Shown: positions 1 to 64,000 of the stretch, piece by piece
Position numbering within the stretch: position 1 is the first letter of the stretch
Layout: every line of letters starts with the position of its first letter
Assembly: GCA_021775875.1 (NCBI GenBank)
Contig: JAJFHA010000028.1
Location: forward strand, 1-64,000
DNA from: Hyphomicrobiales bacterium
GTDB taxonomy: Bacteria; Pseudomonadota; Alphaproteobacteria; Rhizobiales; NORP267
Length of the DNA stretch: 64,000 bases
Direction of reading: 5' to 3'
The notes under the pieces: generated by a model
Databases searched by the model: none
Told to the model about the DNA's origin: nothing
The model's input: the letters and a program-made list of their open reading frames with translations, nothing else
Made by a program: the position numbers and the translations under genes

Positions 1-1067
1 TTGATTGGGGCTTCGCTGAAGCTCTTGCATTTGGCTCGTTACTGAAAAGTGGCCGTACCATTCGAATTACCGGCCAAGATGTTGAACGTGGTACCTTTTC
101 ACACCGCCATGCGGTATTGCATGGAACTCAAACCAATCAAACTTTTACTCCATTAAATCATCTGGAAGAAGGTCAGGCCAAGTTTCATGTTCACAATAGC
201 TTGTTAAGTGAATATGCAGCGCTCGGATTTGAATTTGGATATAGTTCTAAGAAAAGAGATGCCCTTGTAATTTGGGAAGCTCAGTTTGGTGATTTCGTCA
301 ACGGCGCTCAGATTATTATCGATCAGTTTATTTCTTCAAGTGAGGCCAAGTGGGGACAAACAAACTCATTGGTTCTTAATCTCCCTCATGGCTATGAAGG
401 TCAGGGACCGGAACATTCTTCCGCCCGGCTGGAGCGATATTTGCAGGCTTGTGCGGATGATAATATGCAGGTTGCCTATTGCACGTCGCCAGCCAATTAT
501 TTCCATATCCTGCGGCGGCAATTGAAACGGGAATTCCGCAAACCCCTGATTCTGATGACGCCGAAATCGATGTTACGCAACAAGCGGGCGACGTCGCGGC
601 TGGAAGAATTCGGCCCTGATAGCACCTTCCACAGAGTGTTGTGGGATGACGCCCAGGCATTGCCTGACCAAAAAATTAAACTGGTCAAGGATGAGAAAAT
701 CCGGCGGGTGATTTTATGCTCAGGCAAAGTGTATTTCGATCTCTATGAAGAGCGCGAGAAACTTGGCATCGACGATATTTATCTGATGCGGGTCGAACAA
801 TTATTCCCGTTCCCGATGAAAGCACTGGTCGGTGAGCTATCCCGCTTCGCTGACGCTGAGATGGTGTGGTGTCAGGAAGAGCCCAAAAATATGGGCGCAT
901 GGGCATTTATCCAGGATTATATGGAATGGGTGCTCAACCAGATTGGCGCCAAAAGCACACGGCTTCGCTATACCGGGCGTCATGCCTCGGCCTCAACGGC
1001 ATCAGGCTTGATGAGCCGGCATGTGAGAGAACTTGAAACATTCCTGGCGGATGCGCTTGGGGATTAA
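1..1067 (+). CDS. sucA: 2-oxoglutarate dehydrogenase E1 component, C-terminal part (cut by window edge)
   Basis: This is the thiamine-diphosphate E1 subunit of the 2-oxoglutarate dehydrogenase complex, which decarboxylates 2-oxoglutarate and passes the succinyl group to SucB. The listed ORF begins at an internal Met. The frame is open back to base 3, reading DWGFAEALAFGSLLKSG and then HRHAVLHGTQ, the pyrimidine-binding domain of E1. Further on SPANYFHILRRQ and KPLILMTPKSMLRNK are typical of the C-terminal domain. About 354 residues are visible of a protein that usually has 930-1000, so the start lies outside the window. sucB follows after 33 bp, the normal TCA operon order. Confidence 0.96.
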   Translation, partial: DWGFAEALAFGSLLKSGRTIRITGQDVERGTFSHRHAVLHGTQTNQTFTPLNHLEEGQAKFHVHNSLLSEYAALGFEFGYSSKKRDALVIWEAQFGDFVNGAQIIIDQFISSSEAKWGQTNSLVLNLPHGYEGQGPEHSSARLERYLQACADDNMQVAYCTSPANYFHILRRQLKREFRKPLILMTPKSMLRNKRATSRLEEFGPDSTFHRVLWDDAQALPDQKIKLVKDEKIRRVILCSGKVYFDLYEEREKLGIDDIYLMRVEQLFPFPMKALVGELSRFADAEMVWCQEEPKNMGAWAFIQDYMEWVLNQIGAKSTRLRYTGRHASASTASGLMSRHVRELETFLADALGD

Positions 1068-1100
1068 TTGCGGTGAATATTTCAATGAGGATTAAAACCA

Positions 1101-2306
1101 ATGGCAGCTGAAATCCGGGTACCAACTCTCGGCGAATCGGTCACGGAAGCAACCATCGGGCAATGGTTCAAGAAACCCGGCGATGCGATCGCGGTGGATG
1201 AACCTTTGGTTGAACTCGAAACCGACAAGGTGACGGTCGAAGTACCTGCACCAAGTGCCGGGGTCATGGGCGAGATTCTTGTTGCTGAAGGTGAGACCGT
1301 TGAAGTCGGGTCCCTGCTTGGAAATTTTGAAGCGGGTGCCAGCGGTGGCACTGTGCCTGCGGCAGAAAAACCGGCGGAAGCTGCGCCAACCCCGGTGACT
1401 CCGGCCAACGGGCAAACGGGCGGTATGCCAGCCTCTCCGGCAGCGGCGCGGGTCATGACAGAAGAAGGTGTTGATCCGGCATCCGTTGCAGGGTCCGGCA
1501 AGCGCGGCCAGGTCCTGAAAGAAGACGTCATGAAGGCGCTGGAAAGTGCCACTTCAGCGGCCCCGGCTCCGGCGGCTGCCAGAGCGCCGATTAGTCAGGA
1601 TGATGAGGTGCGCGAAGAGCGGGTGCGGATGACCAAGCTGCGCCAGACTATTGCGCGCCGCCTCAAGGACGCACAAAACACCGCCGCCATGCTGACCACG
1701 TTCAACGAGGTTGACATGACCGAGGTGATGGCGCTGCGGTCTCGCTATAAAGAAATGTTTCAGGAAAAGCACGGCGTCAAACTCGGTTTCATGGGCTTGT
1801 TCGTCAAGGCGTGTGTAACCGCGCTCAAGGATGTTCCGGCGGTTAATGCTGAAATTGACGGCACCGATCTGGTCTACAAAAATTATTGCCATATCGGCGT
1901 AGCGGTCGGCACCGACAAGGGGTTGGTGGTGCCGGTTGTGCGCGACGCGGACGCTATGGGCATTGCTGAAATTGAAAAGGCGATTGGCGCACTTGGTAAA
2001 AAGGCCCGCGACGGCAAGCTGGCGCTCGCCGACATGATGGGCGGTACTTTCACCATTTCAAATGGCGGCGTTTATGGCTCGCTGATGTCGACCCCGATCC
2101 TGAATGCGCCTCAATCAGGTATTCTCGGAATGCACAAAATCCAGCAGCGCCCTGTGGCGATTGACGGCGAGATTGTTATCCGCCCGATGATGTATCTGGC
2201 ATTGTCCTACGATCACCGGGTTGTTGATGGCGAAGGCGCTGTGACCTTCCTGGTCCGGGTCAAGGAAGCGTTGGAAGATCCACAACGGCTCGTGCTGGAT
2301 CTCTAA
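1101..2306 (+). CDS. sucB: Dihydrolipoyllysine-residue succinyltransferase (E2 of 2-oxoglutarate dehydrogenase)
   Basis: E2 core of the 2-oxoglutarate dehydrogenase complex, moving the succinyl group from the lipoyl arm to CoA. One lipoyl domain lies at residues 2-75, with the lipoylated Lys43 in ETDKVTVEV. An Ala/Pro-rich linker follows, then a peripheral-subunit-binding domain near 115-150 ([12 protein letters not shown]...[11 protein letters not shown]). The catalytic acyltransferase domain ends with [12 protein letters not shown], where His372 and Asp376 are the expected catalytic pair. At 401 residues the length is normal for alphaproteobacterial E2o. It sits between sucA and a LysE-type gene, with lpd downstream. 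Confidence 0.97.
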
Positions 2307-2318
2307 TAGGGGCGAAGA

Positions 2319-2933
2319 ATGAGCATTGAGTTTTTAGTGACGGCGTTGATTGTGGTTCTTATTCCGGGAACAGGCGTTGTCTATACCGTCGCCACCGGAC
2401 TTACACAGGGCCGCCGTGAAAGTATTGCGGCTGCATTCGGCTGTACGCTTGGGATCGTTCCGGCCATCTTTGCATCCATCGTCGGGTTGGCGGCCATCCT
2501 TCACACCAGCGCCCTCTTGTTCCAGCTTTTGAAATTTGGTGGTGTGGTTTATCTGCTTTATCTGGCATGGCAGACCTTGAGAGAAACCGGACCCCTGCAA
2601 ATTTCAAACGACGGGCCACGACCGGTCAATCTCTACGCAATTGCCCGGACCGGATGTTTGATTAATGTGTTGAACCCGAAATTGTCAGCTTTCTTTCTGG
2701 CTTTTTTGCCGCAGTTTGTGGACCCAATGGCCGGATCTGTTACAGGGCAAATGGTTTTTATGAGCGGGGTTTTTATGGCCATGACCTTTGCGGTGTTTGT
2801 CGTCTATGGTGCTTTTGCAGCTTTGATTGGCGCGCGCATTTTGCAAAGTGAAACAATATTGAAGTGGATGCGTCGGACCGTTGCGGCGGCGTTTGCAGGA
2901 TTTGGATTGCGTCTGGCGTTAATCGATCGCTAG
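2319..2933 (+). CDS. LysE/RhtB-family amino-acid exporter
   Basis: Small inner-membrane protein of 204 residues with the LysE/RhtB pattern. The N-terminal helix contains PGTGVVYTVATGLTQGRR, close to the family signature PGP(x)...G...G. About six hydrophobic segments are visible, and the motif LNPKLSAFFLAFLPQFV near residue 115 matches the conserved NPK...F..FLPQFV of the family. The family exports amino acids or related metabolites; the substrate here cannot be read from sequence. It starts 12 bp after sucB and ends 46 bp before lpd, so it is probably co-transcribed with the dehydrogenase-complex genes. Confidence 0.85.
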   Translation: MSIEFLVTALIVVLIPGTGVVYTVATGLTQGRRESIAAAFGCTLGIVPAIFASIVGLAAILHTSALLFQLLKFGGVVYLLYLAWQTLRETGPLQISNDGPRPVNLYAIARTGCLINVLNPKLSAFFLAFLPQFVDPMAGSVTGQMVFMSGVFMAMTFAVFVVYGAFAALIGARILQSETILKWMRRTVAAAFAGFGLRLALIDR

Positions 2934-2979
2934 TTCAGAAAAATTGCGGCGCTTTTGACGCCTGCTGATGGAGGCCCTT

Positions 2980-4386
2980 ATGGCAGATACTTATGATCTC
3001 ACAATCATCGGAACCGGACCCGGTGGTTATGTCTGCGCGATCCGCGCTGCCCAATTGGGCATGAAGGTGGCGGTTGTTGAAAAGCGCGAACATCACGGTG
3101 GCACCTGCCTGAATGTTGGCTGTATTCCATCCAAAGCGCTGTTGCATGCGTCTGAAATGTTTGAAGAAGCCGGGCATGATTTCGCGGCGCTTGGCATCAA
3201 GGTCGGCACGCCGAAACTTGATTTGAAAGCGATGATGAACCACCGCCAGGAAACGGTGGACGCCAACACGCAGGGCGTCGCGTTCCTGTTCAAGAAAAAC
3301 AAAATCACACCGATCCACGGCACCGGCAAAATCGCTGGTCCCGGCAAAGTTGAAGTGGCGCTTGCTGATGGCGGGTCTGAGACGATTGAGACCAAAAATA
3401 TTGTGATCGCGACCGGCTCCGATGTGGCTCAGTTGCCGGGCATCGAAATTGACGAAAAAACGATCCTGTCATCAACCGGCGCACTTGAACTTGGCAAGGT
3501 GCCTGAAACCCTCGTTGTGGTTGGTGCCGGGGTGATAGGGCTTGAACTTGGTTCGGTGTGGCGTCGGCTTGGATCAAAAGTAATCGTGGTCGAATTTCTT
3601 GATCGCATCCTGCCAGGCATGGATGCCGAGACCGCAAAAACATTTATGCGGTCGCAGAAAAAACAGGGCATGGAATTCAAGCTTGGCAAAAAAGTCACCG
3701 GTGCCACCAAAAAAGGCAAGGGACTGGAAATTTCCGTTGAACCTGCTGCAGGTGGTGATGCGGAGACAATTTCCGCCGATGCGATGTTGGTGGCGATCGG
3801 GCGCATTCCTTATACCACCGGGCTCGGACTTGAAGAGGCCGGGGTGGAGCTGGATGAGCGCAAGCGCGTCAAAATCGACAATCACTACGCTACCAATGTG
3901 GCCGGGATTTATGCCATCGGCGATGTGGTGGTGGGTCCGATGCTGGCCCATAAAGCCGAAGATGAAGGCATGGCGCTGGCTGAATTGCTGGTGGGCAAGG
4001 CAGGCCATGTAAATTACGATGTGATCCCCGGCGTTGTTTACACCATGCCGGAAGTGGCGGTTGTCGGCAAAACCGAAGAAGAATTAAAAGATGCGGGCAT
4101 CGCCTATAAGGTTGGCAAATTTCCGCTTACCGCCAATGGTCGGGCGCGTGCCATGCGCAAGACAGATGGCCAGATCAAAATCCTGGCCGATGCCAAGACC
4201 GATCGGGTGCTTGGCGTCCACATGATAGGCGCTTCAGTTGGTGAGATGATCCACGAAGTAGCTGTCCTGATGGAATTTGGCGGGTCGGCGGAAGATCTGG
4301 TTAGAACCTGCCACGCCCATCCGACCATGTCGGAAGCCGTGCGCGAAGCTGCGATGGCGGTCGATAAACGCACGATCCATATGTAA
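2980..4386 (+). CDS. lpd: Dihydrolipoyl dehydrogenase (E3)
   Basis: FAD-dependent E3 subunit that reoxidises the dihydrolipoyl arms of SucB with NAD+. The start at 2980 ([11 protein letters not shown]) is preferred over the ORF-track start at 2968 because GGAGG lies 5 bp upstream of it. FAD-binding GTGPGG lies at residues 11-16. The redox disulfide [13 protein letters not shown] has Cys43 and Cys48. The NAD-binding motif [10 protein letters not shown] is in the middle, and the C-terminal HAHPTMSE carries the catalytic His447-Glu452 dyad. 468 residues is standard. It closes the suc operon. Confidence 0.96.
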
Positions 4387-4411
4387 GGCGCAAAACGCCG
4401 CACTTCCTGAA

Positions 4412-4455
4412 CTGTTTCTGCTATCCAGCAGAAACAGACGGCCACAATCGTGGCC
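4412..4455. terminator. Two hairpins between convergent lpd and xerC
   Basis: CTGTTTCTGCT-ATCC-AGCAGAAACAG (4412-4437) is a perfect 11-bp stem with a 4-nt loop. GGCCAC-AATC-GTGGCC (4440-4455) is a second perfect stem 3 bp away. They lie between the stop of lpd and the stop of xerC on the opposite strand. No clear U-tract follows on either strand, so this is a terminator-like or RNA-stabilising element rather than a certain intrinsic terminator. Confidence 0.5.
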
Positions 4456-4484
4456 CGGCGCTGATACGCCGCGAGCGAATTAAA

Positions 4485-5441
4485 TCACGCGCGTGGATGG
4501 GCCTTTTCGTAAACCGCCATAATCCGGTCCTGATCAACTTCGGTATAGATCTGGGTTGTGGACAGGCTGGCATGGCCCAGCAATTCCTGGATGGTGCGCA
4601 GATCACCGCCACCGCTCAACAGGTGAGTGGCGAAAGAATGGCGCAGGGCATGGGGCGTTGCGCTATCCGGCAGGCCCAATGCGCCCCGCAGCCGCTCGAT
4701 TGCCAACTGGATGATACGGGCGTTAAGGCGACCGCCTTTGACCCCGATAAACAAAGGCTCCCCCGGTTCAAGCGGCCAGGGTGCCAGTTTCAAATAATCA
4801 TCGATGGCTTGAATGACGTTTGGCAAAATCGGTACCAAACGGGTTTTGCCGCCCTTGCCGGTGATCCGTAAAACATGATCCCGCCTTGCCGTTTTGGCGT
4901 CCTCAAAATTGAGCGACAGGGCTTCGGAAATACGAAGGCCGCTGCCATACAGCAATCCGATGACTGCGGTATCGCGTGCCGCGACCCAGGGTTCCGCCGC
5001 TTGTCCCTTATGGGTGTCGAGCGATGCTAGCGTGCAGGCTTTTTCCGGGGTCAGGGGTTTGGGGACGCCGTGGGCTATTTTTGGCGCACGGAGCGCAGAA
5101 ATAGCGGCGCTGTCTGCCAGATTTCGGCGTTCCAGAAACCGGTAAAACGAGCGGATCGAAGAAAGGTTTCTAGCCAGGCTCCGGCTGGAGGTTCCGGCAC
5201 GTCGCCGGTTGGCGAGCCATGAGCGGAAATCCACCGGGCGTAAGTTGGCGATATCCTTGAGCGAAGCCGGGCCACCCAGATGATCGGCCATGATGTTGAG
5301 AAATTGTGACAGGTCGCGGCGATAGGCAACAAGGGTGGCGTCGGCGAGGCGTTTAATCTGGGTCAGCGACCGGAGCCAGTCTTCACCAGCCTGCACCAGA
5401 TCGGGCATTCCACAGAATTCTTTTTCTCGTTGGTCTGCCAT
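4485..5441 (-). CDS. xerC: Site-specific tyrosine recombinase XerC
   Basis: Tyrosine recombinase acting at dif with XerD to resolve chromosome dimers. An N-terminal SAM-like core-binding domain spans about residues 15-110 and a catalytic domain about 130-310. All catalytic residues are visible: Arg170 (GSGLRISEAL), Lys196 (TGKGGKTR), His264 and Arg267 (PHALRHSFATH), His290 (LLGHAS) and Tyr299 (TQIYTEV). 318 residues is the usual size. It lies 7 bp downstream of the transaldolase gene on the same strand. No phage-type genes surround it and the position next to priA/lpd fits a housekeeping XerC rather than a mobile integrase. Confidence 0.93.
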   Translation of the reverse strand: MADQREKEFCGMPDLVQAGEDWLRSLTQIKRLADATLVAYRRDLSQFLNIMADHLGGPASLKDIANLRPVDFRSWLANRRRAGTSSRSLARNLSSIRSFYRFLERRNLADSAAISALRAPKIAHGVPKPLTPEKACTLASLDTHKGQAAEPWVAARDTAVIGLLYGSGLRISEALSLNFEDAKTARRDHVLRITGKGGKTRLVPILPNVIQAIDDYLKLAPWPLEPGEPLFIGVKGGRLNARIIQLAIERLRGALGLPDSATPHALRHSFATHLLSGGGDLRTIQELLGHASLSTTQIYTEVDQDRIMAVYEKAHPRA

Positions 5442-5448
5442 TCAGCCT

Positions 5449-6105
5449 CTATAAAATCGATTGCCCGGTCTTTGCCCAATCCTGCAGGAAGGCTTCCAGA
5501 CCCTTGTCGGTCAGGGGATGCCTGACCAGACCCTTGATCACGTCAGGCGGGATGGTTGCCACATCAGCGCCAGCGATTGCCGCCATCCGCACATGGTTGG
5601 CACCGCGCACGGAGGCCGCAAGGATTTCGGTTTTGAGGCCTGGGTAATTGTCATAGATTACCCGGATATCATGGATAAGTTCCATGCCATCAAGTGCGAT
5701 ATCATCAAGACGCCCGATAAACGGAGAGATGAAGGTCGCGCCTGCTTTTGCAGCCAGTAAAGCCTGATTGGCACTAAAGCACAGGGTCACGTTGACCATT
5801 GTATCTTCCGCCGCAAGGGTTTTGCAGGCAATTAATCCGTCCCAGGTGAGGGGAACTTTAATTGCAACATTGGATGCGATTTTTGCGAGTTCACGGCCTT
5901 CGGCGATCATCTGGTTGGCTTCGGTCGCAGCTACCTCGGCGCTGACCGGGCCATCCACGATTTTACAAATTTCGGCGATGACTTCCTTGAAGTCCCGGCC
6001 CGATTTGGCAATGATCGAGGGGTTGGTTGTGACACCATCGACCAGACCTGTCGGGACAAGCTCATCAATCGCGGCAATGTCTGCGGTATCGGCAAAAAAT
6101 TTCAT
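5449..6105 (-). CDS. Small transaldolase / fructose-6-phosphate aldolase family
   Basis: 218-residue TIM-barrel class I aldolase of the small transaldolase (FSA-like, subfamily 3B) type. The N-terminus [13 protein letters not shown] and the strand GVTTNPSII are diagnostic. Schiff-base Lys83 sits in [12 protein letters not shown]. Members either transfer dihydroxyacetone units in the pentose-phosphate pathway or cleave fructose 6-phosphate. The sequence alone does not decide, though many alphaproteobacterial genes of this length are annotated as transaldolase (tal). It is co-oriented with xerC and divergent from priA. Confidence 0.88.
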
Positions 6106-6206
6106 GGCAAAATCCCGGTTTTTTCATTCGTTCAATCAGAACGGTTGCCTATTGAAGCTATCTCACGCAATCCTTCCAATTCGATTAAAGACTGATTGGC
6201 CAAATC

Positions 6207-8420
6207 ATGCCTGAAAGCAAGCCCCCGGGAACAGAGATATTCGTCTCGGTCCTCCTGCCGCTCGCGGTGGAAGGGGCTTATTCCTATTTGTTGAACGCAG
6301 AAACCGGCAATTTGGCGCGAGGTAATTTCGTCCAGGTGCCGCTTGGAACGCGCGAATATGTGGGCGTGGTGTGGGATGCATCAGCGCCGCGACCAGATGT
6401 TGTGTCCGCAAAACTACGCGCCATAAAGACACGCCTCGACGTCCCGCCGCTGCCTTTGGCACAACTGGATTTTCTCGATGCTGTAGCGCGTTACAATCTG
6501 GCGCAGCCCGGTATGATTTTGCGCATGATGCTGTCGGTCGAGGAGGCGCTATATCCAGCACCACCGCGCAAAGGTGTGCAGCTTGGTTCGGTGACAGCTG
6601 ACAATTTACCTGAAGCGTTTCGGTTGACGGCTGCCCGTTCGCGCGTATTGGCGGCGGCTGAAGGTGGCCTTGGCTGGAACAAGGCGGCGTTGGCCAGCGA
6701 AGCCGGGGTTAGTGTTGGCGTCATTGACGGACTGGTATCAGCCGGGTTGCTGGAAGATGTTGACCTGCCGGTCGGGACCAATGTCCCGGCACCGGACCCG
6801 GCGCATCATAAGGTGGATTTGACTGCGGCGCAGGCGGAAGCAGCCGCCAAACTGCGCACCGCGATTGGTGCCGGATATTCTGCAACCCTGATCGACGGCG
6901 TGACGGGCTCGGGCAAAACGGAAGTTTATTTTGAAGCCATTGCAACTATTCTCGAAGCTGGCCAACAGGCGCTGGTGTTATTGCCGGAAATTGCCCTGAC
7001 TGCGCAATTTCTGAACCGGTTCGAAAAACGGTTCGGGGTGAAGCCAACCGAATGGCATAGCGATCTGACGCCCGCGACCCGGCGCGATATCTGGCGCAAC
7101 GTCCATCGCGGCGAAGTGCGCGTTGTGGTTGGTGCGCGCTCGGCTCTGTTTCTGCCCTTTGCTGAACTTGGCCTGATCATCGTCGATGAAGAGCATGATC
7201 CGGCTTACAAACAGGTCGACCGCGTGTCCTACCACGCTCGTGATATGGCCGTGCTCAGGGGTTTTTTGGGCAAATTCCCGATTGTGCTGGCGTCTGCCAC
7301 GCCGTCGATAGAAACCCGGGTTAATGTAGATCGGGGCAAATATGCCAGTGTCCATTTGCCGAGCCGGTTTGGCGGTCAGCCATTTCCGGATATACGGCTC
7401 ATTGATTTGCGTGAAAATCCGCCGGAGCGGGGCCAATGGATTGCGCCGCCATTGGTGGAAGCGATGACAAAGGTGCTGGCGGCGGGTCGGCAATCTTTGT
7501 TGTTTTTGAACAGGCGTGGTTACGCACCTCTGACACTTTGTCGCAAATGTGGCCACAGGTTTGTCTGTCCGGATTGTTCAAGCTGGCTGGTCGCTCACCG
7601 GTTCCAAAAAAAATTGCAATGCCATCATTGCGGCCTGACGATCCCTGAACCCCGGCTTTGCCCGTCATGCGACCATGAAGATACGCTGGTTGCCTGTGGG
7701 CCGGGGGTTGAGCGAATCATGGAAGAAGTGACGCAGAGATTTCCGGACGCACGCACAATTATCCTCTCCAGCGATCTGGTGGGGAGCGCTGCTGATATGC
7801 GCGAAAAATTTGAAGGTATCGCAAATGGCGCTTTCGACATCATTGTCGGGACCCAGTTGATCGCCAAGGGGCATCATTTCCCGAACCTGAACCTTGTTGG
7901 TGTCATCGACGCTGATCTTGGTCTTGGTCATGGGGATTTGCGCGCCAGTGAGCGAACCTTTCAATTATTGCACCAGGTTGTCGGGCGGGCCGGGCGCGAG
8001 TCTGAGCCTGGAATTGGCTATCTCCAGACCCATATGACCGAGCATCCGGTTATGCAGGCGCTGGCGGCTGGCGACGGGGACGGGTTCTATGCCCAGGAAA
8101 TTTCAGCCCGGGAACGCACTGCCATGCCCCCATTTGGGCGGTTGGCGGGGTTATTGCTGACGGGGCGCGAGCGATACCAGGTTGAAGATCAGGCACGACG
8201 TCTGGCCGCGACCGCGCCGCGCCAGGACGGTGTGCGGGTTTTGGGGCCGGCCGAAGCGCCGATCGGGATGGTGCGCGGCCGCCACAGATTCAGGCTTTTG
8301 GTCAAGGCGCGACTGGATTTTGACCTGCAAACTTATTTGCGGCATTGGTTCTCTGTATGCGGGCCGATGCGGGGCGGTGTGAGGCTTTCGGTCGATGTTG
8401 ATCCACAAAGTTTTCTTTGA
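6207..8420 (+). CDS. priA: Primosomal replication-restart helicase PriA
   Basis: Superfamily 2 3'-to-5' helicase that reloads the replisome at stalled forks. 737 residues: an N-terminal DNA-binding domain, Walker A GVTGSGKTEVY near residue 230, a DEEH box near 325, and a zinc-binding insertion around 443-495 with four CxxC pairs (LCRKCG, CPDC, CHHCG, CPSC). A helicase motif VVGRAGR is present further on. It diverges from the transaldolase gene, and its stop is followed by a 257-bp leader before atpH. The priA-atpHAGDC order is common in alphaproteobacteria. Confidence 0.95.
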   Translation: MPESKPPGTEIFVSVLLPLAVEGAYSYLLNAETGNLARGNFVQVPLGTREYVGVVWDASAPRPDVVSAKLRAIKTRLDVPPLPLAQLDFLDAVARYNLAQPGMILRMMLSVEEALYPAPPRKGVQLGSVTADNLPEAFRLTAARSRVLAAAEGGLGWNKAALASEAGVSVGVIDGLVSAGLLEDVDLPVGTNVPAPDPAHHKVDLTAAQAEAAAKLRTAIGAGYSATLIDGVTGSGKTEVYFEAIATILEAGQQALVLLPEIALTAQFLNRFEKRFGVKPTEWHSDLTPATRRDIWRNVHRGEVRVVVGARSALFLPFAELGLIIVDEEHDPAYKQVDRVSYHARDMAVLRGFLGKFPIVLASATPSIETRVNVDRGKYASVHLPSRFGGQPFPDIRLIDLRENPPERGQWIAPPLVEAMTKVLAAGRQSLLFLNRRGYAPLTLCRKCGHRFVCPDCSSWLVAHRFQKKLQCHHCGLTIPEPRLCPSCDHEDTLVACGPGVERIMEEVTQRFPDARTIILSSDLVGSAADMREKFEGIANGAFDIIVGTQLIAKGHHFPNLNLVGVIDADLGLGHGDLRASERTFQLLHQVVGRAGRESEPGIGYLQTHMTEHPVMQALAAGDGDGFYAQEISARERTAMPPFGRLAGLLLTGRERYQVEDQARRLAATAPRQDGVRVLGPAEAPIGMVRGRHRFRLLVKARLDFDLQTYLRHWFSVCGPMRGGVRLSVDVDPQSFL

Positions 8421-8457
8421 GTAGCCGCTCACAAAATCTGTGCCAATTTTGGCTAAT

Positions 8458-8486
8458 TTCAACCGTTAAAAAATTTCTGGTAAAAT
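8458..8486 (+). promoter_or_regulatory. Candidate promoter for the atp operon leader
   Basis: TTCAAC (8458-8463) and TAAAAT (8481-8486) are separated by 17 bp in the gap between priA and the 25-codon ORF ahead of atpH. The -10 matches the sigma-70 consensus at 5 of 6 positions and the -35 at only 3 of 6. The placement 44 bp before the small ORF is sensible. Promoter identity is inferred. Confidence 0.35.
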
Positions 8487-8529
8487 CGGGTGACTAATCG
8501 GATGACCATGTTGCAAGGAGGGGGGCAAC

Positions 8530-8607
8530 ATGCTAGATGATGCGCGGTTTTCAGGGGCAACTGAATTCAATCATATTTCAGATAGGCCTCGGGATATCCA
8601 AGCCTGA
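8530..8607 (+). CDS. Possible 25-residue leader peptide before atpH
   Basis: An ORF too short for the ORF track, reading MLDDARFSGATEFNHISDRP and ending after RDIQA, 25 residues. It is preceded by an unusually strong Shine-Dalgarno AAGGAGG (8515-8521) with 8-bp spacing, much better than that of atpH itself. Its stop codon falls inside the 3' arm of a hairpin formed by ATCATATTTCAG (8570-8581) and CTGAATATGAT (8604-8614), so ribosome passage would open that structure. No membrane segment or known motif is visible. It may be a regulatory uORF or the strong SD may be fortuitous. Confidence 0.35.
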   Translation: MLDDARFSGATEFNHISDRPRDIQA

Positions 8608-8677
8608 ATATGATAGGGATTGGCAGGACACCGCAACGGTGCTGTAATTGTCCCGGAACGCGTCAGAGGGTATTTTT

Positions 8678-9238
8678 TTGGCTGGTAATCAATCCGAAAT
8701 TTCCGGAATTTCCGGGCGCTATGCCAGCGCTCTGTTTGCGCTTGCGCTTGAAGGCAAGGCTGTCGACAGGGTGTTGAAGGATCTGGAAGGCTTTGGTGCC
8801 ATGCTGGAAGGAAGCGCTGATCTGCAGCGGCTGGTCTCCAGCCCGATATTTTCTGCTGAACAACAGGTTGATGCGATTGCCGTATTGCTGAAAAAAGCCA
8901 AGATCTCCGGGCTGACCGCAAATTTCCTTGGGCTTGTTGCCCGGAACCGCCGGTTGTTTGCAGTTGCCGGCATGATCAAGGCGTTCCAGGGTCTGGTTGC
9001 TGATCATCGCGGTGAGGTGACGGCTGAGGTTACCACTGCTGCCAAATTGACCGCAGCCCAGTTGAAATCGCTCCAGAGCACATTGAATTCCGCTATTGGC
9101 AAGAAAGTGCAAATTGCCCAAGCTGTTGACGCATCGGTTCTTGGTGGCATGGTCGTGAAAGTCGGTAGCCGCATGATCGATACGTCACTGCGTACAAAAC
9201 TCAATACATTGAAAATTGCTATGAAAGAGGTCGGTTGA
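8678..9238 (+). CDS. atpH: ATP synthase F1 subunit delta
   Basis: Delta (OSCP-like) subunit joining the F1 head to the peripheral stalk. The conserved start region [20 protein letters not shown] and the C-terminal [22 protein letters not shown] are the family signatures. The ORF track uses a TTG at 8648. I prefer the TTG at 8678 because CAGAGGG lies 8 bp upstream, giving 186 residues, the usual length. Either choice means a non-ATG start. Its TGA overlaps the atpA ATG by one base (TGATG), so the two are translationally coupled. Confidence 0.93.
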
Positions 9239-10767
9239 TGAATATCCGCGCCGCAGAAATTTCCTCGATCCTAAAGGGTCAGATCAAGAATTTTGGCAAG
9301 GAAGCCGCAATATCCGAAGTGGGCCAGGTGCTCTCGGTTGGCGACGGTATTGCCCGCGTTTACGGGCTGGACAATGTCCAGGCTGGTGAAATGGTCGAAT
9401 TTCCCGGTGGTATCCGGGGGATGGCGCTGAACCTTGAAACCGACAATGTCGGGGTCGTGATCTTCGGTTCCGATCAGCACATTCGCGAAGGTGATACGGT
9501 CAAGCGGACCGGTGCCATTGTGGAAGTGCCGGTTGGCAAAGAGCTTCTTGGTCGGGTGGTTGATGGTCTTGGCAATCCGATCGACGGCAAGGGTCCGATC
9601 AAAGCCAAGAAGAAAGCCCGTGTGGATGTGAAAGCGCCGGGCATTATCCCGCGTAAATCCGTGCATGAACCGATGTCGACAGGTCTGAAAGCTATCGATG
9701 CGCTAATCCCGGTTGGCCGTGGCCAGCGCGAATTGGTGATCGGTGACCGACAGACCGGCAAGACCGCGATTATTCTGGATACGTTCCTCAACCAGAAAAC
9801 GATCAACGCATCCGATAATGAAGACGAAAAGCTGTATTGCATCTATGTGGCGATCGGGCAGAAGCGCTCAACCGTTGCGCAGTTTGTGAAAGTGCTGGAA
9901 GAGCAGGGCGCCATGGAATATTCCATCGTTGTTGCGGCCACCGCTTCCGAGCCTGCGCCGATGCAGTACCTGGCTCCATTTACCGGTTGTGCCATGGGCG
10001 AATATTTCCGCGATAACGGCATGCATGCGGTGATTGCGTATGACGATTTGTCGAAACAGGCTGTTGCATATCGCCAGATGTCCCTGTTGCTGCGTCGTCC
10101 GCCCGGACGTGAAGCTTATCCGGGTGATGTGTTCTATCTCCATTCACGCCTTCTGGAACGCTCCGCCAAAATGAACGAGGATAACGGCGGCGGATCGCTG
10201 ACTGCCCTGCCAGTGATCGAAACACAGGCCAATGATGTGTCGGCCTATATTCCGACAAACGTGATTTCGATTACGGACGGACAGATTTTCCTTGAAACCG
10301 ACTTGTTCTATCAGGGTATTCGCCCGGCATTGAATGTGGGCCTTTCGGTGTCCCGCGTTGGTTCGGCCGCACAGGTGAAAGCCATGAAACAGGTTGCCGG
10401 TAGTATCAAGGGCGAATTAGCCCAGTACCGCGAAATGGCAGCCTTTGCCCAGTTCGGTTCTGATCTTGATGCCTCAACCCAGCGCCTGCTTAATCGTGGT
10501 GCGCGGTTGACCGAGCTGCTCAAGCAGCCGCAATTCTCACCGCTCCAGACTGAAGAACAGGTGGTAGTGATTTTTGCTGGTGTGAACGGCTATCTGGACG
10601 GATTGGAAGTATCCGATGTTGGCCGGTTTGAAGCTGAATTATTGCGCAGCATGCGCGACAAGCACAACGATGTTCTGAAAACGATCCGCAGCGAGAAGGC
10701 GGTCTCGGACAAAACGTCAGACAAGCTCAAGAAAATCCTTGATGGTTTCGCCAAAGCGTTTGCCTAA
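9238..10767 (+). CDS. atpA: ATP synthase F1 subunit alpha
   Basis: Alpha subunit of the F1 catalytic hexamer, carrying the non-catalytic nucleotide sites. [19 protein letters not shown] at the N-terminus is typical of alphaproteobacteria. Walker [11 protein letters not shown] is near residue 167, and the family segment [17 protein letters not shown] is present as [17 protein letters not shown]. Start 9238 (ATG) is used instead of the TTG three bases upstream, as it overlaps the atpH stop. 509 residues, normal length. Confidence 0.97.
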
Positions 10768-10800
10768 AACCAGAATTAATAGAGACGGGAAACCGGCCGG

Positions 10801-11688
10801 ATGCCGAGCCTTAAAGACCTGAGAAACCGGATCGCCTCTGTAAAGGCGACGCAGAAAATCACCAAGGCCATGCAAATGGTTGCGGCGGCGAAATTGCGTC
10901 GTGCTCAATTGGCGGCTGAGGAAGCGCGTCCCTATGCCGAGCGTATGGATGTGGTGATGGCCAATCTGGCAACCGCCCTTGCCGGACAAGACGGCGCGCC
11001 GCCTTTGATGGTTGGCACCGGCAAGGATGATGTCCATCTGCTTGTTGCGTGCACCTCCGAGCGCGGTCTGTGTGGCGGATTCAATACATCCATTGTCCGG
11101 ATGGTCCGGGCCAAGGCACGCGCCTTGCTGGCTGATGGCAAACAGGTGAAAATCCTGTGTGTCGGGAAGAAAGGTTTTGACCAGCTCAATCGTGAATTTG
11201 CTTCTCTGATCATCGATCAGGTTGACCTGCGCGAAGTGAAGCGGATCGGCTTTTCTAACGCGCAGGGGATTGGTGCCAGGGTTCTGGAATTGTTTGACGA
11301 AAGCGAATTTGATGTTTGTACGTTGTTTTTCGCGCGCTTCCAAACCGTGATGACCCAGGTGCCTACAGCCCTGCAACTTATCCCCGCAGCACCTTCTGGT
11401 GATGACGAGGAAAATGCGATGTCCGGGTCCAATGCGGCTTATGAATATGAGCCAGAAGAAAGCGAAATTCTGGTGGATCTTCTGCCGCGTAATGTGAGTG
11501 TCCAGATTTTCCGGGCTTTGCTGGAAAATGCGGCGTCCGAGCAAGGCGCGCGCATGTCTGCAATGGACAGCGCAACGCGCAATGCAGGTGAAATGATCGA
11601 TGCTTTGACGATGGAGTATAATCGCTCCCGCCAGGCCCAGATTACCAAAGAACTGATTGAAATTATTTCCGGCGCCGAGGCGCTTTAA
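10801..11688 (+). CDS. atpG: ATP synthase F1 subunit gamma
   Basis: Central-stalk subunit that rotates within the alpha3-beta3 ring. The N-terminus [36 protein letters not shown] and the C-terminal helix [44 protein letters not shown] are both highly conserved in the family. 295 residues is a normal alphaproteobacterial length. It lies 33 bp after atpA and 18 bp before atpD. A 275-codon antisense ORF in the track covers this gene but is only its shadow. Confidence 0.97.
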
Positions 11689-13161
<1,473 letters not shown>

Positions 13162-13185
13162 CGGCGCTTCATCGGAGGATAAAAC

Positions 13186-13584
13186 ATGGCCGAACCGTTT
13201 CAGTTTGAACTGGTCAGTCCCGAAAAACTTCTGATGTCAGAAGATGTGGAAATGGTCGTGGTGCCGGGGTCGGAAGGTGATTTCGCCATCCTCAAGGGCC
13301 ATGCACCGGTTATGTCGACCCTGAAGCCGGGGGTTGTTGAAATTCAGATCAACGATAAAGAACAGCAGCGCATTTTTGTGCGCGGCGGTTTTGCCGAAGC
13401 CGGGCCGGACAGTCTGACAATTCTGGCGGAAAAAGCGATACCGATGGAGGATCTGGACGCGGATATTCTGGCTCAGGAAATTCAGAACGCTGAAGAAGAC
13501 GTCAATGACGCCAAGTCGGACGAAGTGCGTGCCAAGGCCCAGGAACAACTGGACCAGTTGGAGCAATTGCAAGCCTCTTTGTAG
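13186..13584 (+). CDS. atpC: ATP synthase F1 subunit epsilon
   Basis: Epsilon subunit, part of the rotor and an inhibitor of ATP hydrolysis. The N-terminal beta-sandwich contains FELVSPEKLLMSEDVEMVVVPGSEGDFAILKGHAPVMSTLKPG, the hallmark of the family. The C-terminal helical part is short and acidic (AEEDVNDAKSDEVRAKAQEQLDQLEQLQ). 132 residues is normal. It is the last gene of the F1 operon; no Fo genes (atpB, E, F) are nearby, as expected for the split F1/Fo operons of alphaproteobacteria. Confidence 0.95.
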   Translation: MAEPFQFELVSPEKLLMSEDVEMVVVPGSEGDFAILKGHAPVMSTLKPGVVEIQINDKEQQRIFVRGGFAEAGPDSLTILAEKAIPMEDLDADILAQEIQNAEEDVNDAKSDEVRAKAQEQLDQLEQLQASL

Positions 13585-13651
13585 CTTATTTGCGCAGGCA
13601 TAGGTCGGCCTGAATTTCAGCAATCGACAATTCCATCCCCCCTCACCCTGT

Positions 13652-13766
13652 CCCTCTCCCCGCCGGGGCGAGGGGACGATAATTGTTGGGTTTCAGAAAC
13701 CTTTCACCCCTCCCATGGGGAGAGTTCGGCCATAGGCCGGGTGAGGGGTTGGGATATCAGCGAGAA
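13652..13766 (+). repeat. Palindromic intergenic repeat, copy 1
   Basis: 115-bp unit running from CCCTCTCCCCGCCGGGGCG to GGGATATCAGCGAGAA. It contains CCCTCCCATGGGGAGAG and CGGCCATAGGCCG, both self-complementary, and ends in GGGTGAGGGGTTGGG. A near-identical copy lies 155 bp downstream. It is placed between the end of atpC and the convergent rppH stop and resembles the REP/BIME-like elements common in alphaproteobacterial intergenic DNA. Confidence 0.85.
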
Positions 13767-13806
13767 AATGACGGGGAAGGCTAAATTGCAATTGCCATAT
13801 TCCATA

Positions 13807-13923
13807 CCCTCTCCCCGCCGGTGCGAGGGGATGATAGCTGTTGGGTTTTTCAGAAACCTTTCACCTCTCCCATGGGGAGAGGTCGGCCATAGGCCGGGTG
13901 AGGGGTTGGGATATCAGCGAGAA
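13807..13923 (+). repeat. Palindromic intergenic repeat, copy 2
   Basis: Second copy, 117 bp, of the repeat starting at 13652. Its central stem is better preserved (CCTCTCCC-ATG-GGGAGAGG). The 40-bp spacer between copies is unrelated. The two copies fill most of the 344-bp gap between atpC and rppH, and I see no gene in that gap; the ORF at 13741-13932 is made of repeat sequence. Confidence 0.85.
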
Positions 13924-13928
13924 GTGTT

Positions 13929-14435
13929 CTAGGAATCTGCCAGGTCGGCAAATTCTTCTACCACCTGACGGTAGACATCGCGCTTGAATGCGATGACGGT
14001 GTCTGCCAGATTTTCCATCGGCACCCATTCCCAACGATCGAATTCAGGCTTGTCGCCATCGCCGGGCTGGAGGATGTTGATTTCATCATCCGTGCCGTTG
14101 AAAATGACCGCGAACCATTTCTGGATCTGGCCTCGATACCGCGACCGCCATCCTGTTTTTGCAATGTCGGCGGGCAGTTCGTATTTAAACCAGCCTTGAG
14201 ATTCCTGCACAATTTCAACGTTGCGTATGCTGGTCTCTTCGAATAATTCCCGCAAAGCGGCCTCAACAGGTTCTTCGCCTTCGTCGATGCCACCCTGGGG
14301 CATTTGCCAAAGTTCGCCTTTATCGTATTTGCCGGAATTGTCGTGGCGGCGGCCCATCCATACCTGGCCGTTCCGGTTCAGAACCATAATGCCAACACAG
14401 GGGCGAAAGTCTGGTTCAAGCGCTGGGTCGCTCAT
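13929..14435 (-). CDS. rppH: RNA pyrophosphohydrolase (Nudix)
   Basis: Nudix hydrolase that removes pyrophosphate from the 5' end of triphosphorylated RNAs and so starts mRNA decay. The Nudix box GGIDEGEEPVEAALRELFEETSI spans residues 48-70 with all conserved Gly, Glu and Arg residues. The preceding RPCVGIMVLNRNGQVWMGRR and LWQMPQGG are typical of RppH/NudH rather than other Nudix enzymes. 168 residues, the usual length. It lies 32 bp downstream of the YibQ-like deacetylase gene, a pairing conserved in alphaproteobacteria. Confidence 0.93.
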   Translation of the reverse strand: MSDPALEPDFRPCVGIMVLNRNGQVWMGRRHDNSGKYDKGELWQMPQGGIDEGEEPVEAALRELFEETSIRNVEIVQESQGWFKYELPADIAKTGWRSRYRGQIQKWFAVIFNGTDDEINILQPGDGDKPEFDRWEWVPMENLADTVIAFKRDVYRQVVEEFADLADS

Positions 14436-14467
14436 TGATGCTCAATTCCTGAAAAGAAAGACAATTG

Positions 14468-15703
14468 TTAGCTCTGGGCGGGTTGGACCAGAGATGCACT
14501 GACTGGGATAAGGATTATACCTTTGTCTTGCAATTGTTTTGACCATTCGCTCAAGCGAGCGATGGAAACCGGCAAAGCGCTGGCATGACCGATAACGAGA
14601 CCATGGCGCAGAGCCAGGTTTTCCAGCCGAATTAAAGCAGCGTCGATATGACTGCGATCGCTGATAGCATCGATAATTACATCAGCGCTGCCAGCTTGCA
14701 ACGCAACCTGAGATGCAATTTCACTGTGGCGGCTGCGTGGTGACGAATGGTCATCAAGATACAAGAGCCCCCGGTCAGAGATTTCCTGCAATATAGGCGA
14801 TAAAGCTTGATTACTGGCTGTGAAACGAGCACCCATGTAATTGGTCACGCCCACATAACCGGTAAACCTGGACAGCAGCCAATGGAGGCGCTGGAGATTC
14901 AAACCGCTATCTCCATCAACCCGCAGGGTGTGGGGGCCGGGATCATTGTCCGGATAGTCAAACGGTTCCATGGGAATTTGCATGAGCACTTCGTGACCGG
15001 CGCGGCGCGCCCGGCCGACCCAGTTTTGTAAATCAGTTCCATAGGGCGCAAACCCAAGTGACATTTCACCCGGCAGATTGTTTATGGCGTCCAGAGTTCC
15101 TGATGTGCTGATCCCGAGGCCGGATACCAGGATGGCGATTCTAGGTTGGTCAGGATTTTGCAGTTCCGGGCGTACCGCAGGCCGTGCATAGACATGAGAT
15201 GGGCGACGGCCGTCTTCTGCGACACGAGGCAAGGGGCCATCGGCACCAATTTCTATCAATGAAGGGTCGGATGCCGGGCCAAGGCGAATGGTGCCGCCGG
15301 ACCCTGGACGGTGAATAATTGTGACACCGTTATTTTTGATTTCCGACGTGTCGTTGCTTTCAGACCCAGATTGTACGTTGCTGACCAATTCAGTTTGACC
15401 GGGCCGCTCTTCTCCGGGTGCGATTGAATGTCGCATGTTCAAGGGTGCCGTGCCCTGACTTGCTGTGCTGGCAGCAGGGTCGGAAAGGGTGATAATAGCG
15501 TAAGGCTGACCGCCAAGCGAGTCTGCTATCAATATGATCCATGCCAGAAAACCCAGTCCACCCGCGATCAGGGTATAGGCTGCATAGTTCACGATTGACC
15601 CGCCTTTTGAGGAGAATATTCGGGCGGCGCGGTTGCCGGGGGTTGCCAGGGGTGTGTTCAGATCATCAGACATAGCCGCACAATGCCCTGTTAGCGTTGA
15701 CAT
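14468..15703 (-). CDS. Divergent polysaccharide deacetylase family protein (YibQ-like, DUF610)
   Basis: A membrane-anchored protein with a single N-terminal hydrophobic segment (YTLIAGGLGFLAWIILIA), a low-complexity periplasmic linker, then a polysaccharide-deacetylase-2 domain from about residue 185 (RIAILVSGLGISTSGTLDAINNLPGEMSLGFAPYG...VLMQIPMEP). The family is linked genetically to envelope genes but its substrate is unknown. Two starts are possible: 15703 (411 aa) or 15673 (MSDDLNTPLATPG, 401 aa). Neither has a strong SD. It is flanked by ctpA and envC (past the desaturase) and rppH in the conserved order. Confidence 0.85.
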   Translation of the reverse strand: MSTLTGHCAAMSDDLNTPLATPGNRAARIFSSKGGSIVNYAAYTLIAGGLGFLAWIILIADSLGGQPYAIITLSDPAASTASQGTAPLNMRHSIAPGEERPGQTELVSNVQSGSESNDTSEIKNNGVTIIHRPGSGGTIRLGPASDPSLIEIGADGPLPRVAEDGRRPSHVYARPAVRPELQNPDQPRIAILVSGLGISTSGTLDAINNLPGEMSLGFAPYGTDLQNWVGRARRAGHEVLMQIPMEPFDYPDNDPGPHTLRVDGDSGLNLQRLHWLLSRFTGYVGVTNYMGARFTASNQALSPILQEISDRGLLYLDDHSSPRSRHSEIASQVALQAGSADVIIDAISDRSHIDAALIRLENLALRHGLVIGHASALPVSIARLSEWSKQLQDKGIILIPVSASLVQPAQS

Positions 15704-15856
15704 CTGGTAAACTAGGACTCATCTGTCCCATTTCATGTAAAATGATATACATGGTCAAAAGTACCTAATTGGATAAGCCAATTGATCAGCTAGCCAAATT
15801 GCCTTATTTAGCAGGCTGTAATTTCATATTTCTCTGTAGAAAGAGGTTTGTATCGG

Positions 15857-16897
15857 ATGGGCGATATACAGCGAGATGCGCTGGCAGCAAATGGCACCGC
15901 GCCGACGGGTGATTTTTTGAAACTATTGGCCCGATACCGGAATCCTAATCACGGTCGCAGTATATTTGAGCTGTTTGTGACAGGTGTTCCCTTCATTGTA
16001 CTTTGGGCAGCGGCCTGGTGGGTATCGTCCATCAGTTACTGGCTGACGATTGCCGTCTCTATTCTGGCAGCTGTGTTTCTGGTGCGACTATTCATGATCC
16101 AGCATGATTGTGGGCATGGGGCATTTTTCCGGGTACGTAGCGCCAATGACTGGGTTGGACGGGTTCTCGGGGTTCTGACCTTTACGCCATATGAGGTGTG
16201 GCGGCGCGGCCATGCGGCCCACCATGCCACTTCGGGAAATCTTGATAAACGCGGAGTTGGCGATGTGGATACATTGACTGTAAATGAATATCAGGCTTTG
16301 CCATGGTTTCGCCGACTGATTTATCGCCTTTATCGCCACCCGTTTATTTTGTTTGGGATTGGGCCAGCATACTATTTCATTCTCAGAAACCGGTTTCCGA
16401 TCGGTATTTCACGAGGCGACCGGGCTTTCTGGGTCAGTGCCATGGGGACAAATCTTGGGATCATTCTGGTGTCAGGGGTGCTTATCTATTTCCTCGGGCT
16501 CGAAGCGTTCCTGCTGGTGCAATTGCCGATCATCCTGATGGCATCGTCAATTGGTGTCTGGCTGTTTTATGTCCAGCACCAGTTTGAAGATACCTATTGG
16601 GCGGAAAGCAAAGACTGGAAATTGCAGGACGCGGCGCTTTACGGAAGCTCGCATTATGACCTGCCAGGAATTCTACGCTGGTTGACCGCAAATATAGGCG
16701 TGCATCATGTGCACCACCTTGCGAGCCGGATTCCATATTACCGTCTTCATCAGGTTTTGCTTGATTACCCCGATCTGGCCAATATCCGGCGGATGACCAT
16801 TTGGGAGAGTTTCGCCTGCGTCAAATTCAGGCTTTGGGACGAAGGCCAGCGTAAAATGGTTACCTTTTCCGAAGCCCGCACATTGCAGGCAATCTAG
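15857..16897 (+). CDS. Membrane fatty-acid desaturase family protein
   Basis: Integral-membrane di-iron desaturase-like protein of 346 residues. The three histidine boxes are clear: HDCGHGAF (HxxxH), RGHAAHHATSGN (HxxHH) and GVHHVHHLASRIPYYRL (HxxHH). Several hydrophobic segments lie between them. The ATG at 15857 is preferred over the TTG at 15848 because AAGAGG (15841-15846) lies 10 bp ahead of it. It may desaturate acyl lipids or act on another lipid. It is on the plus strand inside a minus-strand envelope gene cluster, which suggests insertion into that cluster. Confidence 0.88.
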   Translation: MGDIQRDALAANGTAPTGDFLKLLARYRNPNHGRSIFELFVTGVPFIVLWAAAWWVSSISYWLTIAVSILAAVFLVRLFMIQHDCGHGAFFRVRSANDWVGRVLGVLTFTPYEVWRRGHAAHHATSGNLDKRGVGDVDTLTVNEYQALPWFRRLIYRLYRHPFILFGIGPAYYFILRNRFPIGISRGDRAFWVSAMGTNLGIILVSGVLIYFLGLEAFLLVQLPIILMASSIGVWLFYVQHQFEDTYWAESKDWKLQDAALYGSSHYDLPGILRWLTANIGVHHVHHLASRIPYYRLHQVLLDYPDLANIRRMTIWESFACVKFRLWDEGQRKMVTFSEARTLQAI

Positions 16898-16934
16898 TCG
16901 CCCCGATAACGATTAGTACGTCCTTTGTTGGGCG

Positions 16935-18326
16935 CTAGTTTTCTTCGCCAGCTTCATTTTCTTCAGATTTTGGCGGGAAATGTTCGCTGACAATATCTCC
17001 TGAGATCAATCCAATTGCATATTGCAATTGCTTGTCGTCTTCTTTTTCAGGGGGGATATAGGCGGACGAACCGGATTGGCGTTGTTCGGTTGTGTTGTCT
17101 TCGCCATCCTCATTCTCAGTCGCGTTTTCTTCTTCACCCTCACCCTCAACTTCAAGATGTCCACGCAGACTGGATTCGCCACGCGGTGGGGGGGCGCGAT
17201 TCAACAATTCTTCCGGCAATTCTTGTTCCACCAGAATATCAGGCTCGATACCAAGCGCCTGGATCGAAATTCCGGCAGGGGTGTAATATCGCGCCGTTGT
17301 CAAACGAATTGCGCCGTTGCTGCCAAGCGGGATGATTGTTTGAACCGACCCTTTGCCGAACGAGCGTGTGCCGACAATGGTTGCACGATGATGATCCTGC
17401 AGCGCGCCAGCGACAATTTCGGATGCTGACGCCGACCCACCGTTGATAAGCATGACAATCGGCTTGCCGCGGGTAATATCGCCTGCGCGCGCGTTGTAGC
17501 GCTGGGATTCATCCGAATTGCGGCCCCTGGTTGAAACAATCGCCCCGCGATCCAGCATGGCGTCTGAAACTTCGATGGCCTGGTCAAGCAAACCGCCCGG
17601 GTTATTGCGAAGATCAACAATAAAGCCGGTGATATTATCAGCGCCGATTTCAGCTTCGAGTTTCTCAACTTCGGCTTTCAGGGTATCGAAGGTCTGTTCG
17701 TTGAATGTGGTAATCCGGACATAACCGATTGTGCCATTTTCAACGGCGCTGCGAGCTGGTCGAATGTGGATAATATCGCGGACAACTTCCACATCAAATG
17801 GTGCGTCGGCACCTTCACGAATGATCGTCAGGATGATGGGGGAATTGACCGGACCGCGCATGCGGTCCACGGCTTCAGACAAGTTGAGACCCTGGATAGT
17901 TTCACCGTCCAGATGGGTGATCAGGTCGCCACTCAAAATACCAGCGCGGGCCGCGGGTGTATCGTCGATTGGTGAAATAACCTTGATGACTTCGTTTTCC
18001 ATGGTGACCTGGATGCCCAGACCGCCAAATTCTCCCCTGGTCTGGACCCGCATATCACTGAAGCTTTTCGGGTTCATATAACTGGAATGAGGATCAAGCG
18101 ACGTGAGCATTCCGGAAATGGCGGCATCGATCAGATCGGTATCGGTTGGTTCTTCAACATAATCGGCACGGATACGCTCGAATACCTCGCCAAACAAATT
18201 CAGCTGGCGATAGGTTTCAGGATTGGCACTTGCCGCTTCAGCTGGCAATAGCCGTGGCAATGAAGTTACCAGTCCGCCGCCAAATCCAACACCAAGAGCG
18301 ATGAGCGATATTGTTACTTTGCGCAT
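16935..18326 (-). CDS. ctpA: C-terminal processing serine protease, S41 family
   Basis: Periplasmic S41 protease with a signal-like N-terminus (TISLIALGVGFGGGLVTSLPRLL). A PDZ domain follows (GGLGIQVTMENEVIKVISPIDDTPAARAGILSGDLITHLDG). The catalytic Ser is in GGSASASEIVAGAL and the Lys in SFGKGSVQTIIPLG. The C-terminal tail is acidic and low in complexity (EVEGEGEEENATENEDGED). 463 residues, normal. Its ATG overlaps the envC stop by one base (TAATG), so the protease and the amidase activator are coupled, in line with a role in cell-wall turnover. Confidence 0.93.
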   Translation of the reverse strand: MRKVTISLIALGVGFGGGLVTSLPRLLPAEAASANPETYRQLNLFGEVFERIRADYVEEPTDTDLIDAAISGMLTSLDPHSSYMNPKSFSDMRVQTRGEFGGLGIQVTMENEVIKVISPIDDTPAARAGILSGDLITHLDGETIQGLNLSEAVDRMRGPVNSPIILTIIREGADAPFDVEVVRDIIHIRPARSAVENGTIGYVRITTFNEQTFDTLKAEVEKLEAEIGADNITGFIVDLRNNPGGLLDQAIEVSDAMLDRGAIVSTRGRNSDESQRYNARAGDITRGKPIVMLINGGSASASEIVAGALQDHHRATIVGTRSFGKGSVQTIIPLGSNGAIRLTTARYYTPAGISIQALGIEPDILVEQELPEELLNRAPPPRGESSLRGHLEVEGEGEEENATENEDGEDNTTEQRQSGSSAYIPPEKEDDKQLQYAIGLISGDIVSEHFPPKSEENEAGEEN

Positions 18327-19654
18327 TATCCGCGTACCCTTTGTTCGTCACTGACCCACCATGGGTCGGGATCTATCGATGTCCCGTTTCTTCGAAATTC
18401 GACATATAATACAGGTCTGTCTTCTGGCTCTGCAACCGCGAGTGACTGGGCCAGCGTTGACCCCTGTCCCATAACAGCTACAGGCTCGCCTGCAAGTACA
18501 AACTGGCCAAGAACCACATTGATCCGCTCCATGCCAGCAAGAAGAACATGATATCCGTTTCCGGCATTTATGATCAAGAGTTGGCCGTAAGAGCGGAACG
18601 GTCCGGCATAGACCACCCAACCGTCACTTGGGGCGGTAACCTGGGCCGATTTTCTTGTGGCAAGGGTCTGGCCCTGAAATTTGCCGCCAACGGTATCCGC
18701 TTCACCGAATCGGCGCAGCATGATGCCGGATACAGGGACCGGCAGCATGCCCCGGGCATCCTGAAATGTCATAGCGGGCCGGATGCGCCCTGGGTCGCTC
18801 ATTGCGAGGCGCATGTTGGCTGCCTGGTTCGCCACCGGTGCTGAAGAGTCAGCCGGTTGCTGGTCGACATGGCTGGCGATCTGCTGGTCCATTTGCTCAA
18901 TTAATTCGCGCAGCGTGCTTGTGCGTGCGGCCAGCGTTTCGGCCTGCGCCCGGATGCTTTCCAGTTCCTGCTCCGTATGGCTCAGGGTCTCACGTTTCGA
19001 ATCCAGCAATATTGAAATGCGCTGGCGTTCAGTATCCAGCAGGCCGGTTGTTTCTGCCAGATGGGTTTTTTCAACTTCGATTCTGCTCCGAAGTGCGATC
19101 AATTCACCAAGGTCGGTTGATAATTTTTGCGCTTGTTCGCGCAATTCCGGTACCAAAGCGCCCAGAAGAATGGCGGACCTTATGGCCTCCAATGCATTCC
19201 CCGGCCTGACCGCGATGGCGGGCGGTGGGGATGTGCCCAGCAATTGCAGGGCCGCTAGAAGTTCGACCAATTCGTAACGGCGCAATTTCAACGAATCGCG
19301 CATTTCGGTTTCGCGTGCTGTCAGACGGACAAGCCGATCCTCCGCTATTGAAATTTGCTCTTCTCCGGCCTGAATGCGGTCAGCGGTTTCGATCAGGCGG
19401 CGGTTGAGGTCGGCCCTGTCGTGGCGAAGGTCATTGACCTCGGACGTCAAATTATTCTGTTCTGCAGTCGCGACCTGAAGGGCTTGCGACAATTCAGAAA
19501 GCTGGGCGGTTTGCCGACCGACAACACTGTTGATGGCAACGTCGCCCGCGTATCCCGATGCAATTTGTGTAAAAGTCATCAGAAATGCCGCGCTCGCCAG
19601 AAACAAACCTGACCGCAGGGGACGTGAAACTGAATTGGTGCTTGTGTGGTACAC
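18326..19654 (-). CDS. envC: Murein hydrolase activator EnvC-like (degenerate LytM/M23 domain)
   Basis: Signal peptide (SGLFLASAAFLMTFTQIASGYAG), a long coiled coil at about residues 35-250 (LSELSQALQVATAEQNNLTSEVNDLRHDRADL), then a C-terminal M23-like domain (PVSGIMLRRFGEADTVGGKFQGQTLATRKSAQVTAPSDGWVVYAGPF). The zinc ligands expected in active LytM enzymes (HxxxD and HxH) are not visible, as in EnvC, which activates amidases rather than cutting peptidoglycan. 442 residues. First gene of the envC-ctpA pair; the 185 bp upstream show no recognisable promoter. Confidence 0.88.
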   Translation of the reverse strand: MYHTSTNSVSRPLRSGLFLASAAFLMTFTQIASGYAGDVAINSVVGRQTAQLSELSQALQVATAEQNNLTSEVNDLRHDRADLNRRLIETADRIQAGEEQISIAEDRLVRLTARETEMRDSLKLRRYELVELLAALQLLGTSPPPAIAVRPGNALEAIRSAILLGALVPELREQAQKLSTDLGELIALRSRIEVEKTHLAETTGLLDTERQRISILLDSKRETLSHTEQELESIRAQAETLAARTSTLRELIEQMDQQIASHVDQQPADSSAPVANQAANMRLAMSDPGRIRPAMTFQDARGMLPVPVSGIMLRRFGEADTVGGKFQGQTLATRKSAQVTAPSDGWVVYAGPFRSYGQLLIINAGNGYHVLLAGMERINVVLGQFVLAGEPVAVMGQGSTLAQSLAVAEPEDRPVLYVEFRRNGTSIDPDPWWVSDEQRVRG

Positions 19655-19839
19655 ATCTCACCCGGACTGAATGGATCGACCTGCAATTGCTATCCCAACA
19701 GCGTTAACACAATGTCAAACATAAATTCCCGGTCAGGCTGTCGCCTAGCGGAATGGGTATGATTTAGGGGGTGAATCCGGCAGAAATACGCCCGGACTCT
19801 CATAATAAAATCACTTTTGCGTGTGTTACTAAAAGCCCT

Positions 19840-20448
19840 CTATTCGAAAGGGATTGTTTCTTTCACGGATTCTCTCTGGGATATTTGAATCCACCACTCT
19901 GCCAGAGTTGGATAGTTTTCTTGCCAATCAATTTCTGGCAAGCGAAACGACAAGGCACCGAGGGCGCAAACCAACGTGATATGTGGGAGATGGAAAGAGA
20001 CGCCGTTTTTGACCCAAGATGCGGCCATTTGATCGAACGCCTTAAGGCAGCGCGTGACACGCTCCTCTTCCAAGGCAATTGCTTTCGGATTGCGCAGATG
20101 TTCCGGCGTTCTAAGCGCCCGAACCCAGATCACAACACCCTCCAGCAAACCACAAGCAAGGCCTTCCAGTGCCAGAAGATCAAGCCCCTCGTTGCCTGAT
20201 GGCAGCATTTGAACTTCGTCATAATTGGCATCGAGAAAGGCACAGATGTAATTTGCTTCACTTAAAACAATGCCGCTATCGGTCCTCAGCACCGGAACTT
20301 TGCCGGGCGGGCTTACCGACAGAAGATCGCTGTCTGGGTCGCGGACCGTGGTTAAAACCAGGCGGACTTGATTTTCAATCCCGGACTCCAGGAGCAATAT
20401 GCGGACCTTGCGGGCAAACGGAGACGTAGTTGTATAGAAAAGCTCCAT
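19840..20448 (-). CDS. Glutathione S-transferase family protein
   Basis: Soluble GST-fold protein of 202 residues. The N-terminal thioredoxin-like domain starts MELFYTTTSPFARKVRILLLESG, has the cis-Pro segment GKVPVL and the glutathione-contacting LSEANYICAFLD. The C-terminal domain is all-helical with PEIDWQENYPTLAEWW. The Ser in TTSPFARKV suggests a Ser-type catalytic residue. No substrate can be assigned. It lies 14 bp downstream of the YdhR-like gene on the same strand, forming a small accessory cluster between envC and rlmH. Confidence 0.85.
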   Translation of the reverse strand: MELFYTTTSPFARKVRILLLESGIENQVRLVLTTVRDPDSDLLSVSPPGKVPVLRTDSGIVLSEANYICAFLDANYDEVQMLPSGNEGLDLLALEGLACGLLEGVVIWVRALRTPEHLRNPKAIALEEERVTRCLKAFDQMAASWVKNGVSFHLPHITLVCALGALSFRLPEIDWQENYPTLAEWWIQISQRESVKETIPFE

Positions 20449-20462
20449 GGGACCTTCAGCCG

Positions 20463-20753
20463 TCAGGTATTGTCGACGGAGACTGGAGCGTCAAAATATG
20501 AAATGACTGGCGTCGCGCCATATTTCTCTGTCACCATTTTCTTCCAGTCATCGCTGTAGGTGGCGTCGGCATCGGCGCGGCTGGTCCAAAAATACAATCC
20601 GCCGACATTCAAGCCGTTTTCCGAGCGAATATAATATTTGCGCTCGAGCCCTGCACGGCTCTTGTATTTAGGCGCAGTGCTTTCAAAAATGGCAGTTGCT
20701 GCTTCCAGCGAAATCGGATCATCCAACGTAAAAATAACCTGGGTGATAATCAT
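20463..20753 (-). CDS. YdhR-like putative monooxygenase (antibiotic-biosynthesis-monooxygenase fold)
   Basis: 96-residue protein starting MIITQVIFTLDDPISLEAATAIFESTAPKYKSRAGLERKYYIRSENG. The pattern of a short ferredoxin-like dimeric alpha-beta barrel with SAPKYxxxxGLxRKYYI and GGLYFWTSRADADA is that of the YdhR family. The ORF track extends to 20990, but the start at 20753 is chosen because AGGAG lies 8 bp upstream and the upstream extension overlaps the DinB gene in another frame. Function is not established for this family. Confidence 0.8.
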   Translation of the reverse strand: MIITQVIFTLDDPISLEAATAIFESTAPKYKSRAGLERKYYIRSENGLNVGGLYFWTSRADADATYSDDWKKMVTEKYGATPVISYFDAPVSVDNT

Positions 20754-20811
20754 TTGCGTCTCCTGAAATTGTAATTGTTTGTTGGCAATCCGGAATGCGC
20801 GATGAAATGCG

Positions 20812-21363
20812 TCAGGCCATTTGACTGCCGGCAAATGAGAAGAAGTCCGGAGCATTGCCGGTTTTAATGCGAACCAGCATATCCAGATTTCCCAAATGAT
20901 AGGACCGATGGCCCCATATTCCCCAAAGAAATCCCATTCCGGTCCAGGTCGATTTGTCCCCGGCAAAGAGGAGCTGCTTGTCCAGGGCATCAGGGGTCAG
21001 GTTTTCCATAATGCTCATGGTTTCCAAATGCAGGTCTTGGGTGTTTTTGACAAAGTCACCATCCATTTTGGAATGAAAGAAATTCATGTCACGAGGAAGG
21101 GGAATGATGTCTCCGGGCGCGCTGTCGCGGATGGCTTTTGCCCATACATTGTCCGCGATCGCCATATGAACAAAGAGGGTTTTAACACTGGCATGGCGGA
21201 GGCGCGTGCCGAAATGGATGCCGCTATCGCTTGGCGGTGTCCAGTCAAGGCTCTCAGCAGGTGTCTTCTCGATCCACTGGGTTGTTTCGCCAACAAGTTT
21301 ATCGAACAATACAAGAAAGCGCTTCAGTTCTGTGTTTGAGGTAACGGGGCTTGTTGCGGTCAT
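20812..21363 (-). CDS. DinB-family four-helix-bundle protein
   Basis: 183-residue helical protein starting MTATSPVTSNTELKRFLVLFDKLVGETTQWIEKTPAESLDWTP. The conserved His positions of DinB/YfiT-like metal-binding bundles are visible in TLFVHMAIADNVW and in WGIWGHRSYHLGNLDMLVR. The C-terminal H..H pair is diagnostic. The ORF-track N-terminal extension (to 21708) lies over the divergent ArsR gene and is rejected; AGGAC precedes the chosen ATG. Members bind divalent metals and some use thiols such as bacillithiol or mycothiol. Divergent to the ArsR-rhodanese gene, so a likely target of it. Confidence 0.82.
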   Translation of the reverse strand: MTATSPVTSNTELKRFLVLFDKLVGETTQWIEKTPAESLDWTPPSDSGIHFGTRLRHASVKTLFVHMAIADNVWAKAIRDSAPGDIIPLPRDMNFFHSKMDGDFVKNTQDLHLETMSIMENLTPDALDKQLLFAGDKSTWTGMGFLWGIWGHRSYHLGNLDMLVRIKTGNAPDFFSFAGSQMA

Positions 21364-21393
21364 GGATTTTGGTCCTGTGGTATATATTCTTTT

Positions 21394-21416
21394 ATTCAAT
21401 TGATTAATTAAATGAT
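21394..21416. promoter_or_regulatory. AT-rich candidate operator between dinB-like and arsR-rhodanese genes
   Basis: In the 98-bp divergent gap, two 8-bp perfect palindromes abut: TCAATTGA (21396-21403) and TTAATTAA (21404-21411), flanked on both sides by ATATAT. ArsR-family repressors usually bind AT-rich imperfect palindromes with TTGA/TCAA half-sites at their own promoter, so this is the obvious place for autoregulation and for control of the divergent gene. Binding is inferred. Confidence 0.4.
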
Positions 21417-21461
21417 ATATTGTTAGCTGATGCAAGGAAAATTTTTTGTGAGGTCCAGACC

Positions 21462-22136
21462 ATGCAGGTAAATGCTGATTTCGATCCGAAGCAGCCGCTG
21501 TTCGACCAGTTTTCATTGGTGGCCAAAGCATTTGCCCATGGGCATCGGCTGGCCCTATTGGAAGTGTTGGCGCAGGCCAGGCGGGACGTGAACTCACTCG
21601 CCTTATGTACGGGACTATCGATTGCCAACACCTCCCAGCATCTAAAGGTTTTGCGATCTGCCGGATTGGTGGCCAGCCATCGTGCGGGGAAACATGTTCT
21701 CTATTCACTGGCCGATGATACCGTAGTGGATCTGGTGTGCAGCCTGCGGGTTTTTGCCGAGCACCACAGCGATACGGCGCGCAGGACCGTGATGGATAAT
21801 TGGCCGCAAATGAATCTTTATCCGGAAATTTCCCGTGAGAAACTGGCTGAATGGGTGACGGCCGGGTCAGCTATTCTGCTTGATACGCGTCCATTGGAAG
21901 AATTCGAGGTGGGCCATATTCCAGGTGCGTACCATGTGCCCAAAGGTGATATGAAAGCGGTTGCAGGTATTGTTGAGGGCAAAACCCAGATTGCTGCTTA
22001 TTGCCGTGGGGCCTATTGCGCCACCTTGCACGATGTTCTGGAACATTTTCATGAACGCGGCATTCAGGTTCACCGGCTCGAAGACGGATTTGCTGAATGG
22101 CGTGCATCTGGATTTCCGATCACGGGAGAGGTTTAA
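21462..22136 (+). CDS. ArsR-family winged-helix regulator fused to a rhodanese domain
   Basis: 224-residue fusion. Residues about 10-95 are an ArsR-type winged helix (LFDQFSLVAKAFAHGHRLALLEVLAQARRDVNSLALCTGLSIANTSQHLKVLRSAGLV). Residues about 120-220 are a rhodanese domain (LDTRPLEEFEVGHIPGAYHVP) with the active-site loop YCRGAYCATL. Start 21462 is chosen over 21420 because GAGGT lies about 8 bp upstream and the family begins here. Fused rhodanese suggests sensing of persulfide or sulfane sulfur, or of thiol-reactive compounds; that is inference. Confidence 0.88.
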   Translation: MQVNADFDPKQPLFDQFSLVAKAFAHGHRLALLEVLAQARRDVNSLALCTGLSIANTSQHLKVLRSAGLVASHRAGKHVLYSLADDTVVDLVCSLRVFAEHHSDTARRTVMDNWPQMNLYPEISREKLAEWVTAGSAILLDTRPLEEFEVGHIPGAYHVPKGDMKAVAGIVEGKTQIAAYCRGAYCATLHDVLEHFHERGIQVHRLEDGFAEWRASGFPITGEV

Positions 22137-22138
22137 TT

Positions 22139-22621
22139 TTAGTCCCGGTGATAGGGATGTCCGAGCAGCAGGGTGATCGCCCGGTAAATCTGTTCGAGCA
22201 ACATGACCTTCACCAATTGGTGCGGCCAGGTGGACATTCCGAATGCGATTGTCTGGCGTGCTGATTTGACCAGATCATAATCCAGGCCATCGGGGCCGCC
22301 GACAATGAAAACCAGATCCTGTTCACCATCGTCCCGCCATTTTGCGATTTTACCGGAAAAATCGCGGCTGCTGAGGCTCTTGCCGGTCTCATCCAGCGCA
22401 ACGATAATGCTGGCAGGTGGAATGGCCGCCAGGATCACTTCCGCTTCGCGGGATTTTCGCTGTTTGGAATCAGAAGCCCTGGCTTCGTCAAACTCCCTGA
22501 TCTGTAGAGATTTCAAACCGGCCTGCGGCCCGACTTTGGCGATCCGGTCGGCATAATCGGCCGCAAGCTGACGCAATGGTCCGTCTTTCAGGCGACCAAT
22601 GGTCAATATATGAATTTTCAA
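22139..22621 (-). CDS. rlmH: 23S rRNA (pseudouridine-1915-N3)-methyltransferase
   Basis: SPOUT-class methyltransferase that modifies pseudouridine 1915 in helix 69 of 23S rRNA. MKIHILTIGRLKDGPLRQLAADYADR at the start, FIVGGPDGLDYDL (SAM-binding knot region) and the C-terminal GHPYHRD are family signatures. 160 residues, normal. It is 36 bp downstream of rsfS on the same strand, the usual order. Its stop faces the stop of the ArsR-rhodanese gene only 2 bp away. Confidence 0.95.
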   Translation of the reverse strand: MKIHILTIGRLKDGPLRQLAADYADRIAKVGPQAGLKSLQIREFDEARASDSKQRKSREAEVILAAIPPASIIVALDETGKSLSSRDFSGKIAKWRDDGEQDLVFIVGGPDGLDYDLVKSARQTIAFGMSTWPHQLVKVMLLEQIYRAITLLLGHPYHRD

Positions 22622-22657
22622 GGCCTGGGTCCTGAATTATCAAACAGGCCAGCCTGA

Positions 22658-23068
22658 TCAAGCGGCGGTTTGGGGTGGGATCTCGGCGGTCCACATTTTT
22701 TCGAGATTATAAAAATCGCGGACTTCCGGCCTGAAAACATGGATGATCACATCGCCAGCGTCTATCAGGACCCAGTCACACTGATCCTGCCCCTCGGTTT
22801 TCGCTTTGCCCCATCCGGCGTCCCGCATATCTGAAACGACGCGTTCAGAAACAGCGCTGACATGGCGGTTGGAGCGCCCGGTTGCGACAACCATATAATC
22901 AGCGATTGATGATTTTCCGGCAAGCGGGATAGATACAATTTCTTCAGCCTTGGCATCGTCCAGGCTATCGATAATTGTCTTGAGCAATATTTCGGGAGAT
23001 GTCTGCGTTGACTTAGCGCGGCGCTTTCGCGGCGTTGCTGCGCTGGCAGTAGCTTGATTTGCCATCAT
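22658..23068 (-). CDS. rsfS: Ribosomal silencing factor RsfS
   Basis: Binds uL14 on the 50S subunit and blocks subunit joining in stationary phase or starvation. The core LLKTIIDSLDDAKAEEIVSIPLAGKSSIADYMVVATGRSNRHVSAVSERVVSDMR and QCDWVLIDAGDVIIHVFRPEVRDFYNLEKMW is unmistakable. The N-terminal 20 residues are low-complexity (ATASAATPRKRRAKSTQT). Two adjacent Met codons could start it (23068 or 23065). It normally follows nadD directly; here a phosphagen kinase gene and 156 bp separate them. Confidence 0.94.
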   Translation of the reverse strand: MMANQATASAATPRKRRAKSTQTSPEILLKTIIDSLDDAKAEEIVSIPLAGKSSIADYMVVATGRSNRHVSAVSERVVSDMRDAGWGKAKTEGQDQCDWVLIDAGDVIIHVFRPEVRDFYNLEKMWTAEIPPQTAA

Positions 23069-23141
23069 TTTGTGGCTTCGTTCCTTTGCGTTTTGGCCTC
23101 TAAATTCCGGCCCAGGTTCAACCTGTAGTTCTTCTTAGAGC

Positions 23142-23169
23142 ATTATCCTGCATTTCATTCAATATTCAA
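23142..23169 (-). promoter_or_regulatory. Candidate promoter for rsfS-rlmH
   Basis: On the minus strand TTGAAT (23169-23164) and GATAAT (23147-23142) are 16 bp apart in the 156-bp gap between the kinase stop and rsfS. Each hexamer matches the sigma-70 consensus at 4-5 of 6 positions. This would let rsfS-rlmH be expressed apart from the proB-proA-nadD-kinase unit. Confidence 0.4.
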
Positions 23170-23224
23170 AATTCATGCTGAACAGAAGTCTTCATCTGTC
23201 AATTTCAAGTGGCTGGTTCCGGGT

Positions 23225-24316
23225 TCAGGCGGTTTCCAGTTTCCAAAGCGCCGCTGCGCCATCGTAAAGACGTTGCATGATCTCCATTTCGGTAACGCCA
23301 AGGCGGGCGCTTGGGGAAATATCGACCAAGCCACCTTCGCCGGCACCTGAATGTTCTCCGCCCGCGCCGCGAACCGCCAACCCCAGAGATTTGGCCTCTT
23401 GTTTGACACGAGTGAGATCTGTGCCGTTTTCGGTAAGGTTGGGGAGTTGTAGATGCAGACTGGCACGCATCCCGGCACCAAGATTTGTCGGGCAACTTGT
23501 CAGGTTTCCATAAGCCGTTGAGGTGGCGAAAGCAGGCAGCAGGGTTTGCAGGTGTTCAAGGCCGGTATGGAGGTGCGCGAACAAGGTGTTCAAGTTGCCA
23601 CCACGCAGCATAGTCATGACGCGTAGATGATCCTCTTCACCGACCCAGACCAGAAAATCCTGCGCTTCTGAAACATACATGCCCCGCCCAAAGGGCCAAT
23701 CCGCGCTGATCCCGGCCACGTTAAGATACGGGTCCCCGCTCATATCCTTGAACATCTGATGGGCGCTCACCCGGCGGTCATATTCGGCCGCATCAATTTC
23801 ATGAGGAGAACCGGGGGTGATGGACAGATATTGGCCGCCAAATGCGGGGTCATTGATCAGCTTCATGAAAGCGCCAGATGCAATATTTTCAAATTCAATC
23901 CGCTGATCTTTGCTCATGGCACCGGGGAGAGGGAAAGACGCCAGGTTACGTGCCACGCGTACACGCATGGAAACCTCTTTCAGGCGCGGATCAATTTCGC
24001 CAAGATCGCAGTCCTGAGCGGTGGTGTTCCAATCGTGCTGCTGGGCGATGGGTGTCGTTGCTGGAATGGCGTGAAAATCCCGGATCATCGGGTCGAGCAT
24101 GGGTGCAAACAGATCATAGTCTTCAGAATGCATGGCATAAGCCCCCATCTGACTGTCGGGGTTTTCCATTCCGGATGCGATTATCTCCATCAACCGCTGG
24201 CGCTTTTGATCGTCGAGACTGCGAAAAAAGGCTGCATTGAAATGACGCGCCATCAGGTTTTGCGGTTGGGCAGTTCTGATTGATCCAATTTGTTCAATTA
24301 TCTGGTCTGGTGTCAT
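23225..24316 (-). CDS. Phosphagen (arginine) kinase homologue
   Basis: ATP:guanidino phosphotransferase of the creatine/arginine kinase family, rare in bacteria. The 363-residue protein has both domains: an N-terminal alpha domain with SGMENPDSQMGAYAMHSEDYDLFAPMLDPMIRDFH, and the catalytic domain. Aligned by eye to Limulus arginine kinase, all key residues are kept: Arg118 and Arg120 (SMRVRVAR), Glu228 and Arg232 (GEEDHLR), Cys275 and Arg284 (SCPTNLGAGMRAS), Arg316, Glu321 and His322 (VRGAGGEHSG). Glu321 and Tyr60 favour arginine over creatine. The N-domain separates it from protein-arginine kinase McsB. Start 24316 has AAGGAG 6 bp upstream and overlaps the nadD stop by 4 bp (ATGA), so it is translationally coupled to nadD. 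Confidence 0.92.
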   Translation of the reverse strand: MTPDQIIEQIGSIRTAQPQNLMARHFNAAFFRSLDDQKRQRLMEIIASGMENPDSQMGAYAMHSEDYDLFAPMLDPMIRDFHAIPATTPIAQQHDWNTTAQDCDLGEIDPRLKEVSMRVRVARNLASFPLPGAMSKDQRIEFENIASGAFMKLINDPAFGGQYLSITPGSPHEIDAAEYDRRVSAHQMFKDMSGDPYLNVAGISADWPFGRGMYVSEAQDFLVWVGEEDHLRVMTMLRGGNLNTLFAHLHTGLEHLQTLLPAFATSTAYGNLTSCPTNLGAGMRASLHLQLPNLTENGTDLTRVKQEAKSLGLAVRGAGGEHSGAGEGGLVDISPSARLGVTEMEIMQRLYDGAAALWKLETA

Positions 24317-24918
24317 GTTCGCTCCTTCATATCCCGCGTAGCGCGCAACAGGGTCGACGAAATTGCCATGGTGCGGCCGCGCAAATATGACCATGCCGGA
24401 GCAGGTTCTGATTTAAGTAAAGACGCATCGGCTTCATCAATCCGGTAGCGGCCGAACCTGCTGGCGGCAGGTGAGGTGAGCGCCTTTGTTGAATAGCCGG
24501 GCCGGTCAAACACCGCGATGGCGCAGGAGTTGAAAATATCCTGCCACCGCTCCCAAAGGTGAAATTCTGCGAGGTTGTCGGCTCCCATCAACCAGACAAA
24601 ATTGGTATCAGGATAGCGGGCGGCAAGGGCATCAAGGGTGTCGGCGGTATATGTAAAATTATTATCGGCTTCAAAGGTTGTCACCCGGATACGGGGGTCA
24701 CCGATCAGGCGATTGGCGCTGTCTACGCGCGTGGCAAGTGGGTGTAACCCATCATGATTTTTGAGGGGGTTGCCGGGTGTTACAAGCCACCAGACCTCAT
24801 CAAGACCGATGCGTTTCAGCGCCATCAGGGAGATGTGCAGATGGCCATTATGGGGCGGGTTGAACGAGCCGCCAAGGACGCCTATTGACCGGTTTCTGCG
24901 GGTCCGGTTTACGGTCAT
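24313..24918 (-). CDS. nadD: Nicotinate-nucleotide adenylyltransferase
   Basis: Adenylates nicotinate mononucleotide in NAD biosynthesis. The nucleotidyltransferase motif [15 protein letters not shown] lies at residues 15-29 and the C-terminal ISSTLLRA matches the ISSTxIR motif. The segments [11 protein letters not shown] and WLMGADNL are typical of NadD. 201 residues, normal. It overlaps the proA stop by 4 bp at its start and the phosphagen kinase start by 4 bp at its end, so all three are translationally coupled. Confidence 0.94.
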
Positions 24919-26216
24919 GGGCGGGTTTGGCCATTGCCGTGGACGAGGTATTTAAAGCTTGTCAATTGCTCGACGCCGACCGGCCCGCGGGCATGCATTT
25001 TCCCGGTGGCGATGCCGATCTCGGCGCCCATGCCAAATTCGCCACCATCGGCATATTGGGTTGACGCGTTATGGAGCAAAATCGCGCTATCAAGGCGGGT
25101 CATGAATTGTTTCGCAGCCGCATCGTCATTGGTCACGATGGCGTCGGTGTGTTGAGATCCATACGTGGCGATGTGATGGATGGCAGCATCGAGATCATCG
25201 ATGACCTTAACTGCGATGACGGCATCAAGAAACTCGGTGCCCCAATCATCGTCTTTGGCAGGTGTGGCGCGGGGGTCGGCGGCACATACAGCTTCGTCGC
25301 CACGCACTTCGCAGCCTGAATCCAGCAACGCCGCAACGAGGGGCTGCAAATGGGTCTTGGCGCAAGTTTTATCTACCAGCAGGGTTTCGGCGGAACCGCA
25401 AATGCCGGTACGGCGCATCTTGGCGTTGACGATAATATTTTTTGCCATTTCAAGATCGGCGTCGCCGTGCACATAAACGTGGCAGATGCCTTCCAGATGG
25501 CTGAAGACCGGCACCCGGGCTTCGCGTTCAACAAGGCCCACCAGGCTCTTCCCGCCGCGCGGCACGATAACATCGATCGTGCCATCAAGCCCGCGCAGCA
25601 TTTCGCCAACAGCGGCGCGGTCGGTGGTTGGAACAAGCTGGATAGCATGTTCGGGTAGGCCGCCCACTAGCAAACCTTTGACGAGACACATATGGATTGC
25701 GCGGGCGGAACTGATGCTCTCTGATCCGGGCCGCAAAATGGTTGCGTTACCGGCTTTCAGGCAAAGCGCTCCGGCATCGGCGGTTACATTCGGGCGGCTT
25801 TCAAAAATGATGCCGATGACGCCCAAAGGTGTGCGGACCCGCTCAATCTGCAACCCGTTTGGCTGTTTCCATGACGATAAGACCTGACCCACAGGATCGT
25901 CCAGATCTGCGATGGCGCGTACCGCGTCAGCGATACCGGCGATGCGGATTTCATCCAGCATCAGCCGATCGAGGAATGAATCTGGTCTGCCGTTTTTCCG
26001 GGCCGTTTCAAGATCGATTTCATTGGCGGCAATGATGCTTGATGCGTCTTCGGTTATGGCGTCTGCCATTGCGCGTAGCGCTTTGGTTTTTTGCTCAGGC
26101 GAGGCGATCGCGATATCGCTTGCCGCGGCACGGGCGCGTTGTCCGAGCGTGTGCATGTCATCGGATAATTTTATCGATCCGTCGCTATCTGTATTTGTTT
26201 CAACACGGGCATTCAT
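24915..26216 (-). CDS. proA: Gamma-glutamyl phosphate reductase
   Basis: Second enzyme of proline synthesis, reducing glutamyl-5-phosphate to glutamate semialdehyde with NADPH. An aldehyde-dehydrogenase-like fold: [35 protein letters not shown], the catalytic Cys in [15 protein letters not shown], and the C-terminal [21 protein letters not shown] are family signatures. 433 residues. It follows proB after 3 bp and overlaps nadD. Confidence 0.95.
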
Positions 26217-26219
26217 GAA

Positions 26220-28396
<2,177 letters not shown>

Positions 28397-28514
28397 TCAA
28401 TCAAAAAGAGGTTTGCACAAACAAAAAGGGGCCGGAAATCCGCCCCCTTGGAAATGTTTTATTCCGCCGGGGCAATGACCGGCGAAGAATATTACCCGTA
28501 TCGGGCCGCCGATG

Positions 28515-28781
28515 TTATTTGGCAGGCGGCGCCGGGGTAACGGATACAAATGTGCGCCCGCCGCGACGGGAGCGAAATTCCACCTGTCCTTCGATAAGGG
28601 CGTAGATGGTATGGTCCTTGCCCATGCCTACATTAGTGCCAGGGTGCCATTTGGTACCGCGCTGGCGAACAATGATATTGCCGGGAATAACATATTCGGA
28701 TCCGTATTTCTTGACGCCCAGCCGCCGTCCGGCTGTGTCGCGCCCGTTGCGGGATGAACCGCCTGCTTTTTTATGTGCCAT
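28515..28781 (-). CDS. rpmA: 50S ribosomal protein L27
   Basis: bL27, placed at the peptidyl-transferase centre. [27 protein letters not shown] and the later [26 protein letters not shown] are fully typical. 88 residues. The N-terminus starts at MAHKKAGG with no Firmicutes-type cleavable extension. It sits 35 bp downstream of rplU in the standard rplU-rpmA-obg order. Confidence 0.97.
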
Positions 28782-28816
28782 AACTTCGTCCTTGTAGTTC
28801 CGGTACCGGCAAAGAA

Positions 28817-29464
28817 TTACTTCTTCTTGGCAGCGTCCTGATCAATTTTTGCACGCGGTGGTTTGCCCGCCAACAATTCTTTTGCCTGCTCAACCCATTC
28901 TTCGCGCTCGATGCGACCACCAAGGCTGAGTTCCTCGTTGATCTTTTCAATATCCGCGGCCTTCCATTTGGAGACCTGGGTCAAGGTAGAGACGCCTGCA
29001 GCGTTTAGCTTTTTCTTCAAAGCCGGGCCAACGCCGCCGATCAGCTCGACATCATCCTTGATATCGCTTTTGGAGGGGGCTTCTTTTTTGGCAGGGGTTT
29101 CTTTTTTCGCAGGCGCTGCTTTGGCTGCTTTCTTGGCAGACGGCTTTTTGCCGCCGGTCAGAATTTCAGTGATTTTCACAGAAGTTACATGCTGGCGATG
29201 GCCGTTGCGGGTCTGTGAATGTTTGCGCCGGCGCTTCTTGAAAATGATGATCTTGCGGTTGCGGCCCTGGTCGACAATTTCACCAGCCACAGTGGCACCA
29301 TCAACAAGTGGTGCGCCGATGGTGATGTCGTCGCCTTCGCCAACCATGAGAACATTCTCAAAGGCAATGGCGTCGCCAGCTTCACCGTCAAGTTTTTCGA
29401 TTTTGATAATATCTTCGGCTGCAACGCGATACTGCTTGCCGCCGGTCTTGATGACTGCGTACAC
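28817..29464 (-). CDS. rplU: 50S ribosomal protein L21 with C-terminal helix-hairpin-helix extension
   Basis: Residues 1-100 are bL21 ([31 protein letters not shown]...[19 protein letters not shown]). The protein is 215 residues, twice the usual length: a Lys/Ala-rich linker ([24 protein letters not shown]) leads to a compact domain [43 protein letters not shown], a helix-hairpin-helix type fold seen at the end of L21 in some other alphaproteobacteria. Its role is unknown; nucleic-acid binding is plausible. It is the first gene of rplU-rpmA(-obgE). Confidence 0.95.
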
Positions 29465-29499
29465 TTTTTTATCCTGTTCTTGTTCCGCGCCCTACGGCG

Positions 29500-29538
29500 C
29501 CGCTATTAGCGGACTTTCAAACCGTGTCGAACGGTTTG
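29500..29538 (-). promoter_or_regulatory. Structured 5' leader of rplU
   Basis: Between the promoter at 29588-29615 and the rplU start, the transcript would carry two close stem-loops: CAAACCG-TTCGACA-CGGTTTG (29538-29518, 7-bp stem) and CCGCTA-A-TAGCGG (29512-29500, 6-bp stem). A leader of about 115 nt with paired hairpins ahead of a ribosomal protein gene suggests autogenous translational control. This is inference. Confidence 0.4.
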
Positions 29539-29587
29539 CCTCGGGCTGCGCATTCTGTCCCGGACATTAATTGCCGGGTGCGCGCGG

Positions 29588-29615
29588 ACTATATGTCGGA
29601 ATCCACTAATGTCAA
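29588..29615 (-). promoter_or_regulatory. Sigma-70 promoter of rplU-rpmA
   Basis: On the minus strand a perfect -35 TTGACA (29615-29610) and a -10 TATAGT (29593-29588; 5 of 6) are separated by 16 bp. It is 124 bp upstream of the rplU start codon and is the clearest housekeeping promoter I see in the window. Confidence 0.72.
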
Positions 29616-29721
29616 CGTTTTTTGGCAAGAGAATTACCAATGAGATTGCAAGGAATTACTTGTTTCCCTTCAGGGGGAATTGTATGGTCCGCGCCGCCGG
29701 GGCAAATCACCCCAGGCCTGC

Positions 29722-29811
29722 GGAGAGGTGCCAGAGTGGTTGAATGGGGCGGTCTCGAAAACCGTTGAGCGCGCAAGCGTTCCGAGGGTTCGAATCCCTC
29801 TCTCTCCGCCA
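29722..29811 (+). tRNA. tRNA-Ser (anticodon CGA)
   Basis: 90-nt class II tRNA. The acceptor stem GGAGAGG pairs with TCTCTCC, the discriminator is G, and CCA is encoded. The anticodon loop CTCGAAA gives anticodon CGA, reading UCG. The long variable arm (TTGAGCGCGCAAGCGTTCC) is that of tRNA-Ser, and the T arm is GAGGG-TTCGAAT-CCCTC. The minus-strand ORF across it (29612-29815) is the common spurious REGFEPS... translation of a tRNA-Ser gene. Confidence 0.96.
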
Positions 29812-29993
29812 CCAAACCGTGACTCTCCTCTCAATCTTTGATCTGGTCTGTTAATAACCAGAAACAGGGCTGATTTTGGGCTCCACCTGCGGGTCGGTCT
29901 TTGCTCGGTGAAGATTGGGGTGAGTTTTCCTGTTATTGAATATTACAGGGAATGATAAGTGCTGGAACAGGGCCGGACTTGTCGCAGTTTAGT
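29812..29993. other. Intergenic DNA without a recognisable gene
   Basis: 182 bp following tRNA-Ser. It holds CTGGTCTGTTAATAACCAG, an interrupted inverted repeat (CTGGT...ACCAG), but no T-tract and no convincing ORF. With the remnant at 29994-30125 and the doeA-like promoter region it makes up a 354-bp gene-free gap. Confidence 0.5.
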
Positions 29994-30125
29994 TCAAATA
30001 GCCGCGAGTTCTTCAAGCTCCTCATCGATTTTACGGATTTCCACAATCTCGTTGGCGATTTCACCATTCAATATAAGTATATTATAGGCGAACCATTCTT
30101 TAAAATTAGGCTTAGTTGTGCACAA
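29994..30125 (-). pseudogene. Possible C-terminal gene remnant beside tRNA-Ser
   Basis: A 43-codon open frame on the minus strand, not in the ORF track, reads TKPNFKEWFAYNILILNGEI and continues with EIVEIRKIDEELEELAAI before a TGA. Its composition (Glu/Ile/Leu-rich, amphipathic helix) looks like a real protein C-terminus, unlike the plus-strand reading. A stop lies immediately upstream, so only a fragment remains. Its place 180 bp from tRNA-Ser is what a decayed integrated element would leave, but I cannot name the family. Chance is possible. Confidence 0.25.
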
Positions 30126-30130
30126 CTAAG
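30111..30130. promoter_or_regulatory. Perfect 20-bp palindrome, candidate GntR operator
   Basis: CTTAGTTGTGCACAACTAAG is a perfect inverted repeat with core TTGTGCACAA, of the kind bound by FadR/GntR-type regulators. It lies 36 bp before the start of the doeA-like gene, whose operon ends with a GntR/FCD regulator. An AT-rich stretch (AATATAAGTATATTATAGG) just upstream could hold the promoter. Binding is inferred from position and symmetry. Confidence 0.65.
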
Positions 30131-30165
30131 TTGTAGAGCGTGTATTTGATCAGAAAGAAAAACGA

Positions 30166-31350
30166 ATGGCACAGCGAAACGCGCCTTTTGGCAACGAAGA
30201 ATATCAGCGCCGGATAACAAAGACACGGGCGGCGATGACCAAGGCCGGGCTTGACGCGATATTTGTGACCGACCCGTCAAATCAGGCGTGGTTAACCGGC
30301 TACGATGGTTGGTCATTTTATGTGCATCAGGGTGTAATTCTTGGCATGAAAGGTGACCCTGTCTGGTGGGGGCGTCATATGGACAGCATCGGTGCAGATC
30401 GCACCGTCTGGATGGATGACGATCACATCAAAGGCTATGGCGACCAATATGTGCAATCGACCGTGATGCATCCGATGGAAGACCTAGCCATACATTTAAG
30501 CGCTTTAGGGTTTGAAAAAGCACGAATTGGTGTCGAGATGGAGAATTATTATTACTCGGCCAAAGCCCACGCAGTACTTGGACCTGCGCTGCCGGGAGCC
30601 ACGCTGGTTGACGCTACCGCGCTGGTAAACTGGCAACGGCTGGTGAAATCAGAAGATGAAATCAGGTTTATCCGCAAAGCGGCAGGTATTTCCGATAAAG
30701 TCATTAAAGTTGCGATCGATAAAGCCGCACCGGGTGTGCGTAAAAATGACCTGGTTGCCGACATTATGCATGCGGGCATTACGGGCATTGGCGAAGACTG
30801 GGGTGATTACCCGGCAATCATGCCGCTCACGCCTTCGGGGCTTGACGCTACGGCGGCGCATTTAACCTGGAACGGTGAACCGATGCGCGAAGGTGAAGCA
30901 ACATTCTTTGAGCTATCAGGCTGCTACCGACGCTATCACGCGCCCCTGTGCCGAACGATCTATCTGGGTACGCCGCCAGACGAGATGCGCCAGGCCGAAG
31001 CAGCCCAGATGGAAGGTATCGAGGCAGGCCTTGATGCCGCCCGCGCCGGCAACCGTACCTGCGATATAGCCAATGCTTTTATGGCTATTCTGAAAAAACA
31101 CGATATTCAGCGCGAAGGTCGCATGGGTTATCCAATTGGTCTTTCCTATCCACCGGATTGGGGCGAACGCACTGCCTCTATCAGGACCGATGATGAAACC
31201 GTGCTGGAACCGGGAATGACGTTCCACTTCATGCCCGCCTTGTGGATGGATAGTTGGGGGTTGGAGACAACCGAAACCATTTTGATAAAACCCGATGGCC
31301 CTGCCGAGACGCTCTGCGACGTGGAGCGAAAACTGTTTGTAAAGGATTAA
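30166..31350 (+). CDS. doeA: Ectoine hydrolase-like M24/creatinase-fold hydrolase (DoeA-like)
   Basis: 394-residue protein with a creatinase N-terminal domain and a pita-bread C-terminal domain. Segments such as SNQAWLTGYDGWSFYVHQG, VDATALVNWQRLVKSEDEIRFIRKAAG, GLSYPPDWGERTASI and EPGMTFHFMPALW closely resemble ectoine hydrolase DoeA/EutD as I remember that family. DoeA opens the ectoine ring to N-acetyl-diaminobutyrate. Where metal-dependent M24 peptidases have Asp ligands, this protein has FELSGCYRRYHAPLCRT, so it may be metal-free like creatinase. It is followed after 4 bp by an ArgE-type deacetylase and then a GntR regulator. Other creatinase-like amidohydrolases or DddP are alternatives. 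Confidence 0.72.
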   Translation: MAQRNAPFGNEEYQRRITKTRAAMTKAGLDAIFVTDPSNQAWLTGYDGWSFYVHQGVILGMKGDPVWWGRHMDSIGADRTVWMDDDHIKGYGDQYVQSTVMHPMEDLAIHLSALGFEKARIGVEMENYYYSAKAHAVLGPALPGATLVDATALVNWQRLVKSEDEIRFIRKAAGISDKVIKVAIDKAAPGVRKNDLVADIMHAGITGIGEDWGDYPAIMPLTPSGLDATAAHLTWNGEPMREGEATFFELSGCYRRYHAPLCRTIYLGTPPDEMRQAEAAQMEGIEAGLDAARAGNRTCDIANAFMAILKKHDIQREGRMGYPIGLSYPPDWGERTASIRTDDETVLEPGMTFHFMPALWMDSWGLETTETILIKPDGPAETLCDVERKLFVKD

Positions 31351-31354
31351 GCGG

Positions 31355-32515
31355 GTGAGCGATCTCGAAAATACTGTCGACTTCCTGAACGACCTGATTG
31401 CTTTTCCCACAGTTTCTGCCGACAGCAATCTGGATATGATTGACCATCTTGCTGAGCGGCTGGAAAGTGCCGGAGCCAAGGTTGATATCTTTCACGATGA
31501 AACCGGCACCAAGGCCAACCTGTTTGGAACGATCGGTCCCGAAGCTGATGGCGGCATTGTATTGTCAGGCCATTCGGACGTTGTTCCGGCGGTGGAAGCG
31601 GACTGGACAAATGACCCGTTTGATATGATCAAGCGCGACGAAAAACTCTATGGTCGCGGCACTTGCGACATGAAAGGTTTTATCGCAGCTGCGGTTACGA
31701 TGGCGCCATTGTTGGCGCAAAATATCAAAAAACACCCGCTGCATTTTGCCTTTACCTATGACGAGGAGGTTGGATGTTTGGGTGGCCAGGCGCTGGTTGA
31801 CAGTCTTCAGGCCAAAGGCATCAAACCAGACGTAGCGATCATCGGTGAGCCAACCTCGATGCGGGTCATCGAGGGGCACAAGGGGTGCTGTGAATACACC
31901 ACCCGGTTTGAGGGGTGCGCCGGGCATGGTTCAGCCCCGGACCTGGGCGTCAACGCTGTTGAATACGCGGTGCGCTATGTTAGCCACCTGTTGGAACTAA
32001 GCGAGCAGATGCGTAGCCGCGCGCCCAAAGACAGCCGTTTCAACCCCCCGTGGACTACCATAAACACCGGCAGCCTGACAGGCGGTGTGGCGCATAATAT
32101 TATCGCCAGCTACGCCGTTGTTGAATGGGAAATGCGGCCGGTTATCGACGTTGATGCCGCGTTTATTCGTGAGGAAATGCGGTCTTACGTCTATAACCAT
32201 TTGCTGCCAGCCATGCAGGGCGTGTGGCCCGACGCGTCCATCACCACCGAAGTGATCGGAGAAATTGCGGGTCTGATCCCGATGGACGAAAACAAAGCCA
32301 GGCAGATTATAATGGAGCTGACTGGCGAAAATAGTGCTGATGTTGTGTCTTTTGGCACCGAGGCGGGGTTGTTTCAATCCATGGGTATGGATGTGGTGGT
32401 CTGTGGCCCCGGTTCCATCAATCAGGCGCACAAGCCCGACGAATTTGTCTCGTTAGACCAGTTGAGCCAATGTCTGAAGATGCTTGAGGGGTTGGGAAAT
32501 AAACTGCATGGCTAA
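31355..32515 (+). CDS. ArgE/DapE-type M20 deacetylase
   Basis: 386-residue zinc deacetylase of the acetylornithine deacetylase type. Metal-site motifs are complete: LSGHSDVVPA, GRGTCDMKGF, TYDEEVGCLGG, IGEPTSM and the C-terminal CGPGSINQAHKPDE. The dimerisation domain sits in the middle (HGSAPDLGVNAVEYAVR). GTG start at 31355, 4 bp after the doeA-like stop. Acetylornithine is the classical substrate. In this context N-acetyl-2,4-diaminobutyrate, a close homologue of acetylornithine with one carbon less, is an attractive substrate; that is inference. Confidence 0.85.
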   Translation: MSDLENTVDFLNDLIAFPTVSADSNLDMIDHLAERLESAGAKVDIFHDETGTKANLFGTIGPEADGGIVLSGHSDVVPAVEADWTNDPFDMIKRDEKLYGRGTCDMKGFIAAAVTMAPLLAQNIKKHPLHFAFTYDEEVGCLGGQALVDSLQAKGIKPDVAIIGEPTSMRVIEGHKGCCEYTTRFEGCAGHGSAPDLGVNAVEYAVRYVSHLLELSEQMRSRAPKDSRFNPPWTTINTGSLTGGVAHNIIASYAVVEWEMRPVIDVDAAFIREEMRSYVYNHLLPAMQGVWPDASITTEVIGEIAGLIPMDENKARQIIMELTGENSADVVSFGTEAGLFQSMGMDVVVCGPGSINQAHKPDEFVSLDQLSQCLKMLEGLGNKLHG

Positions 32516-33221
32516 AAACCCCGCCGAACCCTTACATGTCGTCGCGGATGGATCCTTAACCGCGCACGACCGCTACGATATTTTATATCGGAAACTTCGC
32601 GGCCGGATCTGTCTGCTGGACTATGTACCAGGCGAACGCCTGTCAGAAACTGAACTCGCCAGGGAATTTGGTATCAGCCGCACCCCGCTTCGCCGTGTGC
32701 TGGCGCGGCTGGAAGATGCCGGGCTGGTCAAATCGGTACACGGGGTTGGCACTTTTGTCACTGATGTAGATATTGAAGAACTGGAACAGGTCTATCGCTT
32801 CCGGTTGGAACTGGTGCAGCTCACCTGCAAACTTAATCCTGTCCCGCCCAGCCCGGCATTTATCGACCGTCTGGATGGGCTTATTGAACGAAGTGAGTTG
32901 ATTTCACAATCCGACAACGCGCGGTCTTTTACCCAGCTTGATATAGATGTGTTTCAGACACTTCTCGAACTGACGGCAAATGAACCGCTCCGTGATGTCA
33001 TGGAAAGGCTTTACTATCAAACCAAACGCATCTGGCTGAAATACGCAATTTCCGCTCAATTGGACCTGAAGGAAGAATTCCAGTTTTTTCATCGCGAGTT
33101 GGTGGATATTCGCGATGCCCTCGCCACCGAAGACCTTGAGGCGACCGCCTTTATCCAGCGCGCCCATATTTCAATGAGCTTCAAGCGGCTGATACAGAAA
33201 AAACCCGTGAGCCCGAGGTAA
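32508..33221 (+). CDS. GntR-family (FCD type) transcriptional regulator
   Basis: 237 residues. The N-terminal winged helix (LYRKLRGRICLLDYVPGERLSETELAREFGISRTPLRRVLARLEDAGLVKSVHGVGTFV) is a canonical GntR DNA-binding domain. The helical C-terminal FCD domain binds an effector. The start at 32508 (MAKNPAEP) overlaps the deacetylase stop by 8 bp. The ORF-track start at 32484 would extend the overlap without a better SD. It probably controls its own operon through the palindrome at 30111-30130. Confidence 0.88.
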   Translation: MAKNPAEPLHVVADGSLTAHDRYDILYRKLRGRICLLDYVPGERLSETELAREFGISRTPLRRVLARLEDAGLVKSVHGVGTFVTDVDIEELEQVYRFRLELVQLTCKLNPVPPSPAFIDRLDGLIERSELISQSDNARSFTQLDIDVFQTLLELTANEPLRDVMERLYYQTKRIWLKYAISAQLDLKEEFQFFHRELVDIRDALATEDLEATAFIQRAHISMSFKRLIQKKPVSPR

Positions 33222-33255
33222 TCCCACCTTTTTTTAATGGGGTTTGCTTGTAGAA

Positions 33256-33486
33256 TTACGCGGCCATTCTCAACTTACTGTCGGGCGCGTTCCCGCCGAT
33301 GGCCATATTGGTCCGGTCATTGTTGTGCATCCAAAGCCGGTTTGTGGCTTGGTCCTGCGCCTACTCGATTGTTCCAAAAATGATCTGATCCAGCCATTCT
33401 GCAATTTCCGCGTTCTCATCGCTCAGCTTGCGCTCATAACAATAACAGCATTCGCTGATCTGAAACGTACGGCAGGCCAGTGCTGA
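33256..33486 (-). pseudogene. Relic of an IS3-family transposase (orfB), internally deleted
   Basis: Read on the minus strand, SALACRTFQISECCYCYERKLSDENAEIAEW matches the N-terminal part of IS3-family OrfB. In the same frame it runs directly into EWLDQIIFGTIE, a TAG stop, then AQDQATNRLWMHNNDRTNMA and the end IGGNAPDSKLRMAA*, the C-terminal end of the same transposase (usually EAQDQATEWLWTYNNDRPNM). About 200 internal residues, including the DDE catalytic core, are missing. No terminal inverted repeats are recognisable. It occupies the 377-bp gap between gntR and metK. Confidence 0.75.
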
Positions 33487-33598
33487 GGAAGCCGAAATTC
33501 TCTTTGATGAGCAAATACCTGATTTGGGCAGCGCAGGTTCGTGCTTGCGAACGCTGTGCGTTGGCGGCGGCACTAGAGAAATCGTATTGCGTTTTTTG

Positions 33599-34765
33599 CT
33601 AAAGCGCAGCTTTCAGCGCATCCACGAGATCGGTCTTTTCCCAGGAAAAGCTGCCGTCTTCGCGCGGGGTGCGGCCGAAATGGCCGTAAGCTGCGGTTTG
33701 TTCGTAGATGGGGCGGGAAAGGCCTAAATGTTCGCGGATGCCGCGCGGGCTCAGGTCCATAACTTCTTGCAGCACATCGCTCAATTTCTGCTCGTCTACA
33801 TTGCCGGCACCAGCTGTATCGACGTAAATTGACAAGGGCTTGGATACGCCGATCGCGTAAGCCAGCTGGATCGTGCATTTATCGGCGATGCCTGCCGCAA
33901 CAACGTTTTTGGCCAGATAGCGTGCGGCATACGCGGCTGAACGGTCGACCTTGGTCGGGTCTTTACCGGAAAATGCGCCGCCGCCATGGGGAGCTGCGCC
34001 GCCATAGGTATCGACGATGATTTTGCGCCCGGTCAGCCCGGCATCACCATCAGGGCCACCGATGACGAACCTGCCGGTTGGGTTGACGTATAATTCGTCT
34101 TCCGGGCACATCCAGCCTTCTGGCAGCACTTTCAAAATATGCGGACGGACAAGTTCGCGGATCTCTTCCTGGCTAAGGTCTTCTGAATGCTGGGTTGAGA
34201 CCACAACTGAAGTTGCACCGACGGGTTTTCCGTTTTCATAGCGGAGCGTCACTTGGCTTTTTGAATCCGGGCCGAGACCTGATTCCGGGTCGGCGTGGCG
34301 AGCTTCAGCTAGCGAGCGGAGAATAGCGTGGGAAAAATGGATCGGGGCAGGCATCAACACGTCGGTTTCGCGACACGCATAGCCAAACATGATGCCCTGG
34401 TCACCAGCGCCTTCGTCTTTGTTGCCATCTGAATCCACGCCCTGCGCGATATCAACCGATTGCGGATGAACCAGAACTTCAATGTCGGCGTGTTTCCAAT
34501 GGAAACCATCCTGCTCGTAGCCAATATCCTTGATGACGCGGCGGGCGGTTTCCTCCATCAATTCTTTGGTGATTGACGCCGGTCCCCGAGTTTCACCAGC
34601 CAGCACCACTTTGTTGGTGGTTGTCAGGGTCTCAACCGCGACGCGGGAGAGGGGGTCTGCGGCCAGAAAAATATCGACGATAGAATCGGAAATACGGTCC
34701 GATACCTTGTCGGGATGGCCTTCTGAAACAGATTCACTGGTGAATAAAAAAGAATCCTGGGACAC
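33599..34765 (-). CDS. metK: S-adenosylmethionine synthetase
   Basis: Makes SAM from methionine and [27 protein letters not shown] at the N-terminus, [50 protein letters not shown] are all signature segments. The ORF track starts at 34864. I place the start at GTG 34765 ([13 protein letters not shown]) because GGGAGA lies about 6 bp upstream and the extra residues match nothing in the family. 388 residues, normal. I see no SAM riboswitch in the 186-bp upstream gap. Confidence 0.96.
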
Positions 34766-34951
34766 GATGTTCTCCCTGTGCGTCAAACAGTCTGAATTAC
34801 TGAAGTTTAATTGCCGGAATATTGTTAAAAAGCCTGCCAATTGTTTCGCGGACCTGATGATCACAAACGGAACCCGGCACCGCCGGTTGTTTCGTATATT
34901 TCGGCGGCGGGGTCAATATTGATTTCTATCCAATAGGGAATGAAGTTTGAT

Positions 34952-35722
34952 TCAGTCGGCGACCAGATGTCCGCCATCAACCGGTATGATAACGCCAGTT
35001 ACATAGGCGCTCGCCTGGGAAGCGAGATAGAGTGTCACGCCTGCCATGTCTTCGGGCCGCCCGATACGCTTTCGCGGTAACCGCGCGGCAATTTTATCTC
35101 CGGTTGTTTCCAGGGTATGTGCCATCATCTGACTTTCAAACGGGCCGGGGGCGACCGCGTTGACATTTATGTTGCGGGCTGCCAGCCGGTTTGCCATGAC
35201 CCTGGTCAATTGATGTACTGCTGCCTTGCTGGCCGGATAGGACCAGGTGTCGGTATGGGGGATACCGATTCCGTCTACGGATCCAATATTGATGATGCGT
35301 GCCGGGTTGTCGGTTGATCCTGCTTTTTCAAGATTGGGCAAAAGGGCCTGGGTCATGAAAAACAGGGATTTGACGTTCAAATCCATGACCTTGTCCCACC
35401 CGGCTTCCGGGAATTCATCGATGGCAGCGCCCCACGCCGCACCGGCATTGTTGACGAGGATATCAAGCGCTGGTTCTTTTTCTGTGAACTGTGCGGCCAG
35501 ATCTTTCACACCTTCGAGGGTTGAGAGGTCAGCAGGCAGGGCGATACATTCGCCGATTTCTGAAAGTTCGCTCGCAACCTGATCACAGACATCGGCCTTG
35601 CGCGCAGAAATATATGTCCGTACTCCGTTTTCCACGAACCCACGGGCTATCATATATCCTATACCACGGGTGCCGCCGGTAACCAGCGCCACCTTGCCTT
35701 CAACAGAAAACAGATTTTTCAT
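34952..35722 (-). CDS. Short-chain dehydrogenase/reductase
   Basis: 256-residue Rossmann-fold SDR: cofactor motif TGGTRGIGYMIARG at residues 14-27, NNAGAAWG, catalytic Ser in NIGSVDGIG and the YPASK motif (Tyr-x-x-x-Lys). TYISARKADVCDQVASEL after beta2 carries Arg/Lys, which favours NADP(H). The chosen start MKNLFSVEGK has AAAGGAA upstream; the track extension lies in the divergent promoter region. It resembles 3-oxoacyl-ACP-reductase-like SDRs. Divergent to the beta-oxidation operon, with a 140-bp shared promoter region. Confidence 0.85.
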   Translation of the reverse strand: MKNLFSVEGKVALVTGGTRGIGYMIARGFVENGVRTYISARKADVCDQVASELSEIGECIALPADLSTLEGVKDLAAQFTEKEPALDILVNNAGAAWGAAIDEFPEAGWDKVMDLNVKSLFFMTQALLPNLEKAGSTDNPARIINIGSVDGIGIPHTDTWSYPASKAAVHQLTRVMANRLAARNINVNAVAPGPFESQMMAHTLETTGDKIAARLPRKRIGRPEDMAGVTLYLASQASAYVTGVIIPVDGGHLVAD

Positions 35723-35862
35723 GCGGGTAAAATTCCTTTCAGGGTTGCAGCAGGCTAGGGCCAGATGCCAGATTGAGAACTGAAAAACGAAACTCCGATA
35801 TTTGCCAATCCCAGTCAATTGGACAGGCAACAAGGATGCGTGATGTTACAGGGGCCGAATTT

Positions 35863-37947
35863 ATGAATGACTTTGTTGGATATGAAAGCCGGAACGGTGT
35901 TGGAATTATCACGATAAACAACCCGCCGGTAAATGCGTTGGGTCAGGGTGTTCGTGCCGGACTGGTTTCCTGTCTTGAAGCGGGGTTGGCGGATGACGAT
36001 GTCAATTCGCTGGTGTTGATTGGTGGGGGGCGCACATTTCCAGCCGGTGCCGATATCACTGAATTTGGCAAACCGCTCAAAGCGCCGGATTTGCGGGCGG
36101 TCATTGTGGCCTATGAAAATTCCAGCAAGCCGGTGGTTGCGGCCATCCATGGGCACGCCCTTGGTGGTGGATTGGAAATTGCGTTTGGCTGCGATTATCG
36201 GATCGGTGATGCCAAATGTAGCGTTGGGTTGCCGGAGGTAACTCTTGGTATTTTGCCGGGCGCTGGCGGGACGCAGCGCTTGCCACGTCTGATCGATCCA
36301 GGCGCGGCGCTTGATTTGATTTTGTCGGGTGCTTTTGTGGCGGCGCCAAAGGCCTTGAAGCTTGGCATTCTGGACAAGGTTGCGGAAACCGATCTGCTTG
36401 AAGCAGCGATTGAATATGCTGGGGAGCTTATTTCAACCGGCGCGCCACGTCGTCGTATCCGCGATATGGATATCAATGTTGATGCTAAAATATTTGATGA
36501 AGCACGGGCGACAGCAAGCAAACGCGCGCGGGGATTTGAAGCGCCGCTGAAATGCATTCAGGCGGTGGAGAATGCTGCCACCATGTCGTTTGACGATGGC
36601 TTGAGGGAAGAGCGGGTTTTGTTTGAAGAGTTGGTTTCTTCCGAGCAGTCCAGAGGCCAGCGCTATATGTTCTTTGCCGAGCGTGAAGTTGCTAAAATCC
36701 CTGATATTCCGCGCGACACCCCGTTACGCGATATCAATAATGTTGGCATTATAGGTGCCGGAACCATGGGCGGCGGGATCGCGATGAATTTCGCCAATGC
36801 CGGTATTCCTGTTGTTTTTGTAGAAACCACTCAAGAGGCTTTGGACCGGGGTCTTGGGGTTATCAAAGATAATTATGCGACCAGTGTTTCCAGAGGGCGC
36901 TTGACGCAAGATGCCATGGATAGCCGGATGGCGCTGTTTTCAGGATCGCTGGATTTTGGCGTGTTGAGCGACGTTGATATGGTTATCGAAGCGGTGTTTG
37001 AAAATATGGCGCTGAAGAAAGAGATTTTTCAAAAACTCGACAAGGTCTGTAAGCCGGGCGCGATCCTTGCCACCAACACCTCGACACTCGATATCGATGA
37101 GATCGCTTCTGAGACCGGACGGCCAGAAGATGTTATCGGGCTGCATTTTTTCTCGCCCGCCAACGTTATGCGACTGCTTGAAATTGTACGAGCCGAGAAA
37201 ACCGGCAAGGACGTTGTTTCCACCGCCATGAAGCTGTCGAAGAAAATCCGTAAAGTTGCGGCTGTTGTCGGGGTTTGCGACGGGTTTGTCGGGAACCGTA
37301 TGTTGCATGGTTATATGGACCAGGCCATGTCGCTGCTGGAAGAAGGCGCGTTGCCACAGCAGATTGACAAGGCGCTTTATGATTGGGGCTGGGCCATGGG
37401 GCCGTTTGCGGTGATGGATCTGGCGGGTAACGATGTGAGCTGGCTGATCAGGCAAGGGAAAGCGCCGGACCGGGATCGTAACTTGCCCTACCCGCATAGA
37501 ATCGCTGATCAGCTTTGTGAGCAAGGTCGGTTTGGCCAGAAATCCGGCAAAGGCTGGTATCTCTATGCCGATGGTAGTCGCAAGCCGGAAGTTGACCCGG
37601 ACGTGGACGCATTGATTTTGAAAAACTCAGCCGACAAAGGCATCACGCGGCGCGATATTTCTGACGAAGAAATCGTCCAGCGCTGCATGTATGCGCTGGC
37701 TAATGTAGGCGCGGATTTGCTTGATGAAGGCATCGCGCTGAGGGCTGGTGATATTGATGTGATCTATAATGCCGGTTACGGGTATCCGCGCTATCGCGGT
37801 GGGCCGATGTTTTATGCGGATATGATCGGGCTTGATAATATGCTGGCAAGCATCAACCAGTTCCGTGAAGATTTCGGGCCGCTTTGGCGGCCAAGCAAAT
37901 ATCTCGAAAAGCTGGTTGCCGAAGGAAAAACTTTTTCCGGTTCATAA
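35863..37947 (+). CDS. Bifunctional enoyl-CoA hydratase/isomerase and 3-hydroxyacyl-CoA dehydrogenase
   Basis: 694-residue multifunctional beta-oxidation protein (FadJ/MFE1-like). The N-terminal crotonase domain has ADITEF and [19 protein letters not shown] with [18 protein letters not shown]. The NAD-binding domain starts [25 protein letters not shown] near residue 293. The catalytic [15 protein letters not shown] and C-terminal 3HCDH repeats follow. The start at 35863 (MNDFVGYES) has AGGGG 8-10 bp upstream. First gene of the operon with thiolase and acyl-CoA dehydrogenase. Confidence 0.92.
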
Positions 37948-37977
37948 ATTTAATATTTAATTTCAAAGGAACACAAC

Positions 37978-39159
37978 ATGCGTGAAGCAGTTATCGTCTC
38001 GACAGCAAGAACCCCGATTGGCAAAGCCTATCGGGGTGCGTTCAATTATACCGGTTCGCCGACCATTGCCGGACATGCAGTTCGCGAAGCGGTCAAACGG
38101 GCTGGTGTCGATCAGGCAGACGTTGAAGATGTGGTGATCGGGGCCGGAACCCAGGAAGGGACACAGGGTTATAATTTTGCCCGTCAATGTGCCATTGCAG
38201 CGGGTCTTCCTGTCCAGGTGGGTGGCATGACGGTCAATCGGTTATGTGCGTCTGGGTTGATGGCGATTGCGACGGCAGCCAGACAGATCATTCACGATGA
38301 TATGCAGGTTGTTGTGGGGGGCGGTGCTGAATCCATTTCGTTGGTCCAGAATGATCATTCGAATAAATTCATGGCAAAGGATGAAACGGTTATTGAAAAC
38401 AGTTCGGATCTTTATATGCCGATGATCGATACCGCCGAGGTTGTTGCCAAGCGATACAATATCAGCCGGGATGCTCAGGATGAATATGGCCTGCGAAGCC
38501 AGATGCGTACCGCTGCCGCCCAGCAGGCTGGCAAATTTGATGACGAGATTGTCCCGGTCACCACAAAAATGGGCGTCATGGACAAGGAAACCAAAGAAAT
38601 TTCCTTCCATGAAGTGACCCTTGAAAAAGACGAAGGCAATCGCCCGACGACAAATCTCGAAGGTTTGGCCGGATTGAACCCGGTGCGGGAAAACGGCGTC
38701 ATCACAGCTGGCAATGCGAGTCAATTGTCAGATGGCGCGTCGGCGTCTGTATTGATGGAAGCGAGACTTGCCGAACAGCGTGGGCTCTCCCCGCTTGGCA
38801 TTTATCGCGGCATGGCAGTATCTGGGTGCGAACCTGATGAAATGGGGATCGGGCCTGTATTCGCGGTACCCAAATTGCTCGAACGCCATGGCCTCAAGGT
38901 GGACGATATCGGCCTTTGGGAGTTGAATGAAGCATTTGCGGTGCAAGTTCTCTATTGCCGTGAAAAACTCGGTATTCCGGACGAACTTCTCAACGTCAAT
39001 GGCGGAGCGATCTCAATTGGGCACCCCTATGGTATGAGCGGCGCGCGGCTTACGGGCCATGCCTTGATCGAAGGCAAGCGGCGTGGTGCCAAGTATGTGG
39101 TTGTCACCATGTGCGTTGGTGGCGGGCAGGGTGCCGCCGGTTTGTTCGAAGTCGCGTAA
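37978..39159 (+). CDS. fadA: Thiolase family acetyl-CoA acyltransferase
   Basis: 393-residue thiolase completing the beta-oxidation spiral. The nucleophilic Cys is in [16 protein letters not shown] near residue 91. The C-terminal catalytic segments [23 protein letters not shown] (His) and [17 protein letters not shown] (Cys) are complete. AAAGGAAC precedes the ATG. It follows the bifunctional protein by 30 bp. Degradative thiolase (acyl-CoA) is more likely than acetoacetyl-CoA thiolase because of the operon. Confidence 0.93.
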
Positions 39160-39181
39160 ATAGCGTTCAGTGGAGATAGCA

Positions 39182-40387
39182 ATGAATTTTGAATATTCTG
39201 ACAAAGTAAAAGAGCTCCAGGAACGCGTTACCGCTTTCATGGATGAGCATGTCTACTTAAACGAACATGTTTACGAAGAGCAGGTCGCGGCAGGGGACCG
39301 CTGGTGCATCCCGCCGATCATGGAAGAGATGAAAGCTGCGGCAAAAAAACAGGGGCTTTGGAACCTGTTTTTGCCTGAAAGCGATCTCGGATACGGGCTT
39401 ACCAATATGGAATATGCGCCTCTTTGCGAAATTATGGGTCGCTCGCCAGTCGGACCGGAAGCGTTCAATTGTTCAGCGCCAGATACAGGCAATATGGAGG
39501 TGCTGGAGCGCTACGGCACGGATGCCCACAAGGAAGAATGGTTGAAGCCGCTGCTTGCCGGTGAAATTCGCTCCGCCTTTGCCATGACCGAACCGGCGGT
39601 GGCATCATCAGACGCTACCAATATAGAAGCCAGCATTGTTCGTGATGGCGACGAATATGTCATCAACGGGCGCAAATGGTGGACATCCGGCGCGGTCGAT
39701 CCACGTTGTAAAATCATGATTTTCATGGGTAAGACCGACCCTGAAGCTGATCGCCATGCGCAGCAATCGATGGTCCTCGTGCCAATGGATGCTGACGGTG
39801 TCAGTGTCGTGCGCCATCTGCCGGTCTATGGCTTTGACCATGCGCCACACGGCCATGCGGAAGTGGATTTCAAAAATGTCCGGGTGCCGGTATCAAATAT
39901 TCTGCTCGGCGAAGGGCGCGGTTTTGAAATTGCCCAGGGGCGGCTTGGGCCGGGGCGTATTCACCATTGCATGCGCTTGATCGGACAGGCCGAGCGGGCA
40001 ATTGAAGCCATGTGCAAGCGCGCCAAACAGCGGGTTGCTTTTGGTAAACCGATTTCCCAGCAGGGCGTCGTGATGGATGCCATCGCGAGGTCACGGCTTG
40101 AGATTGAACAGGCCCGGCTGTTGGTTCTCAAAGCGGCGTATATGATGGATACGGTTGGCAACAAGGAAGCGCGGTCCGAAATTGCAATGATCAAAGTGAT
40201 CGCGCCGAATTTGGCACTCGACGTGATCGACCGTGCCGTGCAGGTCCATGGTGGTGGTGGCGTATCGGATGAGTTTCATCTGGCCTATGCCTGGGCCCAT
40301 GCACGCACTTTGCGTTTGGCTGATGGTCCAGATGACGTGCATCTGGCATCGATTGCCAAACAGGAATTGCGCAAGCACGGCAATTAA
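39182..40387 (+). CDS. Acyl-CoA dehydrogenase
   Basis: 401-residue FAD enzyme. [40 protein letters not shown] is the middle-domain flavin/substrate region. [38 protein letters not shown] and [41 protein letters not shown] are the C-terminal FAD-contacting helices. This variant resembles ACAD10/11-like dehydrogenases of proteobacteria. The start at 39182 has GGAG 7 bp upstream. Third gene of the beta-oxidation operon. Confidence 0.92.
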
Positions 40388-40430
40388 ATTCTTGCCGGGG
40401 CGGCCCTTTAGGTTTGTCTCGGCGGGTCTT

Positions 40431-41444
40431 CTAAATATTTAGAAATGTGGCCGGGTCGATAGCCTTTGGGCCATCGTCGCGCGTCCATATTTGCGCCGGT
40501 CCGAAATCCACGCGCTGGTGCGGTTCGGTCCAGTTGATATCCGGCATGGCACCGACAATGCCGTGAGGATTTTGGTCGCCATCGTTGAGATAATAGCCTT
40601 CCAGATTGGTCTGGAAGGCTATTGTGTTGGCGACATTCTGCCAGGAATATAAATCCCGCGCATAGCCCCAAAGGTTTGGGAAATCGATCAGGCGTTTTCG
40701 CGTGCAGCGGAAATGGGTGGCGTAAACTGAATCAAACCGGACCAGGGTCGGGAATAGCCGCCAATCGGTTTCGGTGATCACCTGGCCAAACAAATAACGT
40801 TTTGCGGCGAGCCGCTCTTCGAGACTGGCCAGCGCCGCAAACACATCCTCAATCGCGTCATCATAGGCCTGTTGTTTTTGTGCCAACCCGGCGCGATAGA
40901 CCCCGTTTGACAATTTGACATGAATTTGTTCGTTCAAATCATCGATCTCTTCGAGCAAAGTTTCAGGGGTCAGGGTATAATCCGGTGCACCGGGAATATC
41001 GTTCAGGTCGCGCATTATTCTGGCGGATTCATTGGAGAGGATATTCCCTTCAAAACGATCCCAAATTACGGGAATGGTGACGCGCCCGGTAAATTCAGGA
41101 TCGGTTGCCGTATAAAGCTGGTGGAGGTGCTTGGCGGGCTGACCGACCGGATCGTCGGTGAAATTGTCGGGGTTTATTGCATAGCCTTCGATGCGAGCGC
41201 CCCCGGCAATCCTCAATGGAATTTGCGATGACAGACCTTTGACAGCACGCACCAATAACGCCCGGTGGGACCAAGGGCAGCTCATCGAAGCCACCATGAT
41301 ATAGCGGTTGGTGTCAGCGGGAGAATCGATAAATAATTGCGCTGAAAGATTTTGAGCGAGCGTGCTGGCTTTGCGTTTGAACGCGCCGTCCTGGATAAAA
41401 TTATCGGCGTCTTCCTGCCAGTGCCCGTCAACCAGCATTCCCAT
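40431..41444 (-). CDS. Xi-class glutathione transferase / glutathionyl-hydroquinone reductase-like
   Basis: 337-residue protein with a thioredoxin-like domain carrying YIMVASMSCPWSHRALLVRAVKGL (the Cys in SCPWSHR is the active-site nucleophile) and a helical C-terminal domain with YRAGLAQKQQAYDDAIEDVFAALASLEERLAAKRYLFGQVITETDWRLFPTLVRFD. These are signatures of glutathionyl-hydroquinone reductases (YqjG/PcpF type), which reduce glutathionyl-(hydro)quinones. It lies between the beta-oxidation operon (convergent) and the paired acyl-CoA dehydrogenases. A role in detoxifying quinones formed in aromatic catabolism is plausible. Confidence 0.9.
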   Translation of the reverse strand: MGMLVDGHWQEDADNFIQDGAFKRKASTLAQNLSAQLFIDSPADTNRYIMVASMSCPWSHRALLVRAVKGLSSQIPLRIAGGARIEGYAINPDNFTDDPVGQPAKHLHQLYTATDPEFTGRVTIPVIWDRFEGNILSNESARIMRDLNDIPGAPDYTLTPETLLEEIDDLNEQIHVKLSNGVYRAGLAQKQQAYDDAIEDVFAALASLEERLAAKRYLFGQVITETDWRLFPTLVRFDSVYATHFRCTRKRLIDFPNLWGYARDLYSWQNVANTIAFQTNLEGYYLNDGDQNPHGIVGAMPDINWTEPHQRVDFGPAQIWTRDDGPKAIDPATFLNI

Positions 41445-41482
41445 TTATGATACCTTCGCTGAGCTAGATTTAGCTAACTCTG

Positions 41483-42610
41483 TTACGCCCCGGTAAACCG
41501 GCGCAGGTGGTAATCGATATTGCCAAACAGGCTGTTGATCATGGTCAGGCGTTTAAAATAATAACCAACATACATTTCTTCGGTCATGCCCATGCCGCCG
41601 TGGATCTGGATTGCTTCCTGGCCAACCTTGCGGCCCGCATTGCCAACCTGAATCTTGAGCGCGGAAATTGTGCGCGAGGCATCATCGGCTCCGGCATCCA
41701 TTGCCATTGCGGCGCGGTAGAGCAGGGATTTGGTCTGCTCATATTCCATGAACATTTCTGACATGCGATGCTGGAGCACTTGGAAGCTGCCGATCGGGAC
41801 GCCGAATTGTTTGCGGGTTCTGGAAAATTCCACGGTCGCCTTATAAAGCATTTCCATAGCCCCAACCGCTTCGGCACAGGAGGCCAGAATGGCTTCTTCA
41901 ATGGCATTGTTCAGGATGGCGTAACCGCCGTGCAATTCACCGATGACGGCGTCGGCGCTTACCGCCACCTCATCAAACACAATTTCCGACGCCCTGAAGC
42001 CGTCCTGGGTCGGGTAATTCTGACGGCTCACGCCTTTTGCGCTGGCATCGACCAGAAACAGCGTAACGCCATCGGGGTCGTGCTGCTGGCCGTGGGTGCG
42101 CGCCGAGATGATCAGCCTGTCGGCGGCCGGGCCGTTGAGGACTACGCTCTTGTCGCCGTCGATGACAAACCCCTCGCCGGTTTCGGTCGCCATGGTTGAA
42201 ACATTGGCCGGGTTATAGCGCCCGTCGGGTTCGCAATAGGCGAGCGCTAATTGTATAGAGCCATCGATGATTGCCGGGATCAGGGCTTCTTTCTGCGCGG
42301 CGGACGCTGCCTGGCGCAGCGCGGATCCAGCCAGAATGGCGGTTGCCAGGAAGGGCTCCAGCACCGGGCCACGGCCAAAGGCTTCAAAAATGATCATGGT
42401 CTCGACCGCGCCGCCGCCAAAGCCGCCATCTTCTTCCGGGAATGGCAATCCGAGCCATCCAAGTTCGGCGAACATATTCCAGTTTTCACTGCTGAAACCT
42501 TGTTCGCTGGATTCGATTTTACGGCGCATATCGGGTTCGTATTTTTCGCGCACAAAACGCTCGACAAAGTCGCGAACCATTTCCTGCTCTTCGCTGAAAG
42601 AGAAATTCAT
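41483..42610 (-). CDS. Acyl-CoA dehydrogenase, FAD-binding partner of a pair
   Basis: 375-residue acyl-CoA dehydrogenase. The C-terminal part has FSRTRKQFGVPIGSFQVLQHRMSEMFMEYEQTKSLLYRA and EAIQIHGGMGMTEEMYVGYYFKRL, i.e. the complete RKQFG flavin-binding motif. The middle domain is less typical (LALAYCEPDGRYNPANVSTMATETGEGFVIDGDKSVVLNG). It follows the 399-residue paralogue by 24 bp. The two have complementary motifs, as in the alpha2-beta2 dehydrogenases of steroid side-chain degradation, so they may form one enzyme; inferred. Confidence 0.9.
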   Translation of the reverse strand: MNFSFSEEQEMVRDFVERFVREKYEPDMRRKIESSEQGFSSENWNMFAELGWLGLPFPEEDGGFGGGAVETMIIFEAFGRGPVLEPFLATAILAGSALRQAASAAQKEALIPAIIDGSIQLALAYCEPDGRYNPANVSTMATETGEGFVIDGDKSVVLNGPAADRLIISARTHGQQHDPDGVTLFLVDASAKGVSRQNYPTQDGFRASEIVFDEVAVSADAVIGELHGGYAILNNAIEEAILASCAEAVGAMEMLYKATVEFSRTRKQFGVPIGSFQVLQHRMSEMFMEYEQTKSLLYRAAMAMDAGADDASRTISALKIQVGNAGRKVGQEAIQIHGGMGMTEEMYVGYYFKRLTMINSLFGNIDYHLRRFTGA

Positions 42611-42634
42611 GAACTGAATACCTGTCTTGAAATA

Positions 42635-43834
42635 TCAGAGACCGAGAACGGCCTTGGCGATGATGTTCTTCTGGATTTCATTGGACCCGCCATAGATGGA
42701 GGTCTTGCGAAAATTAAAATATTTTGATGTGGCATCGGCAGCCCAGCCTGGGCCAACACTGTCCACGTTTGATCCGGGCACGTAAAATTCCGGCAGATAC
42801 GGCGTTGCGTAATTGCCGGCTAATTCGACGAATAGCTCCGTTATCAATTGTTGGATTTCTGTGCCCTTGATTTTCAGGATTGAGGATTCAGGCCCCGGCG
42901 CTTTCCCGGTCTGGACCGCAGCGAGGGTTCTAAGCTCGGTAAATTCGAGCGCCATCAACTCAATCTCGACCAGCGCCAGGCGGCGCATAAAATCAGCATC
43001 ATCGGTCATCATTTCACCAAAGCCATTGTCGGTTTTGGTGGCGATGGCGCGGATGGTTTCGATCTGTTCTTTGGAGCGGGCGACGCCTGCAATGCCGGTC
43101 CGCTCGTGGGTCAGCAACATCTTGGCGTAGGTCCAGCCCGCGCCTTCTTCGCCGATCAGGTTATCAACCGGTACGCGGACATTCTCGAAATGGACATCAT
43201 TGACTTCGCGGCCGCCATCGATGGTGACGATCGGGTTGACGGTGATGCCCGGTGATTTCATGTCGATCAGGAGGAAAGAAATACCAAGTTGCTTTTTCTC
43301 TTCTGTCGAGGTGCGTACCAGGCAGAAAATCCAGTCGGCATATTGGGCGAAGGTGGTCCAGGTTTTCTGGCCAGTGACGATATAATGATCGCCGTCACGT
43401 TCGGCTTTGGTCGAAAGCGAGGCAAGGTCAGACCCAGCGCCCGGTTCGGAAAATCCCTGACACCACCAGATGTCGCTTTCGAGAATACCGGGCAGGAAAC
43501 GCTTTTTCTGTTCGTCGTTGCCAAAGGTGTAAATAATCGGACCGACCATGCCGAGGCCGAACGGGACCAGACGCGGTGCACCGGCACGGGCCATTTCGGT
43601 TTCGAAAATATATTTTTGCGAGGGCGACCAACCGGTGCCACCATATTCTTCAGGCCAGTTGGGTGCGATCCATCCTTGCGCGTGGAGCGCTTTTTGCGAA
43701 CGCACCATATCGTCGCTGGAGAGCGATTGCCGGTTTGCAGATTTTTCCAGAATATCAGCAGGATATTCGGTCTCGAAGAATGTCCGCACTTCTTTCTGGA
43801 AGGCAATTTCTTCGGGGTTAAAAGAAATGTCCAT
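42635..43834 (-). CDS. Acyl-CoA dehydrogenase, second partner of a pair
   Basis: 399-residue acyl-CoA dehydrogenase: WCQGFSEPGAGSDLASLSTKAERDGDHYIVTGQKTWTTFAQYADWIFCLVRT is a textbook middle domain, and the C-terminus is KTSIYGGSNEIQKNIIAKAVLGL. The RKQFG-type flavin motif found in the partner gene is replaced here by HERTGIAGVARSKEQIETIR. First gene of the minus-strand pair. The CoA substrate is unknown; the length and pairing recall dehydrogenases for bulky (steroid-like or branched) acyl-CoAs. Confidence 0.9.
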   Translation of the reverse strand: MDISFNPEEIAFQKEVRTFFETEYPADILEKSANRQSLSSDDMVRSQKALHAQGWIAPNWPEEYGGTGWSPSQKYIFETEMARAGAPRLVPFGLGMVGPIIYTFGNDEQKKRFLPGILESDIWWCQGFSEPGAGSDLASLSTKAERDGDHYIVTGQKTWTTFAQYADWIFCLVRTSTEEKKQLGISFLLIDMKSPGITVNPIVTIDGGREVNDVHFENVRVPVDNLIGEEGAGWTYAKMLLTHERTGIAGVARSKEQIETIRAIATKTDNGFGEMMTDDADFMRRLALVEIELMALEFTELRTLAAVQTGKAPGPESSILKIKGTEIQQLITELFVELAGNYATPYLPEFYVPGSNVDSVGPGWAADATSKYFNFRKTSIYGGSNEIQKNIIAKAVLGL

Positions 43835-44022
43835 ATTATCATTCCCTGTTTGCTTGCCCGCACCATATCTTTAGCGATGATAATCCGCTTCTGCAATGTG
43901 ACCAGGGTGTGATCCGGAGATATTGAGCCTGTTCGGTGATTTTATGTCCTGATCTGGCGGCTTGCGCTCATTGGAATTCTTGCTTAGCGTTTTGGAAATC
44001 AAAAACCTGGGGGAAAATCACG

Positions 44023-45222
44023 ATGCTGCCTTTTCTTTATTCGATGATGGTGGTTGCCTCTCTTGTGATTGGGACACAACCGGCGCTGGCACAATCGTGT
44101 CATAACGGGGCCAGTTTCAATACCTGGCTCGATGATTTCCGGCGATTTGCCGGGTCTCAGGGGGTTTCGTCGCGGACCATAAATAGCGCCCTGAATGGCC
44201 TCACGTTTAATCAGAGGGTGGTTGATCAGGATCGTCGTCAGCGGGTTTTCACCCAGACATTTCTGCAATTCTCTGATCGCATGGTGGCGCAATATCGGCT
44301 TGATCGAGGACGTCGGCATATCGCTGACAAAAATTCGATGTTTTCGCGCATCGAGCGTGAATTTGGAGTGCCAGCGCCAGTGCTGGTAGGTTTTTGGGGG
44401 CTGGAGACGGATTTTGGTGCCAATATAGGTGATATGTCGGTGCTGCGCTCGCTGGCAACGCTGGCTTATGATTGCCGTCGCCCGGAACGGTTTCGCGGTG
44501 AATTGCTGGCAGCGTTGCGGATTATCGACAAGGGTGATCTGACTGCCGCCCAGATGGTCGGGCCGTGGGCCGGTGAAATGGGCCAGACCCAGTTTTTGGC
44601 ATCTCATTATGACAATTATGGCATTGATTATGACGGTGACGGGCGGCGCGATTTGTTGCGTAGTTCGGCGGATTCGCTTGCCTCCGCCGCTAATCTGCTG
44701 AAGGCGCATGGATGGCGGCGCGGCGAGCCGTGGCTCGAAGAAGTGCAGGTGCCGTCGCAGATGCCCTGGGAAGAAGCCGGGCTTGATATCCGTCATTCGC
44801 GCTCCGACTGGAGCCGGTGGGGGGTGAAATATATTGACGGGCGGGCGCTGTCATCCGACCGGACGCAGGCCGCTCTGCTGTTGCCGATGGGGCGCAACGG
44901 TCCGGCGTTTTTGGCCTATCGCAATTTCGATGTTTATCTGGAATGGAACCAGTCGTTTATCTATTCGATCACGGCTGGATATTATGCGACCCGGCTCGCG
45001 GGAGCTTCGCGGGTCAGCCGGGGCCGGGCAGAGGTTTCGCCGCTTACCTATGAGCAAACGAAAGAGCTGCAACGGCGCCTTTCAAACGCCGGGCATAATG
45101 TGGGGCGGATTGACGGCATTATCGGTGCCAATACCCGCGCAGCGGTTCGTACCGTCCAACTGCAATTGGGGCTGCCGGCGGATTCCTATCCGACGCTGGA
45201 ACTGTTGCGACGCCTGAACTGA
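44023..45222 (+). CDS. Lytic murein transglycosylase (MltB-like) with peptidoglycan-binding domain
   Basis: 399 residues. Signal peptide MLPFLYSMMVVASLVIGTQPALAQS, then an SLT-2/MltB-type catalytic domain with the catalytic Glu in VGFWGLETDFGANIG and GEMGQTQFLASHYDNYGIDYDGDGRRDLL. A C-terminal peptidoglycan-binding-1 domain spans about residues 335-395 (ELQRRLSNAGHNVGRIDGIIGANTRAAVRTVQLQLGLP). The start at 44023 follows a G-rich SD, and the track start at 43936 would bury the signal peptide. Cleaves glycan strands in the periplasm. Confidence 0.9.
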   Translation: MLPFLYSMMVVASLVIGTQPALAQSCHNGASFNTWLDDFRRFAGSQGVSSRTINSALNGLTFNQRVVDQDRRQRVFTQTFLQFSDRMVAQYRLDRGRRHIADKNSMFSRIEREFGVPAPVLVGFWGLETDFGANIGDMSVLRSLATLAYDCRRPERFRGELLAALRIIDKGDLTAAQMVGPWAGEMGQTQFLASHYDNYGIDYDGDGRRDLLRSSADSLASAANLLKAHGWRRGEPWLEEVQVPSQMPWEEAGLDIRHSRSDWSRWGVKYIDGRALSSDRTQAALLLPMGRNGPAFLAYRNFDVYLEWNQSFIYSITAGYYATRLAGASRVSRGRAEVSPLTYEQTKELQRRLSNAGHNVGRIDGIIGANTRAAVRTVQLQLGLPADSYPTLELLRRLN

Positions 45223-45260
45223 CCAAAAACAGTTTTTCAAATAGAATATGAGGAAATCCG

Positions 45261-46361
45261 ATGCCAAGAACCACACCACCGTTTCGCGCTGATCATGTGG
45301 GAAGCCTGTTGCGCCCGCAAGCGATCAAGGACGCCCGGGTTAAATTCAACGCGGGAGAGATTGATAGCGCGGCGCTCGCAGAGATTGAAGACCGCGAAAT
45401 AATCGCAGCCATCAAGCGACAGGAAGAGGTCGGGCTGCAAGCGGTCACTGACGGCGAATTTCGCCGGGCCTGGTGGCATTTCGATTTTCTGCAAGATCTG
45501 GACGGGATGGAAAAATACGATACCGGCACCGGCATCCAGTTTGAAGGGGTCGAGACCAAAGCCGACGGGGTCAGGGTTTGTGGCAAGGTTGGGTTCTCAA
45601 CCCATCCGATGATCGAGCATTTCAAATTTGTTCAGGCCAACACCGAGAGAATGGCGAAATTTACGATTCCCTCGCCAAGCGTGCCGCATTTCCGGCCCGG
45701 GCGGAAAGCCATCGGGGAAGAATTTTATCCCGATCTTGCTGATTTTTTCACCGATCTTGGCGACGCCTATAAAGGCGCGGTCAATGCGTTTGCTGATGCC
45801 GGGTGCAAATATCTGCAACTGGACGAGACCAATTTCACCTATCTCTGTGACGAGACCCAGCGCCAGATGGTGATCGACCGGGGCGAAGACCCTGACCCGT
45901 TGCCGGAGATTTATGCCGGAATGGTCAACAAGGCGATTTCAGAAATTCCCGACGACATGACCATCACCATGCATTTGTGCCGGGGCAATTTCCGCTCTAC
46001 CTGGATTGCCCAGGGTGGCTATGAGCCGGTTGCTGAGGTGCTGTTCAACAGCATGGATGTGCATGGCTATTTCATGGAATATGATTCTGAACGCGCTGGC
46101 GGGTTTGAACCTTTGCGGTTTGTGCCCAAGGGCAAAATGATTGTGCTCGGGCTGGTCACCTCGAAGACCGGTGATCTGGAATCAAAAGACGACCTCAAGG
46201 CACGGATCGAAGAAGCCGCCAAATATGTTGATATCGACCAGCTTTGCCTCAGCCCGCAATGCGGGTTTGCCTCAACCGAAGAAGGCAACGTGCTTAGCGA
46301 AGCTCAGCAATGGAAGAAGCTCGAAATGATCGTCGAACTTGCCGAAGAGGTCTGGGGGTAG
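45261..46361 (+). CDS. MetE C-terminal-domain-like (cobalamin-independent methionine synthase II family) protein
   Basis: 366-residue TIM barrel starting FRADHVGSLLRPQAIKDARVKFNAGEI, the signature of the YxjG/MetE-C-like family. Candidate zinc ligands are seen in TITMHLCRGNFRSTW and LSPQCGFAST. It lacks the N-terminal half of MetE. Such stand-alone proteins transfer methyl or thiol-linked groups and several are of unknown function. It lies 93 bp ahead of the gentisate dioxygenase gene on the same strand, so a role in demethylating or preparing a catabolic substrate is possible; that is speculation. Confidence 0.82.
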   Translation: MPRTTPPFRADHVGSLLRPQAIKDARVKFNAGEIDSAALAEIEDREIIAAIKRQEEVGLQAVTDGEFRRAWWHFDFLQDLDGMEKYDTGTGIQFEGVETKADGVRVCGKVGFSTHPMIEHFKFVQANTERMAKFTIPSPSVPHFRPGRKAIGEEFYPDLADFFTDLGDAYKGAVNAFADAGCKYLQLDETNFTYLCDETQRQMVIDRGEDPDPLPEIYAGMVNKAISEIPDDMTITMHLCRGNFRSTWIAQGGYEPVAEVLFNSMDVHGYFMEYDSERAGGFEPLRFVPKGKMIVLGLVTSKTGDLESKDDLKARIEEAAKYVDIDQLCLSPQCGFASTEEGNVLSEAQQWKKLEMIVELAEEVWG

Positions 46362-46408
46362 GGTCACGAAAACGATCTGTGGGCTTTGCGGCTTGCCAAA
46401 CCGGTTTT

Positions 46409-46429
46409 TTAATTAATATACCTAATTAA
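46409..46429. promoter_or_regulatory. AT-rich palindrome upstream of gentisate dioxygenase
   Basis: TTAATTA-ATATACC-TAATTAA (arms 46409-46415 and 46423-46429, 7-bp spacer) is a perfect inverted repeat 26 bp before the start codon. The form fits a MarR-type operator. The only MarR-like sequence nearby is the broken gene at 48398-48648, so the site may now be unoccupied or served by a regulator elsewhere. Confidence 0.5.
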
Positions 46430-46454
46430 ATTTCAAAAGCCGGAGGGAAGACCC

Positions 46455-47507
46455 GTGACAGAGGATACGAGCACCCAGGAAGTCAGGCAGGAATTTTATG
46501 GCCGTCTGTCACCCCATAGCATGACGCCGCTCTGGGAAGTGTTGAAAGATCTTTTGAAAAGCGAGCCTGAAGCCAAGGCTGTTCCCTACAGGTGGAAATA
46601 TTCTGATGTGCGACCGCTGCTGCTTGAATCAGGCGGACTGGTGACGGCTGAGGAAGCTGAGCGCCGGGTGCTGGTTCTGGAAAACCCGTCTTATCCGGGT
46701 CAGACCCGCACAACCGCCTCGCTGTATGCTGGTATCCAGTTGATCCTGCCGGGCGAAGTGGCTCCAGCCCATCGTCATACCCCGTCGGCGTTGCGGTTTC
46801 TGCTTGAAGGCGAACAGGGTTTTACGGCGGTTGGCGGCGAGCGGACCATCATGAAGCCCGGTGATTTTATCATTACCCCGTCTTGGGCGTGGCATGACCA
46901 TGGCAACGAAAGCGACGGCCCGGTTGTGTGGATGGACGGGCTCGATATCCCAATGCTTGGATTTTATGAAGCGGTATTTATGGAAGGCCATAACGATCTG
47001 CAACAAAGTGTTGGCCGCCCCACAGGGGATGCGATTGCACGCTTTGGTCAGGGCATGTTGCCGATCTCGGGTGATGAAGCGCATCGGTACGGACAGAATT
47101 CGCCGATCTTCAATTATCCCTATGAACGCACCCGCGAAGCTTTGGTGGTATCGGCCCAGGGCGAAGACCCCGACCCGCATCTTGCCACCACGTTGCGATA
47201 CGCCAATCCGGTTGATGGCGGCTGGGCGATGCCGACCATGTCCACCTGGATGACCCATGTCAAAGCCGGGTGGGATACAACACCGATCCGCTCGACCGAT
47301 TCTATGGTGATGGCGGTTGCCGAAGGTGAGGCCAGCATCACTATTGGAGACACAACATATGATGTCGGGCCGCGGGATGTGGTCGCGATACCCGGTTGGC
47401 AATGGCGCAAAATCCGCGCAAAAAGTGATTGCTTCCTGTTCTTCTTCTCGGACCGGGTCGTGCACGAAAAGCTTGGATTTTTCCGCGAAGAACGCCAGGC
47501 TATCTGA
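46455..47507 (+). CDS. Gentisate 1,2-dioxygenase
   Basis: 350-residue bicupin Fe(II) dioxygenase that opens the ring of gentisate (2,5-dihydroxybenzoate) to maleylpyruvate. The N-terminal cupin has the iron-binding APAHRHTPSALRFLLEGE and SWAWHDHGNESDGPVVWMDGLDIP. The C-terminal cupin is degenerate (YDVGPRDVVAIPGWQWRKIRA). Length and motifs fit the GtdA/SdgD family. GTG start with CGGAGGG upstream. An FAH-family hydrolase follows after 18 bp, as expected for the gentisate pathway. Confidence 0.92.
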   Translation: MTEDTSTQEVRQEFYGRLSPHSMTPLWEVLKDLLKSEPEAKAVPYRWKYSDVRPLLLESGGLVTAEEAERRVLVLENPSYPGQTRTTASLYAGIQLILPGEVAPAHRHTPSALRFLLEGEQGFTAVGGERTIMKPGDFIITPSWAWHDHGNESDGPVVWMDGLDIPMLGFYEAVFMEGHNDLQQSVGRPTGDAIARFGQGMLPISGDEAHRYGQNSPIFNYPYERTREALVVSAQGEDPDPHLATTLRYANPVDGGWAMPTMSTWMTHVKAGWDTTPIRSTDSMVMAVAEGEASITIGDTTYDVGPRDVVAIPGWQWRKIRAKSDCFLFFFSDRVVHEKLGFFREERQAI

Positions 47508-47525
47508 CAACCGGAGCTATAATTT

Positions 47526-48377
47526 ATGAGAATTTGTCGTTTTGATGATAATCGGCTTGGCCTGGTTGAGGGGGATGAGGTCGTCGATGTTTCATCTGCG
47601 CTTGATCAGCTTCCGGCTGTGCGCTGGCCGTACCCGCCGGGGGATTTGCTGATCCGCCATCTGGAAGAATTGTGGCCACATCTGGAAGCGGCGGCGAAGA
47701 CGGGCGAACGTCTCAAAATTTCGGACGTGACGTTGCGGAGTCCGGTTGCGAATCCTGGCAAAATCCTTGCCGCGCCGGTCAATTACGCCAAGCATATTGA
47801 AGAGGCTCGCGCCGACCCCGGGATCAATTTTGGGTCCGACGTCAAGGCGATTGATCATTATGGCATCTTTCTAAAAGCGACCAGCGCGCTGGTGGGGGCT
47901 GGCGAAGGTGTGGTGGCCGGGTCCGCTGACCGGCGCACCGATCATGAGATCGAATTGGCTTTGGTGATAGGTAAGGGTGGGCGTAACATTTCAGAGGCCG
48001 AGGCGTTTGATCATATTGCCGGATATGCGATTGCGCTCGATATGACCATTCGCGGCACCGAAGATCGCTCCTACCGCAAATCTCTCGATACCTTTGCTGT
48101 GTTAGGGCCTTGGATGGTCACGGCTGACGAGTTTGGTGACCCGGCGCAAGTTGATTTCGAATTGAGGATCGATGGCGAAATACGGCAGAAGTCCAATACC
48201 CGGCATTTGATTTTTGATGTCCCGAAATTGATTGCCTATTCGTCGCAAGCCTTCACGCTGGAGCCCGGTGATATTATCATGACAGGGACACCGGAAGGCG
48301 TTGCGCCGGTCAAACCGGGCGACGTGATGGATTGTTCGATTGACGGGATCGGCACCATGCAGGTGGGTGTTCGCTAG
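47526..48377 (+). CDS. Fumarylacetoacetate hydrolase family protein, probable fumarylpyruvate/maleylpyruvate hydrolase
   Basis: 283-residue FAH-fold hydrolase: GKILAAPVNYAKHIEEA, DHEIELALVIGKGGRNISEAEAFDHIAGYAIALDMTIRG (metal-binding Glu residues) and DIIMTGTPEGVAPVKPGD. Downstream of gentisate dioxygenase it should hydrolyse fumarylpyruvate (after isomerisation) or maleylpyruvate directly, yielding pyruvate plus fumarate or maleate. No maleylpyruvate isomerase gene is visible beside it, so direct hydrolysis or an unlinked isomerase is required. Confidence 0.87.
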   Translation: MRICRFDDNRLGLVEGDEVVDVSSALDQLPAVRWPYPPGDLLIRHLEELWPHLEAAAKTGERLKISDVTLRSPVANPGKILAAPVNYAKHIEEARADPGINFGSDVKAIDHYGIFLKATSALVGAGEGVVAGSADRRTDHEIELALVIGKGGRNISEAEAFDHIAGYAIALDMTIRGTEDRSYRKSLDTFAVLGPWMVTADEFGDPAQVDFELRIDGEIRQKSNTRHLIFDVPKLIAYSSQAFTLEPGDIIMTGTPEGVAPVKPGDVMDCSIDGIGTMQVGVR

Positions 48378-48397
48378 GAGATGAGCGCACCCGCACC

Positions 48398-48648
48398 CCC
48401 TCTTCTCGTGAGCTGCAAACAACAAGCAAGATGCTCGATAAAATTGCCAGATACAGGCTGTGGCGCTAAAACTAACGAAAGCAGGCACCGAGGCGGTTGA
48501 AATTGTATATGCCTGTAGCAAAAGCCATGAAGATGCGCTGCTTGCTCAACTCAGTGAAAATGAGCGCCGCAACTTTATGGATTTGCTTGGCAAAGCTTTG
48601 AATAGCGCCAGTGCCGCTCTTGAAGACAACAATTCAGGAATCAAGTAA
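48398..48648 (+). pseudogene. Broken MarR-family regulator gene
   Basis: Two fragments in different frames. PSSRELQTTSKMLDKIA (48398-48448) reads like the recognition-helix region of a MarR winged helix and runs into a stop at 48467. After a frame change, ALKLTKAGTEAVEIVYACSKSHEDALLAQLSENERRNFMDLLGKAL (48463-48612) is the C-terminal helix pair of the same family. The ORF track lists only the second part, as a 62-residue ORF. The wing and the N-terminus are missing. It lies just after the gentisate operon, where its regulator would be expected. Its end overlaps the 3' end of kynU on the other strand. Confidence 0.6.
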
Positions 48649-49882
48649 CTGCCTTGCGGGCGTGAAATTCCGGTTTGTCCCAAGCTCCGGTCGCCATGGC
48701 ATCGCGTAACGTGGCGATACAATCCCAAACATCGGTGAAGCGCATATAGAGCGGCGTTAATCCGAACCGCAGAATTCCGGGTTCGCGATAATCGCCGATA
48801 AACCCTTGCCCAATCAGATATTGCATGATGGCGTGGCCGTGTTCGTGAACCAGTGATACCTGGCTGCCACGAACTTCATGGTCGCTGGGGGTCACAATCG
48901 TGAAACCCTGATCGGCAAGCTCTTGGTTGACCAGTTCAATGAACAGATCAGATAAGGCCAGAGATTTTTCCCGAACGGATTTAATACTTACACCTTCAAA
49001 CGTTTTGAGGCCTTCGATCAATCCCACAAGGGAGAGGATCGGTGGGGTGCCCACAAGGGCCTTGGCGATCGATTGATGCGGGTCGTAATCGGTTTCAAAC
49101 GCGAACGGGCGGGCATGGCTGAACCAGCCCGTCAAAGCGGGCTCAAACGCGGCTTGGCAATTTGAGCGAATATAAGTGAAGGCTGGCGCGCCGGGGCCGC
49201 CATTCAGATATTTGTAGCCGCAGCCAATGGCATATTCGACGCCGTCTTTTTCCAGATCGAGCGGTACCGCACCGGCTGAATGACAAAAATCCCAGATCAG
49301 GGGAATATCCAACGCCCGGCATTGGGCGGTGATCTTATTGAGCGGGTACATGGCGCCGGTGCGATAATTTACATGGGTGAGGACAACAAGCGCGGTATCT
49401 TCATCGATAGCGCTCGCCACGTCTTCCATTTCGACCCGAACCAATTCGTGGTGGTTGCCTAGCAGCCGGATCAGGCCTTCCAGGATATAGCCGTCGGTTG
49501 GAAAATTGGTGGTTTCGGTGATGATTTTTTTGCGGCCTTCAGATGCGCCCAAAATCCCGGCTGCGAGTTTGAACAGATTGACCGAGGTTGAATCGCCAAA
49601 CACCACTTCGCCGGGTTTGGCACCAATCAGCGGTGCCAACATATCTCCCGCATCGGCAGAGAGGTTGATCCACCCGGCATCGTTCCAGCTTGAGATCAGT
49701 CCTTCGCCCCAGGCACTTGTGACAGCTTTGCTGATTGCCTCGGGCGCTGATTTGGGAAGCGGGCCAAGGGAATTGCCATCAAGATAGGCAATGCCTTCAG
49801 GTAATGTGAAGCGTTCGCGGCAATGGCGTAGCCGATCTTTGCAATCGCGCTTTGCGCATTCGTTGCGATCAATCATTGGCAA
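48641..49882 (-). CDS. kynU: Kynureninase
   Basis: 413-residue PLP enzyme cleaving kynurenine to anthranilate and alanine in tryptophan breakdown. YLDGNSLGPLPKSAPEAISKAVTSAWGEGLISSW at the N-terminus, LIWDFCHSAGAVPLDLEKDGVEYAIGCGYKYLNGGPGAPAFTYI (PLP-Lys in GYKYLNGGPG) and YREPGILRFGLTPLYMRFTDVW are typical. No tryptophan dioxygenase or formamidase gene is adjacent. The protein overlaps the MarR relic at its 3' end by 8 bp. Confidence 0.94.
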   Translation of the reverse strand: MPMIDRNECAKRDCKDRLRHCRERFTLPEGIAYLDGNSLGPLPKSAPEAISKAVTSAWGEGLISSWNDAGWINLSADAGDMLAPLIGAKPGEVVFGDSTSVNLFKLAAGILGASEGRKKIITETTNFPTDGYILEGLIRLLGNHHELVRVEMEDVASAIDEDTALVVLTHVNYRTGAMYPLNKITAQCRALDIPLIWDFCHSAGAVPLDLEKDGVEYAIGCGYKYLNGGPGAPAFTYIRSNCQAAFEPALTGWFSHARPFAFETDYDPHQSIAKALVGTPPILSLVGLIEGLKTFEGVSIKSVREKSLALSDLFIELVNQELADQGFTIVTPSDHEVRGSQVSLVHEHGHAIMQYLIGQGFIGDYREPGILRFGLTPLYMRFTDVWDCIATLRDAMATGAWDKPEFHARKAVT

Positions 49883-50105
49883 GTGGTCTTCTCCTGTACG
49901 GAATTTTCATATGGTGCAGTGTGGCTTTTTCCAAAATTTCCGGCAATTGATTTTAAGAGTGCAACTGAAAATTATTGGTAACTGATCTGGCGTTCCAAGG
50001 GTAACGAGACGCGAATAGCTACGTACACTTTTTTGTCACCAATTATTTTCGGATAAGCAATTGAGGATCGGAGAGATTCCTGTTTAGTATGCCGGTCATA
50101 AAACC

Positions 50106-50127
50106 AACCGGTATCCAACCGGTATCC
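50106..50127 (+). repeat. 11-bp direct repeat ahead of livG
   Basis: AACCGGTATCC occurs twice back to back (50106-50116, 50117-50127), 17 bp before the livG start, and GCCGGTCAT lies just upstream. The SD GAGGGGGGAAA follows at once. Each unit contains the palindrome ACCGGT. It may be a tandem operator for a regulator of the transport operon. The rest of the 261-bp gap shows no gene. Confidence 0.6.
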
Positions 50128-50143
50128 CTGAGGGGGGAAATAT

Positions 50144-50911
50144 ATGCTTGAACTGGACAACCTGACGAAGTCCTTTGGGGGACTTCAGGCGGTTGACAAT
50201 TGCAGCCTCAAAATTGAGGCGGGCAAAATCACCGGATTGATCGGCCCGAATGGTGCCGGAAAAACCACCATCTTCAACATGATTGCCGGCGCGATGAAGC
50301 CGACGTCGGGGCGGATTTTGTTTGAGGGCGAAGATATTGCGGGTCTGCCGACCCATGAAATGTTTCATCGCGGCATTGTGCGGACGTTTCAAATTCCTCA
50401 CGAGTTTGGAAAGCTGACGGTGCTTGAGAATTTGATGGTGGTTCCCGCGGATCAAACCGGTGAAAACCTGATTTTGGGTTTGTTCACACCCGGTGCCGTC
50501 AAAAAGCGTGAGGAAGAGGTGTTGGCGTTGGCTGAGGATACGCTTGAGTTTCTCACCCTGACCCATCTCAAGGATGAGTTGGCGGAAAACCTGTCTGGCG
50601 GTCAGAAGAAGCTTCTCGAACTTGGCCGGACCATGATGACAGATGCCAAACTGGTGCTGCTCGACGAACCGGGAGCTGGCGTCAATCCAACCCTTTTGAA
50701 GCAGCTTGGCAACATGATCCGGCGTTTGAAGGAAGAACGGGGCTACACTTTCTGTATTGTCGAACACGACATGGACATGATTGCGAGCCTTTGCGATCCG
50801 GTCATTGTCTTGAACGAGGGCAGTGTGCTGACCCAGGGCAAGATGGCTGATGTGCGCAAGGACGAGCGCGTGCTGGATGCCTATCTTGGCGGTGGGGAGG
50901 AAGCCGCATAA
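50144..50911 (+). CDS. livG: Branched-chain amino-acid-type ABC transporter, ATP-binding protein LivG
   Basis: 255-residue ABC ATPase with Walker A GPNGAGKTTIFN, signature LSGGQKKLLELGR, Walker B LVLLDEPGAGVNP and the LivG-type IVRTFQIPHEFGKLTVLENLMV. Powers uptake through LivH/LivM. The start is preceded by GAGGGGGGAAA. Stop and livF start overlap (TAATG). The liv family imports branched-chain amino acids but also amides, urea and aromatic acids, and here the neighbours are aromatic-degradation genes. Confidence 0.93.
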   Translation: MLELDNLTKSFGGLQAVDNCSLKIEAGKITGLIGPNGAGKTTIFNMIAGAMKPTSGRILFEGEDIAGLPTHEMFHRGIVRTFQIPHEFGKLTVLENLMVVPADQTGENLILGLFTPGAVKKREEEVLALAEDTLEFLTLTHLKDELAENLSGGQKKLLELGRTMMTDAKLVLLDEPGAGVNPTLLKQLGNMIRRLKEERGYTFCIVEHDMDMIASLCDPVIVLNEGSVLTQGKMADVRKDERVLDAYLGGGEEAA

Positions 50912-51672
50912 TGGCTATCCTCGAACTGGAAAATATCCATGGTGGCTATGGGCAAACGGAAATCCTTCACGATATTTCGATGAGGGTCGAACCGGGTGAA
51001 ATTGTCGTCATAATCGGACCCAACGGTGCCGGTAAATCTACCGCAATGAAATCTGTATTCGGCCTTCTGAACCTGACTTCCGGGAGGATTTTGCTGGATG
51101 ATGTGGATATCACCAACACGCCCCCCGAAAAGGTGGTGCGACAAGGGGTCTGTTACGTACCGCAAACGGGTAATATTTTTCCAAATCTCAGCGTTCATGA
51201 AAATCTGGAAATGGGCGCTTATGTGCGCCAGGACGATTTTAGCGGTCGGCTTGACGAAATTTATGAGCTTTTCCCGCCGCTGGTTGAAAAGCGTAATTTG
51301 CCCGCTGGAACACTTTCGGGCGGACAACGCCAGATGGTGGCGATGGGCAAAGCTTTGATGCTGGATCCGAAAATTTTGCTGTTGGATGAACCATCCGCCG
51401 GTCTTTCGCCGAAATATCGAGGCGAAATTTTCAAAGTGGTACGCGATATCAATGAAGCTGGAACACCAATCCTGATGGTGGAGCAAAATGCCAAACAGGC
51501 GCTCGGCATTGCTGACCGTGCCTATATTCTGGTCGACGGCAAGAACCGGCTGGACGATACCGGCAAGAACCTGCTCGCCAACAAGGAAGTGGCGGAAATG
51601 TTCCTTGGCGGGGGCAAGACGGAAGTTAAAAAACCGGCGGTGCGCAAGGCCCGGGGGACGCCCAAGACATGA
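50911..51672 (+). CDS. livF: Branched-chain amino-acid-type ABC transporter, ATP-binding protein LivF
   Basis: 253-residue ABC ATPase of the LivF type: Walker A GPNGAGKSTAMKSVFGLL, VCYVPQTGNIFPNLSVHENLEMG, signature LSGGQRQMVAMGKALM and Walker B ILLLDEPSAGLSP. The C-terminal tail (GGGKTEVKKPAVRKARGTPKT) is basic. It overlaps livG at its start and livH by 4 bp at its end (ATGA), so the set is translationally coupled. Confidence 0.93.
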   Translation: MAILELENIHGGYGQTEILHDISMRVEPGEIVVIIGPNGAGKSTAMKSVFGLLNLTSGRILLDDVDITNTPPEKVVRQGVCYVPQTGNIFPNLSVHENLEMGAYVRQDDFSGRLDEIYELFPPLVEKRNLPAGTLSGGQRQMVAMGKALMLDPKILLLDEPSAGLSPKYRGEIFKVVRDINEAGTPILMVEQNAKQALGIADRAYILVDGKNRLDDTGKNLLANKEVAEMFLGGGKTEVKKPAVRKARGTPKT

Positions 51673-52559
51673 TCGATTTTATCAATTTCCATTTGATCCC
51701 CGGTTTGGTTCTGGGCAGCATTTATGCCCTCGGCGCTATCGGGGTAACTTTGACATTCGGGATTTTGCGGTTTGCCAATTTTGCCCATGGTGAGATCATG
51801 ACGCTCGGGGCGTATCTGACCCTGACAATGATGTGGCTGACCGGGTGGCACCCGTTGATCCTGTTGCCGGTGACGATGGTGATATTGTCGCTGATTGTGA
51901 TCGGCATGGATCAGGCTTTCTTTAAGCCATTCCGTAATAGTCCGGCTGTTACTGTGGTGATCGCCTCGTTTGGGCTGATGCTGATGATTAGGTCCGTCAC
52001 CCAGTTTAGCTGGGGGGCTCAATTGCAGGCCTTTGTGCCTGGAATTCAGCGGCCAAATGTATTTTTCGATGCATTGAGAATATCACCGAAGCATATTCTG
52101 ATCGTCATCAGCGCGATGGTTCTGATGCTTGTTGTCCATTGGGTGCTGGCTCATACGCGAATCGGCAAGGCAATGCGGGCCATGTCAGATTCTCCCGAAC
52201 TGGCTCGCCTTACCGGCATTAATACAGAACTTGTTATCAAGGCTACCTGGATTTTGGGTGCTTGCATGGCGGCGGCGGCTGGCGTGTTTCTGGCTTATGA
52301 CAGCCATGTCAGCACGATGATGGGCTTCCAGATTTTGCTGCCTACTTTTGCCGCTGCGATTGTGGGCGGGATTGGGCGACCCTACGGTGCCATGGCAGGG
52401 GGCCTGTTGATCGGCGTCACGGAAGAATTATCGAGTTACGCATGGCTTGGCGACGGGCCGCTGCTTGAACCCGGATACAAGGCCGGGGTTTCCTTTGCGA
52501 TCATGATCGGCGTGCTGATTTGGCGGCCAAGCGGGTTGTTCCGCGGGAGGGTATTTTAG
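51669..52559 (+). CDS. livH: Branched-chain amino-acid-type ABC transporter permease LivH
   Basis: 296-residue inner-membrane permease with about eight hydrophobic segments. FHLIPGLVLGSIYALGAIGVTLTFGILRFANFAHGEIMTLGAYL is the family N-terminus. The EAA-like loop region is LAHTRIGKAMRAMSDSPELARLTGIN, and the conserved AAAIVGGIGRPYGAMAGGLLIGVTEEL lies near the C-terminus. Forms the channel with LivM. Confidence 0.92.
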   Translation: MIDFINFHLIPGLVLGSIYALGAIGVTLTFGILRFANFAHGEIMTLGAYLTLTMMWLTGWHPLILLPVTMVILSLIVIGMDQAFFKPFRNSPAVTVVIASFGLMLMIRSVTQFSWGAQLQAFVPGIQRPNVFFDALRISPKHILIVISAMVLMLVVHWVLAHTRIGKAMRAMSDSPELARLTGINTELVIKATWILGACMAAAAGVFLAYDSHVSTMMGFQILLPTFAAAIVGGIGRPYGAMAGGLLIGVTEELSSYAWLGDGPLLEPGYKAGVSFAIMIGVLIWRPSGLFRGRVF

Positions 52560-52561
52560 AG

Positions 52562-53509
52562 ATGGATCAACTATACGGATATTCTCTCTACGGCCTGTCG
52601 CTGCTGACCTTTGGCGGGATTTACGCCATGCTGGCCTTGGGTCTCAATATTCAATTGGGATTTACCGGGCTTTTTAACGCGGGCATTGCCGGGTTTTTTG
52701 TCGTTGGTGCCTATGTTTCGGCGATCCTTTCAACAGCGCCTTCGGAGCGCCATATTGGTGGATTTGACTGGCCTATTCCTTTTTCTCTTGTGGCCGCGAT
52801 GGTGGTCAGTGCGCTCATTGGTTGGGCGGTGGCTCGAATATGTATGCGCCTCAGAGCCGATTATCTGGCCATTGCCACGCTAGGGATCGCTGAAATTTTG
52901 CGGCTCATTTTCAAGAACGAAACTGATCTGACAAATGGTGCGCGTGGGGTTTCCTATATTCCGAAGCCTTATGAAAGTCTGGCGCAACCCTGGAACCACG
53001 TGATGATGACGGTGGTGGTGCTGGCGATTGTGGCTGTGCTTTATTTCATGCTTGAGCGGGCGCGAAAATCACCCTGGGGCCGGGTCATGGCGGCGATTCG
53101 CGAAAACGAAGATTCAGCGCGTGCAGCCGGTAAAAATGTTGACCGCCTGCGCGTTCAGGCCTTTGTTGTCGGCTCGGCCATGATGGGTCTGGGTGGTGGC
53201 ATGATGGCGCATCATCTGAAATTTATTGACCCGAACGCTGCCGACCCGACCACCGCGACGTTCCTGGTCTTTGTGATGCTGATTGTTGGCGGTAGTGGTA
53301 ACAACAAGGGTGCCATTGTTGGCGCCTTGTTGATGTGGACGATCTGGTCAGCGACTGAAATTTTCACCAGTATGCTGCCGGGTGATCTGGCGATCCGGTC
53401 CGCCTATATCCGGGTGTTCCTGATCGGATTGATGTTGCAGATCATGTTGCAAAAATTTCCGCAGGGTTTATTCCCGGAAAAACGACTGGAAACAGGGAGT
53501 TCCGGTTAA
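52562..53509 (+). CDS. livM: Branched-chain amino-acid-type ABC transporter permease LivM
   Basis: 315-residue permease starting MDQLYGYSLYGLSLLTFGGIYAMLALGLNIQLGFTGLFNAGIAGFFVVGAY. RVMAAIRENEDSARAAGKNVDRLRVQAFVVGSAMMGLGGGMMAH is the cytoplasmic coupling region, and a conserved GGSGNNKGAIVGALLMW follows. The start at 52562 is chosen over 52520 because GGAGGG precedes it and the extension overlaps livH in another frame. Only 2 bp separate it from livH. Confidence 0.92.
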   Translation: MDQLYGYSLYGLSLLTFGGIYAMLALGLNIQLGFTGLFNAGIAGFFVVGAYVSAILSTAPSERHIGGFDWPIPFSLVAAMVVSALIGWAVARICMRLRADYLAIATLGIAEILRLIFKNETDLTNGARGVSYIPKPYESLAQPWNHVMMTVVVLAIVAVLYFMLERARKSPWGRVMAAIRENEDSARAAGKNVDRLRVQAFVVGSAMMGLGGGMMAHHLKFIDPNAADPTTATFLVFVMLIVGGSGNNKGAIVGALLMWTIWSATEIFTSMLPGDLAIRSAYIRVFLIGLMLQIMLQKFPQGLFPEKRLETGSSG

Positions 53510-53677
53510 AATATTCTGACATTTCCTGATGGCCGTTAAGGCTGAAAAGCAAGAATCCGGAACCGGAATTGCATTTTACCGGGAATTGTCGGAACATAGG
53601 GCAGGAGCCTTATCTCTGTGGGCCATTTTGGTCCGTGTAATATCCAAGAAGTATATAATTTAATTGGGAGACGAGTG

Positions 53678-54889
53678 ATGATGAAGACTTTTAAACAGTT
53701 GGCCCTTGCCAGCACGATGCTTGCATTTGTAGGCACCGCGGCAATTGCTGACGAAATCAAGGTTGGCTCGGTTGCTGGTGTAACCGGCCCGATTGCTGAA
53801 CTGGTTGTGCCTATTGTTGCCGGTCGGCAAATGGCTGCTGACCAGATCAACGCTGCTGGCGGCCTGTTGAATGGCGATACCATGACAATGGTACTTGCTG
53901 ATTCGCAGTGTGATCCGAAAGCTGGCGTGGATGCTGGCACCAAGGTTGTGAATGTTGAACAGGTTGTAGCCATCGTTGGCGCAAGCTGCTCGGGCGCTAC
54001 TAACGGTATGGTTCAGTCAGTGACCATTCCTGCTGGTGTTGTTGCATTGTCGGATTCTGCGACCGCACCGTCCATCACCGATCTTGACGACAATGATCTG
54101 GTTTTCCGGGTTGCCGCGTCTGATGCTTATCAGGGCGCTGCTATCGCCCAGCTCGCATGGGACCAGGGCTATCGTACGCTTGCAATGACCTATGCAAATG
54201 ACGATTACAATGCTGGCCTGGCCGGTGTATTTGAAGCCGCATTCAAGGGTCTCGGTGGTACGATTACTTCGAACCAGATGCATGAACCCAACAAGGCATC
54301 CTACCGCTCAGAGCTTTCAACGCTCTCCGGTAATGGGGCTGAAGGTCTTGCCATCTTCGCTTATTATGGTGGTTCAGGTATTGCCATCATGCGGAACGCT
54401 CTGGAAGCTGGTCTTTTTGAAAAATTCCTGGCTGCCGACGGCATGTTCGACCAGTCTGTAATTGATCAGATCGGTGCTGATGTTCTTCGTGATAATATCA
54501 TGATCACGCAGGCCGCTTCCGATTACGATGATCCGTCCTATGTGGCATTTGCTGGTGCTTTTGAAGCAACCGGCCACAGCCCGCAAGCACCTTATGCGGC
54601 ACACGGTTATGATGCGGCATTCCTGATTGCGCTCGCAATTGAGAAAGCCGGCAGCACCGACCGCGCAGCAATTAGTGCAGCGCTTCGTGAAGTCGCTGGA
54701 CCTCCTGGTGTCGTGATCCGTCCTGGTGAATGGGCCAAGGCCAAGGCAGCCATCGCTGCTGGTCAAGACGTCAATTACGAAGGCGCAGTTGGCAATAACG
54801 ACTTTGACGGCAATGGCGATGTAACCGGTTTGTTCTCGGTCAACGTTGTTGGCGCTGATGGCAAATGGACAGGTAATCTGATCCGCTAG
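53678..54889 (+). CDS. livK: Liv-type ABC transporter periplasmic substrate-binding protein
   Basis: 403 residues, signal peptide MMKTFKQLALASTMLAFVGTAAIAD, then a type-I periplasmic-binding fold (KVGSVAGVTGPIAELVVPIVAGRQMAADQINAAGGLLNG, IVGASCSGATNGMVQSVTIPAGVVALSDSATAPSI). GGGAG lies 7 bp before the start. A gap of 168 bp from livM suggests its own promoter, allowing the higher expression typical of binding proteins. The ligand cannot be read from sequence. Confidence 0.92.
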   Translation: MMKTFKQLALASTMLAFVGTAAIADEIKVGSVAGVTGPIAELVVPIVAGRQMAADQINAAGGLLNGDTMTMVLADSQCDPKAGVDAGTKVVNVEQVVAIVGASCSGATNGMVQSVTIPAGVVALSDSATAPSITDLDDNDLVFRVAASDAYQGAAIAQLAWDQGYRTLAMTYANDDYNAGLAGVFEAAFKGLGGTITSNQMHEPNKASYRSELSTLSGNGAEGLAIFAYYGGSGIAIMRNALEAGLFEKFLAADGMFDQSVIDQIGADVLRDNIMITQAASDYDDPSYVAFAGAFEATGHSPQAPYAAHGYDAAFLIALAIEKAGSTDRAAISAALREVAGPPGVVIRPGEWAKAKAAIAAGQDVNYEGAVGNNDFDGNGDVTGLFSVNVVGADGKWTGNLIR

Positions 54890-54917
54890 CAACCAGCGGC
54901 ATTAGCTGAATATTTTG

Positions 54918-54957
54918 CCGGGGCGGAGCCACATGGTTTCGTCCCGGTTTCTTTTTG
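54918..54957 (+). terminator. Intrinsic terminator after the liv operon
   Basis: CCGGGGCG (54918-54925) pairs with CGTCCCGG (54940-54947) through eight base pairs with one G-T wobble, around a 14-nt loop, followed directly by TTTCTTTTT. It lies 29 bp after the livK stop. Confidence 0.7.
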
Positions 54958-54976
54958 TAATCCGGGTGAATGTGTA

Positions 54977-55870
54977 ATGACACAAACAAAACGTCCTGCA
55001 GTAGCGCTGATCGGGTGCGGTCGATGGGGGCAGAATTACCTCCAGCATCTTGGTGATTATTGGGACGAAGTACATGTTTGCGATGCGGACCGGGACAAGA
55101 TGGCCGAAATTGCGGCCAAATACCCGGATTTTCATTTCCCTGAATGGGAAGAAGAGCTGGATAGCGTGCCGGAACTGGATACGATTATCTGCGTTCCACC
55201 GCAATTTACCCACGAGCGGGTTTCGCGCTGGATCGGCAAGGCGGCACGCATATTGGTGGAAAAACCATATTTCCCCCGGCGTAACGGCTTGTTTGAAGAA
55301 TTCCCGGAACAGGGCGGTTGCTATATCGGGCATATTCGGTTGCAAACGCCGCTGATGCAGTTTCTGGAAGAATATCATTCCCTTGATGAGGCGCACCGGG
55401 TGACCTTTGTGCGTAAACTGGCGGAACGCCGCTTCGGCTCAATCGGATTGATGCCGGATCTGTTTATCCACGATATTGCGGTTGTGTTCAGGGTGCTTGG
55501 GCAAGGGATAAACGAACTTGAGTTCGAACATTATGAGGAAACCCGGGATTTTCTTGAAACTGTCCTGAAAGCGCCCGATGGGTCGCTCTATACGTTTCGT
55601 TATATTACCGATTCCGAGGAGCGGCTGGACCATGTCGCCTTGGAGCGAGGCCAGCTCAGTGTGTTGCTGGATGAACGCAAAACTCTGGTTCTCCAGAAGG
55701 GCAAAGAGCCGCGCGATTTAAGCGGTGATATTTCACCTCTGGAGCGACAGGTGCAGAAATTCAGTCAACCGGAACAGGCAAAGATCGATCTGTTTTCGTT
55801 TGCAGAAATGATCGAACTCGAAAAATTCTTCGAGACGACTTTTGGCGACCGTGCTTTTACCGGTCTGTAA
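54977..55870 (+). CDS. Gfo/Idh/MocA-family oxidoreductase
   Basis: 297-residue NAD(P)-dependent dehydrogenase-like protein. The Rossmann motif ALIGCGRWGQNYLQHLG lies at residues 10-26, DTIICVPPQFTHERV follows, and ARILVEKPYFPRR holds the conserved EKP motif. The C-terminal domain has PDLFIHDIAVVFRVLG (the HD/FIHDI motif). Substrates of the family are sugars, inositols and related polyols. The context (liv operon upstream, CoA ligase convergent downstream) does not define one. Confidence 0.85.
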   Translation: MTQTKRPAVALIGCGRWGQNYLQHLGDYWDEVHVCDADRDKMAEIAAKYPDFHFPEWEEELDSVPELDTIICVPPQFTHERVSRWIGKAARILVEKPYFPRRNGLFEEFPEQGGCYIGHIRLQTPLMQFLEEYHSLDEAHRVTFVRKLAERRFGSIGLMPDLFIHDIAVVFRVLGQGINELEFEHYEETRDFLETVLKAPDGSLYTFRYITDSEERLDHVALERGQLSVLLDERKTLVLQKGKEPRDLSGDISPLERQVQKFSQPEQAKIDLFSFAEMIELEKFFETTFGDRAFTGL

Positions 55871-55890
55871 AACTGAGATGTTGATCCTGA

Positions 55891-57729
55891 TCAGCCAATA
55901 ATGATCGCACCGTCCTTACCTGCATAAAGCGCCTCGATTTCGTCGCTGCGATTTTCAATCACGGCGCGCTGGTTGATATAACCCTTGTCGGTTATTTCGT
56001 TGTCATCGATACCCGGAAGTCGGGTCATTATCTTGACCCGGTCGATCCGCATGCTGGATGCCGGATGGTCATTATTATAGGCGATGATTTTCTCGTTGAT
56101 CATGGTGCGGATGACGTCATTTGCCGCAAGCTCTTCCAGCGAAATGTCGGCGGCGAGGTTAGCGGCCTCCGCGCAAGCGGCCGGGTTCAGAAACAATAGA
56201 AGGCCGATATTGTTGCGGTCGTGGCCGGTGACAACAGCGTCTTGAACCAATGGCGCTATAGCCGCGATGGCGGTGATTCGCAGGGCACCTACATGAATCC
56301 AGACGCCTGTGAGCAGCTTGAAATTCTCGGCAGTCCTGCCATCGAATACCAGGCCTTTTATTGGGTCATCTGGGTCTTCAAACTTGCCGGCATCGCCGAT
56401 CATGTAATAGCCCTCATCGTCAAAGGCTTCGGCGGTCTGTTCGACGTTTTTGAAATAACCGGGCATGATGTTGGGGCCTTTGATCCGCATTTCCATTTTG
56501 CCGGAATTTGGCACCATTTTTATGGAGTTTCCCGGCGCCGGAAGGCCGATAACGCCGGCTTTGTTGATTGGAAAATAAACCGACGTGATAAGGGGTGAGG
56601 TTTCGGTGGAGCCCCAGGACGAAGTCATGAAGATATTGTCGCGACCGGCAAGCGCCGCGACTGCTTCGAGGCGTTCCCACAGGCTTTGAGGCAAAGCGGC
56701 TGCAGCATAAAAAATCATTTGAAGATCGCGGAAAAACATCTCCCTTAGACCTTCGTCTTTTTCAAGAAACGGGAGCAGCATTTCAATCCCGCGCGGGGCG
56801 TTGAAATGGATGGTTGAGGGGTTTTCGCGCAGAGACGCGACGGTTTCTTCAATCAGTCCCGGCACCGGTTTACCGTGATCGATATTCAGGGTGCCGCCGT
56901 TACGAAGGACCAGATTGAAATTATGATTGCCACCAAAGGTGTGGCTCCAGGGGAGCCATTCAACGAGCACAGGTGGCGTCGTTTTCAGGAAAGGCCAGAT
57001 TTGCGATAGCGCTTGTTGATTGGAACACAACATGCGCTGGGTGTTCAGGACCCCTTTTGGCAAGCCAGTTGATCCGGATGTGAACAGGATTTTGGCGATT
57101 GTATCAGGGGTTATTTTGGCAAAGGCTTCAGCCACGGCAGGCGTTGGCCGGGTTGCTATAATCTGCTCAAAGGTGACTGCATTTTCCAGCGCGTCGGCAT
57201 TTTTCTTAACCGCCAACTTTACGCCTTTTGTATCCAGCGCCCCAATAGCCGTCTGGAAAGCCGCACCATCGGCGGCGTAAATCATCCGCGGGTGGGTCAG
57301 CTCGAAGACATATTTCAGTTTGGCGTGATCTTGAGACAGTAGCGAATAAGCGGGGGAGATCGGGACCGCCGGCACGCCGATATGCATGGCGCCAAGGGTC
57401 AGGAAGGCATGCTCCAGGCTGTTTTCCGACAGGATCATTAGCGGCGTGTTGGCATCATAATTCTGATCAAGCAGGAATTGTGCGATTGCTTCGACAATCT
57501 TCAGGCTGGCGGCATAGCTGTATTTTTGCCATGTGCCTGCTTCATCACGTTCCGACAAAAATACGCTGTCCGGTGCGGTCTCGGCCCAGTGAATCAGATG
57601 ATGGCCAAGCGCGGCAGGATAGTCCTGCAATTTGATACCGGATTCAAGAATAATGGTGCCGTCTTCCCGATGCTCAACCTCCAGCGATGGTTTGGCGAAT
57701 TCCAGCCCGTTATAAAATATATGATCCAT
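55891..57729 (-). CDS. Feruloyl-CoA synthase-like AMP-dependent acyl-CoA ligase
   Basis: 612-residue adenylate-forming ligase. P-loop ILFTSGSTGLPKGVLNTQRM, the segment SSWGSTETSPLITSVYFP (A5), and DGRTAENFKLLTGVWIHVGALRI, which is characteristic of feruloyl-CoA synthases. It would activate a hydroxycinnamate or other aryl acid to its CoA ester with ATP. No hydratase/lyase (ech) or vanillin dehydrogenase is beside it, so the true substrate is open. It is divergent from the opine-dehydrogenase-like gene. Confidence 0.85.
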   Translation of the reverse strand: MDHIFYNGLEFAKPSLEVEHREDGTIILESGIKLQDYPAALGHHLIHWAETAPDSVFLSERDEAGTWQKYSYAASLKIVEAIAQFLLDQNYDANTPLMILSENSLEHAFLTLGAMHIGVPAVPISPAYSLLSQDHAKLKYVFELTHPRMIYAADGAAFQTAIGALDTKGVKLAVKKNADALENAVTFEQIIATRPTPAVAEAFAKITPDTIAKILFTSGSTGLPKGVLNTQRMLCSNQQALSQIWPFLKTTPPVLVEWLPWSHTFGGNHNFNLVLRNGGTLNIDHGKPVPGLIEETVASLRENPSTIHFNAPRGIEMLLPFLEKDEGLREMFFRDLQMIFYAAAALPQSLWERLEAVAALAGRDNIFMTSSWGSTETSPLITSVYFPINKAGVIGLPAPGNSIKMVPNSGKMEMRIKGPNIMPGYFKNVEQTAEAFDDEGYYMIGDAGKFEDPDDPIKGLVFDGRTAENFKLLTGVWIHVGALRITAIAAIAPLVQDAVVTGHDRNNIGLLLFLNPAACAEAANLAADISLEELAANDVIRTMINEKIIAYNNDHPASSMRIDRVKIMTRLPGIDDNEITDKGYINQRAVIENRSDEIEALYAGKDGAIIIG

Positions 57730-57849
57730 ACTTCATTGCTCCGCTTGCCAGTCATACTGTCTGGCGGCAAGATAGCCGCCGAATAGCGGGCATGCCCGCA
57801 CAACAAAAGTATAGTTCCTCTGAGGGGAAAAATGCGAATCGGAGTGGGC

Positions 57850-58935
57850 ATGAAAATAGCGGTACTTGGCGGTGGACACGGATGTTATGCCGCCGCTGTT
57901 GATCTGGCCGAACAAGGGCATGACGTTGCCTTTTGGCGGCGCGACAAAGCGTCTCTTGCCGGGATTATGAAAACCGGCGAAATCCATCTGAAAGATGCTA
58001 GCGGTACGCGGGCCGTCAAGCTTGGTCTCGTTACCGATGATCTGGCGGCGGCTGTGTCCGGCGCAGCACTTGTTGTGATCCCGCTTCCGGCGACGGCGCA
58101 GGCGGATCTCGCTAAAACCCTCGCGCCGCATCTGGAAGACGGTCAGGTGGTTTTTATTCCGCCCGGCACATTCGGGTCGCTTATATTTTCGCGTGCCATG
58201 AAGGAAGCAGGTAACAACGCGGATGTGAGTTTTGCTGAAACCGGCACTTTGCCCTATCTGGCGCGCAAGCATGGCGAAGACAATGTCACAATTTCTGTGC
58301 GTGCGACCCGGCTGCCGACAGGGGTTTATCCTGCCAGCCGGACGGATCAGGCCTTTGCAATATTGGAACAAGCCTATCCGGCGGTGGAGCGACTGGATGA
58401 TTGCCTGAGCGGAGCGCTGATGAATGCCGGGCCGATTATCCACCCACCACTGATCATGATGAATGCCGGGCCGCTGCAACATTTTGACGTTTGGGATATC
58501 CACAATGAAGGAACGCAACCATCTATCCGCAGCGTAACAGATGCGCTGGACGCAGAACGGATGGCGCTACGCGAAGCGCTTGGTTATGGCGCACCGCATT
58601 TTCCGCTAGTGGATCATTATGATGATGCGCGGCCGGAATGGATGTACGGCAACGCCTCGCACGAACGTCTCACGGATAGTGGCGACTGGCGGGAAAAAAT
58701 AGACCTCCATACCCATCGCTATCTTCGCGAAGATATCGCGCTCGGGCTGGTTTTTTATGTAACGCTCGGGCGCTGGGCCAATGTAGATATGCCGGTCGCG
58801 TCCGGTCTGGTTGCATTGGCGTCGGCGGTCACCGGTGAGGACCTGATCAACGGCCCCCGGTCATGGAAGAGCCTTGGTCTTGACAGCATGTCGCGTGATG
58901 ACGTGGCTCAATTGCTTCGCGACGGAGAGATTTGA
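57850..58935 (+). CDS. NAD/NADP octopine/nopaline dehydrogenase family protein
   Basis: 361-residue two-domain oxidoreductase. The N-terminal Rossmann domain MKIAVLGGGHGCYAAAVDLAEQGHDVAFWRR is followed by a C-terminal domain with SGALMNAGPIIHPPLIMMNAGPLQ, the signature of octopine dehydrogenases, including the catalytic His. The family condenses amino acids such as arginine with 2-oxo acids reductively, or runs in reverse. A second possible start at 57832 has GAGGGG 4 bp upstream; 57850 has GGAG 5 bp upstream and begins directly at the Rossmann strand. The next gene overlaps its stop (TGATG). Confidence 0.86.
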   Translation: MKIAVLGGGHGCYAAAVDLAEQGHDVAFWRRDKASLAGIMKTGEIHLKDASGTRAVKLGLVTDDLAAAVSGAALVVIPLPATAQADLAKTLAPHLEDGQVVFIPPGTFGSLIFSRAMKEAGNNADVSFAETGTLPYLARKHGEDNVTISVRATRLPTGVYPASRTDQAFAILEQAYPAVERLDDCLSGALMNAGPIIHPPLIMMNAGPLQHFDVWDIHNEGTQPSIRSVTDALDAERMALREALGYGAPHFPLVDHYDDARPEWMYGNASHERLTDSGDWREKIDLHTHRYLREDIALGLVFYVTLGRWANVDMPVASGLVALASAVTGEDLINGPRSWKSLGLDSMSRDDVAQLLRDGEI

Positions 58936-59909
58936 TGAGCGCAATTGTTGTTGTCGGCGCGGGCCGGATGGGGCGTGGCATCGCGCAGGTTTTCGCCTAT
59001 GCCGGGCAGGACATTACGATCCTAGATATCAAGGATCGCCCACTTGATGATTTGCCGGATCTGTTTGACGCCGGGCGGAAGGAGATATCTGAAAACTTAC
59101 GCTTCATAGCGGAAGCGGATGTGTTTGATGCAGACCAGATCCCTGACATTCTGGCACGTGTGCAATTTGCTGGTCGGGAAGATGCTGCCAATGTACTGGG
59201 ACAGGCGGAACTGGTTTTTGAAGGGGTGCCCGAGCGGCAGGATGCCAAGAAAAAGGCCTTTGCCTTTATCTGCGCCCATCTGCCCGATGACGCTATCATC
59301 GCATCAACCACATCCACCATGCTGAGCGATATGCTGGCCAGATTTGTGACCCGGCCCGAGCGGTTTCTCAATGCCCATTGGCTGAACCCGGCCTATCTGG
59401 TGCCGCTGGTAGAGGTCAGCCTGGCGGCGGAGACCAGCGAAGCTGTTGTTGAAAAAGTGATGGATTTGCTGGTCGCGATTGGCAAGGTTCCGGTTCGGTG
59501 TGAAGCGTCCCCAGGCTATATTGTGCCGCGTCTGCAAGCCTTGATAATGAACGAAGCTGCGCGAATTGTGGAAGAGGGCGTTGCCAGTGCCGAGGATGTA
59601 GACAGGGCGGTGCGCTATGGGCTTGGACTTCGCTTTGCCACCATGGGCCCGATAGAATTTATCGATTGGGGCGGGTTGGATATTCTCTATTATGCATCGC
59701 GCTATATGACCGAAGCGACCGGCTCTGATCGTTTCCAAGCCCCAGATAGCGTGGTCGAGAAAATGCAGGCTGGTGATATCGGGATGAGCAGCGGCAAGGG
59801 GTATTACGACTTCTCGAAAATCGATGTTGAAGCCTATAAGCGCGATATGCTGGCCCGGTTTGTAAACCAGGTGAAACATCTCGGCTTACTGAAACCCCCT
59901 ACCACTTAA
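58935..59909 (+). CDS. 3-hydroxyacyl-CoA dehydrogenase family protein (hydroxybutyryl-CoA / carnitine dehydrogenase type)
   Basis: 324-residue NAD-dependent dehydrogenase: IVVVGAGRMGRGIAQVFAYAGQDITILDIKDR (Rossmann) and a catalytic HWLNPAYLVPLVEVS where true 3-hydroxyacyl-CoA dehydrogenases have HFFNP. The C-terminal 3HCDH domain has SPGYIVPRLQALIMNEAARIVEEGVASAEDVDRAVRYGLGLRF. The single 3HCDH domain and HWxNP are also found in carnitine dehydrogenase and lambda-crystallin-like enzymes, so the substrate need not be a CoA ester. Coupled to the opine-dehydrogenase-like gene by a one-base overlap. Confidence 0.85.
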   Translation: MSAIVVVGAGRMGRGIAQVFAYAGQDITILDIKDRPLDDLPDLFDAGRKEISENLRFIAEADVFDADQIPDILARVQFAGREDAANVLGQAELVFEGVPERQDAKKKAFAFICAHLPDDAIIASTTSTMLSDMLARFVTRPERFLNAHWLNPAYLVPLVEVSLAAETSEAVVEKVMDLLVAIGKVPVRCEASPGYIVPRLQALIMNEAARIVEEGVASAEDVDRAVRYGLGLRFATMGPIEFIDWGGLDILYYASRYMTEATGSDRFQAPDSVVEKMQAGDIGMSSGKGYYDFSKIDVEAYKRDMLARFVNQVKHLGLLKPPTT

Positions 59910-59917
59910 AGTCTGAA

Positions 59918-60208
59918 CTAGACCCCGTCGATAATGATCGTCGAGCATTCTGCAGCGGCGTTGCGAATGGCTTTTACGGGTATATATTCTTCCGCCCCCA
60001 ACATCGCTTTGGCAGCAGCCATATCCTTGAATTCGAGGACCACGATCCGGGTTGGTTCCCAAAGTTCGTTTTCAACAATTTCCATGTCGCCGCCTCGGGC
60101 GCGGTATTGGCCGCCGAATTTTTCAACAATAGGGCGTGCTAACTTCTTGTAGCCCTCATAGGCTTCCGCATCATTTATTTTGGTGTCTACGATTACATAA
60201 GCTGCCAT
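59918..60208 (-). CDS. DUF1330 domain protein
   Basis: 96-residue protein of the DUF1330 family (MAAYVIVDTKINDAEAYEGYKKLARPIVEKFGGQYRARGGDMEIVE...WEPTRIVVLEFKDMAAAKAML). A dimeric ferredoxin-like alpha-beta barrel fold is expected. Function is unknown. It lies 22 bp downstream of hpaD and is the last gene of the minus-strand aromatic-catabolism operon. Confidence 0.88.
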   Translation of the reverse strand: MAAYVIVDTKINDAEAYEGYKKLARPIVEKFGGQYRARGGDMEIVENELWEPTRIVVLEFKDMAAAKAMLGAEEYIPVKAIRNAAAECSTIIIDGV

Positions 60209-60230
60209 TTGGTTTCCCCTGTTTGCCGCT

Positions 60231-61085
60231 TTAGCGTTTCAATGGTGCTGACAATTCTACATTGATCTGACCGGTTCCGGAACTGCCAAAATAGGGTGTC
60301 AGGATATCTGCTGTTCCCTGATATGCGTCCCAACCCAATGCGCCGAACAACATTGCGGTATCAATCATGGCGCATTCGCCGTGGCAGCGTTTGGCATATT
60401 CGGGCAGCATGGCAAGGAATTCGGTCCATTGCCCCGACTTCCAGAGATCAACCACGCGCAAATCGATCTGGCGGTTAAATTCTCCATTGATCAGGTTTAG
60501 CCCGGCTTCCGACAATTCGTTTGGCCAGAATTCGTGGGAAAGCGAGCCGCTTGCCAACACCGCGACCTTGCGGTTCGAATTGGTAATTGCGGTAGCGATG
60601 GCGTCCCCGACAGCGCGGCCCTCTTCGATGCTGGCAAACTGGTTGGCGGCAACGGGCAGGACCCGAGCAAATTTATCTTCGTTGATGAAGTGCATCGGGA
60701 GCAGGGTGCCGTATTCGCAAGCCAGATGCGACGTTTTGTGGGCAATCGCCCGGAACCCGGCGTCGCGCACGCTTTCAGCAAGTGCATCTCCCAGTTCCGG
60801 GTCGCCCTGATAATCATATTCCATGTCCATCAACATGTGGGGTAGTTCGTGGCTGGTAAAAATCCCGTTATGGCGCTCTTTGGCGTTGAAATGAAACCCC
60901 TGGTTGACGATCCAGTGCGTATCAAAAATAACAAAAGTTTCGACCCCGGCGGCCTTGGCCCTTTTGCCGAGTTCGCGATAACCGGTTACGGCGAAGTCGC
61001 GAATGCCGCGGAATTTTTCCATGGTTTCCGACATCCAGATGGACGGTACGTGGGTTATTTTGGCAGCCTGTACGATGCGTCCCAT
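60231..61085 (-). CDS. hpaD: 3,4-dihydroxyphenylacetate (homoprotocatechuate) 2,3-dioxygenase, LigB type
   Basis: 284-residue class III extradiol dioxygenase cleaving homoprotocatechuate to 5-carboxymethyl-2-hydroxymuconate semialdehyde. Metal-ligand segments include KITHVPSIWMSE, TFVIFDTHWIVNQGFHFNAKERHNGIFTSHELPHMLMDMEYDYQGDPEL and ASGSLSHEFWPNE; KTSHLACEYGTLLPMHFI is also typical of HpaD. The product is the substrate of HpaE, encoded 24 bp upstream in the same operon. Confidence 0.9.
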   Translation of the reverse strand: MGRIVQAAKITHVPSIWMSETMEKFRGIRDFAVTGYRELGKRAKAAGVETFVIFDTHWIVNQGFHFNAKERHNGIFTSHELPHMLMDMEYDYQGDPELGDALAESVRDAGFRAIAHKTSHLACEYGTLLPMHFINEDKFARVLPVAANQFASIEEGRAVGDAIATAITNSNRKVAVLASGSLSHEFWPNELSEAGLNLINGEFNRQIDLRVVDLWKSGQWTEFLAMLPEYAKRCHGECAMIDTAMLFGALGWDAYQGTADILTPYFGSSGTGQINVELSAPLKR

Positions 61086-61109
61086 ATCGTGTTTCCTGGT
61101 TTGATTAGC

Positions 61110-62645
61110 CTATGAGCCGATTTTTGGAATACGGTGGTTGCCCGTCGCCAAGGCGATATTTTTGGTTTCCATATAAAAATCAAAACTATAGTCGCCGCCA
61201 TCGCGACCAATGCCGGACTGTTTGGTGCCGCCAAAGGGGGTTGGCAGATGGCGTACATTTTCAGAATTGACCCAGACCATACCGGCTTCAATTTCAGCAC
61301 TCATGCGCAAGGCCCGGCCAACGTCTGATGTCCAGATATAAGCCGCAAGGCCGTAGGGTACGTCGTTGGCGATGCGGAGCGCATCATCTTCATCTTCAAA
61401 GGGGATAGCGGTCAGGACCGGTCCGAAAATTTCTTCCGATGCGATCCGCATTTTCGCGTTGGCGTTGGCAAACAAGGTGGCCTCCACATAATTGCCGGGG
61501 GAAGGTGGCGTCTCCGGTTGAACGCCACCGGCTGGAACTTCAGCGCCTTCTTTGCGTGCCAGATCAAAATAGGATGTTACTTTTTCCAGATGACGGGGAT
61601 GGATCAACGGTCCAAGCCAGGTGTCGGGGTCAAGCGGGTGACCGCAATGGATCGCTTTTGTGCGCACGGCGAGACGCTTTGAAAATTCTGGGTAAATCGA
61701 TTTTTCAACCAACACCCGGCTTGAAGAGGTGCAGCGCTCGCCGTTCAGGCTGAAAATCATAAAAGTTGCCGCATCGAGCGCCCGGTCCAAATCGGCATCG
61801 GCAAAAACGATGCAGGGGTTTTTGCCGCCAAGCTCGAAATGGACGCGTTTCAGGGTCGGCGCACCCTGCGCCATGATTGCAGACCCGGTGGCGGATTCGC
61901 CGACAAAAGCGATTGCCTTGATGGCTGGATGCCGGGTCAGGGCGACACCGACCTCTTCACCGATGCCGTGCACGAGATTGAGGACGCCCGGCGGCAGCCC
62001 GGCTTCATGGCAAAGCCTGGCCAGCAGGGTCGCCGTAACCGGACTCCATTCGGCTGGTTTGTGGACGATCGTACACCCAGCCGCTAGCGCCGGAGCAATC
62101 TTCCAGGTGGAGAGCATGAACGGTGTGTTCCACGGTGTGATGATCCCGACCGGGCCGATCGGCTGGCGGATGGTATAATTCACATGTGTGTCTGTTGGCA
62201 GCGACAGGCCGTTGACGGCGTCTGGCGCGCGGCCGGCAAAGAAGCGGAAATTGGCGGCGCTGCGGATCGCGGCCTTCTGCATGAACCGGATCGCCTGGCC
62301 GGTATCATAGCTTTCAAGCAGGGCAATTTCTTCTGCATGTTCGACAATCTTGTCGGCAATTGCGTGAAGAATTTCACGGCGTTCACTCCCCGGCGTGGCA
62401 CGCCACCCGGCGAAGGCATTTTTTGCGGCATTTGCAGCCCGGTCGATATCGGTATTGTCACCGCGTGAGACGTCGCAAAAGGCAATATTGTCAATCGGGG
62501 ACGCATTCTCGAATGTGGTGCCGGAGGCGCTAGCTACCATTTCGCCGTTGATCAGGTGTTGGAGGCCATTTTCCCGGACCGGTTCCAGATAGTCGGATAG
62601 CTTTTTCAAGTTTGCTTTCAACAGGGCAGAGGATTCCATGTTCAT
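61110..62645 (-). CDS. hpaE: 5-carboxymethyl-2-hydroxymuconate semialdehyde dehydrogenase
   Basis: 511-residue aldehyde dehydrogenase: PIGPVGIITPWNTPFMLSTWKIAPALAAG, catalytic Glu in HFELGGKNPCIVFADADLD and catalytic Cys in FSLNGERCTSSSRVLVE. The family alone is broad, but its place between hpaD and hpaF identifies it as HpaE, oxidising the ring-cleavage semialdehyde with NAD+. Its ATG overlaps the hpaF stop by 4 bp (ATGA). Confidence 0.9.
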   Translation of the reverse strand: MNMESSALLKANLKKLSDYLEPVRENGLQHLINGEMVASASGTTFENASPIDNIAFCDVSRGDNTDIDRAANAAKNAFAGWRATPGSERREILHAIADKIVEHAEEIALLESYDTGQAIRFMQKAAIRSAANFRFFAGRAPDAVNGLSLPTDTHVNYTIRQPIGPVGIITPWNTPFMLSTWKIAPALAAGCTIVHKPAEWSPVTATLLARLCHEAGLPPGVLNLVHGIGEEVGVALTRHPAIKAIAFVGESATGSAIMAQGAPTLKRVHFELGGKNPCIVFADADLDRALDAATFMIFSLNGERCTSSSRVLVEKSIYPEFSKRLAVRTKAIHCGHPLDPDTWLGPLIHPRHLEKVTSYFDLARKEGAEVPAGGVQPETPPSPGNYVEATLFANANAKMRIASEEIFGPVLTAIPFEDEDDALRIANDVPYGLAAYIWTSDVGRALRMSAEIEAGMVWVNSENVRHLPTPFGGTKQSGIGRDGGDYSFDFYMETKNIALATGNHRIPKIGS

Positions 62646-63046
62646 TCGATGGTTTCTCCGTTACGTGCTGCAATTATGTCGTGCAGATTGTTTTTCTTGA
62701 AACTGGTCTCTTTGTTGATTTCCCAAATGTTCAGGGACAGAGCCAACGGCAAGTCAGGGCTTACCTGGTCCAGAAAAAGGGAGACGGTGTCAAAGATTTT
62801 TGCCCCCGCTTTGTGGCGCGTCTCAACATCACGCCCTTCGCCGATCATCAATTTGATATTCAGAAAAATATTGTCCGGATGCTGGTCTGCAATCGCATAA
62901 ATATCGCGCCGTGCCCCCCTCGTGCGGGTCCCTGCTGGCGGGAATATGCCTGTTGAAATTGCGGCATTGTGAATTTCGCCAACAAGGGCCGCGATATCGA
63001 CCGCGTCTTCAAGATTGGCAGAATATTCAACAATGATATGGGGCAT
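62642..63046 (-). CDS. hpaF: 5-carboxymethyl-2-hydroxymuconate delta-isomerase
   Basis: 134-residue tautomerase-superfamily enzyme. The start at 63046 gives MPHIIVEYSANLEDAVDIAAL, exposing the catalytic Pro1 after Met removal; the track start at 63082 would bury it. GGAGAG lies 8 bp upstream. GARRDIYAIADQHPDNIFLNIKLMIGEGRDVETRHKAGAKIF is typical of CHMI. First gene of the minus-strand hpaF-hpaE-hpaD-DUF1330 operon. Confidence 0.9.
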   Translation of the reverse strand: MPHIIVEYSANLEDAVDIAALVGEIHNAAISTGIFPPAGTRTRGARRDIYAIADQHPDNIFLNIKLMIGEGRDVETRHKAGAKIFDTVSLFLDQVSPDLPLALSLNIWEINKETSFKKNNLHDIIAARNGETIE

Positions 63047-63070
63047 ACAGGCTCTCCGGCGTTTACAGAA

Positions 63071-63092
63071 ATTCATTACCATGTTAATGAAT
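63071..63092. promoter_or_regulatory. Inverted repeat in the hpaF/hpaG divergent promoter region
   Basis: ATTCATTA-CCATGT-TAATGAAT: perfect 8-bp arms (63071-63078, 63085-63092) with a 6-bp spacer, in the 105-bp gap between divergent hpaF and the hpaG-like gene. The form suits a MarR-family repressor of the HpaR type. No regulator gene is in the window, so this is inferred. Confidence 0.55.
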
Positions 63093-63151
63093 AACAGGCA
63101 ATGATTTTTGCCGCTGTCAATTTGAATTCAAGACTGGAGTAGAGTCGCGCG

Positions 63152-64000
63152 ATGAAATTTCTCTCATTCGCCCATCAGGGGAAACGATCATGGGGCTGCG
63201 TTCGCGATGATAGCGTGATCGATCTGGGCCAGGTTTTTCGGTCTCTCCAGCATATGATCGCGGCGGACAGCCTTGATAAAGCAGTGGCTGCATTTGAGGC
63301 GGCAGACACAGGTATCCCGCTAACCGACATCACCTATCTGCCGCCGATTGGGAAACCCGACAAGATTTTATGTATCGGGGTGAATTACCGAAACCGGAAT
63401 ACGGAATATAAGGACGGGTCCGATGAGCCGCGCTATCCAAGCCTGTTCATGCGAACGCCGGGGTCTCTTGTGGGGCATGGGCAAGCTTTGATGCGCCCGC
63501 CTGAATCCGAGCAGCTCGATTATGAAGGCGAGATTGTCATCGTCATCGGTAAAGCCGGGCGGCGCATACTTGAAGCCGAGGCGGCGACGCATATTTTTGG
63601 CCTTACATTGATGAATGAAGGGACGATTCGCGACTGGTTACGCCATGGCAAATTCAATGTGACGCAAGGCAAGAATTTCGGTGCGTCGGGGTCTGTTGGT
63701 CCCTGGATCGTCACCAGCGACGAAGCCGGTCCGCTCGATAAGCTCGAAGTCCGGACACGGGTCAATGAGGAAGAGCGCCAGCACGGATTTACCAGTGATC
63801 TGATGTTTCCTCTGCCTTTCATCATCTCTTACCTCTCCACATTCATGGAATTGCTGCCGGGAGACATAATCGCAACGGGCACCCCGCCTGGAGCCGGGGC
63901 ACGGTTTGATCCACCACGCTGGCTCGGGGCTGGTGATGTGGTCGAGATTTCATCTCCCCAGATCGGACTATTGAGTAATCCGGTCGAAGACGAGGTGGTT
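63152..64000 (+). CDS. hpaG: FAH-family isomerase/decarboxylase, HpaG-like (cut by window edge)
   Basis: Open from ATG 63152 to the end of the window, so it is absent from the ORF track. It reads MKFLSFAHQGKRSWGCVRDD, then KPDKILCIGVNYRNRNTEY, LDYEGEIVIVIGKAGRRI (metal-site Glu residues) and GDIIATGTPPGAGARF. This is the fumarylacetoacetate-hydrolase fold. In the homoprotocatechuate pathway the member is HpaG, which decarboxylates and isomerises the HpaF product. 283 residues are visible, nearly a full single-domain protein. Another FAH-family activity cannot be excluded. Confidence 0.82.
   Translation, partial: MKFLSFAHQGKRSWGCVRDDSVIDLGQVFRSLQHMIAADSLDKAVAAFEAADTGIPLTDITYLPPIGKPDKILCIGVNYRNRNTEYKDGSDEPRYPSLFMRTPGSLVGHGQALMRPPESEQLDYEGEIVIVIGKAGRRILEAEAATHIFGLTLMNEGTIRDWLRHGKFNVTQGKNFGASGSVGPWIVTSDEAGPLDKLEVRTRVNEEERQHGFTSDLMFPLPFIISYLSTFMELLPGDIIATGTPPGAGARFDPPRWLGAGDVVEISSPQIGLLSNPVEDEVV

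Follow-up and report, generated by a model that had tools for sequence, protein, structure and literature searches.

Ectoine, which protects cells from salt stress, is broken down by the hydrolase DoeA followed by an AstE-like deacetylase, DoeB/EutE, and the genes are usually controlled by the MocR-type regulator EnuR. The locus described here resembles the DoeAB/EutDE systems (Halomonas elongata, Ruegeria pomeroyi) in having an orthologous first enzyme and a deacetylase gene directly downstream of it, and members of its clade are linked elsewhere to the same atf, ssd, asnC, eutB, and eutC genes. It differs from them in that its deacetylase is M20/ArgE-type rather than AstE-like and in that the cassette carries no EnuR-type gene. 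A second described system, DoeA_2/DoeB2 (NF038259/NF038260), is encoded by the doeBDAC clusters known from halotolerant methylotrophs such as Methylotuvimicrobium alcaliphilum, and it likewise uses an M20-superfamily deacetylase for N-alpha-acetyl-L-2,4-diaminobutyrate (alpha-ADABA), which accumulates in an M. alcaliphilum doeB mutant (PMC7192451). However, DoeB2 falls in TIGR01891, an amidohydrolase group that the DoeB2 proteins of two fetched doeBDAC clusters also match, whereas the M20 protein of our locus belongs to TIGR01892, so the latter looks like a separate recruitment. AbgB is also an M20-type hydrolase. In Bacillaceae without eutE, an abgB gene has been noted next to eutD (PMC13188858).

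The window analyzed is a 64,000-nt stretch of a Hyphomicrobiales bacterium genome (GCA_021775875.1, contig JAJFHA010000028.1, positions 1 to 64,000, forward strand). The first-pass annotation had described a doeA-like gene, an ArgE-type gene starting 4 bp past its stop codon, and an overlapping GntR/FCD gene, and these coordinates all hold (Table 1). The overlap between the regulator start and the M20 stop is 8 bp. No transporter gene lies inside the cassette.

Table 1. Features of the predicted ectoine cassette and its insertion site in the window
Feature	Position	Strand	Start	Basis or remark
tRNA-Ser(CGA)	29722..29811	+		Congener similarity ends exactly at the tRNA 3' end
Inserted segment, ~3.79 kb, tRNA-Ser to metK	29812..33598	none		Absent from congener G001
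Perfect palindrome CTTAGTTGTGCACAACTAAG, proposed operator of the FCD regulator	30111..30130	none		Sequence; co-occurrence with the regulator
Conserved palindrome core GTTGTGCACAAC	30115-30126			Within 30111..30130
doeA/eutD, predicted ectoine hydrolase, 394 aa	30166..31350	+	ATG	TIGR02993; 6TWK/6TWJ; tree; invariant residues
M20/ArgE-type deacetylase	31355..32515	+	GTG	TIGR01892; own clade; conserved residues
GntR family FCD-type transcriptional regulator, 237 aa	32508..33221	+	ATG	PF00392 + PF07729

In a profile scan, the full-length match of the first protein to the ectoine hydrolase model TIGR02993 scored 558 bits, which is under the 613-bit equivalog cutoff. Its best PDB matches (E, 4e-140) were two structures of H. 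elongata ectoine hydrolase, 6TWK and 6TWJ, with 6TWK on top. In a maximum likelihood tree of 54 sequences, all 25 sampled M20-linked DoeAs, including the window protein, formed one clade (support, 98/98). This clade grouped with H. elongata DoeA (98/92) within the EutD family and apart from DoeA_2, to which the window protein is only ~30% identical. Grouping with other M24 enzymes, which had been named as the outcome that would speak against a DoeA identity, was thus not what the tree returned. Since the entire clade is divergent, we base family membership on phylogeny and residues rather than on the model cutoff. Across 156 alignment columns that are invariant in H. elongata DoeA and nine EutE-paired EutDs, the window protein keeps 139 residues; the GYDGWSFYVHQ, HLTW, FFE, SYPPDWGE, and HFMP stretches are unchanged, and H. 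elongata Glu255 corresponds to Glu249, which is present in 100% of the M20-linked clade. The other 17 positions are changed, many of them clade-wide among M20-linked DoeAs (M40Q, H181I, I184A, L228T, P237A, M344A, and L346I). Assignment of the first protein as a DoeA/EutD family ectoine hydrolase is therefore well supported by sequence comparison.

Conservation of the gene trio was surveyed in 80 named related loci, almost all from Rhodobacteraceae, using fetched DNA of up to 10 kb on each side. An M20 gene lies downstream of doeA in 73 of these loci and is missing from 7, linked GntR homologues occur in 32/80, and EutE occurs in 0/80 within the fetched DNA. Other neighbors include atf (59 loci), eutB (15), eutC (14), asnC (14), and ssd (10), while ectABC-ask adjoins in 3 of the 80 (loci named beside ectABC-ask: L055, L060, L071, and L118). 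The atf genes of M20-linked loci are orthologous, at 69 to 72%, to those of canonical eutDE clusters, and only 1 of 29 genomes with such loci contains an above-cutoff EutE. Within the same order, 26 genomes with a DoeA were sampled: EutE over the cutoff adjoins DoeA in 10 of them, and an M20 orthologue (55 to 62% identity) adjoins it in the window genome as well as in G022, G045, G048, and G060. Genome G017 has a DoeA of the EutE-type branch, no EutE gene, and an M20 orthologue beside asnC-atf. The doeA-M20 arrangement is common in marine Rhodobacteraceae. A related pairing was also seen in G040 (L127, 6387-8750), where a divergent DoeA-like protein (39 to 40%) adjoins an M20 protein whose clade is sister to that of the linked M20s, forming another M24-M20 combination.

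These neighborhoods bear on whether the trio instead acts on another cyclic amidine or an acylated diamino acid, DoeA having changed its substrate. The subcutoff TIGR02993 score and the 17 altered residues would fit such a change, but the putative active-site motifs are unaltered, the nearest characterized relative is a real ectoine hydrolase, and the M20-linked DoeA clade adjoins eutB, eutC, asnC, ssd, and atf, as well as ectABC-ask in the four named loci. A different substrate is now the weaker reading, and we consider it improbable.

The third gene encodes a protein with a GntR helix-turn-helix domain (PF00392, 65.1 bits) and an FCD domain (PF07729, 34.9 bits), both over their cutoffs, and its 237 aa do not include the MocR aminotransferase domain of EnuR. 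The two regulators share a GntR-superfamily DNA-binding domain and an association with doeA/eutD genes, but they differ in effector domain (FCD rather than aminotransferase-like), in operator, and in gene position, as the regulator gene here follows the enzyme genes.

Besides CTTAGTTGTGCACAACTAAG upstream of doeA, the 64-kb window holds no perfect 20-bp palindrome; ~0.06 would be expected by simple counting, and a search for CTTAGTTGTGCACAACTAAG returned no second copy within 3 mismatches. Its exact symmetry was described correctly in the first-pass annotation, although its distance to the ATG is 35 bp, the earlier figure of 36 having been counted to the A. Relatives keep only the central 12 bp of the palindrome, KTTGTRYACAAC, which is also the consensus over 42 sites. 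The full 20-bp perfection is thus partly particular to the window genome. The core GTTGTGCACAAC was found exactly once among the own-genome matches listed, and near-matches to the 12-bp core numbered 90 in this genome versus 114 in a reversed control, so we claim no wider regulon sites.

When we counted the palindromic motif TTGTNNACAA within 250 bp upstream of doeA, it was present in 30 of the 32 loci that also contain the GntR gene (the exact motif is missing from the other 2) versus 1 of 45 loci without it (Fisher P = 7e-18); the background was 14 of 1,600 random 250-bp stretches. In several loci, the region separating divergently oriented eutB and doeA holds a pair of sites. This co-occurrence is inflated partly by shared ancestry: in a kinship-aware comparison with six supported independent pairs, the motif followed the gene in ~4 and opposed it in 0, giving a median sign-test P value of 0.125.

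Alternatively, the palindrome might terminate transcription or be an inverted repeat that arose by chance, and on the minus strand it does score as a terminator-like hairpin with a short T-rich tail behind it. This is unlikely, however, given that the core occurs upstream of doeA almost only when the GntR gene is present and is often doubled in the divergent eutB-doeA promoter region. It also fits TNGTNNACNA, the known form for FadR/FCD regulators. The motif/GntR co-occurrence is strong, although independent pairs are limited, and it supports the proposal that an FCD regulator may act at the palindrome as its operator. This regulator would take the place of EnuR, as the first-pass annotation suggested. 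Elsewhere, a locus in G396 (L149, 7869-12634) contains a DoeA_2-like gene divergent from an FCD regulator gene, eutB, EutE, and asnC, with a branched-chain-type ABC transporter after the cluster. This FCD regulator is 47% identical to the window regulator, and FCD control of ectoine genes may extend beyond the M20-linked clade.

The second enzyme passes the acetylornithine deacetylase model TIGR01892 (367 bits; cutoff, 297.7), and neither TIGR02994 (DoeB/EutE) nor NF038260 (DoeB2; cutoff, 550 bits) appeared among its best 25 of 52 families; true DoeB2 proteins score 605 to 659 against NF038260. It resembles the N-acetylornithine deacetylase ArgE (PDB 7rsf) in family and in its metal and catalytic residues (H73, D75, D105, E137, E138, E165, and H359), which are identical in 83 of 83 aligned linked homologues. 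Homology to 6TWK and 7rsf fixes the folds of the DoeA and M20 proteins, respectively. In contrast to ArgE, however, the linked M20s are operon linked to doeA in ArgJ-bearing organisms and form one clade in the tree, apart from ArgE paralogues (100/99) and distinct also from DoeB2. ArgJ was found in all 15 genomes checked, so ArgE is unnecessary for arginine synthesis, and the window genome holds a second ArgE-type gene. Although passing TIGR01892 would also suit an ordinary ArgE serving arginine or N-acetylornithine metabolism and adjacent to doeA by chance, the adjacency in 73/80 loci, the separate clade, and the presence of both ArgJ in every genome tested and the second ArgE-type gene make this very unlikely. 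Alpha-ADABA is N-alpha-acetylornithine minus one methylene, i.e., one carbon shorter. Taken together, the conserved pairing with doeA, the near-absence of EutE, and the clustering with ectoine genes provide good support for the prediction, made in the first-pass annotation, that an ArgE-type M20 deacetylase displaces DoeB/EutE at the alpha-ADABA step.

Window DoeA and M20 both nest among Rhodobacteraceae in their respective trees, and in the congener G001, rplU-tRNA-Ser and metK lie ~200 bp apart, leaving an empty insertion site. Comparison with G001 places the 3.79-kb insertion exactly at the 3' end of tRNA-Ser. The empty site and the nesting of both proteins indicate that the cassette was gained horizontally. 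An IS3-type transposase remnant was considered immediately behind the cassette, at window positions 33255-33500 on the minus strand, where broken frames resemble the two ends of such a gene by eye; this candidate had no Pfam match and was rejected.

Just past the window (G000:C21, ~73527-76470; L112, 9527-12470), a second locus contains doeA-like, ethanolamine-permease-like, and ArgE-like genes. Only about the first 25 to 34 and the last 93 codons of this doeA-like gene are left in the window genome, while the gene is intact in congeners (L114, 9986-11176; L026), so the host has lost its own DoeA-like gene and harbors the acquired cassette.

A genome search identified one DoeA and neither EutE nor EutB in the window genome. 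An asnC-ssd-atf cluster on contig C24 encodes proteins 70, 79, and 76% identical, respectively, to those of Falsiruegeria genes. This cluster is flanked by two transposase genes (L131, 8122-13950), and the one that was scanned (8122-8640) matches the DDE_Tnp_IS240 family. The genome also encodes a solitary EctC (C12:39656), but EctA is absent, so we do not call the host an ectoine producer. This ectoine synthase homologue (L111, 9067-9543) has no ectA nearby; its neighbors, named by eye, are genes for an MttB-like methyltransferase, a corrinoid protein, and a methyltransferase. With one DoeA, asnC-ssd-atf on C24, and no EctA, the host looks like an ectoine consumer whose later steps are encoded on another contig. 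The compact route envisaged earlier therefore stands as a gene trio but not as a self-sufficient pathway, with Atf and Ssd encoded elsewhere.

We infer each enzyme's substrate, the DNA binding, the direction of control, and the inducer as follows. DoeA would open the ectoine ring to yield alpha-ADABA, which the ArgE-type M20 enzyme, replacing the AstE-like DoeB/EutE, would deacetylate to 2,4-diaminobutyrate (DABA). The onward conversion of DABA to aspartate would fall to Atf and Ssd, whose genes sit with one for an AsnC-type regulator on the other contig. The FCD regulator may bind TTGTGCACAA ahead of doeA and repress its own operon, and, by analogy with EnuR, alpha-ADABA or DABA may be the inducer that lifts repression. 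The cassette very probably breaks down ectoine, and its best reading is as a compact, transferable ectoine cassette with two replaced parts. We are similarly confident in the complete proposal of a horizontally acquired ectoine-catabolism cassette comprising DoeA, an ArgE-type replacement of DoeB/EutE, and an FCD regulator acting on the palindrome, with Atf and Ssd encoded elsewhere.

Although an M20-type enzyme at the alpha-ADABA step has precedent, the ArgE-type recruitment and the FCD regulator are new here; in the literature searched, we found no report of doeA with an ArgE-type M20 and an FCD regulator. The distribution dataset of Mais et al., according to PMC8739950, picks ectoine consumers by adjacent eutD-eutE genes, and another survey picks genomes holding EutD, EutE, and EutB (PMC13188858). 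Selection based on EutE in this way omits the M20-linked group. On balance, we favor the broader proposal that a large lineage within the marine Rhodobacteraceae, together with some Rhizobiales-like bacteria, degrades ectoine by an overlooked route via a third, independently recruited ArgE-type "DoeB3," a DoeA sublineage whose clade-specific substitutions reflect the new partner, and an FCD ectoine regulator, and that surveys requiring EutE miss them. Ectoine is common in the sea both as a nutrient and as an osmolyte. If the M20 enzyme does deacetylate alpha-ADABA, ectoine use in roseobacters would be more widespread than has been counted, this step would have recruited three deacetylases that are unrelated or only distantly related, and a further kind of ectoine regulator, its operator defined, would become directly testable.

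Follow-up and report, generated by a model that had tools for sequence, protein, structure and literature searches.

The gene pair described here joins members of two families of two-domain oxidoreductases. The opine-dehydrogenase family includes N-(1-D-carboxyethyl)-L-norvaline dehydrogenase (CENDH, 1bg6) and octopine dehydrogenase. The 3-hydroxyacyl-CoA dehydrogenase (HAD) family includes the 3-hydroxybutyryl-CoA dehydrogenases (HBDHs), L-carnitine 3-dehydrogenase and L-gulonate 3-dehydrogenase (lambda-crystallin), and its known enzymes act, to our knowledge, on 3-hydroxy and not on 2-hydroxy acids. Bacterial breakdown of auxin, for which iac and iad loci have been described, shapes root growth. 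Regulators of auxin loci have been solved structurally (7l1i, 7kua and 7kym; PMC9613470; PMC11630574), and Pseudomonas sp. Root71, for which RNA-seq data are public, is an experimentally proven degrader of indole-3-acetic acid (IAA; PMC11630574).

We analysed a window of 64,000 nucleotides, the whole stretch of DNA under study, from contig JAJFHA010000028.1 of a Hyphomicrobiales bacterium (assembly GCA_021775875.1). An earlier note had picked out in it an opine-dehydrogenase-like gene overlapping a HAD-like gene, a combination for which it knew no joint pathway; in keeping with this, the literature that we searched held no paper on the pair. The note had further supposed that the pair feeds aromatic or CoA pathways through a two-step oxidation of an amine- or hydroxy-bearing substrate; that both enzymes act in turn on one molecule is conjectural. 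Co-localisation and genomic co-occurrence with iac and iad genes now tie the pair to aromatic-acid catabolism, and the association with auxin genes is a new finding that goes beyond that reading. We consider the chances evenly balanced that the pair is an accessory module of IAA and aryl-acid catabolism which oxidizes a free hydroxy- or amino-acid.

Layout of the locus

The first gene (P0001, 361 amino acids) occupies positions 57850-58935 of the forward strand, with an in-frame ATG at 57832 as a possible upstream start, and was recognised from its sequence and its match to PF02317. The second (P0002, 324 amino acids; 58935-59909, forward strand) was placed in the PRK08269 clade of the HAD family by its match to NF006125 and by a phylogenetic tree. 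As the earlier note had seen, they overlap by one base, the shared A of a TGATG stop/start (58933-58937, forward strand), and a sequence resembling a ribosome-binding site, GGAGAG (58924-58929, forward strand), lies within the first gene, five bases 5′ of the second ATG. The overlap suggests that the two genes are translationally coupled, and short overlaps (−1 and −4) are the most frequent junctions in homologous loci.

The flanking genes also turned out to be those that the note had named. Upstream, on the reverse strand, is a divergent acyl-CoA/feruloyl-CoA synthetase-like ligase of the PRK12582 type (55891-57729), whose score against NF009232, 755 bits, is just below the cut-off of 777 and which adjoins the pair in both congeners of the window organism as well (loci L128 and L129). 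A LivFGMHK-type ABC importer, assigned by family matches, lies further upstream (50144-54889, forward strand); the locus arrangement, this importer included, is syntenic in the same two congeners, and the importer may possibly take up the substrate of the pair. Downstream, beyond a small unnamed open reading frame (59918-60208, reverse strand), the reverse strand carries hpaD, for homoprotocatechuate meta-cleavage (60231-61085; TIGR02298, 386 bits, cut-off 316), hpaE (61110-62645; TIGR02299, 781 bits, cut-off 638) and the CHMI gene hpaF (62642-63082; PF02962, over the cut-off). These genes of aryl-acetate meta-cleavage (60231-63082) are context, outside the pair module. Elsewhere in the window, a kynureninase gene (48641-49882; TIGR01814, 305 bits, cut-off 246) lies about 8 kb from the pair, and MetE-like, gentisate-dioxygenase-like cupin and fumarylacetoacetate-hydrolase-like genes follow one another at 45261-48377; the surroundings of the pair in L028, L034 and L059 also include MetE-like homologues.

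Conservation and distribution of the pair

The earlier note had called for an analysis of neighbourhood conservation. The two genes were adjacent on the same strand in 86 of 88 loci, 85 of them at normal spacing and one (L049) with a longer gap; the other two (L029 and L095) have no second gene, and L133 likewise holds the first gene without a HAD gene. These 88 loci were recruited through the first gene, so the count shows that the second follows the first. The reverse rests on 61 relatives, eight of which had PRK08269 matches over the cut-off, with the first gene directly upstream in all eight, as against none of 12 weaker HAD loci. Chance neighbours are ruled out by these adjacency counts.

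With the first gene as query, named genomes yielded 80 loci in Alpha-, Beta- and Gammaproteobacteria, Actinomycetota (Amycolatopsis and Saccharopolyspora) and Bacillota (Paenibacillus and Ammoniphilus), and plasmid records added the pair in a haloarchaeon, Natrinema. Genes in the loci were called with a home-made ORF picker, some of whose GC-rich antisense ORFs are spurious, and the key families were confirmed by HMM or BLAST. The pair is probably a mobile catabolic module that has spread horizontally, because its presence is patchy (14 of 385 Alphaproteobacteria; 20 of 200 Pseudomonas) and because the transporters (MFS family in 42 loci, TRAP, NMT1-type ABC and Liv ABC) and regulators (AraC, GntR and MarR) attached to it vary. 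The TRAP binding proteins near the pair have 4mnc, presumably a benzoylformate complex, as their nearest solved structure; for the binding proteins of the Liv and NMT1 types, comparison pointed to no ligand. Viral contigs yielded a single match, L108 (IMGVR_UViG_3300027917_003078), which ends in a truncated opine-dehydrogenase-family gene and, despite its viral label, is probably host DNA.

Two further kinds of gene recur around the pair. In marine alphaproteobacteria, a PLP enzyme resembling CuyA or D-cysteine desulfhydrase (340 bits, cut-off 450) lies directly upstream, often with a methyltransferase alongside (L031:8928-9962, L037, L042, L045 and L130). HyuA/HyuB genes of the hydantoinase/caprolactamase type recur, from archaea to alphaproteobacteria, near the pair or near the IotA gene of the window genome (L027:5055-8976, L124, L127, L132, L134 and L165).

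Features of the two enzymes

Both family assignments of the earlier note were borne out. The first protein scored 98 bits against Octopine_DH (PF02317; Pfam cut-off 30), and both its Rossmann and its alpha-helical Octopine_DH domain are present. Its nearest solved structure is CENDH, by sequence (2e-32) and by fold (TM 0.86; model pLDDT 92). Residues H198, R290 and D295 align with H212, R324 and D329 of octopine dehydrogenase, and across 75 homologues R290 and D295 are invariant and H198 nearly so. A further motif, W29-R30-R31, with which strand 2 ends, is nearly invariant as well. NADP-dependent ketopantoate reductase is an analogue for a cofactor motif of this type, and the resemblance suggests that the first enzyme binds NADP, contrary to the earlier note, which had taken both for NAD enzymes.

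The second protein scored 151 bits against 3HCDH_N and 82 bits against 3HCDH (Pfam cut-offs about 22), and 453 bits against PRK08269 (NF006125, '3-hydroxybutyryl-CoA dehydrogenase'), for which the curated cut-off is 427. Its model has a pLDDT of 95 and its nearest fold is 1zej (rmsd 2.9). In the tree, it falls in a clade of its own (100/99) on a long stem, outside the HBDHs but on their side; carnitine dehydrogenase and lambda-crystallin make up a separate clade (100/99) apart from it. The earlier note had raised an affinity to that second group, which the tree does not support. The HWLNP motif that it had noticed is at residues 148-152 (59376-59390, forward strand) and, by sequence and clade alignment, contains the catalytic His148. 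The alignment has HWLNP in 15 of 15 members of the clade, HFMNP in all eight HBDHs and HPFNP in all eight carnitine dehydrogenases. The catalytic dyad His148-Glu160 is kept throughout the clade (15 of 15), and Ser127 and Asn151 are kept in the second protein. The substrate-contacting Asn (Asn208 of the human enzyme; Asn in eight of eight HBDHs) is replaced by Pro198 in 14 of the 15, and the clade has a three-residue insert at 234-236 that it shares with carnitine dehydrogenase and lambda-crystallin and that HBDHs lack. Because this Asn has given way to Pro, HWLNP is invariant and an insert of the free-acid type is present, we infer that the protein has lost its specificity for CoA thioesters, and a CoA substrate is doubtful. 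An invariant Asp31 is typical of NAD. The window genome holds another HBDH, matching PRK07530 over the cut-off (555 bits). Tree and residues together speak against a plain HBDH: where the earlier note had seen a second gene placed among the HBDHs without conserved linkage as speaking against it, we find a clade of its own and conserved linkage.

Association with auxin genes

Homologues of iacA, C, D, E, F, G, H and I neighbour the pair in Acinetobacter, Pseudomonas, Gluconacetobacter and Burkholderia, partial iac sets are found near it in Amycolatopsis, and the iad markers IotA/IorB lie near it in Massilia, Ramlibacter and G022. Of 105 pair loci, 19 held two or more iac markers, or the full set of two iad markers, within about 10 kb, and seven more had one marker; 86 of the 105 are thus below the two-marker threshold. 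The 20 loci around other HAD genes that served as controls held no iac or iad marker (Fisher p 0.04, from a small control). Some copies of the pair have a MarR gene next to them, with matches to the structurally solved auxin-locus regulators from A. baumannii (7l1i, 8e-78), P. putida 1290 (IacR, 7kua, 6e-64) and B. japonicum (7kym, 3e-26). In Pseudomonas and Stutzerimonas, an IacR-like MarR gene directly follows the pair (L040:12195-12707; L043:12163-12699, the source of the 7kua match at 6e-64; and L061:12378-12887). The iac genes of these three genomes are located elsewhere, away from the pair and the IacR-like gene, and auxin may control the pair directly there.

FMN-/FAD-linked 2-hydroxyacid dehydrogenases, PanE-like reductases and class II aldolases also recur near the pair (L085:8697-9878, L050:12095-13468, L041:8158-9967, L078:4765-5523 and L103:5285-6202). 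The iac clusters of Marinomonas likewise hold FMN 2-hydroxyacid dehydrogenase, PanE-like and class II aldolase genes that are unexplained (PMC11373566). This independent recurrence strengthens the idea of a hydroxy acid being involved.

The association extends to whole genomes. In a sample of 200 Pseudomonas genomes drawn regardless of the pair, except for three chosen for carrying it, iacC accompanied the first gene in 19 of its 20 genomes and was present in 21 of the 180 without it (Fisher p 1.3e-14; this and the other co-occurrence statistics treat as independent related genomes that are not phylogenetically independent). With the three selected genomes left out, the figures were 16 of 17 and 21 of 180 (p 1.5e-12). 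The first gene lies 7-16 kb from iacC in seven of the 19 genomes that have both. The relation is lopsided: 21 of 40 Pseudomonas genomes with iac have no pair, and only one of 20 with the pair has no iac. Pseudomonas has two types of IacC, one about 84-100% and the other about 60% identical to the copy in L100, and the pair associates with both (9 of 25 and 11 of 16 genomes, respectively). Among 25 pair genomes that were selected, not drawn, 17 have iacC (at least 59% identity) and iacA, even where these are not adjacent to the pair, and five others have an iad-type IotA; in a Paenibacillus pair genome, neither iacC nor IotA was found. The pair is carried by the genome of Pseudomonas sp. Root71 (L094; record NZ_LMHY01000003.1, at about 29-31.5 kb). 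In Alphaproteobacteria, an IotA-family gene, taken as the iad marker, was present in 13 of 14 pair genomes and 45 of 371 without the pair (p 7e-11), or, counted by genus, in 9 of 10 and 28 of 267. Because many alphaproteobacterial IotA homologues sit outside iad loci, this test is weaker than the one in Pseudomonas, and what it indicates is a tie to aryl-keto-acid metabolism, not to auxin in particular. The main text of a proteomic study of the IAA response names neither protein of the pair (PMC8383072).

In the window organism, the link to auxin is indirect, through an IotA homologue (56% identity) on another contig, which adjoins a benzoate-CoA-ligase-family gene and genes of the same TRAP and TetR families as are found around the pair in other loci. 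A search of the window genome for the dioxygenase type of L102 gave no match. The module may serve another aryl acid here; as a speculation, the neighbouring hpa genes would suggest aryl-acetates, derived for example from phenyl-lactate-type compounds.

Proposed function and alternatives

In the mechanism that we propose, the first enzyme would transfer hydride at a carbon that bears N or O and lies next to a carboxylate, and the second, a divergent HAD-family oxidoreductase, would use a free 3-hydroxy acid rather than its CoA thioester. The module would usually travel with a transporter and a regulator, and its substrate or product would join the iac or iad pathway; in the window organism it would perhaps connect to aryl-acetate (homoprotocatechuate) and IotA-type routes. 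We infer the free-acid substrate, the direction of the reaction and, since iac is found without the pair, a peripheral role. The fuller version of this proposal, which we hold with somewhat less than even confidence, is that the two enzymes form a CoA-independent dehydrogenase module that opens an additional indolic hydroxy- or amino-acid to auxin degraders, or handles a side-chain product of the iac pathway, and that the PRK08269 'HBDH' is misnamed. If this is true, the automatic name '3-hydroxybutyryl-CoA dehydrogenase', which stands in many genomes, is probably wrong. Genomes with iac often have no pair, few pairs occur where iac is absent, and the pair often comes with an importer and regulator of its own; on these grounds, its likeliest role is to supply the pathway with a related compound or to finish one of its products. 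For the substrate, our leading guess is a compound of the aryl-lactate or aryl-alanine type, indole-3-lactate for example, that enters upstream, and our second guess is a four-carbon hydroxy-acid side chain from indole ring degradation. Upstream candidates may include indolic and other aryl-lactates and N-substituted aryl-alanines.

An upstream role is a special case of the accessory module, in which the pair would turn an imported aryl hydroxy- or amino-acid into an aryl-pyruvate or aryl-acetate, and this product would then pass into iac, iad or hpa. Taken alone, we regard it as rather unlikely. The substrates could be D- and L-indole-3-lactate or, in the window organism, 3,4-dihydroxyphenyllactate, with the two enzymes serving two enantiomers or successive oxidations. 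In agreement with such a role, P. putida 1290 does not grow on indole-3-lactate (PMC7225977), and its described iac cluster, iacABCDEFGHI with iacR, is without the pair (PMC9613470). The lopsided relation to iac in Pseudomonas, the frequent presence of a dedicated MFS, TRAP or ABC importer with AraC, GntR or MarR regulators, and the co-occurrence with IotA, an aryl-pyruvate oxidoreductase family, all favour it. The similarity of the TRAP binding proteins to 4mnc, presumably a benzoylformate complex, points the same way. However, an aryl-lactate leaves the second enzyme unexplained, because known HAD-fold enzymes use 3-hydroxy acids.

It is unlikely, in our estimate, that the pair handles, as a downstream step, a C4 hydroxy-acid or amide side chain (malate- or malamate-like) released as indole-acetate ring cleavage leads to catechol or anthranilate, as one interchangeable solution alongside FMN 2-hydroxyacid dehydrogenases and PanE/aldolase pairs. 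The fragment would be a 3-hydroxy free acid and would fit the second enzyme, alternative hydroxy-acid enzymes occur in the same loci, in Pseudomonas the pair hardly ever turns up in a genome that has no iac, and the published pathway has a gap in its intermediates between dioxindole-acetate and catechol (PMC9613470; PMC7225977). Yet the pair is missing from half of the iac genomes, ordinary malate enzymes would do, the first enzyme would have no evident secondary amine, and dedicated importers would go unexplained unless IAA itself is imported.

It is also conceivable, though we think it improbable, that the pair carries out a redox-neutral inversion or transfer, in which NAD+ would serve the second enzyme to oxidize a hydroxy acid, and NADPH would serve the first to reduce or reductively aminate the keto product. 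The predicted cofactors suit this scheme (W29-R30-R31 as in NADP-binding relatives in the first enzyme, Asp31 in the second), but dedicated uptake and the catabolic setting favour net oxidation, and the first enzyme sometimes occurs alone. That the second gene is an ordinary HBDH and the pairing incidental is very improbable: the PRK08269 name, a score over its cut-off and a position on the HBDH side of the tree favour it, but the protein stands outside the HBDHs in a clade of its own (100/99, with a long stem), has lost the substrate Asn, has an invariant HWLNP and is almost strictly linked to the first gene, and the PRK07530 HBDH is already present in the window genome.

Comparison with known systems

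With its accessory role in aryl-acid catabolism as our preferred reading, the pair can be set against the systems closest to it. The first protein shares the fold, the Octopine_DH domain and the aligned His-Arg-Asp with CENDH (1bg6) and octopine dehydrogenase (3c7a/3iqd), but is only about 26% identical, has WRR in place of the acidic NAD motif and is encoded nearly always next to a HAD-family gene, outside any opine context. The second protein has the two-domain fold, His148-Glu160, Ser127 and Asn151 in common with the HBDHs (PRK07530, PRK05808 and relatives), and differs from them in its separate clade, HWLNP, Pro198, the 234-236 insert and the coupled opine-dehydrogenase-family gene. With L-carnitine 3-dehydrogenase and L-gulonate 3-dehydrogenase (lambda-crystallin) it shares two features of free-acid enzymes, Y-x-x-P after the catalytic motif and a G-L-R-(F/W)-A loop, whereas the tree separates them with strong support and no thioesterase or BKACE partners were noticed beside the pair. 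Compared with the iac and iad loci, the pair lies outside the described iacA-I genes, was not found in the iad descriptions consulted and is missing from about half of the iac-positive Pseudomonas, but it is often their neighbour or genomic companion, and an auxin-type MarR gene sits beside some copies. Its near confinement, in Pseudomonas, to genomes with iac makes it a concrete candidate for a missing piece of auxin breakdown.
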